DNA of 64,000 nucleotides from Ryuthela nishihirai. Lineage: Eukaryota; Arthropoda; Arachnida; Araneae; Heptathelidae. This document shows positions 1 to 64,000 of the stretch, one piece after another. Numbering within the stretch: position 1 is the stretch's first letter; every line of letters begins with the position of its first letter. The stretch spans positions 29,922,707-29,986,706 of the forward strand of contig JAWZYU010000025.1 of the NCBI GenBank assembly GCA_038380435.1. Direction: 5' to 3'. Both the position numbers and the translations under genes were made by a program. A model generated the notes under the pieces. That model was given only the letters and a program-made list of their open reading frames with translations, was not told the origin of the DNA and did no database searches.

Positions 1-360
1 TCATCTTCAAATATCTCACAGCACAGTTTGAATATTTTGGAGCAAAACTATCTTACGATACGTTTTCTGTCAGATATCTCGTAATGAACAAAACGTGTGT
101 GTTTTTGTTAATGCAGAAGATGACATGAGAGCGGTTAGGTTTAAGAACTTGGAAGCAAAACCCATAACGAGCTTTGCTCAGCACACGAAAAACGATAGAA
201 ACTAGCAGCAACCCGAGAATTTTCAAAGTTAGAAAAATCCAAAATTCTGTAGAGGGCACGAAATGCATTAAGAACGAGACGAAGGGATCTTAAAAGGTGA
301 TCATGACTTGACACGGGCGAAATCCTTGTTGCTTCGTGCAAAGAGTGAAGAGGTGATAAA
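1..360. other. Non-coding, no gene seen
   Basis: The short ORFs here overlap on one strand in different frames and resemble no family I recognise. I see no repeat family shared with the rest of the window. Confidence 0.4.
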
Positions 361-478
361 ACGTAATATCCATGAAGAGGGAAATCCAGTAAAAGGGAAA
401 AATTCCTTGTGCCACAAAAGGATCGCTCCCGTTCCCTTTACTGAAACAACTGAATTTCCCTTTTCATGGATATTACGT
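361..478. repeat. Fold-back inverted repeat
   Basis: A 25-bp arm at 361-385 is repeated inverted at 454-478 with one mismatch. A second, inner pair (about 387-398 and 432-442) extends the stem, leaving a loop of about 33 nt. This could be a small fold-back element or the remnant of one. No target duplication is evident. Confidence 0.75.
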
Positions 479-853
479 CGATAATCACTGCGTTGGAAGG
501 GTTTTTTTTTTTTAATACAGGAGACGCATTGAAAATAGTACGGACGCTAGATGGCGCCACAATTAGATTTATTTCACAAAGAGAAAATTGATTTACACGC
601 GATGGGTCAACCAAGGGGGCATGGGACGTCGGGATTCAAAATGGCGGATACTGGACAGATGAGGGTTGAAACCAAGGGACATTTTCGGAAGTTTGTGATC
701 GGAAGACATATGTCGTGACCGGACGTGTGACGTCATAGGGGGAAAGCACTGTGCAAAGGGGAGGACTACGGTACGAACTCACTATTAATTTATCTTGTAG
801 AACATCTGTATCAGTTGTTGCTATGACATATTAGCACTTTCTGATTCTTATTA
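479..853. other. Unassigned, locally GC-richer segment
   Basis: A poly-T run near 500-513 is followed by a segment (about 540-780) richer in G+C than its surroundings, including TGACGTCA at about 729-736, a CRE-like octamer. There is no open frame of note. It could be an old promoter-like sequence or an unrecognised repeat. Confidence 0.3.
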
Positions 854-1154
854 AACCAGCTTCTTTGTGAAAATAAACATAAACTTATGTAAATAAATAC
901 CTCTTTCTTGATCATATGCTATATGCGAACTGTGTTTTTTTGCATTAAGTTAATTCAACTTTCCTCAACTATTGTCTTATCAAATCAGCTTCTTCTATTT
1001 GTATAAATAAACATAAGCTTAGGAAAATAAATAGCTCTTTCTTGATCATATGTTTTGTGATTCTCGAAGTTTCTTTTTGTTCATAAATATTGGCTGATAA
1101 TTTGATGTTATGAACTATGGCTTTTTTTGCATTATGTTAAATTCAACTTTCCTC
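854..1154. repeat. Degenerate two-copy tandem repeat
   Basis: The block at 854-921, ending in CTCTTTCTTGATCATATG, recurs at 987-1051. The block at 928-966, ending in TTCAACTTTCCTC, recurs at 1112-1154. The order is conserved with different spacing, so this is an old duplication with indels. No coding potential is visible. Confidence 0.7.
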
Positions 1155-2040
1155 TACAAATAATTAAATTCATTCCATTGGAATATGTAATAGTTATTTT
1201 CATTTAAAACTTGCAAATATTTAATAATCAGCTTACAAAAATGTCTTATGAAAAAAGCTATGCATACAGAATTTCTGAATCCAAAACTATTCGTATGAAA
1301 GAAAAGAATTATGATCTATTGAAAGACTAAGTTGTTGAAAAAGCATGTTTCGAGAATAAAAGACAAAGGAGAATTGTCATGTACATTTAACGTTGGGTCT
1401 GAAAATCTATTAATTACACTTACAAATAATGGCTCCTTTAGTAACAGTATAGCTAAACATATGACAAAGAAATTATCACAAAAGAGGAAGATAATATTTG
1501 TCATATTAATCAAAATTTTAAGATATACAGGTAATGGACAGAAAAATGGAAAGCCCAAGGTTTGCGGAAAACCTTCGGTTTAAATTAAGGAGCAGCATCT
1601 ACGTGCCACTGACAAAGGCATGAAACAAACAAATGGCATCCAAACATGCTTAGCGTCATGTCTATAAAGGTAAACTTGTTGTAACTGCATGTAATTATTG
1701 GTACGATGTCGTCTTAGCGATTTCGAAAGGGGCTTCATGAAGAATAATTTCGAAGGCAATTTCTGCATGGGAATCTAAAAGGAAAACATCATCTGGAAAA
1801 GGCAACAGTGGGCAAAAGAGCATAATGTAAAATGGGCGTTAGTATGATATGCCAAATGAAAAAAGCGAGACACACAACTGATCACTTATGCACGGATTTC
1901 AGTATAACGCGAGAGACTAGTTTCTCAAATATTCTTCAACAGTAATACTTCCAAGCTTTCGAGAATTGAGATAGATGTTTGCAACTTTGCATAGATGCTG
2001 GAGGAGAGTACGTTCAACGACAGTAAAAGGTTTGTTGAGA
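1155..2040. other. AT-rich non-coding stretch
   Basis: An 83-codon ORF (1332-1583, +) and its opposite-strand shadow are the only open frames. They resemble no family I know. No repeat family shared with the rest of the window was seen. Confidence 0.35.
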
Positions 2041-2042
2041 TA

Positions 2043-3256
2043 CACCGGAGAGCCAAAACATTATGACCACTTGCTAAATATGATGCTGGTCCTCCACCTG
2101 CCGTTGAAACAGCTCTTACCTGGCGAGGCATGGACGGTACAAGATTTCTAAAAGTATCTGGTGATATCTGGTGCCAATTCATTACCAGAAGATCTTTTAA
2201 CTCTTGTAAGTTACGTTATTGAGCCGCCTCAGATCGGTTAAATTGTTCCAACACAAACCACAGATGCTCTCTTTGATAAATGTCTGTTTAATTTGGAGGC
2301 CAGAGGAGTACCTGGAAGTCTCCCTCATGTTCCGCGAACCATTCTCGAACAATCAGGGCAGTGTGACGCATTTTCCCGCTGGAAGAAGGCACTACTAGAG
2401 GAGTATACCGTTGCCATGAAAGGATGTACCTGGAATGCAATGACATTTAGGTAGGTGGTAGACGTCATAGTTTCCTGCACATGAATCACTAGACCTAGGG
2501 TTTCCCAGCATAACATTGCCCAAAATATTACACTTCCTCCACCGCCTGGTTTACGTCCCACGGGTCATCCTAGTGCAAAGCTTCCCCAGGTAAACGACAC
2601 ACACATACCCCATCGTGAACATGGTGCAACAGGAAACGAGATTCTTGGGACCAGACGGCCTTCTTCCAATCATTTAAGGTGCAGTTTTGATGCTCGCATG
2701 CCCATTGTAATCACTTTCGACGGTGAACCAAAGTTAGCATGGCACTCGGAGTGGCCTGCGATTACTTAGCCCCATTTGTAACAGGGTTCGATGTACTGCG
2801 TGTTATGACACATTACTCCCGTCACCAGTATTCGAACTACGGCCGAGTTACGCCACAGTATCCCTTCTGTTGGCTCGTACCATACAGATAAACCTTCGCT
2901 TACCTCTAGCATCGATGAGCAGTGGTCGGCCAACAACTTGCCGGCAGTTCGCGGTTTTTCCCACCTCCAACCACATTTTGAAGGTACTAACCACGGGTGA
3001 CCGTGAGCACCGCAGAAGCCTTGCCGTCTCGGAAATGCTCTGACACAGTCGCCTGGCCATTATAATTTGCCCTTTGTCAAACCAACTTAAGTTCGTAGCC
3101 TTTTCCATCTGAAGAACAAGAATAACACTGTTTAACAGAGCTCAGTATGAGGTGTTATTTATAACGTTTCATGACCTTCACACGCGCCGTCGTTTACATG
3201 CAGTTGCTTCGATTTGTATAATGACGATTTGGTCATAATATTTTGGCTCTTCGATT
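2043..3256 (-). mobile_element. Tc1-like DNA transposon, inactivated (copy 1)
   Basis: The ends form a terminal inverted repeat sharing GAGCCAAAA and a following TATGACC, each abutting TA (2041-2042, 3257-3258), the duplication Tc1/mariner elements make. On the minus strand the start of the transposase lies at 3108 and reads as a Tc1-type helix-turn-helix region (MEKATNLSWFDKGQII, then SETARLLRCS and GRPLLIDARGKRR). Further on, pieces of the catalytic domain appear (SVIFWAMLCW, 2325-2561). The frame breaks several times, so no full transposase of about 340 residues can be made. It is a fossil, paired with the copy at 8139-9350. Confidence 0.9.
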
Positions 3257-3479
3257 TAAGTGCAACGGTTTATGTTCTATAGATATATGTAACGAAATTT
3301 TTGAACGCCCCTTGTAATAAATTGATTCAAGTAAGTAGTGCAAATGGGAATTATTTCCATTCATAAAGGTGTCAAGATGCTGATGTCAAACACCTGTTTA
3401 GATCACTTTGGTAAGAAACTTCAAACCAGAAATATTTACCACTTATATTATTACCACATATCATAAAAACAATATTAAT

Positions 3480-4980
3480 GCTGATTATTTTGTTAGTTTA
3501 AATATTTTTATAGGGTTAATTAAGAAAAATAGGTTAAAATGTTTTTGTGAATTGAAATATGAAATCCACATAAACAAACTATTGAAATCTTCTAATGTAA
3601 AAATTGTGATAATATTCTTTATAATGCTGATATCAATAGAGCATTTGAAAGTATTATAAATAATTTACAATTATTAGTTGAAAACTCAAAATTCTAACCT
3701 CAGAGAAGGAAAATGGAAGAACCTGTGAAGTCTTGGATAACAAGTGCATTAGTTTACATATAAAACGAAAATCAGAGAAATCAACGGTGTAGGCAATTTA
3801 ACCAAAAGATTACTGCAGGATGAAATTAAAGTATTTTAAGAAATATCGTAATATTTTGACGAAAAAATTACAAATTTGTTAATAAAGGAGGAGAAAGAAA
3901 ATTTTTACAAGGATATTTTTTTCAGAAATTGTAATAACTATTAAAAAAGAACTGAGATGCAATCACTGAAATGCCTATCAGGTGTAGGGGAAGTAATATT
4001 TTACTAAATTCTATTATAGTTGAAGAGAAAAATTTAACGCAATTTAATGAGAAAGTGTTTGAGTACTTAAGAAGCTATTTTGAATTTAACTACAATGTTT
4101 GATCAATGTTTCGATAAAAAATGAAAGTTTCTTGTTCTCTTTCTACATACTAAAAATCATTTGACCCTGTTCTGCAAGTAATCTTATTTAAAAAGTTGGC
4201 GAAATATGTTGGAAAAAAAAAGTTGGATAATTCGGAGTAAAATGTTTGATTGATTTAAAGTTATTTAGATAATAGAACAAAATGTGCTAGAATCGATAAA
4301 CATATTAGCAAATAAATATAAATAATAAGTATGGGGTTGAACAAGGTGATGTTTTTGAACCTTCCCTATTTTTAATTTTCGTTATTGATTTCTGTGAATT
4401 GAAATTATTTGTAGATTACTGGCATTTGCTGATGACTCAACAATAATTTTTGAAGACAGTGACAGAAAGATTTTAGAAATTGTTAGAAGTGATGTTCGGG
4501 CTATTTATTGATTAGTTGAAATATCCAAAGAAACTTTTTTCATGTCCAAAAGTCTGAACATATTAATATCAAATAAAGAAAAACATGACTAATTTTTAAG
4601 ATAAAATTAATTTTTATAAAGTATTATGTAATGATATAGAATGCAATTGCCCTGTAATTGGTTCTACTGATTATTATAAATATTTGGGTGCTTTATTGAT
4701 CGAAAGTTAACGTGGGGTTTACATATAAATGAAATAATCATAAACAATAAATTCAATAACTAGTAATATGTGTTTTATACGAAAATTTGGTGAAAAGTCT
4801 GTTAAAAATTAGGTATTTAGGGTGGGTTAAATCTTACTTATTATAGGGTCTCTTGTAATGGGGGTGCTTGTATACCTAAATTAAGGCTTTACAATATGGG
4901 CGAAATATCTTAATCAGACAACAATTAATTTAGAAAATTTGTTCATGTTGATGGACTTTATAATATTTACAAATTCTTAC
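3480..4980 (+). mobile_element. Degenerate non-LTR retrotransposon (RT remnant)
   Basis: In the plus direction, translation around 4418-4500 gives LLAFADDSTIIFEDSD, the reverse transcriptase catalytic motif (F/Y-A-D-D) in its usual hydrophobic setting. About 90 bases upstream is a GVEQGDV segment, like the G-x-PQG-S motif. About 220 bases downstream is DYYKYLGALL, like the KYLGV-x-ID-x-KLTW block that follows the RT of jockey, CR1 and I elements. Stops and frameshifts are frequent throughout. The outer boundaries are estimates, and the clade cannot be set from what is left. Confidence 0.7.
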
Positions 4981-5019
4981 TGTGTGGAAATTATATACAT
5001 TCCATATGTTCAAACTTAT

Positions 5020-5310
5020 TAAAAGAACTTGAGACAACAAGAAATAACAATATACAAAGTAATGTAAGATATATAATATAAGAATTAAAAAAAATTACTA
5101 AATCAATTATTTTTACAAAACATTGTGTTTTGATGCCATTTGAGCTATGAGGAAATAAGGCTTTAGAGAAAACATGACACGAGTCCAAAAGGTTTCATAC
5201 CTTAAGCTTGCTATTCATACAGGTGTTTTCTAACCAAAGGCAGAATGACGAACACAGAAAATAATTTCAATAATAGCCCATAACTTGTAAAATGAACTCT
5301 AATATGTATA
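5020..5310. repeat. Segmental duplicate, copy A
   Basis: It shares blocks in order with 7895-8137, starting TTAAAAGAACTTGAGACAAC and ending AATAGCCCAT ... AAACTCTAATAT. The partner is cut by a Tc1-like element at the last shared bases. The 65-codon minus-strand ORF here is not supported as a gene. Confidence 0.75.
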
Positions 5311-5439
5311 ACCGAAAGAAACTTCATTTATCGATAATGATAACCTCGTGTGACTAATATGCCAAGAAGTAATGATAATTTTACGATAAAAACTCCTATG
5401 ATTTGCAAGCTAATGACAAAGACATTTAAAATCCTTCTT

Positions 5440-6600
5440 CCTAAGGGTATTCTTTAATATGAGAGAAGAAAAATAAGATTGTAATATTCGTTGCATGAAA
5501 AGAAATATATAACAGAAAGGTTTCATACGGTAGATAATCTAATTCGGACCAAAAAACATATAGACCTTTCTCGCTACTGTCTACAGACAAGATTTCCAAA
5601 ACATTCGTCACATTTCGTTACTTTATTTCTTATTCTTTCATGCAAGTCTGACTTATCATTCATTTTAACTTTGGTGTCTCATTCACGTATATAATAAAGC
5701 CACAACTGAAAAAGGTCAAATTGCATAAAATCACGAAATTATAAATGCGGGATATTTCAAAAGATAAATTAAAAAAACATGATACTGAATACACCAGGAA
5801 GCATCTGGTTTCATACAAAGCATACGTCAAATTATTTTCCATTTCCCAAAAAGACAAATTACGTAAAAAAACATTTGTGGCAAAGAACTACGAATCAATA
5901 ATATCTTAATCACTTAAAGCCTGCAATTTACAGGCGCGTAATTCTAGAAGGTAGAATGAGAAATGCTCACTTATGTTGTGCTTTCCCAGTAGTAAAGTAG
6001 GCTTTATATTCGCTTTGTACTTTAGTGTGGCAGATGTGAATGTCGGTGACTAATGTGATCTTTTGTCTAGAGTGATTAGTTATTTCTTCATAGTATACGA
6101 AGTCATACACAATTAGCGAATCCTAAGAGAATGAGGCGTGATATAATATCTATTTCTTCAAAACGTAAGATGTAAAGAATGAACTATTCCCAATGAATAT
6201 TCTGGTGGTGAAATAATTATTTTTTCATGGTATACGACGTCACGATCTATTAGGGACGACAGGAAACACAGACGACATAAACATTTGTTTCCTGATAACG
6301 AAAGTGAATAATTATGCAACAGATTACATAATTCAGTTTTTAATTCAGCTTTTAACGTTCATTACCTTAAAACAATGTGAAGAATATTGATATCGTTACA
6401 AATTTAACGGGTGGAAACTGAGCGTGAGTTCAAAAGAATATTTAGGAAAAAAAAGTTCTATAATTAGGTAATTAATTACGAAAGTATGAATAAAAACATG
6501 TATATAAACTAAATTCAACTAACACAAATCTGTATCTTCATCAGTATGAAAATAAACCATCAAAAGACTATTTCACCATATCACTTTCACCTTATCACAG
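5440..6600 (+). repeat. Orphan copy of the Gr upstream unit
   Basis: Blocks here match 25890-26730, which lies directly upstream of the intact Gr gene. Shared blocks include the stretch around TAATATTCGT(T/A)GCATGAAAA, AATCAATAATATC, AGTAGGCTTTATATT, GGCAGATGTGAATGTCGGT and AATGAATATTCTGGTGGTGA. No receptor coding sequence follows; a Tc1-like element starts at 6615. It is most likely a receptor unit whose coding part was lost. Confidence 0.75.
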
Positions 6601-6614
6601 CACTCAGGTATTTA

Positions 6615-7874
6615 GAGGGGTTTATCAAAATAATGGAAACACGTACAGTTAGTGGAGAACATTTTATTAATAAGCTGAACGTCTACCTCAGGCGTTCAGA
6701 ACAGACAAAATTCGACGGGAAATAGATTTATACAAGTCATGCCCATACGGTAATGGAAAGTGGGAACATTCTTCCTGTAAAATATGGCCCAATTGTGCCA
6801 ATGATGCTAGAGGTAGAAAGTGTGATCTGACCTTGGGATCCAGATATTCCCACAAATATTTAATAACACTGAGGTCTGGAGATTGAGGTGGCAAGGGTAG
6901 CTGCTGTACCTCATCCTCACGCTCTCGAAATCACAACTTGACACGTTTTGCGCAATGCATGGGTGCATTATCCGCTTGAAACCAGAGACAGTCATTAGAG
7001 AACAATGTCCGCAATATTGGATGCAGATGGTCCCCGAGAATGGATTTTCAGATTGCGGATGTGAGGCGACCCTGCAGAATGACTAATGGCCCTAAGGTGA
7101 TATGGCACCCCACAGCATCAGGGATCCATATCCATGCTTCACAGTTCGAACCAAAGAGTCAGGGTGATACAGTACGCTTCTGCAGGTTTTCACCAGACGT
7201 ATACTCTACCAGTTGTGGGAAGCAATGTGTAGCACGATTCATCAGACCAGATGACACGTTGCCAGTCTCTTCCATCCGAGTTTTAAGGTTCTTTGCATCA
7301 CCTTACACGTTTTCTAACATTCATGTTGGTAATCAAAGGTTTGTGAATTGTACAACGGCTATAAATACCGGCATGATGAAGTTGCCGACGAACTGTTATG
7401 ACGGACACGGGATAATTCCGACTGGTGTTTAACTCTGCTGCTATTTGCAGTGGTCTTGTGCTTCCGTTGTACAATCTGTGCCAACTTTTGCCTATCCCTA
7501 TCTGAAAACTTCGTATGGCGTCCACAATTTGCACGTTCAGAGGCAATGCCTTGTCCATTTTGATAGTTAGTCATAGTGTTTGATTAGTTCCTCGTGTTAC
7601 ACCTACTATTTCCGCCATTCTGGTTACTGAAGCTCCTGCAAGACACGCACCAATGATCATACGTTTTTGGAGGTCACTAAGATCTGACGTTGTCGACAAT
7701 TACACCACAACAGCTGTTTCAATTGTAGCTGTGGCATCGCTACGTTATAGATGATAACGTACTTCTCCCCTTCATACATCACATCGAGGGTGACGTTGTC
7801 CCTGTGATATGCATGTGGCGCATTGGGTGTACTCCGATCACCGTCGGTGTTCCCATTATTTTGATAAACCCCTG
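6615..7874 (-). mobile_element. Tc1-like DNA transposon, second subfamily, inactivated
   Basis: Terminal inverted repeats of about 24 bp (AGGGGTTTATCAAAATAATG at the left, its complement at the right) abut TA at 6613-6614 and 7875-7876, giving 1260 bp. The minus strand encodes a broken transposase. The helix-turn-helix part lies near 7574-7300, with a conserved TARKLAQ-like segment seen as DRQKLAQIVQR. The C-terminal DDE end is near 6894 with PPQSPDLSVIKYLWEYLD, matching the family's P-x-QSPDLNPIE-x-LW-x-xL pattern with V-I-K in place of N-P-I-E. Frames are interrupted, so it is not functional. Confidence 0.9.
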
Positions 7875-7894
7875 TAAATTCCAAATGATCAATA

Positions 7895-8137
7895 ATATTA
7901 AAAGAACTTGAGACAACAAGAAATAAAAATTTTGAAATTAACAAAATGTTATCAAATCAATTTTTTACAAAACTTCGTAGCAAGAGGCAATATGTCTATG
8001 AGGAAACATGACATAGACTAAACGTTTCATAACTTATTCTTGCTTTTCATACCGTTATTTTCTAACCAAGGCCCGAATGACGGATACAGGAAATAATTTC
8101 AGTAATAGCCCATATCTAGTAAAATAAACTCTAATAT
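7895..8137. repeat. Segmental duplicate, copy B
   Basis: Partner of 5020-5310. Similarity runs from TTAAAAGAACTTGAGACAAC through AATAGCCCATATC to ACTCTAATATA and stops where the Tc1-like element at 8139 inserted at a TA. The duplication therefore predates that insertion. Confidence 0.75.
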
Positions 8138-8138
8138 A

Positions 8139-9350
8139 CACCGAAGAGCCAAAACTATGATCACCTGCTTAATATGATATTGCTCCTCCACATGCTGCCA
8201 AAACAGCTCTGACCCCGCGAGGCTTGGAGGCTACAAGATTTCAAAACCTGTCTTGTGGTATATGGTACCAACACATTATCGGCAGATCCTTTAACTCTTG
8301 TACGTTACGTGGTTGAGCCACTGCAGAACGAATATGCTGTTCCAATACAAACCAGAGATGCACAATTGGATTGATGTAAGTGGAAAATGAAATCATCAAG
8401 GACAATATCTGGAAGCTTTCCTCGTGTTCCGCGAACAATTCTCGAATAAATCGGGCAGTGTGGCATGGCGCATTAATCTGCTGAAAGAAGGCACTACTAA
8501 AGGGATATACTGTTGCCATGAAAGGATGTACCTGGTCTGCAATGATATTTAGGTAGATGGCAGAGACTAGAGTTTCTGCACATGAACGACTGTACCTAGG
8601 TTTTCATAGAAGAACAACCTAGGTTCAGTCATCTAAGTATTCTATCTTCTTTTAGGGTTTCCCAGAATGACATTGTCCAAAGCATTACATATCCTACAAC
8701 GACTTCTTTTCGTCCCATGATGCATCCTGGTGCCAAATTATCCCCAGGTAAATGAATCATACGTACCCCGCCGTCTACATGGTGCAACAGGAAACAAGAT
8801 TCATCGAACCAGACAACATTCTTCCAGTCATTCAAGGTTCAGTTTTGATGCTCGCGTGCCAACTGTAGGCGCTTTCCACGGTGAACCGAGGTTAGGGTAG
8901 GATCTTGGAACCCCCTGCGGTTACGTAGCCGCATTCTCAGCAGTGTTCGAGGTATTGTGTGTTTCACACATTACTCCCGTGACCAGCATTCAAATTACAG
9001 GACGAGCTGCGCCACAATATCCCTTCTGTAAGCTCATACCATACAGGATAGCCTTCTCTCACCTCTAGCATCGATGAACCAGAGTCGGCCCACACCTTGC
9101 CGGAGTTTCGTGGTTTTTCCCTGCTCCGATCACTTGCTTATTCAGAATTTTGAAAGTACTAACCATGACTGATTGTGAGCATCCCACAAGCCTTGCTGTC
9201 TCGGAAAAGCTCTGACCCAATCGTCTGGCCATTACAATTTGGCATTTGTCAAATTCACTTAAGTCTGCTGCCTTTTCCATCTGAAGAACAATACTAACAC
9301 TTATTAACAGAGCTCAGTATCAGGTGTTATTTTTATGCCGTTTCACTCGA
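8139..9350 (-). mobile_element. Tc1-like DNA transposon, inactivated (copy 2)
   Basis: Homologous along its length to 2043-3256. The left end is CACCGAAGAGCCAAAA after TA at 8137-8138. The minus-strand frame starts at 9280 with [20 protein letters not shown] (helix-turn-helix region), and catalytic-domain pieces follow at 8835-8241. The right terminal repeat present in copy 1 (about 3230-3256) is missing, so this copy is truncated at about 9350. Frameshifts and stops break the transposase. Confidence 0.87.
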
Positions 9351-9967
9351 AATCATTTACTCAAACAGATGTATATTGAAAGATTTACATAAATAATTCT
9401 TTTGATATCTCTAATTTTCTTAAGACACGATGTTGCTTTTAAATATTCGAGCTTTCATAACTTTAAATAGAAAGGGAAGATGGTTGAAATTCGAGATTCA
9501 GGGTAATTCAGATCTTTAATTTATCAGAAGTGAAATTTTATCTTAAAAGCACTTTTCTTAAACTTTATAGTGTTTGAAGACTATTTGTCTCTTCGACTGA
9601 AATAAAATGGATGGGATGGTAAGAATTCAATCCTTTCTCATTGTATATTTAGCTTTTTGGCAGAAATATATAATGCAGCTTTTAAGAAAGTGGAAGTGTT
9701 TAGTAAGAAAGGGGACACCGATGAATTCTGAAAGGGCTTCATATCGGAAGGAAATATGAAACAATGTTACAGTTCAAAAAAGAGTTTTAATTGACCTAAA
9801 AACATAACTGAATTAATACAACATAAGAAAAACGTAACATAATTTAATGCTAAAAAATACGTTGAATGGTCTTGACCAGATGCTACCAATTCTCTCTTAA
9901 TAGTGTCGAATGAATTTTTTTCCAGCTTTCAGGATGAGTTGTTTACTTATGAGCCAGCTTTGAGGTT
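9351..9967. other. Non-coding, partly duplicated flank
   Basis: The segment 9358-9420 (CAGATGTATAT ... ATAAATAATTCTTT ... TTTTCTTAAGA) matches 29272-29340 just upstream of a Gr pseudogene, so it belongs to the duplicated Gr landscape. A short SINE-B-like scrap (GGGGACACCGATGAATTCTG) lies near 9710-9745. No gene seen. Confidence 0.5.
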
Positions 9968-10295
9968 CGGCTGTTTTTTACCTCTTATCGGCATACTGTA
10001 TACAAAAGGTCGAAATGGCCACGTCACACGGAGCTCAACGGGTCAGAGAAGGTCGGCAAAGGAGTTGCACTGTACAACTCTTAGGAGACAGATGGTAACC
10101 TCCTGTAACTGGTGCCAGGTCTAAACATCCCATTCGGCAGATTCATCTTTATCCAAGTCCCACTGTGTCCTCTTTCTCATCGAGTGTAGGGTGAGTATTA
10201 TTGGACATAAATCTCAGCATTGGCACAGCTGGGATTCGAACCTGGAAACCTGTAATTAGGGCCTGGCTTGATACCGACTGAACCAAACCCCCGCC
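9968..10295 (-). mobile_element. SINE-B copy, old and diverged
   Basis: Reading the minus strand, a tRNA-like head with a recognisable B box (complement of GGATTCGAACC at about 10230-10240) is followed by the SINE-B body, including the segments seen in younger copies as CTCAGAGAAGGT and GGAGACAGATGGTA on the plus strand. Many substitutions and indels mark it as old. Confidence 0.8.
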
Positions 10296-10605
10296 TCGAG
10301 TATTTGTTATTAGGTTGTATATCCCGTTGTGAACAAAAACAGTGCCGTTGATAGGTAAAACAACTTAGTTTCGCCTCAAAATTTAAAATAACCTAGTTGC
10401 TGTTGTCTGTCGACTGCACTCTCCTCTGCCTGTGTGGACTGAGTTATTTTACAAACTGTGTGTGAGAGAGCTTTGTAGAAGTGTACCTGTCCCTATTTTG
10501 TCAGGATAATCACTCAGGTGGCCGAATACACAAACTGATGTATTTCAACTATGTACACTTTTATTTACAAACACTATAACTATATACATAATCTGTAGCT
10601 ATGCT

Positions 10606-10740
10606 ATACGGACAACATGGCGAAACCAATGTAGTCTCTCTCTGCAAAATATGCTGTTTAAAGCAGGTTGATGAATCCTTCTTCTAACCTCCTCATTACC
10701 TAAAAAGTGAAACCAACCAATGCCCAAGATACACATCACT
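10606..10740 (-). mobile_element. RTE-like LINE 3'-end fragment
   Basis: Blocks match 49870-50010 (AACATGGC ... CAATGTAGTCTCTCTCTGC, then CCTCATTA and AATGCCCAAGATAC), inside the longer RTE-like relic there. Too short to translate meaningfully. Confidence 0.6.
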
Positions 10741-10979
10741 ATATTAAAAAGTTATAAATAATTTTAGTGCATGTAATCTCCATTAATCGTCAAAGTTCAC
10801 CTGAGGTGACTTGAAACATAGTACCCTTCATGATTATGTTACACAGAAACAATTCCCGATGTTCGCGACTTAGTCACGAAAACGTCTTAGGTGTTACGAA
10901 GGATCGATTATTTTTAAACGATCGTAAGAATACATAAGTATTTGAATGAAAAGAAATTTTACAGAAAAAGTATTTTAAT

Positions 10980-12379
10980 TATGGGTATCAATCATATTCT
11001 GATCAACATAAGTTTCAAGCATTTTTTAAATTCCATTTCGAGAAAGGAATTCTAGTCGATTTTCTTCCTTTCCCCTAATTCTTTGGTGACACTTTTCTGA
11101 AGAATTTCATAATCATCATCCTTCATTTCCCTTTTGTCAGTTCCGCCTATAAACACCCAGATGAATAAAGTCAAATTGCATAGAGCCGTTATCTTATCGA
11201 TGTGAAAGGATTCCAATGACGAATGACCACCTATCTTGGATATAAAGCATCTATCGTATGTTCACCAAATTATTTTCTCCAATAGGCAAATTACATTAAA
11301 AAAAATTCTCTTTATTAGAGAGAGAAACGAATCAATAGCAAGTAGGATGCCTGACGCCCTCGATTTACAGACGTCCTAACGTTCAGAGAAAATGGTTGAG
11401 TTATTCTGTGCTGTTCGACGCATAATACTCACTGGAGACCTACGTTTGATATTCCCATTCGTAGATAATTGTGATAGATGCAAATATAGCTCAAAAATAC
11501 GCATCGTTAAGAAGAGATTGTGCGATCTTTGAAGGGTTTCCTGTGAATAGTCCAATTATTCAGAAGATTCTGAAGTATTTCAGGAAAATGAGAGGAATTA
11601 TAGAATACAGGATCAAATGATTTGAGATAAAACAAATTATATTCCTTCCCAAAGCGACAAATTCCGGGAAATAAACCTTTTGTTGTTGAAAGCAACAAGT
11701 AAATTGAAATTACAATATCTGAAGCACTTGGTTTAGAGAAGCAGAAATGCAGAAATGTTAGAGGAAAATCTTGAATAATTCCAAGCTCTACTGTCAAAAA
11801 TTAAGACAGAAAAACTTCAATTGATTTCTAACAGTGACAAAAGCAAATGCCAGTGATAAATGCAAATCCTTAATAATAACGATAGCAAAATAGCTGTTTG
11901 GTTAAACATTAAGTATTTGACGTCGTTCACTTCGTGTCTATTGGCATTCTCACTTTCATAAGGTCATGAATAAGTCTTATGGACAATTATACTTCCTTAT
12001 TTTCGGAAACTGTGACGAGGCTTGTGTGCATGCTGCCGAATTATTGTGAACATTTTGAAGAATCTAAAGCTCTTTAGGAAAGCATGAAAGATTTGAGATT
12101 TAAAAACCTTCAGAAAATCAGTTTTGACATTATCTTCTATTTCGGAACCGATAGGCGTCGATTTCTTTAAAAATGTTTTTGGTTATTTTTCAGTATACTG
12201 CTACTTACCTCGGCATTAAAAGATTTGTGACCTCTCATACACAGATAAACTGCATCTATTTGCTAGTTATTAGCTTCAGTCACTGTAGTAAACGATTAAT
12301 GCAATGTCTGTTTAATTCCTAGTTCTGAATGCGGAATTGCTCGAATCCTGCATTCATATGGTGGTATAACAAAATTACC
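10980..12379 (+). repeat. Upstream unit of the first Gr pseudogene
   Basis: It shares short ordered blocks with the other Gr upstream units: TCATAATCATCATCCTTCATTT (11108 on), AAAGTCAAATTGCATA (11166 on), GAATCAATAGCAAGTAGG-like (11330 on) and ATAAACCTTTTGTTG (11670 on). No gene is visible in it; the 96-codon minus-strand ORF at 11507-11797 is not supported. The unit probably includes ancestral promoter sequence, but no core element can be assigned. Confidence 0.6.
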
Positions 12380-12620
12380 TTTGTTCAAATATAGTTCCAA
12401 ACAAATTGCTTTAATTCGTATTTCTATAGTTTAAAACAAACAGTTTAAACTTCTATGTATATAGTTGAAATCAAATTGTTTTAATGCGTATGTCTAAATG
12501 AAACTCTCTTAATGACTCTGTCTGCAATTTGAAACGAACTGTTTTAATGGGCATGTCTAGAGTTTAAAAGAGACTGCTTAAAAGAGCACTGTTTATAAAT
12601 CACACGGTTTGATGCGTACA
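12380..12620. repeat. Degenerate short tandem repeat (about 40-50 bp unit)
   Basis: A unit resembling GTTTTAATGCGTATGTCTA followed by AGTTTGAAACAAACT recurs about five or six times with strong divergence. It ends about 120 bp before the start of the Gr pseudogene and is not seen upstream of the other Gr copies. Confidence 0.65.
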
Positions 12621-12736
12621 TCTTTGAATGACGAAAACGTTATTGGTTATTGATTACTTGAACTTCAAAACGTACTCGTTCGCAGAACGGGATTTTTGAA
12701 TATTAACTTATCAACTAATTTTTTAGAAGCTGTAAA

Positions 12737-14016
12737 ATGATTCGTATAAACCAAACTACTTGTCCTGAACACCATTCGAGGAATACACAAAGTCGAATTC
12801 ATGCACACAGATCACCTAATTGCACTCTGCCAGTCTCACAGGAATGCAGAGGAGAAGCTAAACACTTACTTAACAAAAGGTCCGATTTAAGTCTCATAAT
12901 GAAAATAATGGCTTGCACAGGACTCGGAATTTTTCAAAGAAATCACGGAAGACGAAGCTGGATTCGAACTATTCTTGCCTACTTGATCCCTTTTGGTATC
13001 CATATATTTTTCATCTTCACCTTATCCAATTTAATATTTTCAGCAATCGTGTCACGAAAAGTTAGTTTGAAAATTCAGATTTCTTCTACATTAGTGAAAA
13101 TGGCAACATTTGTCTTGTGGCATATTCTGAGAGTTCGACAGCATCGCTTATTCACTTTGTTCCTGAGTTTGAATGAATTTAGAGCTGACGAATTTCATAT
13201 CCAGAATCCTCATCCTCTGAAACCATGGATCAGAATTTACACCTTCTTGATCGTTTTAAATCCCATATTTTGGGCATCTTTAACATTAGCTTTTAACACG
13301 GATTCTGATTTTCGCGATCTCCTACACTATCACATGTTCGGTTTAATACTTGATAAAATATCACTATCGGTTTATTTCTACATATACGTTTTTCTAATAT
13401 TCGATTTTGCAAACATATATTTGATGAAGAACATTTTCACTATGATTTATGTTTACCTGAGCACCCAATTACACAGAATGCTAAAGGTTTGCCACGACGG
13501 TTTGCAAAGCAATGTTAGATTACCTACTGAACTTAATTCTGTTTTTCACAGCATTAAAAGCTATCGCAAAATCTCATCCGTTATTGGTTTGGATGGAAGA
13601 TGCACTCTCTTTTCCAATATTTTTGGTGACTGTTGAGAACTTCTTTATTCTTTTTACAGTTTTTGGTTACATGCTTGGTTTCTAAAAATATCCTCTCACA
13701 CTATCCTTAATAATCCGCTTATTCGGATTCTTCCTCAACAGTACCGTATCATTTTTGGCTGTTGCTTTCTCTGCAGCAAGAGTAAATGAAAAGCAGGAGG
13801 AAATTCAAATTACTCTATCGGAGATTTTCGAGAATATGGGAACAACATCCATTTTATCGTACTGATATTAATTTATTTTTCTTAAAGATTATTAACGCGA
13901 AGAATGTTAATGTTTTGTCGGGATGGAAAATGTTCAAGTTTTCAAGAAGCTTTATTCTTTCTGCTTTCGGAAGTCTCTTTACTTACAGTTTACTAATTCT
14001 TGAACTTAAATCGTGA
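12737..14016 (+). pseudogene. Gustatory-receptor-like pseudogene 1
   Basis: Closest relative is the intact receptor at 27601-28875, sharing the start MIRIN and blocks along the whole length (LRVRQHRL, MIYVYL, SYRKIS, LSGWKMFKFSRSFILSA). The start is set by that match. The first 299 codons are open. A one-base insertion around 13588 then shifts the frame out of SYRKISSVIGL-MEDALSFPIF. An in-frame TAA follows at 13683-13685, and another shift near 13855 precedes the last block. The C-terminus FTYSLLILEL carries the Gr signature with E where Q is expected. With two shifts and a stop it cannot give a seven-helix protein. Confidence 0.9.
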
Positions 14017-14796
14017 ACAGAATCTTTAGAAATATTTTTCTTGGAAATTTTGCCATATTAAAGAAAATATCAGTTTTGCCAACGATTATTCTTATTTATT
14101 GAATTCCCAATTTCAGAAACATAATCTAATGCACCATGTTCATGATTTTATAATTGATGTTTATTTTATTATATAAACAATCAACTTAAAACTCATGAAG
14201 TTAAATAAAAGTAATTAAAGAGAAATAATTACCGAAGGTAGTTCTTTGTAGAGTGTTTCATTTATCATGAGAAATTACTTAGTAAAGAAAACAAAATGCA
14301 TTATATTTTTAAGTTAATAAAAATGGTTGGAAACAGAAATTTCGAAAATCAGAACTTGTAGAAAAAAATCTTGGAATCTGAAGCATTAGGGAAAAAAATA
14401 CCATATGATTTTAGAAAATGATTTATTTTACCTAAATTGCAATTCAATTTTATTGATTTATATCCAAGAAAACGATATGATACACAGCATTTGAAAAGAG
14501 CAATTTCCCACCTGCCGTGTAAACGATTCATTACGCTTTATCTGCAGTATATTCCGACCTACCACAAATTCATGTTTAAAATACCGTTTAACTTAATCTT
14601 TTGTGTAATCTTCGGCCTCCCTGCATACTTTTATCTCGCACGGGAATTAATCTCTGCAGACATAACATTGAGTTATTTAATTTCATGAAAAAATAAAGGA
14701 TATATTTTGAGATGAAAAAAAAAGAGAAAACTATAAACCCTCAATAGTATAACTGTAAACTCTAAAATTACAACTTTTTTTTTTCTTTGGGAGGGA
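14017..14796. other. 3' flank of Gr pseudogene 1, no gene
   Basis: AT-rich. An 83-codon plus ORF (14437-14688) ends in a hydrophobic stretch (FNLIFCVIFGLPAYFYLA) but resembles no receptor in the window and has no recognisable family, so I do not call it a gene. Confidence 0.4.
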
Positions 14797-15005
14797 GGGG
14801 GAGAAGCGGGGTTAATCCAGCGGGAAAGGCGTCAGGCTCGTAACCTACAGTTTCCTGGTTTTAGTCCCAACTACGCCAGCGTTGAGATTTATCTCCGCAA
14901 CATTTCAAAATATTCGGTGGGAAAGAGGATACCGATGACTTTTGAAAGGCAGTCGACTGTTGTATGGGACACTAGGTTATGTTTCCATGTGCAGGAGAGT
15001 TATAA
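14797..15005 (+). mobile_element. SINE-B fragment, diverged
   Basis: It keeps the head segment GCGTCAGGCTCGTAACC, a decayed B box, AGCGTTGAGATTTATCTCCGC and the later GATACCGATGACTTTTGAAAGGC. It stops before the distal body of full copies. Confidence 0.8.
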
Positions 15006-15099
15006 CGGGAATATAAATTCGGAAAATTCGGGAATAAAGTTATAATTTTTGTAGATGCAGTCGTTTTGATAGAGACAAAACAAAAAGTCGTCTGAGTAT

Positions 15100-17830
15100 C
15101 TTTTCTTCCCGGGTTGAGGTGACAGGTCTATATTCTGTCATGGTTCAGGGGAACAGTTTTGTTCTTGTTGATCATCCAGGTATGGTAGTTGTGTCGTAGC
15201 TTCCTTTCTTGTGTTTGTTGGAGGTGAACAATTCAATGGAGGTTCTGCAATCAGAGTGAGTGATTCATGAAGCTTTGAAAGGTGCCAATACTTGCAAGAA
15301 AACCTGTTGTTTTCTTTCCTTCTATATTCTGCTGTATAAAGTGGTGTGTTTTAGAAAATTGATGATTTTAGAAGGCATAATTTATTTTTGTGGTTCTCAG
15401 CAGAAAGAATACTTTTAAGTGAGAATTCTTGCACTCCCAGCTATCCCATTTCATCAAAGAGAATATGTCTATGTGTAGAGTAAGCCGGATATTTGAGGAT
15501 AACATGTGGCACGGTTTCATTTACATTACAATTTTGACATTTGCTGGTCTCCGAATTTTCCATTAGATGCATTTTATCATTTAACCATGAATGGCCTGTT
15601 CTTAACGGATTGATTTTGACTTTATTTTCTGTTTTTGAGGCAAGAGTATGTTTCCGAGATACTTTTGGACACTAGTTTTCAAAGACTGGGCGACAATGAA
15701 GTTTGTTCTGTGAAAATGTTTTGATGATTTTCCAGTTGTTACGAATTTATGATTGCCTTGAATTTGTTAATATTGTGGGAGTTTTGGATCATAGGAGTAG
15801 ATTGATTTCTTTTGTTTGTCAGCAATCTCATTTAAAGTGAGTCCTATGTGGCTAGGCACACACTAAAGAGATATTTTATTATTATTTTTTTTACAGTTGT
15901 AGAGTTGTAGGATGTCTTGTACTTATATTCTGGTGGCAGAATTTGTAGGGTTCTTTATTCATTAAAAAAAAGTGCTGCTTTACAATCTTGATAAACACAA
16001 TTTTTTTATTTCTTTCCTTTTCTATCGATCTTAAGGCTTCTTTCAGTGCCATGAGTTTTGTGTCTATTTAAATGGTACATATTGTCAGCTTGAACATAAA
16101 TCCATAGTCTCCTTTGTCGTAGAATGCCCCTGAGGCAAAGTCAGTTTCTATGTTTGGAATTCCATCCGTATATTTTTTTTTATGTGAGAGCATAAAAACA
16201 GAGACTAGAGAGACTCCAGGTGCATTTCAGTTTTCTCAAGGATATTTTCCTGAATGTAATTGTATTTGCAGTTTGTGATTCCTGTAAAATCTGTTATTAT
16301 TTCTGGAATGTCGAGAGTCCAGGTTTGCAAATCTAAGAGCCATTTGAATTTTCATTTCATATGTTTTATATCTTCAGAGACTGGATCTTGTTTTGAATAC
16401 TGTAGGATTTTTCCTGACGGTATGGTATTTGCGATTGTATTAAACAGATGATGGTTTTGATGCCTGGAGGCCACTCTTAGGAAATGATTTTTTAATTGTA
16501 CTAATAATCTGATTTTAATGGGAAACATGGAGGTCTCTGCCAGAATAGAAATATTGGTACGTTATGGATGTTGTCCTGTGCAAAATTTTAGGATTTGATG
16601 TTGAGATATCTCAATTTTTTTGTTTTAGTATTTACGTTGCATTGACTGTTAGGTAGAGACTATATTCAATTTTGGGCCTCAGGATTGCTGAGTAAAGATT
16701 TATTAGGCATTTTGGTTTGCATCCCCAGGATGTACTTGCCAAGCATCTGAGAATTTACAAATGCTTTTTACTGGCCAAATGGAGACTATCATAGTGCTGA
16801 TTCCAGGGCATTTTGTTCTTGAAAATAAAGCCTAAAAATTTGTGTGATGCCACTTGTTTGATATTTTCTTCCTCAAGTTTAATATTAATTGCTGGTGTGG
16901 ATCCTCTTTTTCTGCTGATGGGTAGCATTACTGTTTTACCTTTTGAAATTTGAATGAGCCATTTTTTGAAGTATACTTGAAGGAAGTTTACGGAGTGTTG
17001 CAGATTTTCTTTCAACTTGCGGGAGGAGGTGTTGCTACTCGTTGTACTACATATGGCAATGTTATCCTCATACACCGAAATTTTGGTTCGTGATGGTAAA
17101 ATATTTCGTATGTGATGCAGAAAAATATTGTATAATAGAGGAGAAATTATGCTTCCCCGGATGATGCTTATTTTGACATATTTTTTTCTTCTAGATAGAG
17201 CAGTGTCCAATTTTATTTGTATAATTTTATTTTTAATGATTTGTTGAAGGGTTTGAAACATATTGACATGAATGCCCATTTGTTGTATTTTGAAGAGAAT
17301 GCCATCTTGCCAGACTGCAACAATACCTCCTTTATATCCAAAAAGGTGACGGCAGTAGGCCCATCATGGTGCAGTGCAGATTCAAGATATAGGGTAAGAT
17401 CTGTGGGGTTATCTTCTGTACATCTAGCTAATTTGAATCCTGTTGAGTGCTCATTTAAGGTGTTGTTTATCTCAATATACCAGTTGAGTTCTTGATTTCA
17501 TCAACTTTTTGAATGTTTTCAGAAGGCATGAACTTAATATAATAGGTCTAAATGCTTCTAGACTGGTGGGAATTTTATTTGGCATTCTAATGAGTATAGT
17601 GCAGTATAGTTCAACGCAAAATTCGTTGATTTCTGTAGTAAATCGTTTCTCCTCCCAAAATTTGTTGAATTCCTTGGGAAATGGTTTCCCCACCCAAAAC
17701 AAGATGGTCTGTGAGCATTAAAGTCTCTATTCATTGAAAAATGAATAGGTTTCGAAGCATTTTTTGGACGATGCTTGGTATGATTTTAATTGCTTTATAG
17801 GTAATTCCATCAGGACCTGTAGAGGAGTTT
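15100..17830 (-). mobile_element. Jockey-like LINE relic (RT, RNase H, Cys/His tail)
   Basis: Read on the minus strand, the blocks appear in LINE order. Near 17610 is FRPIILSSCLLKTFKKLMKS, the RPI-x-L-TS start of a reverse transcriptase. At 17279-16755 is GSIISPLLYNIFL, then VYEDNIAI where YADD-x-AI is expected, then HKFLGFIF. At about 15860-15800 is CVPSHIGLTLNEIADKQ, the RNase H end motif (W-x-PSHIG-x-x-GNE-x-AD), followed near 15545-15430 by a C-x2-C ... H tail (CQNCNVNETVPHVILKY). The damaged YADD, stops and shifts show it is dead. The outer limits are approximate. Confidence 0.87.
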
Positions 17831-17885
17831 TTTTTTCATGCTATTTAAAGCATATTTCAGTTCTCAGAATGTGAAAGCTGTATTG

Positions 17886-17912
17886 AGGACCGAATCTAAG
17901 AGATTCGGTCCT
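17886..17912. repeat. Perfect short hairpin
   Basis: Arms of 12 bp (AGGACCGAATCT and its complement) enclose a 3-nt loop. It lies at the 5' edge of the LINE relic. There is no U tract or RNA gene context, so it is listed as a structure only. Confidence 0.85.
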
Positions 17913-18059
17913 TACCAGGTCACTAGCAATTTCGAATTATATAGAAATGATACCCAAACGATGCACGTTTTTAAAACAACATCGATATCTTTATCTTAAC
18001 TGTTTAAACGTACTTTTGATTAAATGGATCTGCAATTATTACATCACAGCAGACCATGA

Positions 18060-21021
18060 ACGATCCCACTAATGTGCCTGACTTCGAGCCATCTGTGAAG
18101 ACAGGAAAGAAGTCCGGGTACTCAGCAGGATGGCTGGCAGAGAGTTGCCGGCACACACAGTCGGGTGTAAAGGCCTTTCCCGTCGTGGATATGGAAAATT
18201 ACAGGGAGGGGAAACAGCGAGCCACGGTGGAAGTGGCTTGGCTGTCAATTGTGCGTCACTATCGATACTGATGTCTCTTAGGGAACCTTGGACTCGAAAA
18301 CAAAAAGGACGAATGGCAGTCGACCGATTTGTGTAAAGCATTTCCCACTTTGGACTGAAAACGCAGTCCCAAATTGGATGGCTAGGCAGGGATCGCAATT
18401 TAAATGCATATTGTAGAGGCAACTGCTGACAGTGACACTCTGTCACTGTCAGCAGTTGCCTCTATGAATACGAATAGTGAAGAGATAAAGATGGTCCGTC
18501 GGTCTCAATGTAGAGACTCTGGACCGGTGAGGTGCGGAAGGCTCCCGTGCAAAAACGGAGGGCCTGATGACGGAGCGGGTCCAGCACCTTCACCACCAAA
18601 TCCCAGGCACAGTCGTACACATGGGATCCATAGTTCAGTTTCGATCGGACAAGTGCCTGGTAAAGGTGCAGCAGAGAACCTAGGTCAGCTCCCCACGAGA
18701 GAGAGGAGAGGACCTTGATGCTGTTCAGTGCCCGCGTGCATTTGGACCTGACATGATGTATGTGTGGTAAAAAGGTCAATTTGCAATCAAAGATCAGACC
18801 AAGAAACTTGGTCTCCGTCACAACTGGAATGAAGTTACTCCCGAGCTGTAGCTCGGGATCCAGGTGAAGATTACGCTTGTGGCAAAAGTGCACAGAAGTG
18901 GTCTGTGCGGAGAACCGAAACCCGTTTGCAATCGCCCAAACCGAAAAATTGTTCAGGGCAATTTGCAGTTGTCTTTCAATGACCCTCATTGTGGATGAAG
19001 AGGAAAAGATGCTAAAATCGTCAACATAGAGGGCATTGTTCACAGATGGCGGAAGTTGTCTAGTAATAGAATGAATCTTGACAGAGAAAAGCGTAAGACT
19101 CAGAATGCAGCTTTGAGGCACCCCCTCTTCCTGGGGTATGGCCGCGACAGAGTGTTGCCGACACGGACACAAAAAGAACGTGCCAATAAGAAGTTAGAGA
19201 TGAAGATTGACATGTGATCTCTGAAACCAAAGTTATCAAGGTCATGAAGAATGCTGAATCTCCAAGCCATGTCGTATGCTTTTCCGATGTTGAAGAAAAT
19301 TGACACCAGATGCTCTCTACGTAAAAATGAATTTCTGATAGCCAATTCGAGGCATATCAGATGGTCAAGAGTTGACCGTTGCCTGCAATAGCCACACTGG
19401 GCGTTGGAAAGAATGTTGTGGTGTTCTAAACACCAGATTATTCTGGCATTTACCATTCTTTCCAACACCTTGCACATGCAGCTCGTCAACGCAATGGGAC
19501 GATAATTGGAAAGAATCTTGGAATCCTTTTCAGGCTTCAGAAAGGCCAAGACAATTGCATCACACCAGGAGTCCGGAAACTGCTCTTCGAGAAAAATGCG
19601 ATTGAAAAGATGGAGCAGCCGATCCTTACTCGATGGTGAGAGATGTTGTAGCATGGAATAATGGACATTGTCCGACCCAGCAGCAAATGTACAAGAGGTG
19701 TGCAGAACAAGGCGAAGCTACTCTGCTGTGAATGGCCTGTTGTAAGGCTCCAGGCCATTTGAGCGGAAGGACAGTGGAGAGCGTTGGGCCCTGCTCTTCT
19801 GGGCCAGAAACTCGAGGGAGTAAGAAGATGAAGAGATGGAGGAGAATAACTTCCCCAGAGTATCGGCAATTGATTTGGGTTCAGCAATTGCCTGTCCATT
19901 GTGCTCCAGGATCGATAACGAGTGGGACGTGTAATTCCCACCCATCTTCCTGACTTTATCCCACACGACCTTAGAATTGGTGATGCGGGTGATAGAAGAT
20001 GTATATTTGATCCAAGATTCCTTCTGGCTCTGGCGCCAGATGAAACGAGCTTTAGCCCTGGCGCGTTTTAATGTTTCAAGGTTGGGGGACGTCGGATATC
20101 TCCGAAACAACCCCCAAGTCTTGTTCTGAGCTTTATGAGCTGCGGTGCAATCTGGATTCCACCATGGTTTCGGAAAACGAGGAAACCGTGTCGAAGTTTG
20201 AGGAATTGTTGATACAGCTGCATCTACAATCCATTGTCTCCGCTACAGCCACATTGATGGGCCCCTGGCTGACAGAGCGGTCATCGAGCTCAGAGAGCAG
20301 CTTGAAACCAATCCAGTCAGCCTGATCAAGCCTCCATCGTGAGACGTGTGAAGGGCTGCAAAGCCCTCCCCGGGAGATAGTGCACACCACGGGGAGGTGA
20401 TCGCTACTGTAAAGGTTGTCCTCGACTTCCCATGTAAAGAGTGGAAGAATCGAGGAGGAGTAGATGGTGAGGTCAATAGCAATGAATGTGTGAGTTGGGG
20501 GAGTGAAAGTACGTACTGAAACAGGTGTTCAAAAGGGAGAGAGAATGATCGAGGAGCCACTGCTCCAGGACTCCGCCCATCCCATTCGTGTCAGCACTGC
20601 TCCAAAGTGGACTGTGTCCATTGAAGTCCCCCATGATGAGGAAGGGAGACGGCAGCTGCGAGACGAGGTTATTAAGGTCTTCCTGGGATACGATGCTTCC
20701 AGGTGGAAGATATACTGAGCAGACAGTCAGGGAGAACCCCACGAAAATGCGGATGGTTACCTCCTCTAATTTGGTGGTGAGGGCTATAACCTGGAATGAA
20801 GAATGGTTGCTCACGAGGATGGCGACACCCCAGTGAGCTGGACCATCTCCATCTGAATCCCGGCAAACTAGTGAAAAATGTCCGATCATGAGATCAGTGA
20901 CTGGCTGCAAGTATGTCTCCTGCAGCCACACACAGATGGGTTGGTGTGCCTGAAGGAGGGCCTTGATGTCGTCAAGATTCCTCTGGAATCCATGACAATT
21001 CCATTGTAGGTGTGTGGCCAT
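18060..21021 (-). mobile_element. Jockey-like LINE, endonuclease and reverse transcriptase, broken
   Basis: On the minus strand the pol ORF opens at 21021 with an apurinic-type endonuclease: LQWNCHGFQRNLDDI, then VWLQET, SVYLPPG, and FLIMGDFNGHSPLW. The reverse transcriptase follows: NYRPIALTSCMCKVLERM, the motif-A region (SIFFNIGKAYDMAW, with D changed in the usual F-D-x-x-KA-D pattern), GVPQSCILS, and the catalytic ALYVDDFSIF at about 19040. A post-RT region continues to about 18060. Frameshifts divide it into at least five frames, so it is inactive. Many plus-strand ORFs here are shadows. The YVDD box is intact, so decay may be recent relative to the other LINEs here. Confidence 0.92.
18414..18464. 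repeat. Perfect 24-bp-arm hairpin inside the LINE
   Basis: Arms 18414-18437 and 18441-18464 are exact complements around a 3-nt loop (CTC). It falls within the LINE coding region and disrupts the frame there, so one arm is a newly made inverted copy, not part of the original LINE. Confidence 0.92.
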
Positions 21022-21104
21022 CTCAGGACGTAGAAGAGTGGGCAGACTATGAATTCCTATTCAACTTAACCGATGCAGAGGACAGTTTAGTGAATAGGGG
21101 GAGA

Positions 21105-21290
21105 GACCTAGGATGCGGTGGGCAAACAATGTCAAACCGGACCTTATTAGAATTGGTGTACAGTGGCCAGATGCAGCTGATGTAGCTCAGGAGGGACTTG
21201 CTTGGAGAACTAAATTGCACAGTCTGGTTGGACCTCCGTAGCCCATGGATGCTTGATGATGATGATGATGATGATTCTTAGCTTCATATA
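21105..21290 (+). mobile_element. RTE-like LINE 3' end
   Basis: Plus-strand translation gives PRMRWANNVKPDLIRIG, then VAQEGLAWRTKLHSLVGPP and a stop. This is the W-A-D-N-I-K-x-DL ... AQDR-x-x-WR tail typical of RTE-type endonuclease/RT proteins. Directly after the stop is a (TGA)n run at about 21256-21276, as expected for a very short 3' UTR ending in a trinucleotide repeat. Confidence 0.75.
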
Positions 21291-21312
21291 CCGGCATATG
21301 TAGACGAACTTT

Positions 21313-21617
21313 GGTTGAGTTGAGTTGTTTTACCTCTGAGCGGCACTTTTTTTGCACACCATGGGCTAAATGGCCAGGTCACAAGGACCCCGAAGTCTCA
21401 GAGAAGATTGGGGAAGAGACCCACTGGAATAGCTGTTGGAAGAAAGATGGTAGCCTCCCGTCAAGGGCATCCAACGTGTTCTTTAACGTGAACAGCGTAT
21501 GGCTCTCCCACATACGGGCCCACGGCTTAATGTCCCATCCGACGGACGGCGGCATTTCGAAACCCATTGGTGTCTCCTACTGACCATGGGCAGGGCAGGG
21601 AGTTTTGCAGAGATAGA
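21313..21617 (-). mobile_element. SINE-B copy lacking its tRNA head
   Basis: On the plus strand it starts GAGTTGTTTTACCTCTGAGC (complement of the SINE 3' end) and runs to GTTTTGCAGAGATA, stopping where the tRNA-like head should begin. This is a 5' truncation. A further SINE-B scrap of the same orientation follows at about 21620-21684. The 90-codon ORF over it is not a gene. Confidence 0.88.
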
Positions 21618-21779
21618 GGACAGATATTATCCTCCCGCCAATGCCATCTAGAGTATTCTTACGGTGCACAGGGTATGGCTCCAGAGTAGAGCAAATAACA
21701 AGTAGAATGAACCAGAACGCCCTTTTCATCTTTTTTTTTATCATTTCGAATATTGTTTCAAAATAGCGAAAGATATTCT

Positions 21780-22430
21780 GCTTTACATAAAGAATGGAGC
21801 GGCAATACTCCCTCAAAGTTTTTTGTCCAGTCATGGCTTTTACGCTTAACCACGAAAGTCACTGAAAAGAAAGTTTCTACGCCTGAAAAAGTATCAAACT
21901 TCAACTCGTTAGGAAGCTTCTACGAGAAGTGTTTTACATCTATAAAGATAAAATTGCCTGTTCACCAACCTCTCACATAATGGGAGTAGGTATCTGGAAT
22001 TTTGGCAAAAAATTAAGAGGATCATGAAAATCCTCATCCTCATTTTCAAACAGCCATGGGCTACGAAGGTCAATCAGACCATGCAATTTAGTTCTCCAAA
22101 CGCCTCTGGCCTGAGCTACAACTGCTGTAACTGGCGACTGCAGACCAATTCTAACAAGGTCCTGTTTGATATTGTCTGCCCACAGTATCCTAGGTCTCCC
22201 CCTCTTTCTGAGGTCTTTAGACACACTGTATATAACTCTATTCGCTAATCTATAAGTTATGCATACGGGCAACATGGGCAAACCAACGGAGTCTCACGAG
22301 AATCATCATCGTCATTTTCAAACAGCCATGGGCTGCGGAGGTCATTCAGACCATGCAATTTAGTTCTCCAAACGCATATGTCATGAGCTACATCTGCTAT
22401 AACTGGCGGTTGCTTGGGTTTTTATGGGGA
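21780..22430 (-). mobile_element. RTE-like LINE 3'-end fragments
   Basis: The minus strand from 22281 reads YRLANRVIYSVSKDLRKRGR, then RILWADNIKQDLVRIG and GVWRTKLHGLIDL, the same tail as at 21105 and 49653. It ends in a GAT-rich run (complement of ATCCTCATCCTCATTTTC, 22025-22045). Sequence beyond it (21780-22020) is duplicated at 49410-49640. A second, shorter copy of the tail starts at about 22295. All are 5'-truncated and broken. Confidence 0.75.
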
Positions 22431-22919
22431 AAAGACAACTAAGGGCATGATGCGCCAAACGAGGTGTAAAGAAAAAAGAGAAAGATCTAAAAGTCAAATA
22501 GACCCACAACCAAAGTTAAAAGTACAAGACAATATAAATATCAATAAATGCAAAAACTGAAATGGCAAACGACAGAAAACACTTATGTATAATGCAAAGA
22601 ACAACAATAACAATGATGTAAAAGTAACAATGGACGTATAGCATCCATGTAAAAAACTACGCTGAAAGGTAAAAATCACAGACGGTTAAAACATCAAGGA
22701 AAACGTAAAAAAGCAACAACAGAGGTTAAAACAATCATCGGATAAAAGATCTTCGATTGTAAGGAGCTTGGACGGAAAATCGTGAAGATTAAAAAACATA
22801 CGTCGTTTCAAATTAAAACAGAGACAATGAATTAAACTACGTTTTACAGTTAAAATGATATCACAAAACTCTCACTTAGGTTCATCGTCGGTCCGAAGAA
22901 AAATGAATGTGTAATATAT
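22431..22919. other. Non-coding, A-rich on the plus strand
   Basis: I see no gene and no repeat family shared with the rest of the window. The 61-codon ORF on the minus strand is a low-complexity hydrophobic reading. Confidence 0.4.
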
Positions 22920-23257
22920 GAATGACCTAAGCGAGCAGAGCAAGTACAACTTCCTTCTTGAGATTCCTGCGAAAACATGACTGCCACGGTTTGACAATCG
23001 GCTTGATCTCAAAAAGCTTCTTTCCAATCTGCTCAGACCAAGATCTCTGCCACTCTGCCTGGAGCTCAGTGGAAAAACACTGCCGGAAGTCCATGTATGG
23101 AACTGGGAATGGAGAGTCGTACAGAGACGTGACTGACTTGGTCAGTCCGCCAAGCAATACCTGCAGCGTCCGCCAAGTCAATACCCCTGATCCCGATGTC
23201 ACCGGGTACCCAACAGAAGAGAATCATGGTGGTGATTGGCAGATTTTCACTTTTCAA
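22920..23257 (-). mobile_element. LINE RNase H fragment
   Basis: The minus strand from 23257 reads FCWVPGDIGIRGIDLADAAG, matching the RNase H tail W-V-PGH-x-GI-x-GNE-x-AD-x-A of jockey-like LINEs, with the H changed to D and the GNE changed. The downstream frame includes ELQAEWQRSW. It may be the 3' part of a relative of the LINE at 18060-21021, but it lies on the wrong side to be that same copy. Confidence 0.8.
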
Positions 23258-23874
23258 TTACATTCTTGAACAATAAACTGCTTTAGTGATAGATGGAAAT
23301 ATTTGTTTGATTGTAATTAGTGCATCTTCGAATCTATTGATATTGGTATATGATCTGGACTGATTTTTTTTTTCTTTGTAATGCCTGTGTAATGTCTCCT
23401 CATATCTTGTTATCTTTAACGTGCACAGGATATCGCTCTCCTCGCATGTTATTATCGCGAAAATTGCGAAATCATTCAGGAAAATATCCGGAGATTAGAT
23501 ACTTAGGGATCGTAGAGAAAAAAATTAATTATTTGCTACCTCGTAGAGAGACAAATTAAAGAAACGAAATATTTTTGTTATAGAATATAATTTTTATAAT
23601 GCGACGTCATATCAGTAAAATGTAGAAAGTTTCAGCACTGAAGCTACAACTCTTCTTTCCTTTCATTCTTTCAACTTATTTTACTCATACCTCGTTGAGC
23701 AATGCGGAAATAGAGGTTGTTGTAAAAAATGCCATAAATTTCAAAAACGGGAAACTTCTGTGTAAGAATCGATTGCTTCTTTTCTAATCAAGAACGGTAG
23801 CAAGGAAAATCGTAAATTTAAACTTATTACCATACAACAACAAACCTTATTACCAAACCTTATTACCAAGGGGA
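23258..23874. other. Non-coding
   Basis: AT-rich, with a short SINE-B scrap (CTTTAACGTGCACAGG) near 23411-23445. A direct short repeat of ACCTTATTACCA lies near 23840-23870. No gene seen. Confidence 0.4.
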
Positions 23875-24070
23875 TTATTTGCACACCAGTGGCTAAATGG
23901 ACAGGTCACAAGGGCCTCCAAACGCTTTGAGAAGGTTTGGGGAAGGGAACCCCCTGAACAGCTGTTAGGAGACAGGTGATAGCCTCCCAGCAAGGCCATC
24001 AGGTATGTTCTTTATAATGCATAGGGTATGGCTCTCTCCCCATAGATAGCCACGGCTGAACGTCCAACCG
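23875..24070 (-). mobile_element. SINE-B fragment, diverged
   Basis: It contains, on the plus strand, TTTGCACACCAGTGGCTAAA, CAGCTGTTAGGAGACAGGTG and GGTATGGCTCTCTCCCC in SINE-B order. It is truncated at both ends. Confidence 0.8.
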
Positions 24071-24225
24071 AAAAATTTTGCATAAACTTCGTTTTATTAA
24101 AAAGAAACCCATTCACACGATAGTGAAAAACGCATTCAAAACGCTTCTTATCAAGAATGAGTTATTATTATTGTTTGGCTCTAAATGACACTTTTTTGTT
24201 TGTAAAATATTGGTAAATAAACAGC

Positions 24226-24930
24226 TTCAAGGACCTCAACAACAGCTCAGAGATGGTCGGGGAAGGAGATCCACTGGAGAGCGATTACCAAACAGATGGA
24301 AGCCTCCCATCAAAGGCCATGCAGAGTGCTCTTTAACGTACATGGGGCGGGGGTGGCTCAGTCGGTAGCGCGCCAGGCTCGTAATCTGTAGTTCCCAGGT
24401 TCGAGTCCCAGCTGGGTCAGCGTTGAGATTTATCTCCGCAAAATTTCCCCGCCCTGCCCACGGTCAGTAGGGGACACCGATGGGCTTGGAAAGGCCGCCG
24501 TCCGTCGGATGGGACGTTAAGCCGTGGCCCCGTGTGCGGGAGAGACATACCCTGTGCACGTTAAAGAACACGCTGGATGGCCTTGACGGGAGGCTACCAT
24601 CTGTCTCCCAACAGCTGTTCCAGTGGGTCCCCTCCCCCAACCTTCTCTGAGCCTTCGGGGTCCATATGACCTGGCCATTTAGCCCATGGTGTGCAAAAAA
24701 GTGCCGCTCAGAGGTAAAACAACCCAACCCAACTCTTTAACGTACACATAGCATGGCTCTCCTCACACGGCGCCACAGATTTACCCTTCTTCCCCAGCCA
24801 GTGTCCATTTTTCCACCTGACAATAATGTGGGAATTAACGTAGATAAATTTTAACACCCCCAATGTTCGGACTACAAGCTGAAAACTGTAGATTACAAGT
24901 ATGGAGCGTTATCAGCTCAGCCAACCGACG
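24226..24930 (-). mobile_element. Old SINE-B split by a younger SINE-B
   Basis: The two halves (24226-24342 and 24733 to about 24930) read as one minus-strand SINE-B, from the CTCAGAGATGGTCGGGGAAG region through the CTTTAACGTACA block to a decayed tRNA-like head near 24890-24930. Between them sits the plus-strand copy listed separately, flanked by 14-bp duplicates. Confidence 0.85.
24343..24732 (+). mobile_element. SINE-B, full length, with target duplication
   Basis: A tRNA-derived head (A box near TGGCTCAGTCGGTAGCGC, B box GGTTCGAGTCC) is followed by a body of about 310 bp ending GTAAAACAACCCAACCC. The head resembles an elongator tRNA-Met, with CTCGTAATCTG where tRNA-Met has the CAT anticodon. 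Flanking CTCTTTAACGTACA occurs at 24329-24342 and 24733-24746. The insertion lies within an older minus-strand copy of the same family. The A and B boxes would form an internal RNA polymerase III promoter. The 87-codon minus-strand ORF across it is incidental and recurs in every young copy. Confidence 0.95.
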
Positions 24931-25699
24931 GCCCGTGAATGAAAGAGTATTGAATAAGAATAATTTATATTGCAAATAAACTTAGCATGTTAAGAAAAAT
25001 CATTCACATGGCTGTGACAAAAGCATTCGAAATACATCACATGAATTTTAATCCATGCAATTGAAACGAAAGTATAATAGTATAATATAGAGTCCACGTA
25101 TTGATAAAATACTACAGAAAATTTATTTTTGTACTGTCTTTAAATAGGTCTTACTATGTTTTTTATAACAATCTGTTACATGTTCATTAAATAGAAAAAC
25201 TTCAAAGAGATTTTCCAAAATGTTTCACCGTGAATATATAAAAACACATCACCTGAAAACTCATATTAAACCGTGACATCTCAAGAAATTTGTATTTTTT
25301 GGGATATGTCATCCAATCTCGAGTACTACCTATAATTGCGCATTCTTGTGCAAAATTATTTAAGAGTAGCTGACATGTGAGTAAAAAGGACGCGGATTCG
25401 TATCTTACTCGGTTGAAGACAATTTTTCCGACATATTCATTGTATATCAAGATACATAACAGCGAAGACAGTGGCTAAAACATTTGGTTATAACAAATAA
25501 ATCGCTAGGGATATAAAGAATAATGAAAAAAAAAACATTATCGATAACATTAACTTCATTTATATACATTATTTTGGTGAGATTAAAAACTCATGCGAAA
25601 GCTTTCTGTACGTTATCTTTCTCATTTATCAGACTTGCAGAATCTATTGCACTTTTCGCTTTAGGACCATAACCGACTGGGACGACCATAACAGACCAT
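24931..25699. other. Non-coding
   Basis: AT-rich; the 82-codon minus-strand ORF (25202-25450) has no recognisable family. No repeat assigned. Confidence 0.35.
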
Positions 25700-25884
25700 A
25701 ACGAGATTCATCAGACCAGACGACCTTCTTCTAATCATTCAAGGTCCAGTTTTGATGCTCGCGTGCCCATTGTGGGCGCTTGCGACGGTGAACCGAGGTT
25801 AGTATGGGCACTCGGGGCGGCCTGCGGCTATGCAGACCCAATTTCAGCAGGGTTCGATATACTGTGTGTTGTGACACATTGTAC
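25700..25884 (-). mobile_element. Tc1-like fragment
   Basis: It matches 2636-2815 inside the first Tc1-like copy (blocks ACGAGATTC, CAGACGACCTTCTTC, GTTTTGATGCTCGC, GGGTTCGATATACTG, GTGACACATT). Both ends of the element are missing. Confidence 0.85.
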
Positions 25885-27600
25885 AGGGGAAAAGAATATA
25901 AGACTAATATTCGTAGCATGAAAATAAAATATGACAGAAAAGTTCCATATGGTAGAGAATTTTATTCGGACCAATTAACCTCTTTCATTAGTATTTGCAG
26001 ATATGATTTCAAATAAATTCGTCACATTTCAATATTTCTTTTCTTATTCCTTCATAAAGAAAGTGTTATTCATCATTAATTATTTATTTCATCTCACATT
26101 CAAGAAAAAAATCAAAACAGCCATGAAAATATAGATGTAGAATATTTCAGCAACAGAGAATTAAAAAAAAAATTGGTCTCCGACACAAATCATATGGCGC
26201 GCTTCATAAATTTTTTGTTCCATTTCCTACAGACACAAATTACACACAAACGATTTGCTACACAAAGCTAGGAATCAATAATATCTACATCACCTAAGCC
26301 TACAATTTACAGGCGTATAAACCTATGCAGTTGACTTCTGTTGTCCGAGAGGAAAAGTAGGCTTTATATTTGCTTAGTACTTTAGTATGGCAGATGTGAA
26401 TGTCGGTCATTAATGTGAACCTTTGTCTCTGGTATCAAATGATTATTTCTTCATAGTATACGAAGTATTGGATAATTAGCGACTCCAAAGAAAATGAGGT
26501 ATAATATAATATGTTTCCTCAAAAACGTAAGATGCAAAGAATGAACCAATCCCAATGAATATTCTGGTGGTGAAATAATTATTGTTTTCGTGGTATACGA
26601 AGTCACGATCAATTAGCGAAGATAGGAAAGAAAGACATGATAAAAATTGTTCCCTTAAAGTGAAATTCGTGAATAATTATGCAACAGATTATATTATCAT
26701 TCGGTTTTTAATGCTCATTACCTTGAAAAACAATGATTATTAATATAAGATCGTAATTTTCATCTTTTCTGAATTATACAGAACTGCTTGTAATATCTGA
26801 CTTTCTACGAAATTCTCCTGTGCCACAGCAATGATGAGTAAAGACATTAACGACTTAATATAATTAATTTGAAGATTTTTAACGAAAATGTCCGAGCTTG
26901 GAGATTTTGCGATTCCAGAAAAGTTATTTGACATTCTCTTTTGTTTTGAAACGGTTCAAGGCATTTGAATACTCTCTTTGTTATGAAAGACCAACACAGC
27001 TTCAGATATTTCATTCAGAGGAAAAAGTGACTGCTGAAATAAAACTAGTGTTACAACTACATTTCTAGATTTTCGCTACTACAGTTGCATATGTCATTCA
27101 GGAAAATATCCAAACTTGAAGAATTTGCAATTCTCTTCTGTTCTGAAAAGTTCACTGCATTTTAGTATTTCCTTTCTTATTAAAGACCAAAGCCACTTAA
27201 AAATAATTACTTTGCAGAGAAAATGGGATTGATAAAATAAAAATGTGTGTTACAACTGTTTTAAAAGATTCCATCTTTGCAACTGTTACATCTGTGTTTC
27301 AAGGTTTGTAGACTCGAGTTCATATTAGCGGACTTAGTTTGTTAGTTACTATTTTCATTCAGCCTAAAAATATGATTAATGCAATTACTATCTTAACTCG
27401 TTATTTGTGAATGTTGACTCTTCCGGAATATGCATTTACTAATGTGGTTTAAATAAAGTCTGAGAACAGAAAATATCGTATACGAAGAAGAAAGAAAATA
27501 TTTTTTAAACGATTAGGTAAACTTTTAAACTTACTTCTCGGAAGAATTAGTTTTTAATACATTTCCTTGAAATTGTAATTAATTATATATAAATATTAAA
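25885..27600 (+). repeat. Upstream unit of the intact Gr gene
   Basis: 25890-26730 is homologous to 5440-6360 in ordered blocks, and parts recur upstream of the other Gr copies. The remaining bases to the ATG are AT-rich. No convincing TATA or initiator can be singled out. Regulation of the receptor, if any survives, would lie here. Confidence 0.65.
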
Positions 27601-28875
27601 ATGATTCGCATAAACGAGATACCTGATCCTAAAAGTCGTTCTGAGGATGTAGAAAATGGAATCTTTATTCCCAGATCATCTAATGCTATTTACCCAATGT
27701 CACACCCTGCTATCTTTGTAAGAGATGCTAAAGAATTGCAGCACAGTAGTTCCAGTTTAAGTCTCATGATGAAAGTATTGGCATTAGCAGGATTCGGATT
27801 CTTTCAAAAGAGTAATGGAAAACGAAAATGGATTCAAACACTCTTTGCCTATTTCACCATTCTGGGAATCCATATCCTTTTCATCTATTCTACATGCATT
27901 ATAGTTTTTAAAGGAATAACTTCGAGAAATTTTAGTTTAAAGAGTGATATTCCACCGAGACTAACAGAAATGTCTTCCTTTGTGTTGTGGCATTCCTTGA
28001 GAGTTCGTCAACATCGTTTACTAAATTTATTCTTGAATTTGAATAAATTTGAAAAAGATTTTCCGATCGAGAATCGTCAATCTTTAAAATCATGGATTAC
28101 ATTTTGCATTTTCCTAATCATTTTACACCCTATACTTTCGGCATCTTTGTATGTATTCCTTAATACAGATCTAGGATTACGCCGTTTCATAGATTATTAC
28201 TTTTTTGGAGCAAAACCCGATGACATGTCTCTATCTATTTATGTGTCCGTGCACATTTTTTACGTGAGTTATTGTGGAAACATACATTTCATTACCAATT
28301 TTTTGGCTATGATTTACGTTTTCCTATGTGTCCGTTTTCAGAAGATGCTTCACATTTGCCACGACGTTTTGCAACGCAATGTCAGATTGCCTACACAGTC
28401 AAATCTATTTCTTCAACAACTTCTAGCTTATCGTAAAATCTCATGCTTAGTTGGTCAAATGGAAGATTCGCTATCCTTTCCAATATTTCTAGTAATAGTG
28501 AAGCACTTTTTACTTCTGTTTACATTCTTTGGTAAAGTGCTTGGTTTGTCCAATTTTATCAACACACCGTCTTCAGTAATTTTTTTTCTATCGCTGTTCC
28601 TCAACAGTTCCGTATCATTTCTTTGTATATCATTCTTTGCTGCAGAGGTAAATGAAAAGCACAATGAAATTAGAATTACTTTGTCAGAGATTGCGCAGAA
28701 TATGAGAACAACCCGTTGTCATGGTGACACTGATTTCTTGCTGTTAAAGATAATTAACGCTGAAAATGTTAACATTTTATCCGGGTGGAAAATGTTCATA
28801 TTCAGCAGAAGTTTTATTCTGTCGGCTTGTGGAAGCTTGTTAACTTACAGTTTGTTAATTCTTCAATTGAACTAG
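27601..28875 (+). CDS. Gustatory-receptor-like protein, intact
   Basis: A single 424-codon exon. The start MIRIN is shared with the pseudogene at 12737, which supports it. Hydrophobic segments at about residues 80-104, 122-135, 163-187, 212-246, 288-317, 325-350 and 401-423 fit a seven-helix protein. The length fits the insect-type gustatory receptor family (usually 350-450). The last helix ends LTYSLLILQL (residues 414-423), matching the family's TY-hydrophobic5-Q signature; RVRQHRL lies on a predicted loop. Gr proteins are membrane ligand-gated channels or chemosensors with cytoplasmic N-termini; the ligand cannot be guessed. It is the only uninterrupted member of the local array. Other polytopic families are possible, but the terminal signature makes Gr the best call. 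Confidence 0.85.
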   Translation: MIRINEIPDPKSRSEDVENGIFIPRSSNAIYPMSHPAIFVRDAKELQHSSSSLSLMMKVLALAGFGFFQKSNGKRKWIQTLFAYFTILGIHILFIYSTCIIVFKGITSRNFSLKSDIPPRLTEMSSFVLWHSLRVRQHRLLNLFLNLNKFEKDFPIENRQSLKSWITFCIFLIILHPILSASLYVFLNTDLGLRRFIDYYFFGAKPDDMSLSIYVSVHIFYVSYCGNIHFITNFLAMIYVFLCVRFQKMLHICHDVLQRNVRLPTQSNLFLQQLLAYRKISCLVGQMEDSLSFPIFLVIVKHFLLLFTFFGKVLGLSNFINTPSSVIFFLSLFLNSSVSFLCISFFAAEVNEKHNEIRITLSEIAQNMRTTRCHGDTDFLLLKIINAENVNILSGWKMFIFSRSFILSACGSLLTYSLLILQLN

Positions 28876-29469
28876 TAAAACTTTCATCGCATTATTTTTC
28901 CCCTAACATATTCAAGTGAAAAGAGCAATGTTCGGTGTAGAAATGTTTGTTCCTATTTAATGAAATATAAACTGTAAATGTACATGAATTTCCTAATATG
29001 CTCTGAGTGGTCATTGGAATATGACCTCCTCCATGTTTTCAGTCGAAGCTAATATCGAAAATCTATAACTTTTAAAATAAGCGATTTACGAAAAAATGAG
29101 ATTGAAGAAGAAATTACAGATATCCATCAAGTCTCTCCAAGTCACGGTTTTAAACAACATTCTTTCAGTATTTAAAGAGTTATGTAATCTTGAATAATTA
29201 CCAACATCATTGTCAAAATTAGAATTTAAATCAAAATTTGAATAAGGAACATTGTTTCAAAACATTTAACTCAACAGATGTATATGTAAGAAGTTTATAT
29301 AAATAATTCTTTCGATATATTTCAGTTTTCTTAAGATGGGAAGAATCTTAAGAAGAAGAATCGAAAATAATGTTTTTTATAACTTTATCCATATACCAAA
29401 TACTCCTGTGAGCACACGAACCTTTTAATGAATTAATGTACAATGTTATTTACGTGTCAAAGATAAAAA
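28876..29469. other. Intergenic, between Gr copies
   Basis: It holds the 3' flank of the intact receptor and, from 29272, a block shared with 9358-9420. No separate gene and no clear AATAAA just after the stop were seen. Confidence 0.4.
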
Positions 29470-30763
29470 ATGATGCGCAACGAAGATATTGACCTTAAAA
29501 GAGTTTCGGTAGATACAGAGAATGGAATCAATAATCACACTCCGCATACTTCTTCTTCATCCTGAGCCACAGCCAAAGTGGTGTCACAGTCACAGAGATC
29601 CTAACAAATTAAAGTACACAAAGTTTGAATTTAATCTCATGATGAAATTACTGGTCGTAACAGGAATCAGAATGTTTCGAAATTCCCATGGAACACAATA
29701 TTGGAATCAAAAAACACTTGGCTTTATTTTCTCTTCAGGAATGAATTTATGCTCCACCTACTGTTTATCCGTTCTTATCTTTAGAACAATATCGTCTCAA
29801 TTTTACAATTTACAGAATCGATTCGCTTGAAGATTAGTCGAAATGGTTTCTGTTTTCTTGTGACATAGTCTGAGAGTTCGACAACGTCGTTTACTCATTT
29901 TGTTCGTGAATCTAAACGAATTCGGCAATAGTGACTTTCAAAACAGAAAATTCTCCTTTCCAGATCCTTTTTAATCAAATGTTTTATAAATGTTTCATAA
30001 TGTTTACCTGGGGATATTGTGACAGTGATTTACATTTTCCTCTGACCTTCTTCAAGAGGAAGTTGCAGATTTGTCACGACGTTTTGCAACGAAATGTCAC
30101 CACATGTATCAAATCCAATCTGTTTGTTCAATGCCTGAAAGAATACTGTAAAATCTCAAAATCGATTGCTTGGTGCAAGACACTATCTTTCCCAATATTT
30201 TAGTGAATGTTATGAAGCATTTTTTTTCACCTGTTTGCATTTATGAGTTTCGTATTCTCTATTATTAAAGTTTAGTTTCTCACCTTTCGTACAAATTTAT
30301 TTTGTTTTATTATTTACGACCAGTGTCGTATCATTGCTATTTCAGCAGTGGAGGTTTACGAAAAAGATAATCGTAGATCGTGTGGTAGATGCCCAAGTCT
30401 TTATGAAGTTGTCTGCTAGTAACAAACCAAGAGGCATCGACCGCAGATCTCAGTATTTTGTTTTGCAAGACCTGAATATCGAAAAAGATAAAGAAATTAT
30501 CGTTATATTTATACTTTTTACCTTTAAGCCAAAAATGAAAAACAAAAACTATAAAATACTCTCGCAGAGATTTCAGAGAACGTACGAACACCCTGTGATC
30601 GAGGGCGTTGATTTCTTTTTGTTAAAAATAACACAAAAGATTTTAATATATTGTCGGGGTGAAAAATAATGCTGTTTCTCTAGATGTTTCACTAGAAGTT
30701 TTATTCTTTCTGCTTATGAAAGTTTCTTTGCTTACAGTCTACTAATTCTCCAACTCCGATAAT
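29470..30763 (+). pseudogene. Gustatory-receptor-like pseudogene 2, heavily eroded
   Basis: The likely old start is ATGATGCGC at 29470. Receptor blocks survive in shifting frames: FEFNLMMKLLVVTGI (29620 on), the LRVRQ-RL region at about 29870, CHDVLQRN at about 30075, and SFILSA-like then LLTYSLLILQL-like remains at 30690-30763. The middle transmembrane section is largely deleted near 29960-29990. A 121-bp insertion bounded by the direct repeat CGAAAAAGATAA splits the second half. Stops are frequent. It is closer to the MM-start copies than to the MIRIN pair. Confidence 0.85.
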
Positions 30764-31565
30764 GAGTTAGAAAATCTCAAAAAAATTTTCCTTAAATACG
30801 ATTTTCAATGTTGCAAAATATTTATATCCTTTTATGTCATTCGTTATTCCATTTCATATTCTTTAAAATTAGACATTCAATTCATAGACATATAACGACA
30901 TTATATAACAAAGAGTAATGATAGAAATTTAGTGCAACTTGAAAAATATTGTAAATTAGACATTTTACTGCTTTAACATTTGTACATTTTTAGAATGCTA
31001 AATGTTTTCTTCTCTAACAGTTCATTGGCGACTGTAAAAGAATTATAATAGTAAATTTAGTGGTTAATATTTATAATTGCAATCGTGAAAAAAAGAAATT
31101 ATACGTAAACTTCCACTTCCTTGGACCAAAGATTCATTCATTACCTTTATATATACGAAATGAATCAAATGCATACCATTTTAAGTGTCTAATGAAATAT
31201 TATCTTAAAAATGTTAGCTATGTAGAGCATTTTCTCGCTATTTTACATGATAATTTTTATTACATACATTGATTTTACAATTTATTTTACATAATGATTT
31301 AAAATTATCTAGTTTTATTTTTATTTTAGTCTCACGAAATTAAAATATATATATATTCACGGTTGTTTTAAGGAAAAAAAACTTAATACTCACTATTTTA
31401 ACCTAGACAAGTTATTGCTTTTGGGTTATAAATATCACTTCACAAGCAAATATATGAATACTTTGTTCATCTGCATAAATGTACAAATGTATATGTAAAT
31501 GTAATAAACTTTGATTTCATTTGATGTGTTCGTGGTTGTTATTAATGCTGTGCTTAATATTTCTA
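30764..31565. other. Intergenic, very AT-rich
   Basis: No homology to other parts noted. A 70-codon ORF (31060-31272) reads LGPKIHSLPLYIRNESNAYH, which resembles the short conserved tail of some LINE-encoded or uncharacterised proteins (FNxLP-x-x-IR). That match is weak, so no gene is called. Confidence 0.35.
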
Positions 31566-31763
31566 CGTCTCCCGTGGCCGAGTGGTTAGCGCGCTTGGCT
31601 ACTGATCTAAGGGACTTGGGTTCGAGCCCCAGTATAAGGCATGGATGTATGTGTCGTTTTCCTGCTGAGGTCCTGCCATCCTCTCAGACCTTCTACTGTG
31701 ACATATAAACTGACAGGCTCCTGTCAGACCTCTGTGGCAAGCAGCTGCTTGAGGGGTATTTTA
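31566..31763 (+). mobile_element. SINE-A, full length
   Basis: tRNA-derived head with A box GTGGCCGAGTGGTTAGC and B box GGTTCGAGCCCC, then a body containing CCTGCCATCCTCTCAGACC and a stem-loop CTGACAGG-CT-CCTGTCAG. It ends CTTGAGGGGTATTTTAT. The head resembles a class II (Ser/Leu-like) tRNA. Other copies: 36972, 39503, 46108, 50908, 51167, 52568 and 63452. No clear target duplication is visible here. Confidence 0.9.
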
Positions 31764-31855
31764 TCCTAATATAAGATATTAGGAAAAAATCGGTTTGACA
31801 TATGCTATATATATAACATATTACGTGAAAAACTTATTTCGACATATCATTAATA

Positions 31856-32350
31856 CAGTCAATTACCGTTTATCCTGTACTCCATCCGGAATTCTCATGC
31901 AAGCGCATAAATTTCAAAATTGAACTTTTGAACTTGGTACGGCAAATTTCAGTGCACGTGGATCCGGATGCCACTGATACTGGCGTCGTCTTTAACGCAT
32001 TCTTACATTTACGCTATGCACACTACTTCTATTACGGCCATTAAAGTAGAGGGTAGTTGAATTTGTGAGCGTGTTGTTCTGTTTATCTTAAATCTTTCGC
32101 TCCTCAGTTTGTAAGGCAAAAAAGACTACCATGCAAGGACTAAAGCGAAAACATGTTGTTTTGATTTTGAAATAAAAATTTTAAATATGCAACAGACTGC
32201 AAAAGGATGAAAATCGCAATGTGCTTATGGATGAATTCAATGTTAGTTCGTCAACGATCTATGACATTAAAGAGCAAGTGGAAAGCTTCAAGAGTACTTT
32301 ATGAAATCCGAGTGATAAAACCGTAGAACAGCGTCATACTCTAAGCCAAA
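31856..32350 (+). mobile_element. Tigger/pogo-like transposon, N-terminal fragment
   Basis: At 32135-32340 the plus strand reads KRKHVVLILK, then [20 protein letters not shown] and IKEQ in nearly one frame. This is the N-terminal helix-turn-helix of Tigger/jerky-type transposases, in which KRK-x-VVLTLE and EF-x-V-x-x-STIYDIK are typical. Stops interrupt it. About 280 bp upstream, CAGTCAATTACCGTTTATCC at 31857 looks like a pogo-type terminal repeat. A possible partner end with similar GGATAATCG sequence lies near 33170-33190, which I cannot confirm. Confidence 0.7.
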
Positions 32351-32689
32351 ATTACTTCCATGGTGGCTTTCAGTGAAGTTGTTCCCAAAGTTCTCTTTCA
32401 GTGCATGGATTTAGACATTTATCAAGTCTGCAAATACGTATAAAATCAATTATACTTACGATATTTACATTTGCATTAAGGGAATTACTCTTCATTTTTA
32501 TTATCATTATTTTAAACTGCCATCATACTAAGGCTTTACTACAAGATTGTACCTACTGTATTTCGTTTGTATAAAAAATATTTCTCAAGCAGCTGATTAG
32601 ATTCATCTAATCGTCAAGCCCCATTCCCCATAAATGCCCGATAACCTGGAATTTACTGTTCTATCATTTAGTGTTTCATTGTTTACAGT

Positions 32690-32985
32690 TGTAACTCTGA
32701 GGGGTACTTTTCTTCACATAATGTAATAAATAACCAGGTCGCAAAGATGCCAAGGATTCAGTGAAATTTGGGATAGCAAATCCATTGGAAACCCCCATCG
32801 AAACAACACAACACACAGAACCGCAGCTTAATGCTCCATCCAACAAATTCGCCCTTATCAAGTGTATCAGTGTCCGCTTTCTCACCAACAGTGTGATGGG
32901 GATTAGCAGATGCAAATTTCAACGCTGACCCAGTTGGGACTCGAACCCTGGGGCTGCAGATTACAAGCCTTCCGGGAGGTCAACT
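32690..32985 (-). mobile_element. SINE-B, old and diverged
   Basis: It keeps the tRNA-like head on the right (complement of GACTCGAACCCTGG at about 32939-32952), CAACGCTGACCCAGTTGGGA, and body blocks in order down to the 3' end at about 32695. Confidence 0.82.
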
Positions 32986-33039
32986 TCCACTCATCGTGTG
33001 TGGAATTAGGAGAAAATATTCATTTTGCAAAATATAATA

Positions 33040-33115
33040 AAAACTCATGAAATGATGAGCTGAAAAAAAAATGAGTTCCATGTCTACAGGACTTATCCTG
33101 TGATTGTTTACTACA
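33040..33115. repeat. Repeat shared in inverse with 45130-45185
   Basis: ACAGGACTTATCCTGTGATT (33098 on) is the complement of sequence at about 45133-45152. The neighbouring CTCATGAAATGATGAGCTGA (33047 on) occurs in direct sense at 45162. The mixed orientation suggests an unidentified small repeat with an internal inversion. The identity is unknown. Confidence 0.5.
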
Positions 33116-33407
33116 AATATAAACTCGATTATGCGGATTAATTAGGGGATGTAGGTAGTTTGAATAATCGGAAATTTGGATAATCGATTTCAAATAAAAC
33201 AGATATATATATATATAAATAAAATTTGCATTGTATATTAAAGAAAAAATTACAACAAAAACATTTCACCAATTAAAGTTTATACAAATAAAGTGAAAAT
33301 TACATATAAAATTAAAAAATAAATGCAGGGTAAGCGATTTTTTAAAACGTGCCATGCCATCTGAATAATGGAATATCCTGGTAATCAGGTTTTTATGTAC
33401 TTCTTAT
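33116..33407. other. AT-rich, possible pogo-type terminal sequence
   Basis: It contains CTCGATTATGCGGATTAATT and TTTGGATAATCGATT, of the style of Tigger/pogo ends, but no gene and no matching second end that I can prove. Confidence 0.3.
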
Positions 33408-33418
33408 ATCGAAAGAAG

Positions 33419-33804
33419 GGTTGGGTTGTTTTACCTCTGAGCGGCCCTTTTTTGCACACCATGGGCTAAATGGTCAGGTCACATGGACCCCGAAGGCTCA
33501 GAGAAGGTTGGGGGAGGGGACCCACTGGAACAAGCTGTTGGGAGACAGATGGTAGCCTCCCGTCAAGGCCATCCAGCGTGTTCTTTAACGTGCACAGGGT
33601 ATGTGTCTCCCGCACACGGGGCCACGGCTTAACGTCCCATCCGACGGACGGCGGCCTTTCCAAGCACATCGGTGTCTCCTACTGACCGTGGGCAGGGCGG
33701 GGAATTTTGTGGAGATAAATCTCAACGCTGACCCAGCTGGGACTCGAACCTGGGAACTACAGATTACGAGCCTGGCGCGCTACCGACTGAGCCACCCCCG
33801 CCCC
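33419..33804 (-). mobile_element. SINE-B, full length, with target duplication
   Basis: A young copy, very close to those at 24343 and 46532. ATCGAAAGAAG flanks it at 33408-33418 and 33805-33815. The ORFs of 67, 71 and 114 codons that cross it are incidental readings of the SINE. Confidence 0.95.
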
Positions 33805-33815
33805 ATCGAAAGAAG

Positions 33816-34658
33816 AAGAAATACAGTCAGTCCAATTTATATTTCTCTCTATCTTTACTTCCACCATTTTTCTCCCAAAGTTGGCAAGAATGGACCATTC
33901 TATTTATATGACATACCACAAGACATCCACATTAAACGGCCATAGTCAGTAACAAGTAATACTTCCATATAGTTCATCAGTCCACTCTGGTCCGACGCGG
34001 TGTGATGTTAAAAACCACTTCCTTCTTACTTCCCTCTTACATTGGATTAGGGCAGGCATGGAAAATTCCGGGAAAGTTTTAATAAAAATTCTTTGCCAGA
34101 AAACTTAGCGGATAAATTTAAAACGACATCAATAAAACATAGCATTTTTTCAATTATCATTTTCAATCGACAAAAATAAAAATAAAGAAATTTATTCTTC
34201 ACTATTGTCCACTTTAATTCAATTTCAACTCAGAAATTCAGGCCCGGATCTAGAACAAAATCGAGAGGAAGTGGGGCAAGAAACACAATCGAACCAAATC
34301 AAAAACAATTGCAAAAGGGGACGGGGACAAAATACTTGATTTTCAATGAAATATAACATTTCCCACTCCGTTTTACGAGTTTTTAAAAAATTTGAAAATG
34401 CTTGAAATGCGTAAAATCACAGCCATCAAGTCTGTCTTGAATTCAACGCTTAAGTATTCAACATCAAGAGTACGACCCTTTAGATTTGCAATTTCTACTT
34501 TTACAATAATAGAAACTCCAAATAAAATTTAGCCCATGGTCTAGTGGTTAGCGTAGCTGACTAGTAAACTAACTAGCATGTCCATGTATGTTTGAAAATT
34601 GTACGAGGAACTAGGACATGTTTAAGAGAGTTTCTAGGTTATCTCCGTCCTTTGTGTA
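33816..34658. other. Non-coding
   Basis: A tRNA-like scrap (CCCATGGTCTAGTGGTTAGC, 34533-34552) has an A box but no B box at a suitable distance, so it may be the head of another degraded SINE. Nothing else was recognised. Confidence 0.35.
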
Positions 34659-34874
34659 CAGTCGCTCAAAAAAGTATCCGAACACTACGGTTGAGTACAG
34701 AATTCAGAAAAAATATCTGGCAATTATTTTTTTTTAGAAATTAGTGATCTGGCAACCTTCGTGTCACGTGACACGAAGGTTGCCAGATCACTAATTTCTA
34801 AAAAAATAGTTGCCAGATATTTTTTCTGAATTCTGTAATCAACCGTAGTGTTAGGATACTTTTTTGAGCGACTG
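34659..34874. mobile_element. Palindromic MITE, copy 1
   Basis: The whole 216 bp fold into one hairpin: the left half is repeated inverted in the right half with few mismatches, meeting at GTGTCACGTGACAC in the centre. It starts CAGTCGCTCAAAAAAGTATC, ends with the complement, and is bracketed by TA. The TA duplication and ends fit a Tc1/mariner-mobilised MITE. It has no coding capacity. Confidence 0.93.
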
Positions 34875-35559
34875 TACGAGAGTGCCTTCTTCCATATTAT
34901 TTTTCAAATTATTCCGAAATCAGAGAACTGATGTCTCGGTACATTTTTGCTGCTGATGCGTGCTGAGGTGTGGAATACAATTCATACCTTAAGAATAATG
35001 ATATTACGAATGTAATCTTGCTGTGAAATAAATCTGTAACCGTAATGAAAAGCATAGCAGTTCCTATAGAAACAAATATTTGGCCAATTCAGCCATTTAT
35101 CGTCGTTTCCATTTAGTATTTTTCGTATAAAATAACTTCTAGAGTTAAACTGACGTTTTTATACAGAAAAGGTGCCTAAGGAAAAATAACACGGAAGAAA
35201 CAAAAATGCTATTTGAAAATTTAAAATCTCTAACGTTTATTACAGTAATGAATCTGTCGCTATTCATTTCATTTGTCCAAAAACATAAATGATGAACTCA
35301 GAATGGTGGAGGTGGAGGTAGAACAAAAGGAAAATAGGCAAAAAAAGGGGGGAGGGGGGAGAAAGAGACTGGATTTCCATTGCAGTATAAAGTTTCCCCC
35401 TTCGTTTGAGAGGACTTTAAAATTTTCTTGAAAAATGCATGAAATATACATAAGCTTAATCATTTTTGCCTCTGTTGGCCTTAGTAGCATTCTGAAAGGG
35501 CGAGGGGAAGGAATAGCTCTTAACACCCTCATATCCTGCCCTGCTTAAAGTAATTAATC
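34875..35559. other. Non-coding
   Basis: AT-rich, with a G-rich run (35340-35360) that is probably simple sequence. The minus-strand 87-codon ORF at 35269-35532 covers low-complexity sequence and is not called. Confidence 0.4.
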
Positions 35560-36378
35560 AACATAATTCGTTAGCGATCATCTAATGTGACTAGTATATA
35601 GAGTATTGCTATTGATAATTTTCCGTATTAAAGATTCCCGTTTTTAACAGTCTAGAGGTCCAGATATCTGAACGGTTTAGTACGGCGTCTACCCTGGACT
35701 GTCAAGGCAATATTATTGAATAGCATGCATGAAATTTTAATAATGCTGAAAAAATATTTCTTTCGTAAAAGATAATTGTATCCGATCGAAACAGGTTGCA
35801 TTCATTTCTCAATTTACAGAATTCAGTTGCAGTAACCTGTACAAATACTGCTTTAACTCTACTCGAAATATATCGTAATCATCATCCAACATTTCAGTTA
35901 TGTTAGCTTTGCATATTGGATATAAGTCACAGCTGAATAAGACCATTTTGCCTAAAGACGCAATTTTATTGCAATGAATGGATTCAATAGAAAAGTAAAA
36001 CAAAATCTATCATAAATACCAATCACGTATCATTGTTCATCTAATTCGCTTCTATCCCAGAGAAAAGCAAACTGCACGAAATAAAACTATTTGTTACGCG
36101 ACCAATCAATAGAGTGTACTGTACACGAAACCGTTGGTTTCCTGACGCATAAATGCAAAAAGCACAGAAAATGTTGAATAATTTTCTCCTCTACAGCGGA
36201 AGAATTATCAGAGAAAAATAATGATATGCTATTCGTTTGATATTTTACTGTGGCAGATGTAAATATAAAGAATAAGTAAGAACCTTTGACAATTAAGACT
36301 ATAGTGGAAAAATAGTTACTTAGTGATAATAAAAGCAATTATGATTCATAGAAAAGTTTTTCATCCTTGATTATTTAA

Positions 36379-36904
36379 CCCTTTCACGACTAAGGGAAAC
36401 ATTTTTCCCATTTTAAAATTGGTGATTGTCGTATTTAATTATAACCTTATCTGCATTTTTTATACAGAATGTCAAAATAGAACTATGCCGAACGCAATTA
36501 CGTAAACGGGAACGTTTAGAAAACAAAAACAGAACTGTCAGGACCCATAATATATGTACTATGTGCAATGTCCATCTTTGCCTCACTACCAAAAGAAATT
36601 GCTTCGCAGAATATCGTAATTAGCACACCTTTTTTATAGTAATTTTATTTCATAATTTTGTATTATTTTAGTTAACATTTTGTTTTAATAAACCAATAAA
36701 TAAAAGACATTGCATAATAAGCCTAACTATAATTTGTGTTACCTTTATAGTCCATTGGGAAAAATATTTCCCATAAAATTCCAAAAAAACTACACATTGT
36801 TATGTATTTTTCTTATGATTTTTATTTATTTTACGTCTAAACAAACTAAAATAAAGAGTTACATACTAATATTTACTCTTAGAAACCTTATGGTCCTGAA
36901 AGGG
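36379..36904 (+). mobile_element. piggyBac-like element, internally deleted, TTAA-flanked
   Basis: Inverted ends CCCTTTCACGAC and its near-complement GTCCTGAAAGGG sit between TTAA at 36375-36378 and 36905-36908, the exact target of piggyBac transposases. Inside, a plus ORF (to 36623) ends CTMCNVHLCLTTKRNCFAEY, which matches the C-terminal cysteine-rich DNA-binding domain of piggyBac transposases (C-x2-C-x4-LC ... CF-x-x-Y). The catalytic domain is absent, so the element depends on another transposase. Confidence 0.88.
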
Positions 36905-36971
36905 TTAACACTGAATATATTGAATATTTGAATTCTCAGCTTTTCTCAGATATAAAAAATAAAAATAAATA

Positions 36972-37153
36972 CCCCCTGAAACAGCTGCTTGCCACAGAGG
37001 TCTGACAGGAGCCTGTCAATTTATATGCCAGAGTAGAAGGTCTGAGAGGATGGCAGGACCTCAGCAGAAAAACAACACGCACATCCATGCCTTACCCGGG
37101 GCTCGAACCCAGGTCCCGTAGATCAGTAGCCAAGCGCGCTAACCACTAGGATT
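36972..37153 (-). mobile_element. SINE-A copy
   Basis: It runs from ATACCCCCTGAAACAGCTGC (3' end) to the A box region complement GCTAACCACTAGG. The B box (complement of GGCTCGAACCC) is intact, and the outermost head bases are altered. Confidence 0.9.
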
Positions 37154-37853
37154 GAAAAAATATCGTACTTCATAAGAGATCCTACTATGGTTCAAGTGCA
37201 TGTTGAAGGAATAAAAGAGTAGAGTTCTTGGGATTATTTTACATAAATGAGTAAACGAGTCCATCGAAAAAGATATCCGCAATTGTATATTTCTAGAAGT
37301 TGCAGGATATTTTTTTACATTGTTTTACATTTTCAAATATCTGCATTGTTTTTTATGGTTTTTCTGTGTTTAAAGAGAAAAGCAACTGCAAATGTTTAAT
37401 TTTAACAAATGAAAACATTTCAGCAAACATTTTTCAGCAACACAACAAGAGATAAAACTTTTTCAACTGATTTTAACTATGTTAATCCTGAAATCTGTGA
37501 TTCAAAGTTTGTGACCTCTCATATGAAACAGAAGTTATTTTTAAGTTGTCAGTTGTATTGCATTCTCAATGAAAGTACCCCATATAACCACTATTTTCAA
37601 ATGCTAATGGTTTCATCCGGTTAAACTTGATGATTATTTTATTTATTACATCATCTCACTATTTGCTCGTTATGCTGAACTGTCCAATCTGAAATTTTAC
37701 GAATTTTAAAGCTTAGCAAAAATCATTACAAAGTAAGTACATTTTGTACAAATAAAACGACAAGTTTTTAAAAATATTCGTTAACATACTCTTTCGAACT
37801 GAATTAGATAGATCGTGTATCACAAGACCACTAAATTTCGTATCAACTTAAAG

Positions 37854-39151
37854 ATGATGAGTATAGATGAAGCTTTTGATCTAGAAAATCAAGCTGTGGG
37901 TATAGAGACTGGAATGAATAATCAGAGACAATATATGTCCTGTCATCCGATTTCACAACCAGTGTTTTGTGTCGATAATCACAGTGAAGAAAAGCACACT
38001 AAATCAGATTTAGATCTCATGATGAAAGTATTCACTTTCTTCGGCTTTGGAATAGTTCAACGAAATCGTGGAAAAAGAAGTTTGATTCAAAACTAATTTC
38101 TTCCTTCATCATTTTGTGTATACATATTTGTTTAATCTATTCTATATGCAGTTTAATATTTGCAATAATCGAGTTAGGAACTTTAAGTTTAAAGATTAAT
38201 ATAGCGTGGAAATTAATCAATATGACCTCCTTTGTTTTGCGGCATAGTCTTCGAGTTAGACGACATCGCTTACTCTACTTGTTCCTGAAGTCGAAGAAAT
38301 GTAACAAAGTTCTCATTAGGATTGGCAATCGTAAATCTCTGAAACCGTTAATTGCATTTTGCATCTTACTGATAATTTTATACCCTATTTCCTGCACAAC
38401 GATTCTTCTACCCATTCTTCAAGAATTGCACATGTACGTTGTTCATTACTTCTTTGGATTAAGAATTAATAAAATATCCATGTGCGTTTAAGTTTTCTTA
38501 TTTTTGTTTAATACACTATATTCGGCAAATTTATACTTATTCGATCATTGTGACTGTGATTTACGTTTTCCTGTGTATTTATTTTAAGAGGCAGCTGCGA
38601 AATTGTCACGGCGTTTTGCAGAGGAATATATCATTATCTACTGAACCTAATCTGTTTCTTAAACGCCTTAACGCTTATCGTAAAATTTCATACTCTATTG
38701 GTCTTATGGAAGATTCACTATCATTTCCAATATATCTAGTGTCAGTAACAAATTTTTTCCTTCTGTATGTATTTTTTGTTATTTCTGCTTGGTTTTGCAA
38801 ACGTTAGTCTCACTCTGTCTGTTCGAATTTATGTATTTGCAATATTCATCAAGTGCCGTATCATTTTTTGCCATTACTTTTTGTGCAGCTGAGGTAAACG
38901 AAAAGAACAAAGATATCAGAAGTACTCTCTCAGAGATATCGAAGAACATGGGAATATCTCGTAATCATACTGCCATCGATATGTTTTTGTCAAAGATAAT
39001 AAACGCGAAAAATTAATAAACCTGTTCTCTCGGGGTGGAAAATGTTAAAATTCACCAGAAGCTTTACCTTTCTGCCTGTGGATGTTTGTTTGTCCGCTAA
39101 TTGTCAGTTAAGTCAGACGAAAATAGTCCGTTAATTCTTCAGTTTAAATCG
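37854..39151 (+). pseudogene. Gustatory-receptor-like pseudogene 3
   Basis: I place the start at the ATGATG of 37854, which aligns with the MM starts of the later copies; an in-frame upstream ATG at 37815 is not conserved. The frame is open to a TAA at 38094, just after LIQN, then shifts. Receptor blocks continue as LRVRRHRLLYLF (38245 on), YRKISYSIGLMEDSLSFPI (38680 on), AAEVNEKNKDIRSTLSEI (38890 on) and LSKIINAKN. At least three shifts are needed. The last helix (39030-39151) is damaged and has an inserted segment before LQFKS. It is most similar to pseudogene 4, including its 3' flank. Confidence 0.9.
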
Positions 39152-39502
39152 TAAAAAACGAAATTTCAAAGCGATATTCTTACATGTAACACTTTAAATG
39201 TTAAGGGCAATATTCTTTTTACTTTGTTCTTTTTTAATGAAATATTCACCTTAATGAATGCTACGAAGTACCATGTCGTCTTTTTGATATTGCTATTTTT
39301 AATTATCTGCATTTGTTCACAATATCAATATCGCTTAATACTGTATATTCAAAAAATTCAAGTGATAAAACAATTAAGTAATCCACTACTATTATCTCTG
39401 AATGTTTCTGAATTTTTAAACGTAATTTTCTGATCTTAAATTGAAAGCAATAAATGTATGAAATTCTCATGCACATAAAACTAAATAATATAAATAAATA
39501 AC

Positions 39503-39643
39503 CCCTCAAGCAGCTGCTTGCCACAGTGGTCTGACAGGAGCTTGTCAGTTTATGTACCAGAGTAGAAGGTCTGAGAGGATGGCAGGACATCAGTAGAAAA
39601 ACGACACACACATCCATGCCTTACCCAGGGCTCGAACCCAGGT
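39503..39643 (-). mobile_element. SINE-A, 5'-truncated at the B box
   Basis: The body is intact from ATAACCCCTCAAGCAGCTGC, but the tRNA-like head stops right after the complement of CCTGGGTTCGAG. An RTE-like fragment follows directly. The truncation point is the same, within a base or so, as in the copy at 63452. Confidence 0.9.
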
Positions 39644-40164
39644 ATATATCCAGCACTATAACCTAGATATTCTAGGCTTGCAAGAGACCGGATGGACAGG
39701 TAAAGGTGAGATACTTAAAAATAACTTTAAATTTCTCTTTACAGGGAGGGAGGATGGAAAGCATCACCAAGCGTGGGTCTACTGCTCAGCAGACATGCTA
39801 GTGATGCTCTTCTAGGATACGAGTGTATTAATGAAAGGTTTCTTACAGCATAATTTCAGACAAGCATTAAAGACTTGAATGTTATCTGCTGTTATGCCCC
39901 CACTGAGAATGCTGATGAGGATGAGAACGATAGGTTTTACAGACAACTTCAGGATATTTTGAATTCTGTCAAGAAAGGAGATATTGCCCTTGTTCTTGGT
40001 GACTTCAATACCAAAGTTGGTACTGACTCTAACCTTTGGGGAGGGGTGATAGGCCCTTTTGGTATTGGTAGTTGCAATGGCAATGGACAACGCCTCCTAC
40101 AGGTAAGTATACTCAATGGTTTCAACTCAATTATCCCTCATACCTTCGGCAAGCAAAGACTCAT
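39644..40164 (+). mobile_element. RTE-like LINE endonuclease fragment
   Basis: The frame reads YNLDILGLQETGWTGKGEI at the start, then NVICCYAPTENADEDEND, and IALVLGDFNTKVGTDSN. These are the N-E-x-x, YAPT and GDFN blocks of apurinic-type endonucleases of RTE and related LINEs (host proteins annotated as craniofacial development protein 2 are derived from them). One shift and a stop lie near 39800-39860. The reverse transcriptase is absent. Confidence 0.82.
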
Positions 40165-41217
40165 TCGATATTTTCGTGTTGTCGTCTTTGGTACTTTCTA
40201 CACAGTTTTAAAACTTCGGGCCAAAGTTTTCTCCATGACTTCACAAACGTTGCACGAGGCATTTCTTCAAAAGCTCTTACCATCATGTAGATCATATCCT
40301 TGATATTTATTGTTTGAAAGAATTTAAAAGTCGTATTCCGTTATTTTCGGTTCGCTGTAAAATTTCTGAAAGAATCTTTCTCCTGTATCGCCTTTTTAAA
40401 CTTACAAGCACGCATTAATCCATTGGTTGCACTAAAGACGTTACATTAGGTTACAAAAACATGGCTTTTATGTTATCAGAAATGAGTTCGCTTGGGTGTC
40501 TTGGGGCATTGTCGAGAATGAGTAAGGCATTTAAAGACTTGTCAATTTTTTTTTTTTAATTTTGGAACAAATTCTGTAAAGAACCACTCTTAATACAAAT
40601 ACGAGTCTATCCAAGCAGACTTTTGAGCTTTGTAGTAATCTGGTAGAGCAGCTAAATTTAAATGTTTGAATGCTAGGGGTTTTGCTAATTTATCAATTAC
40701 AAAAAGAGGAAGTCTGTCCGTAACTGCAGCAGAATGCTGCCGGTAAGCACAAATACCATCTCTTTTTTGTAAATATTACACGGTAGAGTGTACTGTGTAT
40801 ACGCGCAGTACAGTCGCTCAAAAAATATCCGTACACTATGGTTGATTACAGAATTCAGAAAAAATTTCTTGCAACGATTTTTTTTTTAGAAATTAGTGAT
40901 CTGGCAACCTTTGTGTACAATAGACGAAGGTTGCTAGATCACTAATTTCTAAAAAAAATCGCCGGAAATTTTTTCTGAATTCTGTAATCAATCATAGTGT
41001 TGGGATATTTTTTGAGCGACTGTACACTGTAATATTCACAAAGAGGAACTGAAGCAAATATCCACTGTACTATAAACAAAACACGCGACAACTTGTTTCC
41101 ACTTCTTGGAACTGAAGCAAATAAACAAAACAAGCGGCGACTTGCTTCCGCTTCTTGGAACGACCGGTTAAAGCGGAGGCCGGTTGAGCCGAGACCGGAT
41201 AAGAGAGAGTCTACTGT
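40165..41217 (-). mobile_element. Tigger/pogo-like transposon, internally deleted, with MITE
   Basis: On the minus strand, from about 40760, the reading AVTDRLPLFVIDKLAKPLAF, then YYKAQKSAWIDS and EWFFTEFVPKLKK, and further FVKSWRKLWPEVLK near 40240, follow the Tigger DDE_1 domain order. Several stops and shifts occur. The right end at about 41190-41217 carries CCGGATAAGAGAGAGTCTAC, the style of a Tigger terminal repeat. The N-terminal helix-turn-helix is missing, and a palindromic MITE (40811-41022) sits in the gap. Confidence 0.82.
40811..41022. mobile_element. Palindromic MITE, copy 2
   Basis: Same family as 34659-34874: starts CAGTCGCTCAAAAAATATCC, has TA on both sides (40809-40810, 41023-41024), and is an inverted repeat over its length. 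The centre is altered (GTGTACAATAGAC). It lies inside a Tigger-like relic. Confidence 0.92.
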
Positions 41218-41273
41218 ATGAAGCAAAAACGAACACCTTATAATTGTTCTTTATTAACACTACACAAAATATG

Positions 41274-41500
41274 GGTTGGGATCTCAGTCGATAGCGCGCC
41301 AGGCTCGTAATTTCACAGTTCCCAGGTTCGAGTTCCAGCTGTGCCAGCTTTCAGATGTATCTCCGTAAAACTCCCCACCCTACCCACACTCAGTAGGGGA
41401 CACTGAAGGGCTTGGTTAATGTTAAACCGTGTCCCGTATGCGGGAGAGCCATACCTTGTGCACGTTAAAGAATATGCTAGATGGCCTTTACGGGAGGCAA
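41274..41500 (+). mobile_element. SINE-B, 3'-truncated, with small deletion
   Basis: The head GCGCGCCAGGCTCGTAATTT and B box are present. The segment for GGAAAGGCCGCCGTCCGTCG is deleted after GGGCTTGG. The copy breaks off after CTTTACGGGAGGC. Confidence 0.87.
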
Positions 41501-41879
41501 TTAAATTTAATAACAGTATTTTCAGTTGAGATATTTTCTTTAAATCCTACAGTGATTAATTTTATGATTTCCGGCAAGATTACTGATCCATTTCTGAACG
41601 CGAACGCTCGGAATGAAAACTAGATATAACTTCTGGGCTTACCTAAATAATTTTTGATTTCGCTCTCTTGTTGGATAGTTTTCCCCATCTTTGAGAAGGC
41701 TAGTAACTGGAACGGAGGGGAAATTATTAAGCATATATATGTTATATTACACATATTTCTGAAAAACATCCTTTAAAAAAACCAAAGAAAAGAAACAATT
41801 TTATATTGGTACGGTGTTCCAGTTGATCTTGCCTCCTCCCCCTTCATTCGAATCGCTTGTCCCATCCCTTTAATTTTTT
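41501..41879. other. Non-coding
   Basis: AT-rich with no recognised feature. The 64-codon ORF that starts in the SINE is not a gene. Confidence 0.35.
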
Positions 41880-43389
41880 CAATGAAAAAGAAAAGCTTAG
41901 TACTAAGTGCTGCTATTGATAACTCTGTATACTTAAAATTCTAATTTTTTACAGTATAGCGGCCAAAACATTCAAACAGCTTATAATGAAGATTGATTTA
42001 CAATAATAGACTGCGTAGTAACATTATTGAATATAATGCACAAAATTTAACTGCTGTAAAAAAATTATTTTTCTCGTTAGAGACAATCGTATTCGGGACG
42101 GAACACCAGGCATTCATATCACGACTTAATTTATACAAATCAATTCCAGTAAACTGACGATTTTATTACATCTTCGTCTATATTTCAATGAAATGCATCA
42201 TCTTCCATCATTTCCATCGCGTCAACTTCATTTCTGAAATACATCCATAGCTGAATTACGCCCATTTTATACAGTTCAGCTTTTAACCCTATGAATGAAT
42301 CCACTGAATAATGGAGAACACTGTCTTCGATAGCAATCAGCTATCATTGTTCCCCAAATTCGCCTCTACTTCAATCAGAAAAAGACTGCACGAAATAAAA
42401 CCTTTTGTTGCCGAAAGCGACCAATCAATATAATGTATTGTACTTAGAGCCTTTTTTTCTACGAGACCGATAAATCCAAACACTTCAGAAGAAAATTTTG
42501 AATTGCGGTCTGGTTTGCGACATACGAAGTTTGAGAGAAAGGTTACGGTTTTTTATTCCTTTCCTACTCTACAAAATAAAAACGTCTCAGAACAACCTTT
42601 CTAAATGAAGACTGTGGCGATGAATCAGTTATTTAGTTAACGATTGTTGGACTGTTGAATTCTTGTGCATTTAATATTGAATGCAGTAAAATTATTGGAA
42701 TTTTCCCTTTTTCCAGGTATATAGAATTACAAACAGAACAAACGATTTTGTGCAAGATTGTGCTATTGTCCTATTGGAAAGAATAAATCAGTAAGCGAAT
42801 ATTTATGACTGGTTTGAGTATCTTCAGGAATATCGTACGCGGCTGCAGAGTTCGCGAATTTTCAAAATAATTATTTACGATTCCAGTGTGTTTTTAAATG
42901 ATTACATCATACTTTAAGAGTTCCTATTATCGTCAAAGAGAAAAGCAGCTTCAAGTATTTAATATTTTATGTGACTCATACAATATAACTGACACTGCAG
43001 TTATTTTCAACTGATTTGAACCCTTCCAGTCCTGAAAACTGATTCAAGATTTCGTGACGTCTTTATACGAAATGGAAATTATTTGCAACTCGTTAGCTTC
43101 AATGAATTCTTTAAACCTTTACCACATTTAAACATTATGAATGATGATCATTGTATTCGCAATTGCAAGTGAATAACGCTGAAACACCCAGTGTCTTAAC
43201 TTTCCATGTGTTTTAAAACTAAGTAAAGTTCACTTAATACAGTTTTAAATGATTTCAAGGTATGCCCAATTTCGTAAAATGGAAAAAAAAAGCTTTTAAA
43301 ACTTTGCATTGACATTTAGAAATTTTATTTGACACAATTAGATCGATAGTGTATTGTGCAATAATACTTAATTTTGTAGAAATTTTAAG
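41880..43389 (+). repeat. Upstream unit of Gr pseudogene 4
   Basis: Ordered similarity to 35560 on and 60830 on: CATCATCTTCCATCATTTCC (42188 on), ATGAATGAATCCACTGAATA (42291 on), GCACGAAATAAAACCTTTTG (42390 on) and ACCAATCAATATAATGTATT (42420 on). This copy is not interrupted by a recognised transposon. Confidence 0.7.
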
Positions 43390-44727
43390 ATGATGACTAG
43401 ATGAAAATTTCGATCGTGAAAGTCGTTCGGTTGGTATAGAAATTCAAGTTAATAATCACAGAACAGATACTTCTAGTCATCCTGATTCAGAACGAGCTTT
43501 TCGTCTCAGAAATCATAGTGAAATACAATATACAAGGTTTGATTTAAACACCATAATGAAAGTTCTAGCTTTGTTAAGTTTTGGAATATTTCAACGAAAT
43601 CGTGACAAACTAAGCTGGATTCAAAAATCTCTTGTCTCGTTAGTTACTTTAGGAGTACATACATTTTTCACTTAAGATATATCCATTCCAACTTTTACAA
43701 TTATCACATCACAACACTTAAATCTAAAAATTATTATTTCATGGAGAGTAACAGAAAGCATCTCTTTTGTTTTATGGCATTGTCTGCGAGTCCGACAAAA
43801 ACGCTTACTCACTTTGTTCCTGAGATTGAAGGAATATAATCAAGATTTATATCATAGATATTATAATCAGAGATATATAATATCAGAGATTTATAATACC
43901 CAATTACGATTGGGTATTATAAATCTCTGAAACAAACCATGGATAAAATCTTGCATCGCCCACATAATTTTAAACCCTATCTTAATCCAAACTTTATATA
44001 TATATATATAATCTTGAAGAAAAGGATTTAAATGAAATAATAGGTTTTTATTTCTATGGCTTAACAATTAGTAAAATATTCCCATCCGTTTATTACCTTC
44101 TATATTTGTTTTCTATATTTTATCTGGCAAACCTTCATTTTCTCTCAAACATTGTGACTATGATTTACGTTTTCCTATGCATTTATTTCCAGATATTGAT
44201 GCGAACTTGTCACAATGTTTTAAGGACGAATACCTCATTATCTGTTGAATCTAATCTGTTTGTTCAACAACTTAACGCGTATCGTAAAATCTCATCTTGT
44301 ATTGGTCTTATGGAAGATTCGCTATCATTTCCAATATTTCTAGTAATAGTAACAAACATTTTTCTTCTCTTTGCATTTTTCGGTTATATTCTTGGTTTTT
44401 CAAATACTAGTAGCACATTGTCTGTTCGAATTTTTGTATTCGGAGCATTCTTCAACAGTACCATATCATTTTTTGCCATTACTTTCTGTGCAGCTGAGGT
44501 AAACGAAGAGAACAAAGGTATCAGAAGTACCTCTCTCAGAGATATCGGAGAATATGGGAATATCTCGTAATCATATTAATATCGATATGTTTTTGTCAAA
44601 AGTAATTAACACGAAAAATAAACCTGTTCTCTCGGGGTGGAAAATGCTCAAATTCACCAGAAGCTTTATCCTTTCTGCCTGTGGAAGTTTGCTTATCTAC
44701 AATCTCTTAATTCTTCAGCTAAAATAG
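43390..44727 (+). pseudogene. Gustatory-receptor-like pseudogene 4
   Basis: It starts ATGATG at 43390 but reaches TGA at codon 5 (43402). The first half is further broken, by a stop in TFFT (43674) and by a 48-bp perfect hairpin at 43883-43930. A TA run lies at 43997-44011. The second half is well kept: 44106-44570 reads YVFLCIYFQ, YRKISSCIGLMEDSLSFPI and AEVNEENKGIRST, then shifts by one base in a CT run near 44527. The last helix survives in another frame, ending SLLIYNLLILQLK. Loss may be recent in the 3' half and older in the 5' half. Confidence 0.9.
43883..43930. repeat. Perfect 22-bp-arm hairpin in the pseudogene
   Basis: The arms are exact complements around TACG. The right arm matches the receptor sequence expected here, since GGTATTATAAATCTCTGAAA aligns with GGCAATCGTAAATCTCTGAA in pseudogene 3. 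The left arm is therefore an inverted copy of it. Confidence 0.93.
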
Positions 44728-46107
44728 TAAAAACTAAAATTTGAAAGCAATTTTCTTATATAAGTGTTAAGAACAATGTTCCTTCCACTTTGTTCTTTAA
44801 TTAAATCTTCACCTCAATCAAAGTGTGGCCTGAAATACCAATTACTCTTCTGGTATGCTATTTTTAACATGTTGATATCTTTATAATACGAATTTTACTT
44901 ATCACTGTGTATTGAAAACATTAAAGTACTAAAGTAATTAATAAATCCACTATCTTTGAAGGTTTTTGTCTATGACTTTCTGATATTACCTTTTATGCAA
45001 TTAATTCGTAAAATTCTTAGGCATATAGAAACACTCACAGACGAAAATTTTAGAAAGCAGAATCACATATAATAAAATCAATTTATCACGATTATTCCGA
45101 AAAAGAATATGCTGTATAATGAGTAGTAAATAATCACAGGATAAGTCCTGTAGACATTGAACTCATGAAATAATGAGCTGAAAAAATTGCACATGCCATT
45201 TTATTAAAAAAGATATTTTACATTAATTGATAAGGGAAAAAAACGAAGACGCTGAATATTAAAGAAGTAATTATCAATCTCACAATATTAGTGATTCACG
45301 ACAGCCTTTATCTCTTATTGTATGACGGATATCAACGCATATGTACATAAACGTCAATTAATGTAAACTACGTCTCAAAATAATAGAATGTAAAACCGTT
45401 AAGAACATTTTTTTTTTCAAAATAGCAAAGATATAATTCATCGTTATAAAAAACCAGGAAAATAAACTCTTTTGAACAACCCCAGCATCATTTCTTCACA
45501 ATATTTTTCAAATTATTGAAGACTAGTTTTAATAGTAAATATTTTAAAACTGGCGTAGATTTTGAATTCATATTCTTTTACGCTGATTGATTATAATAAA
45601 CAGGATTTTCAAAGGAAAAATAAACTCCATGTTTTTCAATTATTTTCCTAAACTTTCTCTGTATAATAACTTTTCATTCCATTTACTATATCACAAACAT
45701 TGCTTAATAGAAATCAAATTACTTTCTATTATGTTATTGAAGCGACACTAGGCACTTTATTATAAAATCAAAATGCGAAAATTGAAATTGTTTACTTCCT
45801 TTTCACTAGGCGTCATGTGCAAGTATTGTATGTTGATCACTGTTCCGAAAGTGATAATCATTAAATATTAGAAAGTGACAGACAGAAAAATATTACAGGA
45901 TAAAACTTAACTTCAGTGAAAGTACAGCTTAAAACCGAATGAAAATAATTTCTTCAAACTTTTTATTGTCGTCTAAACATATACGTAGCGTATTTAGTAT
46001 TTATGTAGAAGACACACCACATTCTGGTTATCAAATAATATAAATTTTCTTTTACGGATATTTATTTACAATTTTATTACTAATTATTTTTAGAAATGAC
46101 AATAAAA
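44728..46107. other. 3' flank of pseudogene 4, otherwise unassigned
   Basis: 44740-44830 is homologous to 39165-39275 downstream of pseudogene 3 (AAGAACAATGTTCCTT, CACTTTGTTCTTT, TTCACCT). 45130-45185 shares a repeat with 33040-33115. No gene seen. Confidence 0.5.
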
Positions 46108-46302
46108 AAAATACCCCCTCAAGCAGCTGCTTGCCACAGAGGTCTGACAGGAGCCTGTCAGTTTATATGCCATAGCAGAAGGTCTGAGAGGATGGCAGGA
46201 CCTCAGCAGAAAAACGACACAAACAGCCATGCCTTACCCGGGCTCGAACCCCGGTCCCTTAGATCAGTAGCCAAGCGCACTAACCACTCGGCCATGGGAC
46301 GG
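46108..46302 (-). mobile_element. SINE-A, full length
   Basis: It runs from AATACCCCCTCAAGCAGCTG to the full tRNA-like head ending GTTAGC-complement and CCATGGGACGGC, with the B box present. No target duplication is clear. The 70-codon plus-strand ORF is incidental. Confidence 0.92.
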
Positions 46303-46531
46303 CTATGAAGAATTTTAACAGAAGAAACTATAATATCTCTCGTAAATTTTAGATTGAGAAAAAGCAATATCAATAGAAGTAACTATAACAACATCTTTTG
46401 AATTTTTACTTGGTTCTTCATTAATGGCTTTCAGGAAAATCTGTTGTGTTCGTACTTTGAATTTTTTTCGTATATGTAACAAGTCTCTTCTCATTATAAC
46501 CCTTACAAATACAGAAGCTTCAACAGTCGGA

Positions 46532-46915
46532 TGGGGCGGGGGTGGCTCAGTCGGTAGCGCGCCAGGCTCGTAATCTGTAGGTCCCAGGTTCGAGTCCCAG
46601 CTGGGTCAGCGTTGAGATTTATCTCCGCAAAATTCTACGCCCTGCCGACGGTCAGTAGGGAACACCGATGGGCTTGGGAAGGCCGCCGTCCGTCGGATGG
46701 AACGTTAAGCCGTGGCTCCGTGTGCGGGAGAGCCATACCCTGTGCACGTTAAAGAACACGCTGGATGGCCTTGACGGGAGGCTACCATCTGTCTCCCAAC
46801 AGCTGTTCCAGTGGGTCCCCTGCCCCAACCTTTTCTGAGCCTTCGGGGTCCATGTGACCTGGCCATTTAGCCCATGGTGTGCAAAAAAGTGCCGCTCAGA
46901 GGTAAAACAACCCAA
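46532..46915 (+). mobile_element. SINE-B, full length, with target duplication
   Basis: A 384-bp young copy with the head and body as at 24343. CTTCAACAGTCGGA occurs at 46518-46531 and 46916-46929. The 89-codon minus-strand ORF is incidental. Confidence 0.96.
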
Positions 46916-47007
46916 CTTCAACAGTCGGAAGCAAGTATGCTTGGGGAATTTAATGGGATAATAAAAGAACTGCGGCTTTTATTCCGGGAACTACTGCAAA
47001 TGTAACT

Positions 47008-47053
47008 TTCAGTAGCAGCATGGTCTACAAATGTAGCCCATGCTGCTACTGAA
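47008..47053. repeat. Near-perfect hairpin with 2-nt loop
   Basis: Arms of 22 bp with one mismatch (T opposite C) enclose AA: TTCAGTAGCAGCATGG, CTACA, then the complements. It lies in unassigned DNA. Confidence 0.88.
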
Positions 47054-47974
47054 TTTCTAGTTAAATATTTCTTCTTTAGACGTCTTAATCCATGAGCCCA
47101 TCTCAGTTACTGATAGCTCTGTGCATCTTGCTCGCTTGGTATCATTTAGCCATTACATGCGCATCAATTTTCATAATATACTGTGAATGATCTACAATTC
47201 GGGTCCAGGCGCCAAAACAAGCAACTGAGTTTTGTTTATTAGTTTGTTGATTTTCTTATTTATTGGAATATTTTCTGAAAACTTTTGGCAATACGTAAAT
47301 TGTTTATTTCTTTAATGCTTTGTATTAATGGGTTTTACGTTATCTCGTGTACTTCACTAAAAAATGTCACAAAGACTCCAGCCAGTTTAAAAATCCAAAT
47401 GATCTACACTGCAGTTAACATGCCCAATCGTGTATGTAGTAACCAGGCGATGAGTAGCTGCAGTACTGGATCTAATGGGTAGGAATAGGTGGGCCATGGA
47501 TCCAGTTTTGAGAATGTCACTTAATAGAATGGAGGGGAAAAATATTTTAAATTTGTCTCTATATAAATATTACACGTTCCTCTGTATAAATATATACCGT
47601 ATATACCGTTTTTCAAGAAATTTGTTAACACCACTTAAACGAAGAGAAAACGTTTATATCGGAACGACGTTACGGTTCATTCGGATTCCATCATACCCTT
47701 ATCCTCTTATTTTTTTTTTAGATTCAGGTCTGTGAAATTGGTAAGCCAGAAAATATGGCACGTGAAATAATTTAAAGAAAGTCAAAATAGAATAAAAAAA
47801 ACGCAGAATATGACTTTTTTTTATCCTATTTTAATTTCAGATATGAATTTTTTAACCTCCAAGATATAAAGATACTTTTCAGTTTAAGAATATTACACGC
47901 AAGCCATAATTTTTAATATTTGAACAACTACTTTTTACGAGAAATTAAAATATAAGACTTTATACAAAAGGATT
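47054..47974. other. Non-coding
   Basis: ORFs at 47285-47482 and 47475-47735 are not related to any family I know and have no supporting context. Confidence 0.4.
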
Positions 47975-48322
47975 GGGTTCGGTTGTTTTACCTCTGAGCG
48001 GCACTTTTTTTGCGCACAATGGACTAAACAGCTAGGTCATAAGCATCCTAATGGCATTAGAAGGTTGACTGGAGGGGATACACTGAACAGCTTTTAGGAA
48101 ACAGATGAGAGCCTTCCACCAAGGCCATCCAGCGTGTTCTTTAACGGCTTAACCTCACATCTGACAGACGGCAGCATTTCCAAGCCATCGGTGTCCCCGC
48201 TGACAGAGGTCAGGGTAAGGACATTTGCGGAGAGAAATCTCAACTCTGGCTTAGGTGGTATTCGAACCTGGGAACTTCAGATTACGAGCTTGGCACGTTA
48301 CCGACTGAGACACCCCGCCCCT
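47975..48322 (-). mobile_element. SINE-B, diverged
   Basis: On the plus strand it begins GGTTGTTTTACCTCTGAGCG and ends with the head complement (TACGAGCTTGGCACGTTACC). Internal deletion after CTTTAACG removes part of the body. Confidence 0.9.
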
Positions 48323-49269
48323 TACATAAAAAGAATTTCAAAAACAGTTCCCTTGGATAGATGTTTCAAAGAAACTTGAAATCGTCGATTCATGTTTTCG
48401 TTTCTCGTGTTGTAAGGCTCTTAAATAAACGCGACTCAGAGAGAAAACGATTTTAATGGATATATTTTATGTTTCTAATTACTGAGAGGAGGGGGGAAGC
48501 GGTACATAATCTCTAGTTTCACGTTGCAAACCTTTTGAAAACTCCAAACATAAACTTAGATCTTTCATTTCAGCATCAAAGTTTATTCAATTGCAATTTC
48601 AAAAGCACAAACTCATCCCATTACTCAGTTGTAACCTACTTTATTACAAACAGATCACGATTCCTTAATGAGGTATTTACACTACGGGTAAAAAAAAGTT
48701 CCTGAACGCAGCAGTAAGTTTTCAGGAATCTTTTAACAAAAAGTCCTGAAAACATGCTGCCTTCTGATTTCTGCACACTGATGCAAAATAAATTCTGCGT
48801 ACTGATTTCTAGTCAATAAATCATTAGACTTTTTTTATCATTCGCTTCAAAGAGCGGTTTTTAAACTTTTCATAACGGTTTTCAGTTTTTTTGTTATCTA
48901 AAACGATTTTCATGATAAAATTACCTGTAAGCAATCAAATACAAATTGAATATGTTATGGCACACGGATCAATTAACAAAAATTTAAAATGAGTGAAATA
49001 TTTCACTTTATCCTTAGTTTAATCATTAGACCAGGGTTGTTACACTTATTCATGTAAATATTAAATGTTTCAAAAATTGCTTTGCTTTAATGACAGTTTT
49101 ACATCTTTTTTACAAGGTATACAGTAATTAAAAAATAATGTTTTTATGTAATATGGCTGAGAGCAAACCTCAATTAACTCACGCTTATTTAAAATTCTTT
49201 TCTTAGAAATTTCATAACTAATTTTCTATCATAAGTTCTCAATAGGATTAAGATTCGGAGACTCTCCAG
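48323..49269. other. Non-coding, AT-rich
   Basis: No gene and no shared repeat recognised. Confidence 0.4.
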
Positions 49270-50410
49270 GATCATCATCAGCATCCTCAAGCAGCCATGG
49301 GCTACCGAGGTCCAACCAGACCGTGCAATTTAGTTCTCCAAGCATATCTTTCCTGATCTACATCTAATCACTGCACACCAATTCTAGCAAGGTCCTGTTT
49401 GACATTGTCGAATGGAGCGGCAATAATCCCTCAAAGAGTTTTTGTCTATTCGCGACTTATTATGCTTATCCACGAAGCAAGTTTATATGCTTGAAAATGT
49501 GTCAATCCTCAACTCGTTAAGGCGCTTCTACGGCAAGTGATCTATAATGATAAAATATGTCTCTGGTCGCCAAAGCTGTTCGCATAAAAAGGCTAAATAT
49601 CTGGAATTTTGACGAAACATTACGAGTAACATGAGAATCATCATCATCATTATCACTTTGAAACAGCCATGGGCAACGGAGGTCCAACTAGAATGTTTAA
49701 TTTAGTTCTCCAAAAGCATCTGTCCTGAGCTACATCTGCTGAATCTGGTAGAAGAATTCTAACAAGGTCTTCTTTAATATTATCTGCCCACCGCATCTTA
49801 GGTTTCCCCCTCTTTCTGAGGCCTTTAGGAACACTGTTCATAACCCTATTCGCTAACCTATAATTATCCATACGAGCATCATGACCAAACTAACGTAGTC
49901 TCTCTCTCTCTGCCAAATGTACTGCTCAAAGGAAGTTGCCGACACCTTTACTTAACCTCATCATTAGTTACAAAGTTAAAACATATAATGCCCAAGATAC
50001 TGCGTAAACATCTAGAATCAAAAACATAAAGTTTCCTGTTATCTTGTTTACAAAGCGTCCATGTTTCACTACCAAAATTTACTCTAGAACGAACAACTAT
50101 TATACAGTCTAAATTTTATCTTTAGGTGTATAAGCCTATTTCTCCACACTCTCCATAGATCCCTAAAAGTTCCAAAAAAGCAATCCCTATTCCCCAGTTA
50201 ATCTCATTCCTCACATCACAAGTATCTGTTACATAGCTCCCAAGATATTTAAACTAATACACTTGCTCAAGAGTGGAACTATTCGGATTAACTGAATCAC
50301 AGCCTTTCTGACCAATTTCCATCACTTTAGTTTTCTCTCTGTTTATAACCAAACCTACTCTACTACCAGTGTCATCAACAGCTCGAATAAAATAGTTCAA
50401 ACCAACAGAA
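49270..50410 (-). mobile_element. RTE-like LINE 3' part, broken
   Basis: The minus strand from 49871 reads YRLANRVMNSVPKGLRKRGK, then KMRWADNIKEDLVRI and VAQDRCFWRTKLN, the same tail as at 21105 and 22281. It ends at a CAT/ATG trinucleotide run (49634-49650). The RT-side region continues right to about 50410 with many stops. A second shorter tail lies at 49270-49410 and ends in a similar run. 49410-49640 duplicates 21780-22020. Confidence 0.75.
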
Positions 50411-50499
50411 GAAAAGGATTATTTTTCAACCAACTATGACACCTTTTTACGCTAAAAATGACAGAGTAACCAATTCAAAAGCAAATGAAAGTAAGATTA

Positions 50500-50875
50500 A
50501 CTTGGATTGTTTTACCTCTGAGCAGGCACCATTTTGCACATAGAGGGCTACATGGCCAGATTACAAGGACCCCAAATGCTCAGAGAAGGGCGTGAGAAGG
50601 GAAACCACTGGATAGCTGTTAAGAGACAGATAACGTCCCGCTACGGCCATCCAGCAGGTTGTTTAAGGTGCACAGGGTATGGTTCTCCTCCATAAGGTTC
50701 CACTGCTTTCAGTCCCATCCGAATAACAGCGGCCTTTTCATACCCATCGTAGTCTTCTTTCTTACAGAGGGAAAGCTGGAGATTTATCGGAGATAAATCT
50801 CACACTGGCACAGGCGGGACTTGAAATCGGAAACTGCAGATTACGTGTCTGGCCCACTAATAAACTGAGCAAAAG
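50500..50875 (-). mobile_element. SINE-B, old and diverged
   Basis: Recognisable from TTGTTTTACCTCTGAGCAGG through CAGATAACGTCC to a decayed head ending near CTGGCCCACTAATAAACTGA. Confidence 0.85.
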
Positions 50876-50907
50876 AAACTAAAGTAATAGGGTATGAACA
50901 GTATCAT

Positions 50908-51078
50908 CCCATGGCCGAGTGGTTAGCGCGCTTGGCTACTTGATCTAAGGTACCTGGGTTCGAGCCCCGGGTTAAGGCATGGCTGTTTTTCTGCTGAGGA
51001 ACTGCCTCCTCTCAGACCTTCTACTGTGGCATATAAACTGGCAGGCTCCTGTGGCAAGCAGCTGCTTGAGGGAGTATT
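50908..51078 (+). mobile_element. SINE-A, slightly deleted
   Basis: The head CATGGCCGAGTGGTTAGCGC and B box GGTTCGAGCCCC are intact. The body has deletions, including part of the CTGACAGG stem-loop (now CTGGCAGGCTCCTGTGGCA). Confidence 0.9.
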
Positions 51079-51166
51079 TATTGTTTTTTTAAAGTGTTAA
51101 ACATAAAGCTGACAATAAAATTGCAAAGCTTTTAACTCTTCTGCACTGAATAAATAAAAAAAAATA

Positions 51167-51223
51167 ATAAATACCCCCTCAAGCAGCTGCTTGCCACAGA
51201 GGTCTGACAGGAGCCTGTCAGTA
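51167..51223 (-). mobile_element. SINE-A 3' fragment, truncated at the stem-loop
   Basis: It holds only the last 55 or so bases of the family and stops at the outer edge of the CTGACAGG-CT-CCTGTCAG stem-loop. It faces the copy at 50908. Confidence 0.88.
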
Positions 51224-51689
51224 ATACTACTTAAAAGTTAATCAAAAATATTATTAAAAGCCTTTCGTCCTCCCCCTCATTTTTTACGAAGAGCGAGCTG
51301 CAGAAAACTCGAAAAAAATCGCAAACGTAGATCTCAAATTTGAATAAGAATAATATGCAACACAAATAATATATTTAAAAAATGCATATTGATTGTAATA
51401 CAAAAAAATGCATATTTCTTAGCAGAATAATAAAATGACATTTACAATGACACAAATGAAGGACGTTATCTACTAATGCACTGTAAAAATATAATTGAAG
51501 CATCAATTTCAGACGGTGAAGGATTCAGTAATCTAAGCTTTACTATCCTTTTTTTATGGTAATCAGTTTTGCTGGAATCAATCCATTCCCATTTCTCACT
51601 GCAATATGCTGAAATCAATAACCGTAAATTCGTCATTTCAATCACTTTTTTTTCCCTCCATTCTTCCACGAAGCATGACACCTTCATCA
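51224..51689. other. Non-coding
   Basis: AT-rich. The 75-codon minus-strand ORF (51466-51693) has no recognisable family. Confidence 0.35.
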
Positions 51690-51971
51690 TCATTAATCAT
51701 TTACATCACATCAGCTTAGCCTATACAATGCAACTGCAAGATTAATAAGGCAATTTTACATGATATCGAAATATTACAAATCAGAAAGGACTCAATTGAA
51801 AGGGATAAAAAGCTATTTCCGATATATCTCATATATCATTAATCATACAATTATTTTCTAGCTCCCAGAGAAAAAAAATGAATCAAAATAAAGCTTTTTG
51901 TTGCCCAAAGCTGCGAATCAATACAGCTTTAGCGTATCAGAAAAAATCCTGGCTTTTACACGCATAACTCT
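51690..51971 (+). repeat. Orphan fragment of a Gr upstream unit
   Basis: Blocks TCATCATCATTAATCATTTA (51684 on), AAAGCTTTTTGTTGCCCAAA (51890 on) and GCGAATCAATACAGC (51912 on) follow the order of the other units. No receptor follows; a SINE-B interrupts at 51984. Confidence 0.6.
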
Positions 51972-51983
51972 CGAAAGTTCAGG

Positions 51984-52493
51984 TTGGGTTGTTTTACGTC
52001 TGAGCGGCACTTTTTTGCACACCATGGGCTAAATGGCCAGGTCACATGGACCCCGAAGGCTCAGAGAAGGTTGAGGGAAGGGACCCACTGGAACAGCTGT
52101 TGGGAGACAGATGCTAGCCTCCCGTGAAGGCCATCCAGCGTGTTCTTTAACGTGCACAGGGTATGGCTCTCCCACACACAGGGCCACGGCTTAACGTCCC
52201 ATCCGACGGACCCGCACTTTGACCCGCAAAGCTAAATAGCTTATCTGCAGGAAAATGAATAAATTATATTAAACATAGGTCATTCAGCAACAAAAATGAT
52301 GTACATCAAATAAATCCACAAAACACAACACATAAAAATCAGCTAACTAGAAAATACCAAATAATTTTTTAATACCAATTTAAGGGGGCAGGGCGGGGAA
52401 TTTTGCGGAGATAAATCTCAACGCTGACCCAGCTGGGACTCGAACCTGGGAACTATAGATTACGAGCCTGGCGCGCTACCGACTGAGCCACCC
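51984..52493 (-). mobile_element. SINE-B with an internal foreign segment
   Basis: Both ends are intact and flanked by CGAAAGTTCAGG at 51972-51983 and 52494-52505, so this is one insertion. At 52210-52384 about 40 bp of the expected body is replaced by about 175 bp of AT-rich sequence unrelated to the SINE. Confidence 0.9.
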
Positions 52494-52567
52494 CGAAAGT
52501 TCAGGAGGAACAGCTCTCTTATATTGCGCTGCACGATACAAAATTCCCAATACGATTATACGCTTCA

Positions 52568-52626
52568 TAACTGACAGGCTCCTGTCAGACCTCTGTGGCA
52601 AGCAGCTGCTTGAGGGGGTATTTATT
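52568..52626 (+). mobile_element. SINE-A 3' fragment, truncated at the stem-loop
   Basis: It begins CTGACAGGCTCCTGTCAG and continues to the GGGGGTATTTATT end. The left edge is the same stem-loop edge as in 51167-51223. Confidence 0.88.
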
Positions 52627-53762
52627 TTTTTTTTATTTATTCATTTGATACTTCATTATGCCAGTGGCAAAGTTTAGAGAAAATGTTCAGAGTTCGCACT
52701 TAATTCTAGAGTACTATAATTTAAATTATTTTGTACTGTCATATTGTACTGATGAATGATTAAAGTGATTATATTTAAGTTTTTAAATATCAATACTTGT
52801 AAACATTCAGAATTTGGAACTTTTCTCAATTATATCTAATTGCAGACTATGTGATTTTCTAACAGTTTGTGTGGTTGAATTACTGAATTCTGATGATATA
52901 AATATTTATTATTTATTAATTTTATATTTATTAATACCGAAGACGATTACTGTGATGATTTTGAAGATGTAAAAAGCGGTTGGGTAAATTATTTTACCTA
53001 TTGTTTCATTTCGAAATGGTTAAACAGTAATATGAAATTCGTGTTATCGTCCATGAGCAAAACAGTTCTAAAAGTTTTATTTCCAAGACCAAATGAATGA
53101 TCAACTTCCGATTGCTATTACAACTGTTTCTGACTTTTAATATTATACTGCAATATCTTTGAATAAAGGTCTGTGTGTTTACTATTGAAGAATTATGGCT
53201 AATTATATAATTTGCAAGCAATTCTCTTTGATTTAAGGATGAGTTGGTTAAAGAGCTTTGGGTAATTAAAAATTCACAACATGTGGAACGTTAGTTAACG
53301 AATATCAAGGATATGGAAAAACACAAAAAATCTTCTAATGGTATTATCCAAGACAAAGGTCCCCAAACCTCGCAATTTTCGGAAAGGCATACTTCTTTTA
53401 CAAAATTGCTGCATTTTTTAACTTTACTACATAATTAAGACTACATGCATTTTGCAACTAAAATACGAAAATTTCTTTAAATTTACCTCTTTATGATGCG
53501 CTGCCATAATTTAAGTAACAAATTTTCTCAATATTCTTTTTCCATCACATATCGATTTTTCGATCTTTATGGACATAATGCACTCATTAATCCATTAGTT
53601 TCGCACTTCTTTGGGACTTGTACCCCTTTATGGAAAGGGTCCACAATATTCGTATGCTCCTTTTGAAGGCATATAGGATTTCGCATAACCTTTAATCTAA
53701 GAAGGAAATAAAAAACACTATATATATTGTTTTGATTTACAACATATAGGAGAAAGAAGGAT
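52627..53762. other. Non-coding, AT-rich
   Basis: No gene, no shared repeat. The 71-codon minus-strand ORF at 53006 is not supported. Confidence 0.4.
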
Positions 53763-53842
53763 CCTAGAAACTATTCCTAGTTTGTAGAGGCCTTCTGATA
53801 GAACCTAGAAACTATTCCTAGTTTGTAGAGGCCTTCTGACAC
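53763..53842. repeat. Two-copy tandem repeat, 41-bp period
   Basis: CCTAGAAACTATTCCTAG and the following TTTGTAGAGGCCTTCTGA occur twice, starting at 53763 and 53804, nearly identical. Little time has passed since duplication. Confidence 0.92.
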
Positions 53843-53965
53843 AAAGGCATGCTAAGACCGAAGTCACTGCAGACCACTGCCTCAGTTAGAACTAATACAA
53901 CACACAAAGTTAGCCCTCCTAGAACAGCAGCTAGTTCCCTAACCGCTATGCCAGTCGAGGCCTTT
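53843..53965 (-). mobile_element. Possible third tRNA-derived SINE
   Basis: The minus strand reads GCCTCGACTGGCATAGCGGT then TAGGGAACTAGC, which looks like a tRNA-type A box. No clear B box follows, and I see no second copy here, so the call is tentative. The ORFs of 76 and 78 codons here are incidental. Confidence 0.35.
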
Positions 53966-54485
53966 AATAATAAAAGTAACAAATATTTATATTTAAAATT
54001 TGGTACAATCAGCTTTATGTCTATAATTACAAGATTTATAACGTTCAATACTCCAAATATTAAATTTATGAGTGTTTATAATTAATATTTGTAAGGTATG
54101 ATAGATAATATAATTTTTGCTTTAAATCTGGTTCTACTAAAATGAATAATGTTTTAATAAGACGAAAGAGGAAAATTTGAAAAAACTCATACAATTAGCT
54201 AGAATGTCATTGAAGCCGGAAGTTCAGCAGCCCATTTCCGGAATCCAGTCCCAACTTTCACATGCTAGTTGACAAACCAACTTCACTTTTGATGTTAAAA
54301 TAAACTATATATCAATATTTAATTTTCTCTCTTATTATTTGGTATTTGCACATATGACAAATAAAATAAAATAAACTAAATGTTGAACTTGTTTTGTTCT
54401 TTTCAATTATACTTCTCTCTACTTCTTGTAATTTTCAATATATATTTATTCCTCCCCCTCCAAACTACCCCAGCAGTAATCATAT
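53966..54485. other. Non-coding, left flank of the LTR element
   Basis: AT-rich. The final ATAT (54482-54485) is the left target duplicate. Confidence 0.5.
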
Positions 54486-55104
54486 TGTTGCGGATCACAA
54501 AAATGGATAGCCACTGAGCGTGAGTATTAAAAGCTATATTTCAAAACCAAATTCAATACAAGGTAAATTGTTACAAAGGAAATATGGATGAAGTATCTTA
54601 TTAACAAATCAACTATTAACATGCACAAGTCATCAATCTTCCTGCGTAGAGCACACAATATCAGCTCTGTGTATTTTACTAAATACTACCTTTTACTTGA
54701 TTTACCAGGTCACCCGAAGATCTTCACTCGTAAACCAATTCTCGTCCTGTGCTAATAACTGTTCACACACTAGCCGAACAAAAAGACAGTCCGTATAGAC
54801 ATTCGAAGTTAGCCATAAAAGTTCCCACTTTTATACTTCCGTGTATACACAACACATCAAGTTACTTCTTGATACTTAACGATAAAAGATCCCACTTTTA
54901 TCCTTCCGCGTATACACAACACATCAAGTTACTTCTTGATACTTACGCGCACTGTCTCAGAACAGCTCACCGTCCATTTTCGAACTCACCGACCGTTACA
55001 ACACAACGACCGTTAACGCTCCACTGTCCTTCTCTAAATTCTCCCAAAGTTCAATTCGTTGGCTGAAACTTTGCTTTCGGTTGCCAGATTCTTCTGTCGT
55101 AACA
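54486..55104 (-). repeat. LTR (downstream, 3' in sense)
   Basis: In the sense direction it starts TGTTACGACAG and ends CGCAACA. It holds two copies of a block of about 55 bp at 67-bp spacing (54824, 54891), of which one has TATAAAAG in the sense strand (54828-54835). The 105-codon plus-strand ORF is an incidental reading repeated in both LTRs. Confidence 0.95.
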
Positions 55105-55257
55105 CTGCCCCCTTCCTAGGTCTTGTTCGTCCCGAACAATTCTGGATTCCAAAGTTTCTTCAGTTCTTCGATGAAACGGGGCCAAACGATCCACGTGAAC
55201 CACCTTGCACTTTGTAGCTGGACATCGACGAATGCGATATACCACGTCTGTGTCAAA
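55051..55257 (-). pseudogene. Ty3/gypsy integrase C-terminal remnant
   Basis: The frame reads VVYRIRRCPATKCKVVHVDR then LAPF, the chromatin-side end of gypsy integrases (V-V-Y-R-I-x-R ... K-x-x-V-V-H-x-DRLAPY). It runs over the purine tract into the LTR and stops at 55051. No integrase zinc-binding or DDE core precedes it. It is in a different frame from the 962-codon ORF, so it is likely untranslated. Confidence 0.85.
55105..55117 (-). promoter_or_regulatory. Polypurine tract
   Basis: The sense strand reads AGGAAGGGGGCAG directly before the downstream LTR. It would prime plus-strand DNA synthesis. It overlaps the stop codon of the long ORF. Confidence 0.85.
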
Positions 55258-58004
55258 ATGAAAGCGAATCTCATTATGACGTAGATTTCTTTTCTGACTG
55301 AAGCCTCGTCCACAAACATAATACGTGTAAGGCCTATAGCCCTTGTGAACACGTTTATGTCTCTGCAGGGAGAAGAATCGACTAAGAGTTTTCGTGCAAA
55401 ACCTGTAAAAAGTTTTCTTCTTTGGATTTTTACTTCTATCAACAGTAACAAGGAATGAAAGTCATTAGTGACATAAAATCTAGGGAGAATTTTCATCCTG
55501 CAATCTGACCCTTTTGTCAGCTGACTTTCACTTAATTCAGAACTGTCGTGATGAACCTTCAGCCATATTTCACCTGATTCAATTTGATCCCCAAGGTGCT
55601 TCACAATTATAATATCAGCTCCAATATTCTTTTTAGCGCCTCGGTCCATCTCCTCCTTCCATAATCTTGTTAGAACTGCAGCTTCTAATCCGACAACCTT
55701 ACCTGTTTCTCCTGTATAAGTGAAATCAGTGATGTGTCGGGCTGCTAGCAATATTTTTTCTGTTTTACCTTCACATAGCCAGCTTGCAACATCTTCAGAT
55801 ACTCCTTGTTCTATTAACATGTTACGAAACTTGTTCAAAGCATTGCCGTTATGCAGAACCTTACGGACACGTAATGCTTCATCTACCCTATTATCCACAA
55901 TGTTCACAAAACGCAGAAGTTCTCCTAACTCTTCGACGAGCTCTTGCAGTTCTAAGGATCCGTTACCAAGGAAACACTGAACAGCTTCCATCACTTCCAG
56001 AGAGTTGTCAACAGAGTTTTCAAGAGGTGAATCCATGTTGCTGATTACAGCTGAACAACTCAAACTCTTCATTCCACGAGCTTGTGATGCTGCAACCACT
56101 TTCTTAACTAAATCAACAGCAACATCTTCTGTACTGATGAGATCAATAGCTCCTTTTCCGAATTCAACATCATAAACCAAAGCACACACTCCTTCAGCCA
56201 GCTTTTTGGACACAATTGAGCATATCATTAGAGGAACGCTATCTATGGTAGCCATCAGATCCTTGCAGCGGCAAATCTCCTTATCTGTTGGCACCAGCTC
56301 CCCTGTCTGTACCACGATGCAACATCCGACGTCTTCCATCATCTGCTCGATTTTATCTTTAGTGCAGTCGACTGTGAAGCTAGGGATGGATTCCAATTTG
56401 TCCAGAGTATCTCCCGTCAATTGGCGAGCACGACCGGAGATCATAGGGACCTTGAGACCTAAAGCAGCAAGTGCAGGAGCCAAGACAAGACTCACTTTGT
56501 TGCCGACACCTCCTGTGCTGTTTTCATCTACCATCCGATGGCGCCACTCGGGTCTCCAGCAAAACACATGACCCGAGGAGGTCATAGTTGCTGTTTCTTC
56601 GGAATTCACTTTCTTGGAGCTCTCATTGTAATTAGCCAGGGAAACATCAGTCATGATTGCCAAATTGTTCATTCTGGAGATCAGCGACGAGTTTTGTAAC
56701 ATGATATTGTCCACTTTAGAGCTCTTGTAGTCGTGATAAAACTTTTCTATATCCTTATAATCTAAATGGTTATAATGTCCAAATCTGCACATTGACTGTT
56801 CAGAAAAGAAATTCAGCATGGTTTCGTTGAGATTGTCTGAGGGCTTTACTTCTCTCTGATCGTAACTCTGAGGCTTAGTTTCATCCAGAAAGTTAGTCTT
56901 TGAAGTACTGTCTCTGCCTGAAGCTCTTTTACTAGCATCACCTGTTATGCTTCTAAGCCATCCTTCGGAATTCCTCTTCCTTAAATCCCCACTTTCTATA
57001 AACGATTCGAGTGTGGCTATATGCTTCGGAAAAATCTCTCCGACTTCCGCGGTAAAGTCGAATGGCACTTTGTATCTATGATGAATGGACGCCTCTTCTT
57101 TACTCGGACCACTCTGCGAAACGTAAACTCTGTTTCGTTCCCCTTCATTACCACTCGTTACTCTGCCTTTGCGATAATTGTCCATGACGCATTTTGCTGA
57201 GAGCGAGGAATAGAATACCTTTCGTGTGGATCTCTCTTCAGATCGTGCCAGACTTGTATACCTAGGTATTTTGAAGTGCAAAGCGTACTGTATAGTCTCG
57301 CAGCTCTCTGATCTGTGTGATTGTTCTTCACAGTTCCTAGACATGTCACCAGCGACATAGACACTCTGCCATGCATTACCAGTAGTTGCGTGGTCAAAGG
57401 CATTATCTGCGCTATCTCTACGATTCTTGATTTCCAGTAGCAGATCCACATTTTTATATGCGTTGCCTTTCTCTTTTTCTTTTCCATGTTTACAATCTAA
57501 CTTAACACTATCAAGATCATCTTTTTCACTGACAAATTCAACATTTAAACTATTGCATTGTCTATTGAGTTCGGTTTTATGATCCTTGAACTGATCAATA
57601 ATCTTACCAACTTGAGAAGCCACTTCAGCTCTCATCTCAGTATTTTGTGCGGCCATTTCGGCTTTCAAATCATCTTTTTGAGAAACTATCTCCGTTCTCA
57701 ACTCATTATTTTGTGCGGCCATTTCGGCTTTCAAATCACCTATTTTATCGCTTTGGGCAGCTATATCACCTTTAATCTCAGTATTTTGTGCGGCCAGATC
57801 ACCTCTTTTATTCCTCAACTCATTATTTCGTGCGGCCATTTCGGCTTTCAAATCATCTATTTTATCGCTTTGGGCAGCTATATCGGCTTTCAAATCATCT
57901 ATTTTATCGCTTTGGGCAGCTATGTCGGCTTTCAAGTCATTATTTTGACTTTTAATGTCATTCATCAACTTTACTAATTCATCCATACTTCTAGTGAAAG
58001 GCAT
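55116..58004 (-). CDS. Gag-like coiled coil fused to captured thymidine phosphorylase
   Basis: 962 codons, sole long ORF of the LTR element, starting MPFTRSMDELVKLMNDI just after the primer site. Residues 8-150 are a repetitive coiled coil (14-residue units such as DLKADIAAQSDKID at 23-36 and 37-50), like the Gag start of spider gypsy elements. Residues 150-465 are unassigned. Residues 468-835 align with animal thymidine phosphorylase, which splits thymidine to thymine and deoxyribose 1-phosphate: STGGV, SLVLAPALAALGLKVPMISG, TLDKLESIP, CCIV and SKKL are readily seen. The first 85 or so residues of the enzyme are missing. The active-site K-H pair reads E-N, and the usual GLGHTGG reads RQLTGD-like. 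Residues 836-962 run through zinc-finger and integrase DNA in the wrong frame. Probably not an active enzyme. Confidence 0.88.
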   Translation of the reverse strand: MPFTRSMDELVKLMNDIKSQNNDLKADIAAQSDKIDDLKADIAAQSDKIDDLKAEMAARNNELRNKRGDLAAQNTEIKGDIAAQSDKIGDLKAEMAAQNNELRTEIVSQKDDLKAEMAAQNTEMRAEVASQVGKIIDQFKDHKTELNRQCNSLNVEFVSEKDDLDSVKLDCKHGKEKEKGNAYKNVDLLLEIKNRRDSADNAFDHATTGNAWQSVYVAGDMSRNCEEQSHRSESCETIQYALHFKIPRYTSLARSEERSTRKVFYSSLSAKCVMDNYRKGRVTSGNEGERNRVYVSQSGPSKEEASIHHRYKVPFDFTAEVGEIFPKHIATLESFIESGDLRKRNSEGWLRSITGDASKRASGRDSTSKTNFLDETKPQSYDQREVKPSDNLNETMLNFFSEQSMCRFGHYNHLDYKDIEKFYHDYKSSKVDNIMLQNSSLISRMNNLAIMTDVSLANYNESSKKVNSEETATMTSSGHVFCWRPEWRHRMVDENSTGGVGNKVSLVLAPALAALGLKVPMISGRARQLTGDTLDKLESIPSFTVDCTKDKIEQMMEDVGCCIVVQTGELVPTDKEICRCKDLMATIDSVPLMICSIVSKKLAEGVCALVYDVEFGKGAIDLISTEDVAVDLVKKVVAASQARGMKSLSCSAVISNMDSPLENSVDNSLEVMEAVQCFLGNGSLELQELVEELGELLRFVNIVDNRVDEALRVRKVLHNGNALNKFRNMLIEQGVSEDVASWLCEGKTEKILLAARHITDFTYTGETGKVVGLEAAVLTRLWKEEMDRGAKKNIGADIIIVKHLGDQIESGEIWLKVHHDSSELSESQLTKGSDCRMKILPRFYVTNDFHSLLLLIEVKIQRRKLFTGFARKLLVDSSPCRDINVFTRAIGLTRIMFVDEASVRKEIYVIMRFAFILTQTWYIAFVDVQLQSARWFTWIVWPRFIEELKKLWNPELFGTNKT
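55258..55411 (-). pseudogene. Two damaged C2H2 zinc fingers (captured?)
   Basis: In the same frame as the integrase scrap the sense strand reads FYRFCTKTLSRFFSLQRHKR then VHKGYRPYTYYVCGRGFSQK. The first finger keeps C-x12-H-x3-H and the second keeps the C and the GRGFSQ core. Both have tyrosine where the first cysteine should be, and the second lacks its proper histidine pair. The HKGYRPY linker matches the HTGERPY style of tandem host fingers. A TGA lies upstream at about 55455-55460. Likely a second captured host fragment; it is not translatable as a functional protein here. Confidence 0.75.
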
Positions 58005-58014
58005 TCAATTAAAT

Positions 58015-58033
58015 GATCCCACTTCTGACACCA
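58015..58033 (-). promoter_or_regulatory. Primer binding site, tRNA-Leu type
   Basis: The sense strand after the upstream LTR reads TTTGGTGTCAGAAGTGGGAT. From TGG onward it is complementary to the 3' end typical of eukaryotic leucine tRNAs (ATCCCACTTCTGACACCA). It starts two bases after the LTR. Confidence 0.85.
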
Positions 58034-58035
58034 AA

Positions 58036-58654
58036 TGTTGCGGATCACAAAAATGGATAGCCACTGAGCGTGAGTATTAAAAGCTATATTTCAAAACCAA
58101 ATTCAATACAAGGTAAATTGTTACAAAGGAAATATGGATGAAGTATCTTATTAACAAATCAACTATTAACATGCACAAGTCATCAATCTTCCTGCGTAGA
58201 GCACACAATATCAGCTCTGTGTATTTTACTAAATACTACCTTTTACTTGATTTACCAGGTCACCCGAAGATCTTCACTCGTAAACCAATTCTCGTCCTGT
58301 GCTAATAACTGTTCACACACTAGCCGAACAAAAAGACAGTCCGTATAGACATTCGAAGTTAGCCATAAAAGTTCCCACTTTTATACTTCCGTGTATACAC
58401 AACACATCAAGTTACTTCTTGATACTTAACGATAAAAGATCCCACTTTTATCCTTCCGCGTATACACAACACATCAAGTTACTTCTTGATACTTACGCGC
58501 ACTGTCTCAGAACAGCTCACCGTCCATTTTCGAACTCACCGACCGTTACAACACAACGACCGTTAACGCTCCACTGTCCTTCTCCAAATTCTCCCAAAGT
58601 TCAATTCGTTGGCTGAAACTTTGCTTTCGGTTGCCAGATTCTTCTGTCGTAACA
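58036..58654 (-). repeat. LTR (upstream, 5' in sense)
   Basis: Identical to the other LTR except at 58585. The sense TATAAAAG lies at 58378-58385 and could serve as the promoter for the element's transcript. Confidence 0.95.
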
Positions 58655-59759
58655 ATATTTTAATATTTCAAAAATGCCAAAAACGTTTGTACACTACTGT
58701 TGTAAGGATTTCGTGTTGAACCACAATCAGAGCTCTCCAATACGCTCAAAAGATTAGAATTAGAAAAAATACGTTCATTTGTATATTTCAAACGAGAAAA
58801 TATGATAGTCTAATAAACGTCTACAATAAAGAAAATATTTTACAAATTAGGAAATTGTACGTGTTTCAAATATTATAATATGTTAAAACCCATTGGAATC
58901 AATTTTATTTTCGAACATTTCCAAAGTTAACGCGTTTTTCACAAGGTATAGTATTGATGGATACCCTAGCGCATAAAACATTTGTGCAGAGACATTTTAT
59001 TTACTTATCTAGTAAATTTTTAAATGCTTTACCCACAGACCTCAAAACAATTAATAATGAAAGAGAATTCATTGGAAAAAGCAGGAAGTGGCTACTTAAT
59101 TTGGAGAATGTACATGTTTTGTTTTAGAATAGTTAATTGGGATTATTTCGTTTTAATATTCTTATATTTATAGCATAAATTTATTGATAATGTACATGAG
59201 ATTTTTTACCCTCCAAGGGTAAATTGTTCTGTTGTATGCTTACAAGTCTTCTTTGATATTTATGATATATTTATATTTGCTGCCAAATTAACTTATTTCT
59301 TATTGAGTTGCATAATTTCCTCCAAACGCGAGTGTTTCACTCCAATGGAGGCTGATACTTATTTTCACTATCATTGTAAATGAAAAAATGAGAAATTGCT
59401 GTATTATAATGACAATTATGATAATGTATAGATTTTTTTATTTGAATTCAAGGTTTTCTATAATGTACTGGATAAAAACCACATTTTTTTGTTTTGAAAA
59501 TCTAAAAAATGTTCAATATCACAAGTTTAGTAATTTCTATTGTATAAAGAGTATTTTTGTTGTAATTGTGAATATGGGAAAATAAAAGTTTTCTTCATCT
59601 TACTTTTTGTCTCCGTGTAATATAATTAAACGCATAAAGTTACAAAATCTGAATAACATTTATTTTGTTGATTAAATTGTTCGTGTCAGCAGCTTTTATT
59701 ATGAAATAAATTATAAAATATAAAAATTATACAAAAACTGTTATTATGAAATATTTAAC
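58655..59759. other. Non-coding, AT-rich right flank
   Basis: It begins with the right target duplicate ATAT. The 65-codon ORF at 59388 is low-complexity. No repeat shared with the rest of the window was recognised. Confidence 0.45.
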
Positions 59760-59808
59760 CTCAGAGTTTAAAACAACAATCCTTTGGATTGTTGTTTTAA
59801 ACTCTGAG
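59760..59808. repeat. Perfect 23-bp-arm hairpin at a SINE end
   Basis: Arms 59760-59782 and 59786-59808 around TTT. The right arm matches the SINE-B 3' end (GTTGTTTTACCTCTGAG in good copies, GTTGTTTTAAACTCTGAG here). The left arm is an inverted copy of it. Confidence 0.9.
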
Positions 59809-60354
59809 ACACTTGGGCTCAATGATCAGATTACAAAGATCTCCAGGACTCAGAGAAGGTTACTGAAGGTGATCCACTGGCACCGCTAACGTAACAGATG
59901 GAATCTTATCTTCAAGCCATTCTGCATGTTCTTTAACCATTTAAGTGTCAGAAGTTGATTAATTAGTTACCCAAAAATCGCTACAAGTGAACTTGCGACA
60001 TTTTTTCATTCTTACCTGCCATTTGTTTTTCATTTCAAGTTTTATATATTTTGTTCAGAATTAAATGCTTTTTCTTTTAGAATGCGATATAAATTATTTC
60101 ATTCATTAGTGGTTTTCTAATGAGGCTCAAAATTTTAGTTACATTTTTAGAGAAAAAAAACCGATTCTGTAAAAGTTAAAGTGCATAGGGTATTGTTCTC
60201 CTAAACTTAGGGGAGCAAGGCTTAACTTCGCATCCGACGGACGCGGCCTTTCCCCCGTGGTTTTCCTTTTTCACCGAGGGAAGAACGGGGGTTACAGGAG
60301 AATAATCTCAATTATGGCATAGCTATGACTAAAACCTGGAAACATCAGATTAAG
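59786..60354 (-). mobile_element. Old SINE-B, broken into pieces
   Basis: 59786-59945 and 60180-60354 carry SINE-B body blocks in minus orientation (ACTCAGAGAAGGTTACTGAA; ATCCGACGGACGCGGCCTTT). About 235 bp of unrelated AT-rich DNA lies between. Its head continues beyond the younger copy at 60745-60795 (AATAAGAGCCTGGCAAGCTA). Confidence 0.8.
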
Positions 60355-60744
60355 CGGTGGTGGCTCAGTCGGTAGCGCGCCACGCTCGTAATCTGCAGTT
60401 CCCAGGTTCGAGTCTCAGCTGGGCCAGCGTTGAGATTTATCTTCGTAGAACTCCCCACCCTACCCACAGTCAGTAGGGGACACCGATGGGTTTGTAAAGA
60501 CCGCCGTCCGTCGGATGTGACGTTAAACCGTGGCCCCGTGTGAGGGAAAGCCATACCCTGTAGACGTTAACAACACGCTGGATGGCCCTAAAGGGAGGCT
60601 ACCATGTCTCCCAACAGCTGCCCAGTGGGTCTCCTCGCCAAAACTTCTCGGAGTATTCGGGGTCATTATTATTATTATTATTGTGACCTGGACATTTAGC
60701 CCATTGTGCGCAAAGAAGTGCCGTTCAGAGGTAAAACAACCCAA
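60355..60744 (+). mobile_element. SINE-B inserted into an older SINE-B, with ATT repeat
   Basis: Full length from GCGGTGGTGGCTCAGTCGGT to GTAAAACAACCCAAC. The usual GGTCCATGTGACC reads GGTC(ATT)nGTGACC, with about six ATT units at 60664-60681. An exact target duplication is not evident. Confidence 0.9.
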
Positions 60745-60829
60745 CACGGAATAAGAGCCTGGCAAGCTACCAGCATAGCCAACCTCTGCCCCACAAGACG
60801 TTTCCCAAAGGGAAAATAATATTTCAGTA

Positions 60830-62135
60830 AAATTAGGGTGCACGAAAACATGTTTCGGATAATCTCCTTTAATTGTGAAAGGCAATCATATTTTGAACAA
60901 CATACATTATATCGACTTCTCGTCGACTTCGTTTAGGGAAATTAATTTCAGTAAATTGGTCCATATTTTCTTCTTTCCCTATGATTTCACGAAGTACATT
61001 TTAACTATCATCCATCATTTCTATTATGTTAGTTTCGCTTACAAAACATAGTTATAAATCATTAAGGTTAGTTTCAATTGAAAAGGAAATTTTGTCAATG
61101 CAAAAGAATTAAATCACCAGAAAGAAAAATATATTCTCTACCAATTATATTTATTCTTTCAGAGAAGCATTTCATACAAGAATGATATTCGCAGAAAGCA
61201 AAAATCAATAGAAAGTAGAGTGTCTGAAACCCCGTGGCTTGCAGACGCATAAACCATGAAAGTCCAGAGAAAGAAGTCGAATGTGTCTTGTGAAACTCAA
61301 AATTCTGCGAGGAAAACTGTTGATACTCGTCTGGTTGTTTACTGTGCTAAATGCATACGTCAAACCTAATTGTGCATTATTCCTAAAAAAAAACTCTAAA
61401 ATGATCAAATACTTAATTCTCCTTAGCGCAAGATGTAATAAATAAAACGATGCCGTACCATTCAGTATTTAACGCTGAATATTTCAAAATAATAGGACTA
61501 TTCGAATTTTCTGCTGTTGAAAATTATGCAGGATTGCAAACTTTATTATTACCGGTTTCCTAAGAGCCGTGCGCAGTGGTCAAATTGGATGCTGACATAC
61601 TAAGCCAGCAAAAGAATTCTCCCGAACGCCTTGAACTCTCCAGGACTCTCTTGCATATTAAAATCAGTACAGTGGATTTTTAAGATACACTTTGTCGTCA
61701 AAACCAAAGCAGCTCCAAATGATTCATTTCTACAAGTTACTGAAAAATGAAACTGGTGATACAACTATTTTCAAAGGATTTTAATTATACTGTTGCTGAA
61801 GTATACGATTCACGGTTTTTGATCTCTTTATTATGAGTTGTTTGTTAGTTAATAACTGAATACATTGTCGCAATTAATGAAATTAATTCTACTCTTTGTT
61901 AATGTCAGATATTGAACTGTAATAGAATTTTTGATATCCCGAAATTTTGCATGAGTTTCAAAATAAGTTGGTCATTAGGATATAATAAGTTTTAAGAAAG
62001 ATTTCCAGGTATGTACTCTTTGCAAAATCAGTAATATTTCCTAAATCATTACGCTAACGTCGAACACTACATTTGAACAGATTTATATTTTGATAAATTA
62101 ACGTACAATAAAAATTAAATTAATATATTCAGAAG
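60830..62135 (+). repeat. Upstream unit of Gr pseudogene 5
   Basis: It shares AACTATCATCCATCATTTCT (61003 on), TATGTTAGTTTCGCT (61025 on), AGCAAAAATCAATAGAAAGTAG (61198 on) and GCAGACGCATAAACC (61240 on) with the other units, in order. Confidence 0.65.
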
Positions 62136-63385
62136 ATGATGTGGACACGTGAAACTGCTGATTTGAAAAGATGTTCGGTAGTTATAGAATCCCCTCATCC
62201 AATATCACAACGCGCTTTTTGTCTCAGAAATGCTAATAAAATGCATTACACAACGTCTGATCTAAATCTGTTAGTGAAAGTATTAGCTTTCTCAGGTGTT
62301 GTTATTTTTTAATGTCATGGAAAAGTAAGGTGGATTCAAAAAATCGTTGCTCGTTTGATTACTATGGGAATACATTTATTTTTCGTCTATTCTATAGCTG
62401 ATCTACTTTATGGGGTAATTACATTAAAAATTTTAAATTCAAATGTTAATATTCCGTGGAAATTAATTGAAACGATTCCTTTTGCTTTGTGGCAGAGTTT
62501 GCGAGCTCGACGTCTTTTAGTTACTTTGTTCCTGAGGTTGAACAAGTTTCACAAAAGTCAAATTCTTCTCCAACACGTTCAGTCTCTAAAACCATGGATT
62601 AAATTTTTGCATCATCTTGATCACTTTAAATCCCATGTTTTGGGGAACTTTAATTCTCTGCATTTCTAAAGAGTCGGAATTGTTAAAGCTTATAGACCAC
62701 TGCTTTTATTGTTTAAAGGCAGAAAAAATGTCCATATTCCTTTATCTTATCCTATATTTGTACTGTGTGTGTTATATTTCGCAAGCTTATTTTTACTTTT
62801 TCATCATTGTGACTATGATTTACGTTTTCCTCTGCATCTATTTTCAGAGACTGCTTCAAATTTCACACCAAATATTTCAAAGGAATGGAATATTATCTTA
62901 CTGAAGACAGCTTGTTTCTTCAACATCTTAAAGTTTACCGTAAAATCTCTTCTTCTCGTGGTCTGATGGAAGATTCACTGTCGTTTCCAATATTTTTAAT
63001 AACAGTGACAAACTTTTTTCTTCTGTTCGTATTTTTTGGATATATGCTTGGAGTTTCAGATATTAGTGCCATAAACTGCATCCTAATTTATCTGTTAGCG
63101 ATGTTCATCAACAGTATCGTATCATTTTTCGCTATTGCTTTTTCTGCAGCAGAGATAAACGAAAAGCACAAAGAAATTAGAATTACTCTCGCAGACAAAT
63201 CGGTGAACATGGGAACATCCCGTAATCATATCTATATTGATTTAATTTTGTCAAAAGTAATTAATATGGAATATGTTGATGCTTTGTCGGGATGGAAAAT
63301 GTTCAAGTTTAACCGAAGTTTTATACTCTCTGCTTGTGGAAGTTTGCTTACCTACAGCCTGGTAATTCTTCAACTGAAATTCTGA
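62136..63385 (+). pseudogene. Gustatory-receptor-like pseudogene 5, lightly damaged
   Basis: The start is ATGATG at 62136, as in the other MM copies. Three lesions only: TAA at codon 59 (62310, after VVIF), one extra T in a T run near 62600, and one extra T near 62902. Between them the receptor reads through: IPFALWQSLRARRL, CIILITLNPMFWGTLI, IVTMIYVFLCIYFQ, then an open stretch 62885-63385 with YRKISSS, MEDSLSFPIFL, AAEINEKHKEIRITL and LSGWKMFKFNRSFILSACGS, ending LTYSLVILQLKF with the TY-x5-Q signature. Two lesions are in or beside homopolymers, so assembly error cannot be excluded. Confidence 0.87.
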
Positions 63386-63451
63386 AATTTACTTTCAAGG
63401 CAGTATTTCTAAACGCAATTTATTCAAATGTTAAAAACAATATTTCATTTC

Positions 63452-63605
63452 GTCCTGGGTTCGAGTCCCGGTATTAGGCATGGATGTGTGTGTCGTTTTA
63501 TCTGCTGAGGTCCTGCCATCCTCTCAGATCTCCTACTGTGGCATATAAACTGACAGGCTCCTGTCAGACCTCTGTGGCAAGCAGCTACTTGAGGGGGTAT
63601 TTATT
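63452..63605 (+). mobile_element. SINE-A, 5'-truncated at the B box
   Basis: It starts CCTGGGTTCGAGTCCC and runs to the family end CTTGAGGGGGTATTTATT. It lies 66 bp after the last receptor codon. Confidence 0.92.
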
Positions 63606-64000
63606 TTGATTTATTTTATACCTTTATTTCCATGACATGTTATCTTTTTTTCTTATAACATAACTTTTCATACCTGCACACCTATACAATATCAATCGTT
63701 TTTAAATATTGCATATCAATTTTAAATCTAATTATCATCTACATTTTCGTAAATCTTTATTTATTTATTGAAAGAGCTACTACAAATATAACTATCTCTA
63801 GCTTGTCTATTCACGTATTGACATAATACTACTTATAATATCTGCATATTTTTTTTTCGATACCAATCTCGGTAGTGTAGGTTAAGAGTTATTAAACTAA
63901 ATATCACAGTATTACTTTTATCTTCTGATATTTCTTTTTGGTATGGAAAAATTAACGCACCTTGAACATATTGATTAATTATTTCGTATAAAATTATTTA
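63606..64000. other. Non-coding, AT-rich window end
   Basis: No gene or known repeat is visible before the window ends. Confidence 0.45.

Follow-up and report, generated by a model that had tools for sequence, protein, structure and literature searches.

A recently inserted gypsy-like LTR element carrying a thymidine phosphorylase fragment in the position of pol

The minus strand of positions 54486-58654 in the window (the whole 64-kb stretch of DNA that was analysed) is a structurally complete LTR element. Its interior carries a fragment of thymidine phosphorylase (TP) where pol would be expected. We consider it fairly probable that this is a non-autonomous, gypsy-like element whose pol was replaced at an earlier time by fragments of a host TP and probably of a zinc-finger gene, that it was subsequently recirculated in trans, and that the present copy is a recent insertion. 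It is a young and complete animal copy in which the donor family can be identified, one end of pol survives and the fusion ORF is open. As such it illustrates how host genes are acquired and transported by LTR elements, and it lets one ask for how long chimeras of this type remain in circulation, what mobilises them and whether they make use of the captured part.

Structure of the element

The element is bounded by a 3' LTR (54486-55104, minus strand) and a 5' LTR (58036-58654, minus strand) of 619 nt each, in direct orientation and with TG...CA termini, which differ at 1 of 619 positions, the sole mismatch being T/C on the plus strand at LTR position 550. A 4-nt target-site duplication, ATAT, lies on either side (54482-54485 and 58655-58658) in AT-rich surroundings. 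The primer-binding site TGGTGTCAGAAGTGGGATC (58033-58015, minus strand) is found 2 nt interior to the 5' LTR, and the polypurine tract AGGAAGGGGGCAG (55117-55105, minus strand) abuts the 3' LTR. The defining features of an LTR retrotransposon are therefore all present: near-identical direct LTRs, a target-site duplication, and a primer site and polypurine tract that adjoin the LTRs. An earlier interpretation of this DNA, made from its letters alone (the sequence-only reading), had described two 619-bp LTRs with one difference, an ATAT duplication and a purine tract, and these are borne out in every respect. It had also described a tRNA-Leu-type primer site, of which the site itself is confirmed and the tRNA identity remains an assumption: we take TGGTGTCAGAAGTGGGATC to be the complement of the tRNA-Leu 3' end, and a search of the whole window with ARAGORN for tRNA genes to compare with the primer site returned none. 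Within the LTR, TATAAAAG at position 270 and GATAAAAG at position 203 (sense strand) lie in the two units of a tandem duplication with a spacing of 67 nt.

No second copy of the element was found elsewhere within the 64-kb window. A 26-mer of the LTR had 0 matches in viral contigs and in bacterial and archaeal genomes, an uninformative result, as the window's own genome possibly lies outside these sets. Elsewhere in the window, receptor-like genes match PF06151, in line with an arthropod.

The 962-residue fusion ORF

The one 962-codon ORF reported in the sequence-only reading is confirmed at 55116-58004 on the minus strand, beginning with the first ATG past the LTR and ending in a stop codon that overlaps the polypurine tract. 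At the given base composition, 962 open codons would arise by chance with a probability of about 4e-30 per single frame. The predicted protein of 962 aa is composed of a coiled coil, an orphan middle, the TP fragment and a tail. In this tail, past residue 828, the frame is without any match found and the codon-position composition is consistent with a shifted frame.

Residues 1-150 (57555-58004, minus strand) form a repetitive coiled coil in the gag position, with repeats spaced 42-75 nt. This region matches generic coiled-coil Pfam models alone, all under their cut-offs, and no Gag domain was recognised in the ORF by Pfam. A search for relatives of residues 130-464 gave 1578 shared-word candidates, 0 of which reached E 0.001. 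The previous description of a Gag-like coiled coil is retained for the coiled coil, and its identity as Gag is putative. The orphan middle comprises residues 151-465 (56610-57554, minus strand), and a single-sequence model of residues 151-464 has a pLDDT of 32 and is useless. When residues 140-860 were used to search for approximately full-length relatives, 7 proteins were obtained, covering 27-49% of the query and with only TP domains listed; no relative of the whole fusion protein was found among the proteins searched.

Identity and ancestry of the thymidine phosphorylase fragment

Residues 466-828 of the ORF (55521-56609, minus strand), 363 residues in all, match the Pfam family PF00591 with E 7.2e-28 and, over residues 470-828, human TP in the PDB with E 1.6e-69, which agrees with the approximately 365 TP residues claimed earlier. 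The fragment aligns to TP proteins without any intron-sized interruption, in keeping with the proposal that the captured sequence was intron-less. Its identity to the TPs listed, 120 of 7661 matches, does not exceed 47%, the best among them being P0001 (47%), Limulus, Tachypleus, P0004, Oedothorax, P0006 and Stegodyphus, where Oedothorax and Stegodyphus are spiders. These seven TPs have no precomputed Pfam PF07831, which is present in the other 113 listed rows when these are read by eye.

In a tree built from the element and 44 TPs chosen from 126 fetched (45 rows), the element is placed among the seven chelicerate-type TPs with a support of 100/99 and has a long terminal branch of 1.31. A chelicerate is therefore the probable host. 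A grouping of the element with Scylla, Penaeus and one further row, named after the tree was seen, is rejected (p-AU 0.02). Inside the chelicerates the tree cannot tell where the fragment belongs: a grouping with five spider-like TP rows has a support of 40/24, and p-AU values are 0.558 for the element with the horseshoe crabs and 0.438 for the spider-like rows and horseshoe crabs to the exclusion of the element.

Slightly more than 60 residues at the N terminus of TP are absent or unrecognisable in the element. TP homology upstream of residue 466 was considered and rejected, as N-terminal profiles perform no better than shuffles: for the three profiles, the real score was reached by 1152, 1218 and 1097 of 2000 shuffles. 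Full-length profiles extend the match to residues 413-414 when built from spider-like or from chelicerate TPs, and only to 469 when built from all 120 TPs. The score of the anchored N-terminal alignment was equalled in 18 of 1000 shuffles with 60 residues and in 52 of 1000 with 75 residues. TP homology may thus continue in degenerate form up to about residue 413, which we do not claim.

Loss of conserved residues in the TP fragment

Conservation was assessed on columns across 120 TPs, using six chelicerate TPs as controls, each of which was left out of its own count. The element keeps 51 of the 62 columns with at least 99% conservation and 31 of 39 with 95-99%, compared with 61-62 of 62-64 and 27-31 of 32-34, respectively, in the six controls. 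In total, 19 of the 101 columns with at least 95% conservation are changed. At less conserved columns the element is similar to a normal spider TP. The equivalents of human Lys115, His116, Asp123, Gly153 and Arg202 are changed and those of Ser217 and Lys221 are kept, such that the positions of His116, Arg202, Ser217 and Lys221 (human numbering), which have catalytic roles in TP, are occupied by Asn, Lys, Ser and Lys rather than by the catalytic set of an active TP. Because residues that are fixed in other TPs have been lost, including the equivalents of the catalytic His116 and Arg202, the TP part is probably inactive, that is, TP-shaped and not an enzyme. Its predicted fold is intact, with a pLDDT of 87 in a model that drew on 29 TP relatives and hence leans to their fold, and it superposes on human TP chain 2wk5_A with a TM of 0.92 (normalised by query). 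Strand-biased mutation was also considered for the changed columns, of which 8 of 19 are accounted for by G>A alone and 2 of 19 by C>T alone; since invariant residues have G-rich codons, nothing is made of the G>A excess.

Remnants of pol and a zinc-finger fragment

The sequence-only reading placed the TP sequence where pol should be, and this is supported: TP lies at the pol position, no pol domain is present within the 962-aa ORF, and what is seen of pol is an integrase tail in another frame. This C-terminal remnant (55177-55248, minus strand) matches PF22938 (Integrase_p58_C) with E 2.1e-7 and 31.3 bits against a cut-off of 27. Among the 20 interior stop-to-stop pieces of at least 50 aa, Pfam recognised none with a protease, reverse transcriptase, RNase H or integrase core, which strengthens the earlier suggestion of mobilisation in trans by making dependence on a helper likely. 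The remaining 18 of these 20 pieces have no Pfam family at E 0.01. A pol that ends in an integrase C-terminal domain agrees with Ty3/gypsy (Metaviridae), a group also defined by its pol order and type of reverse transcriptase, and no reverse transcriptase is found in the interior. The element is therefore called gypsy-like only, its class resting on the integrase tail.

In the frame of the integrase remnant, and between TP and that remnant, lies a degenerate C2H2 zinc-finger fragment (55273-55404, minus strand). It matches zf-H2C2_2 with E 1.6e-5, under the cut-off, and a phmmer search of the PDB returns PRDM9 with 6.8e-22 for the whole sequence and 0.0012 for the best single stretch. Both finger units, by our own reading, have tyrosine at the position of the first cysteine. 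The fragment is probably a second captured piece, one that the sequence-only reading did not list.

Age of the insertion and of the capture

With 1 difference in 619 LTR positions, the insertion is young. As the LTRs are nearly identical while 19 of 101 conserved TP columns are changed, the decay of TP predates the insertion: 19 changes are too many to have occurred since, so that either earlier rounds carried the TP fragment or the donor was already decayed. Judged from these residues, the capture would be older than the insertion unless the latter applies, and the element can be called recent, as it previously was, in respect of its insertion and not of its capture. The combination of young LTRs with an aged captured gene distinguishes when the element inserted from when the gene was captured.

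The TP frame has remained open despite its changes, which disfavours neutral decay alone. In a neutral simulation that assumes 0.1 indel per substitution, places all changes after the capture and takes conserved columns as the measure of change, the TP part is stop-free in 2-6% of runs and frameshift-free in at most 0.1% when 17.7-18.8% of residues are changed, and stop-free in 11-18% and frameshift-free in about 2.7% when 10% are changed. The ORF tail and the stretch 311-464 are likewise open in the ORF frame, with chances of 1.6e-4 and 1.9e-5 by base composition, although such openness probabilities are weakened by the element having been picked for its long ORF.

Proposed origin and alternative explanations

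In the history that we favour, a host TP fragment, and probably a zinc-finger fragment, would have replaced pol and left over the integrase tail and polypurine tract. Capture may have involved a spliced RNA and a switch of template from one packaged RNA to another. Further rounds of transposition would have followed, for which an intact relative would have provided reverse transcriptase, integrase and perhaps Gag in trans. In each round, transcription would start from the LTR, the RNA would be packaged and, primed by a tRNA, reverse transcribed by means of helper proteins, and integration would produce a 4-nt duplication. During those rounds the TP part would have lost its catalytic residues while the reading frame stayed open, before the recent insertion of the present copy. 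The fusion protein may have found a use, perhaps as an enlarged Gag-like protein. Points against this history are the single copy seen, a decayed paralog as a possible donor, and the zinc-finger Pfam match under its curated cut-off. A bolder extension, possible if rather doubtful, is that of an animal counterpart of maize Bs1: a chelicerate LTR lineage that carries at least two host-gene fragments through many rounds, in which a dead TP at the Gag position is kept by selection as a structural or packaging part.

The changes in TP need not have arisen inside the element. A one-off capture from an already decayed host TP paralog or retrocopy, in or just before the cycle that yielded the insertion and with no mobile family, would fit the single copy within the 64-kb window and the lack of a fusion relative among the proteins searched. 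However, such a donor must have been open across 360 codons and yet have lost catalytic residues, and the zinc-finger fragment, decayed and out of the ORF frame, also indicates an older capture, which makes this explanation unlikely. Very unlikely is a TP domain that works, or has been re-purposed, as an enzyme to the benefit of the element, for instance by altering nucleotide pools. The intact predicted fold and the two kept residues would agree with it, but the five changed equivalents from Lys115 to Arg202 and the missing or unrecognisable N terminus do not. The 619-nt LTRs are able to mislead assemblers, and the element is judged from assembled sequence, so that an LTR pair joined to an unrelated interior is conceivable; with target duplications that match on the outside and a primer site and purine tract immediately interior to the LTRs, such an artefact is very improbable.

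Relation to known systems

Acute transforming retroviruses carry a truncated host gene fused at the Gag position, have lost pol and need a helper. The favoured history shares with them the gag-position fusion to a truncated host gene, the loss of pol and the helper dependence, whereas no env is seen here and the captured TP is not a growth-control gene; membership of that group is not claimed. Captured host genes in LTR elements are best documented in plants. Maize Bs1 is an LTR element with segments of three host genes, none of them full length, that form a new chimeric gene (PMC13317346). Host gene segments in place of pol are paralleled here by the TP fragment and the probable zinc finger. 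However, Bs1 has a plant host and other genes, while the present element carries a fragment of a metabolic enzyme with a changed active site and has kept an integrase tail.

One family of the animal LTR-mediated retrocopies of Tan et al. 2016 is termed CG17604_r, CG17604 being a Drosophila gene name. LTR-mediated retroposition in animals, including one amplified family, is attributed to Tan et al. 2016 in papers that cite it (PMC8277862, PMC5408686), and host sequence is known to be captured when the template is switched between packaged RNAs (PMC13317346, PMC8277862). The sequence-only reading knew of no described animal LTR element with TP, and no report of one was found in the open-licence literature; LTR gene capture in animals is as a kind already known, going by the citations of Tan et al. 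2016 (PMC8277862, PMC5408686). The element is accordingly a transducing LTR element of a known kind, and for its TP cargo no earlier report was found in that literature. Compared through these citing descriptions, the animal retrocopies of Tan et al. 2016 share with its proposed history the duplication of host mRNA by LTR retrotransposons and template switching, and one family of them was amplified. The element described here has a primer site, a purine tract and a fusion ORF at the gag position.

The LTR retrotransposon with the captured thymidine phosphorylase fragment appears, from sequence comparison, to have inserted into an array of gustatory-receptor-like genes. Comparison within the window identified repeated copies of related genes or gene fragments at 12719-14017, 27583-28897, 37943-39480, 43986-45030 and 62195-63408. 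In Pfam, the pieces at 27583 and 62819 matched the Trehalose receptor family (PF06151; 2.1e-9 and 4.8e-6, respectively), and a Pfam scan of the pieces at 12719 and 43986 returned no match.

Each LTR of the element carries a tandem duplication with a spacing of 67 nt (54809-54945 and 58359-58495), in which, on the sense strand, one unit contains TATAAAAG and the other GATAAAAG; this duplication could affect the promoter. Within the 962-residue ORF, residues 311-464 (56613-57074) lack the codon-position pattern seen in the adjoining coding parts, and perhaps represent captured untranslated or out-of-frame sequence.

Non-LTR retrotransposon remains lie on the minus strand at 16755-21060, where segments of endonuclease (PF14529) as well as of reverse transcriptase (PF00078) are spread over several frames and may derive from more than one element. 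An interspersed repeat of approximately 390 nt also occurs within the window in both orientations (24342-24730, 33418-33807, 46530-46916, 60354-60745 and others), with copies up to 98% alike.
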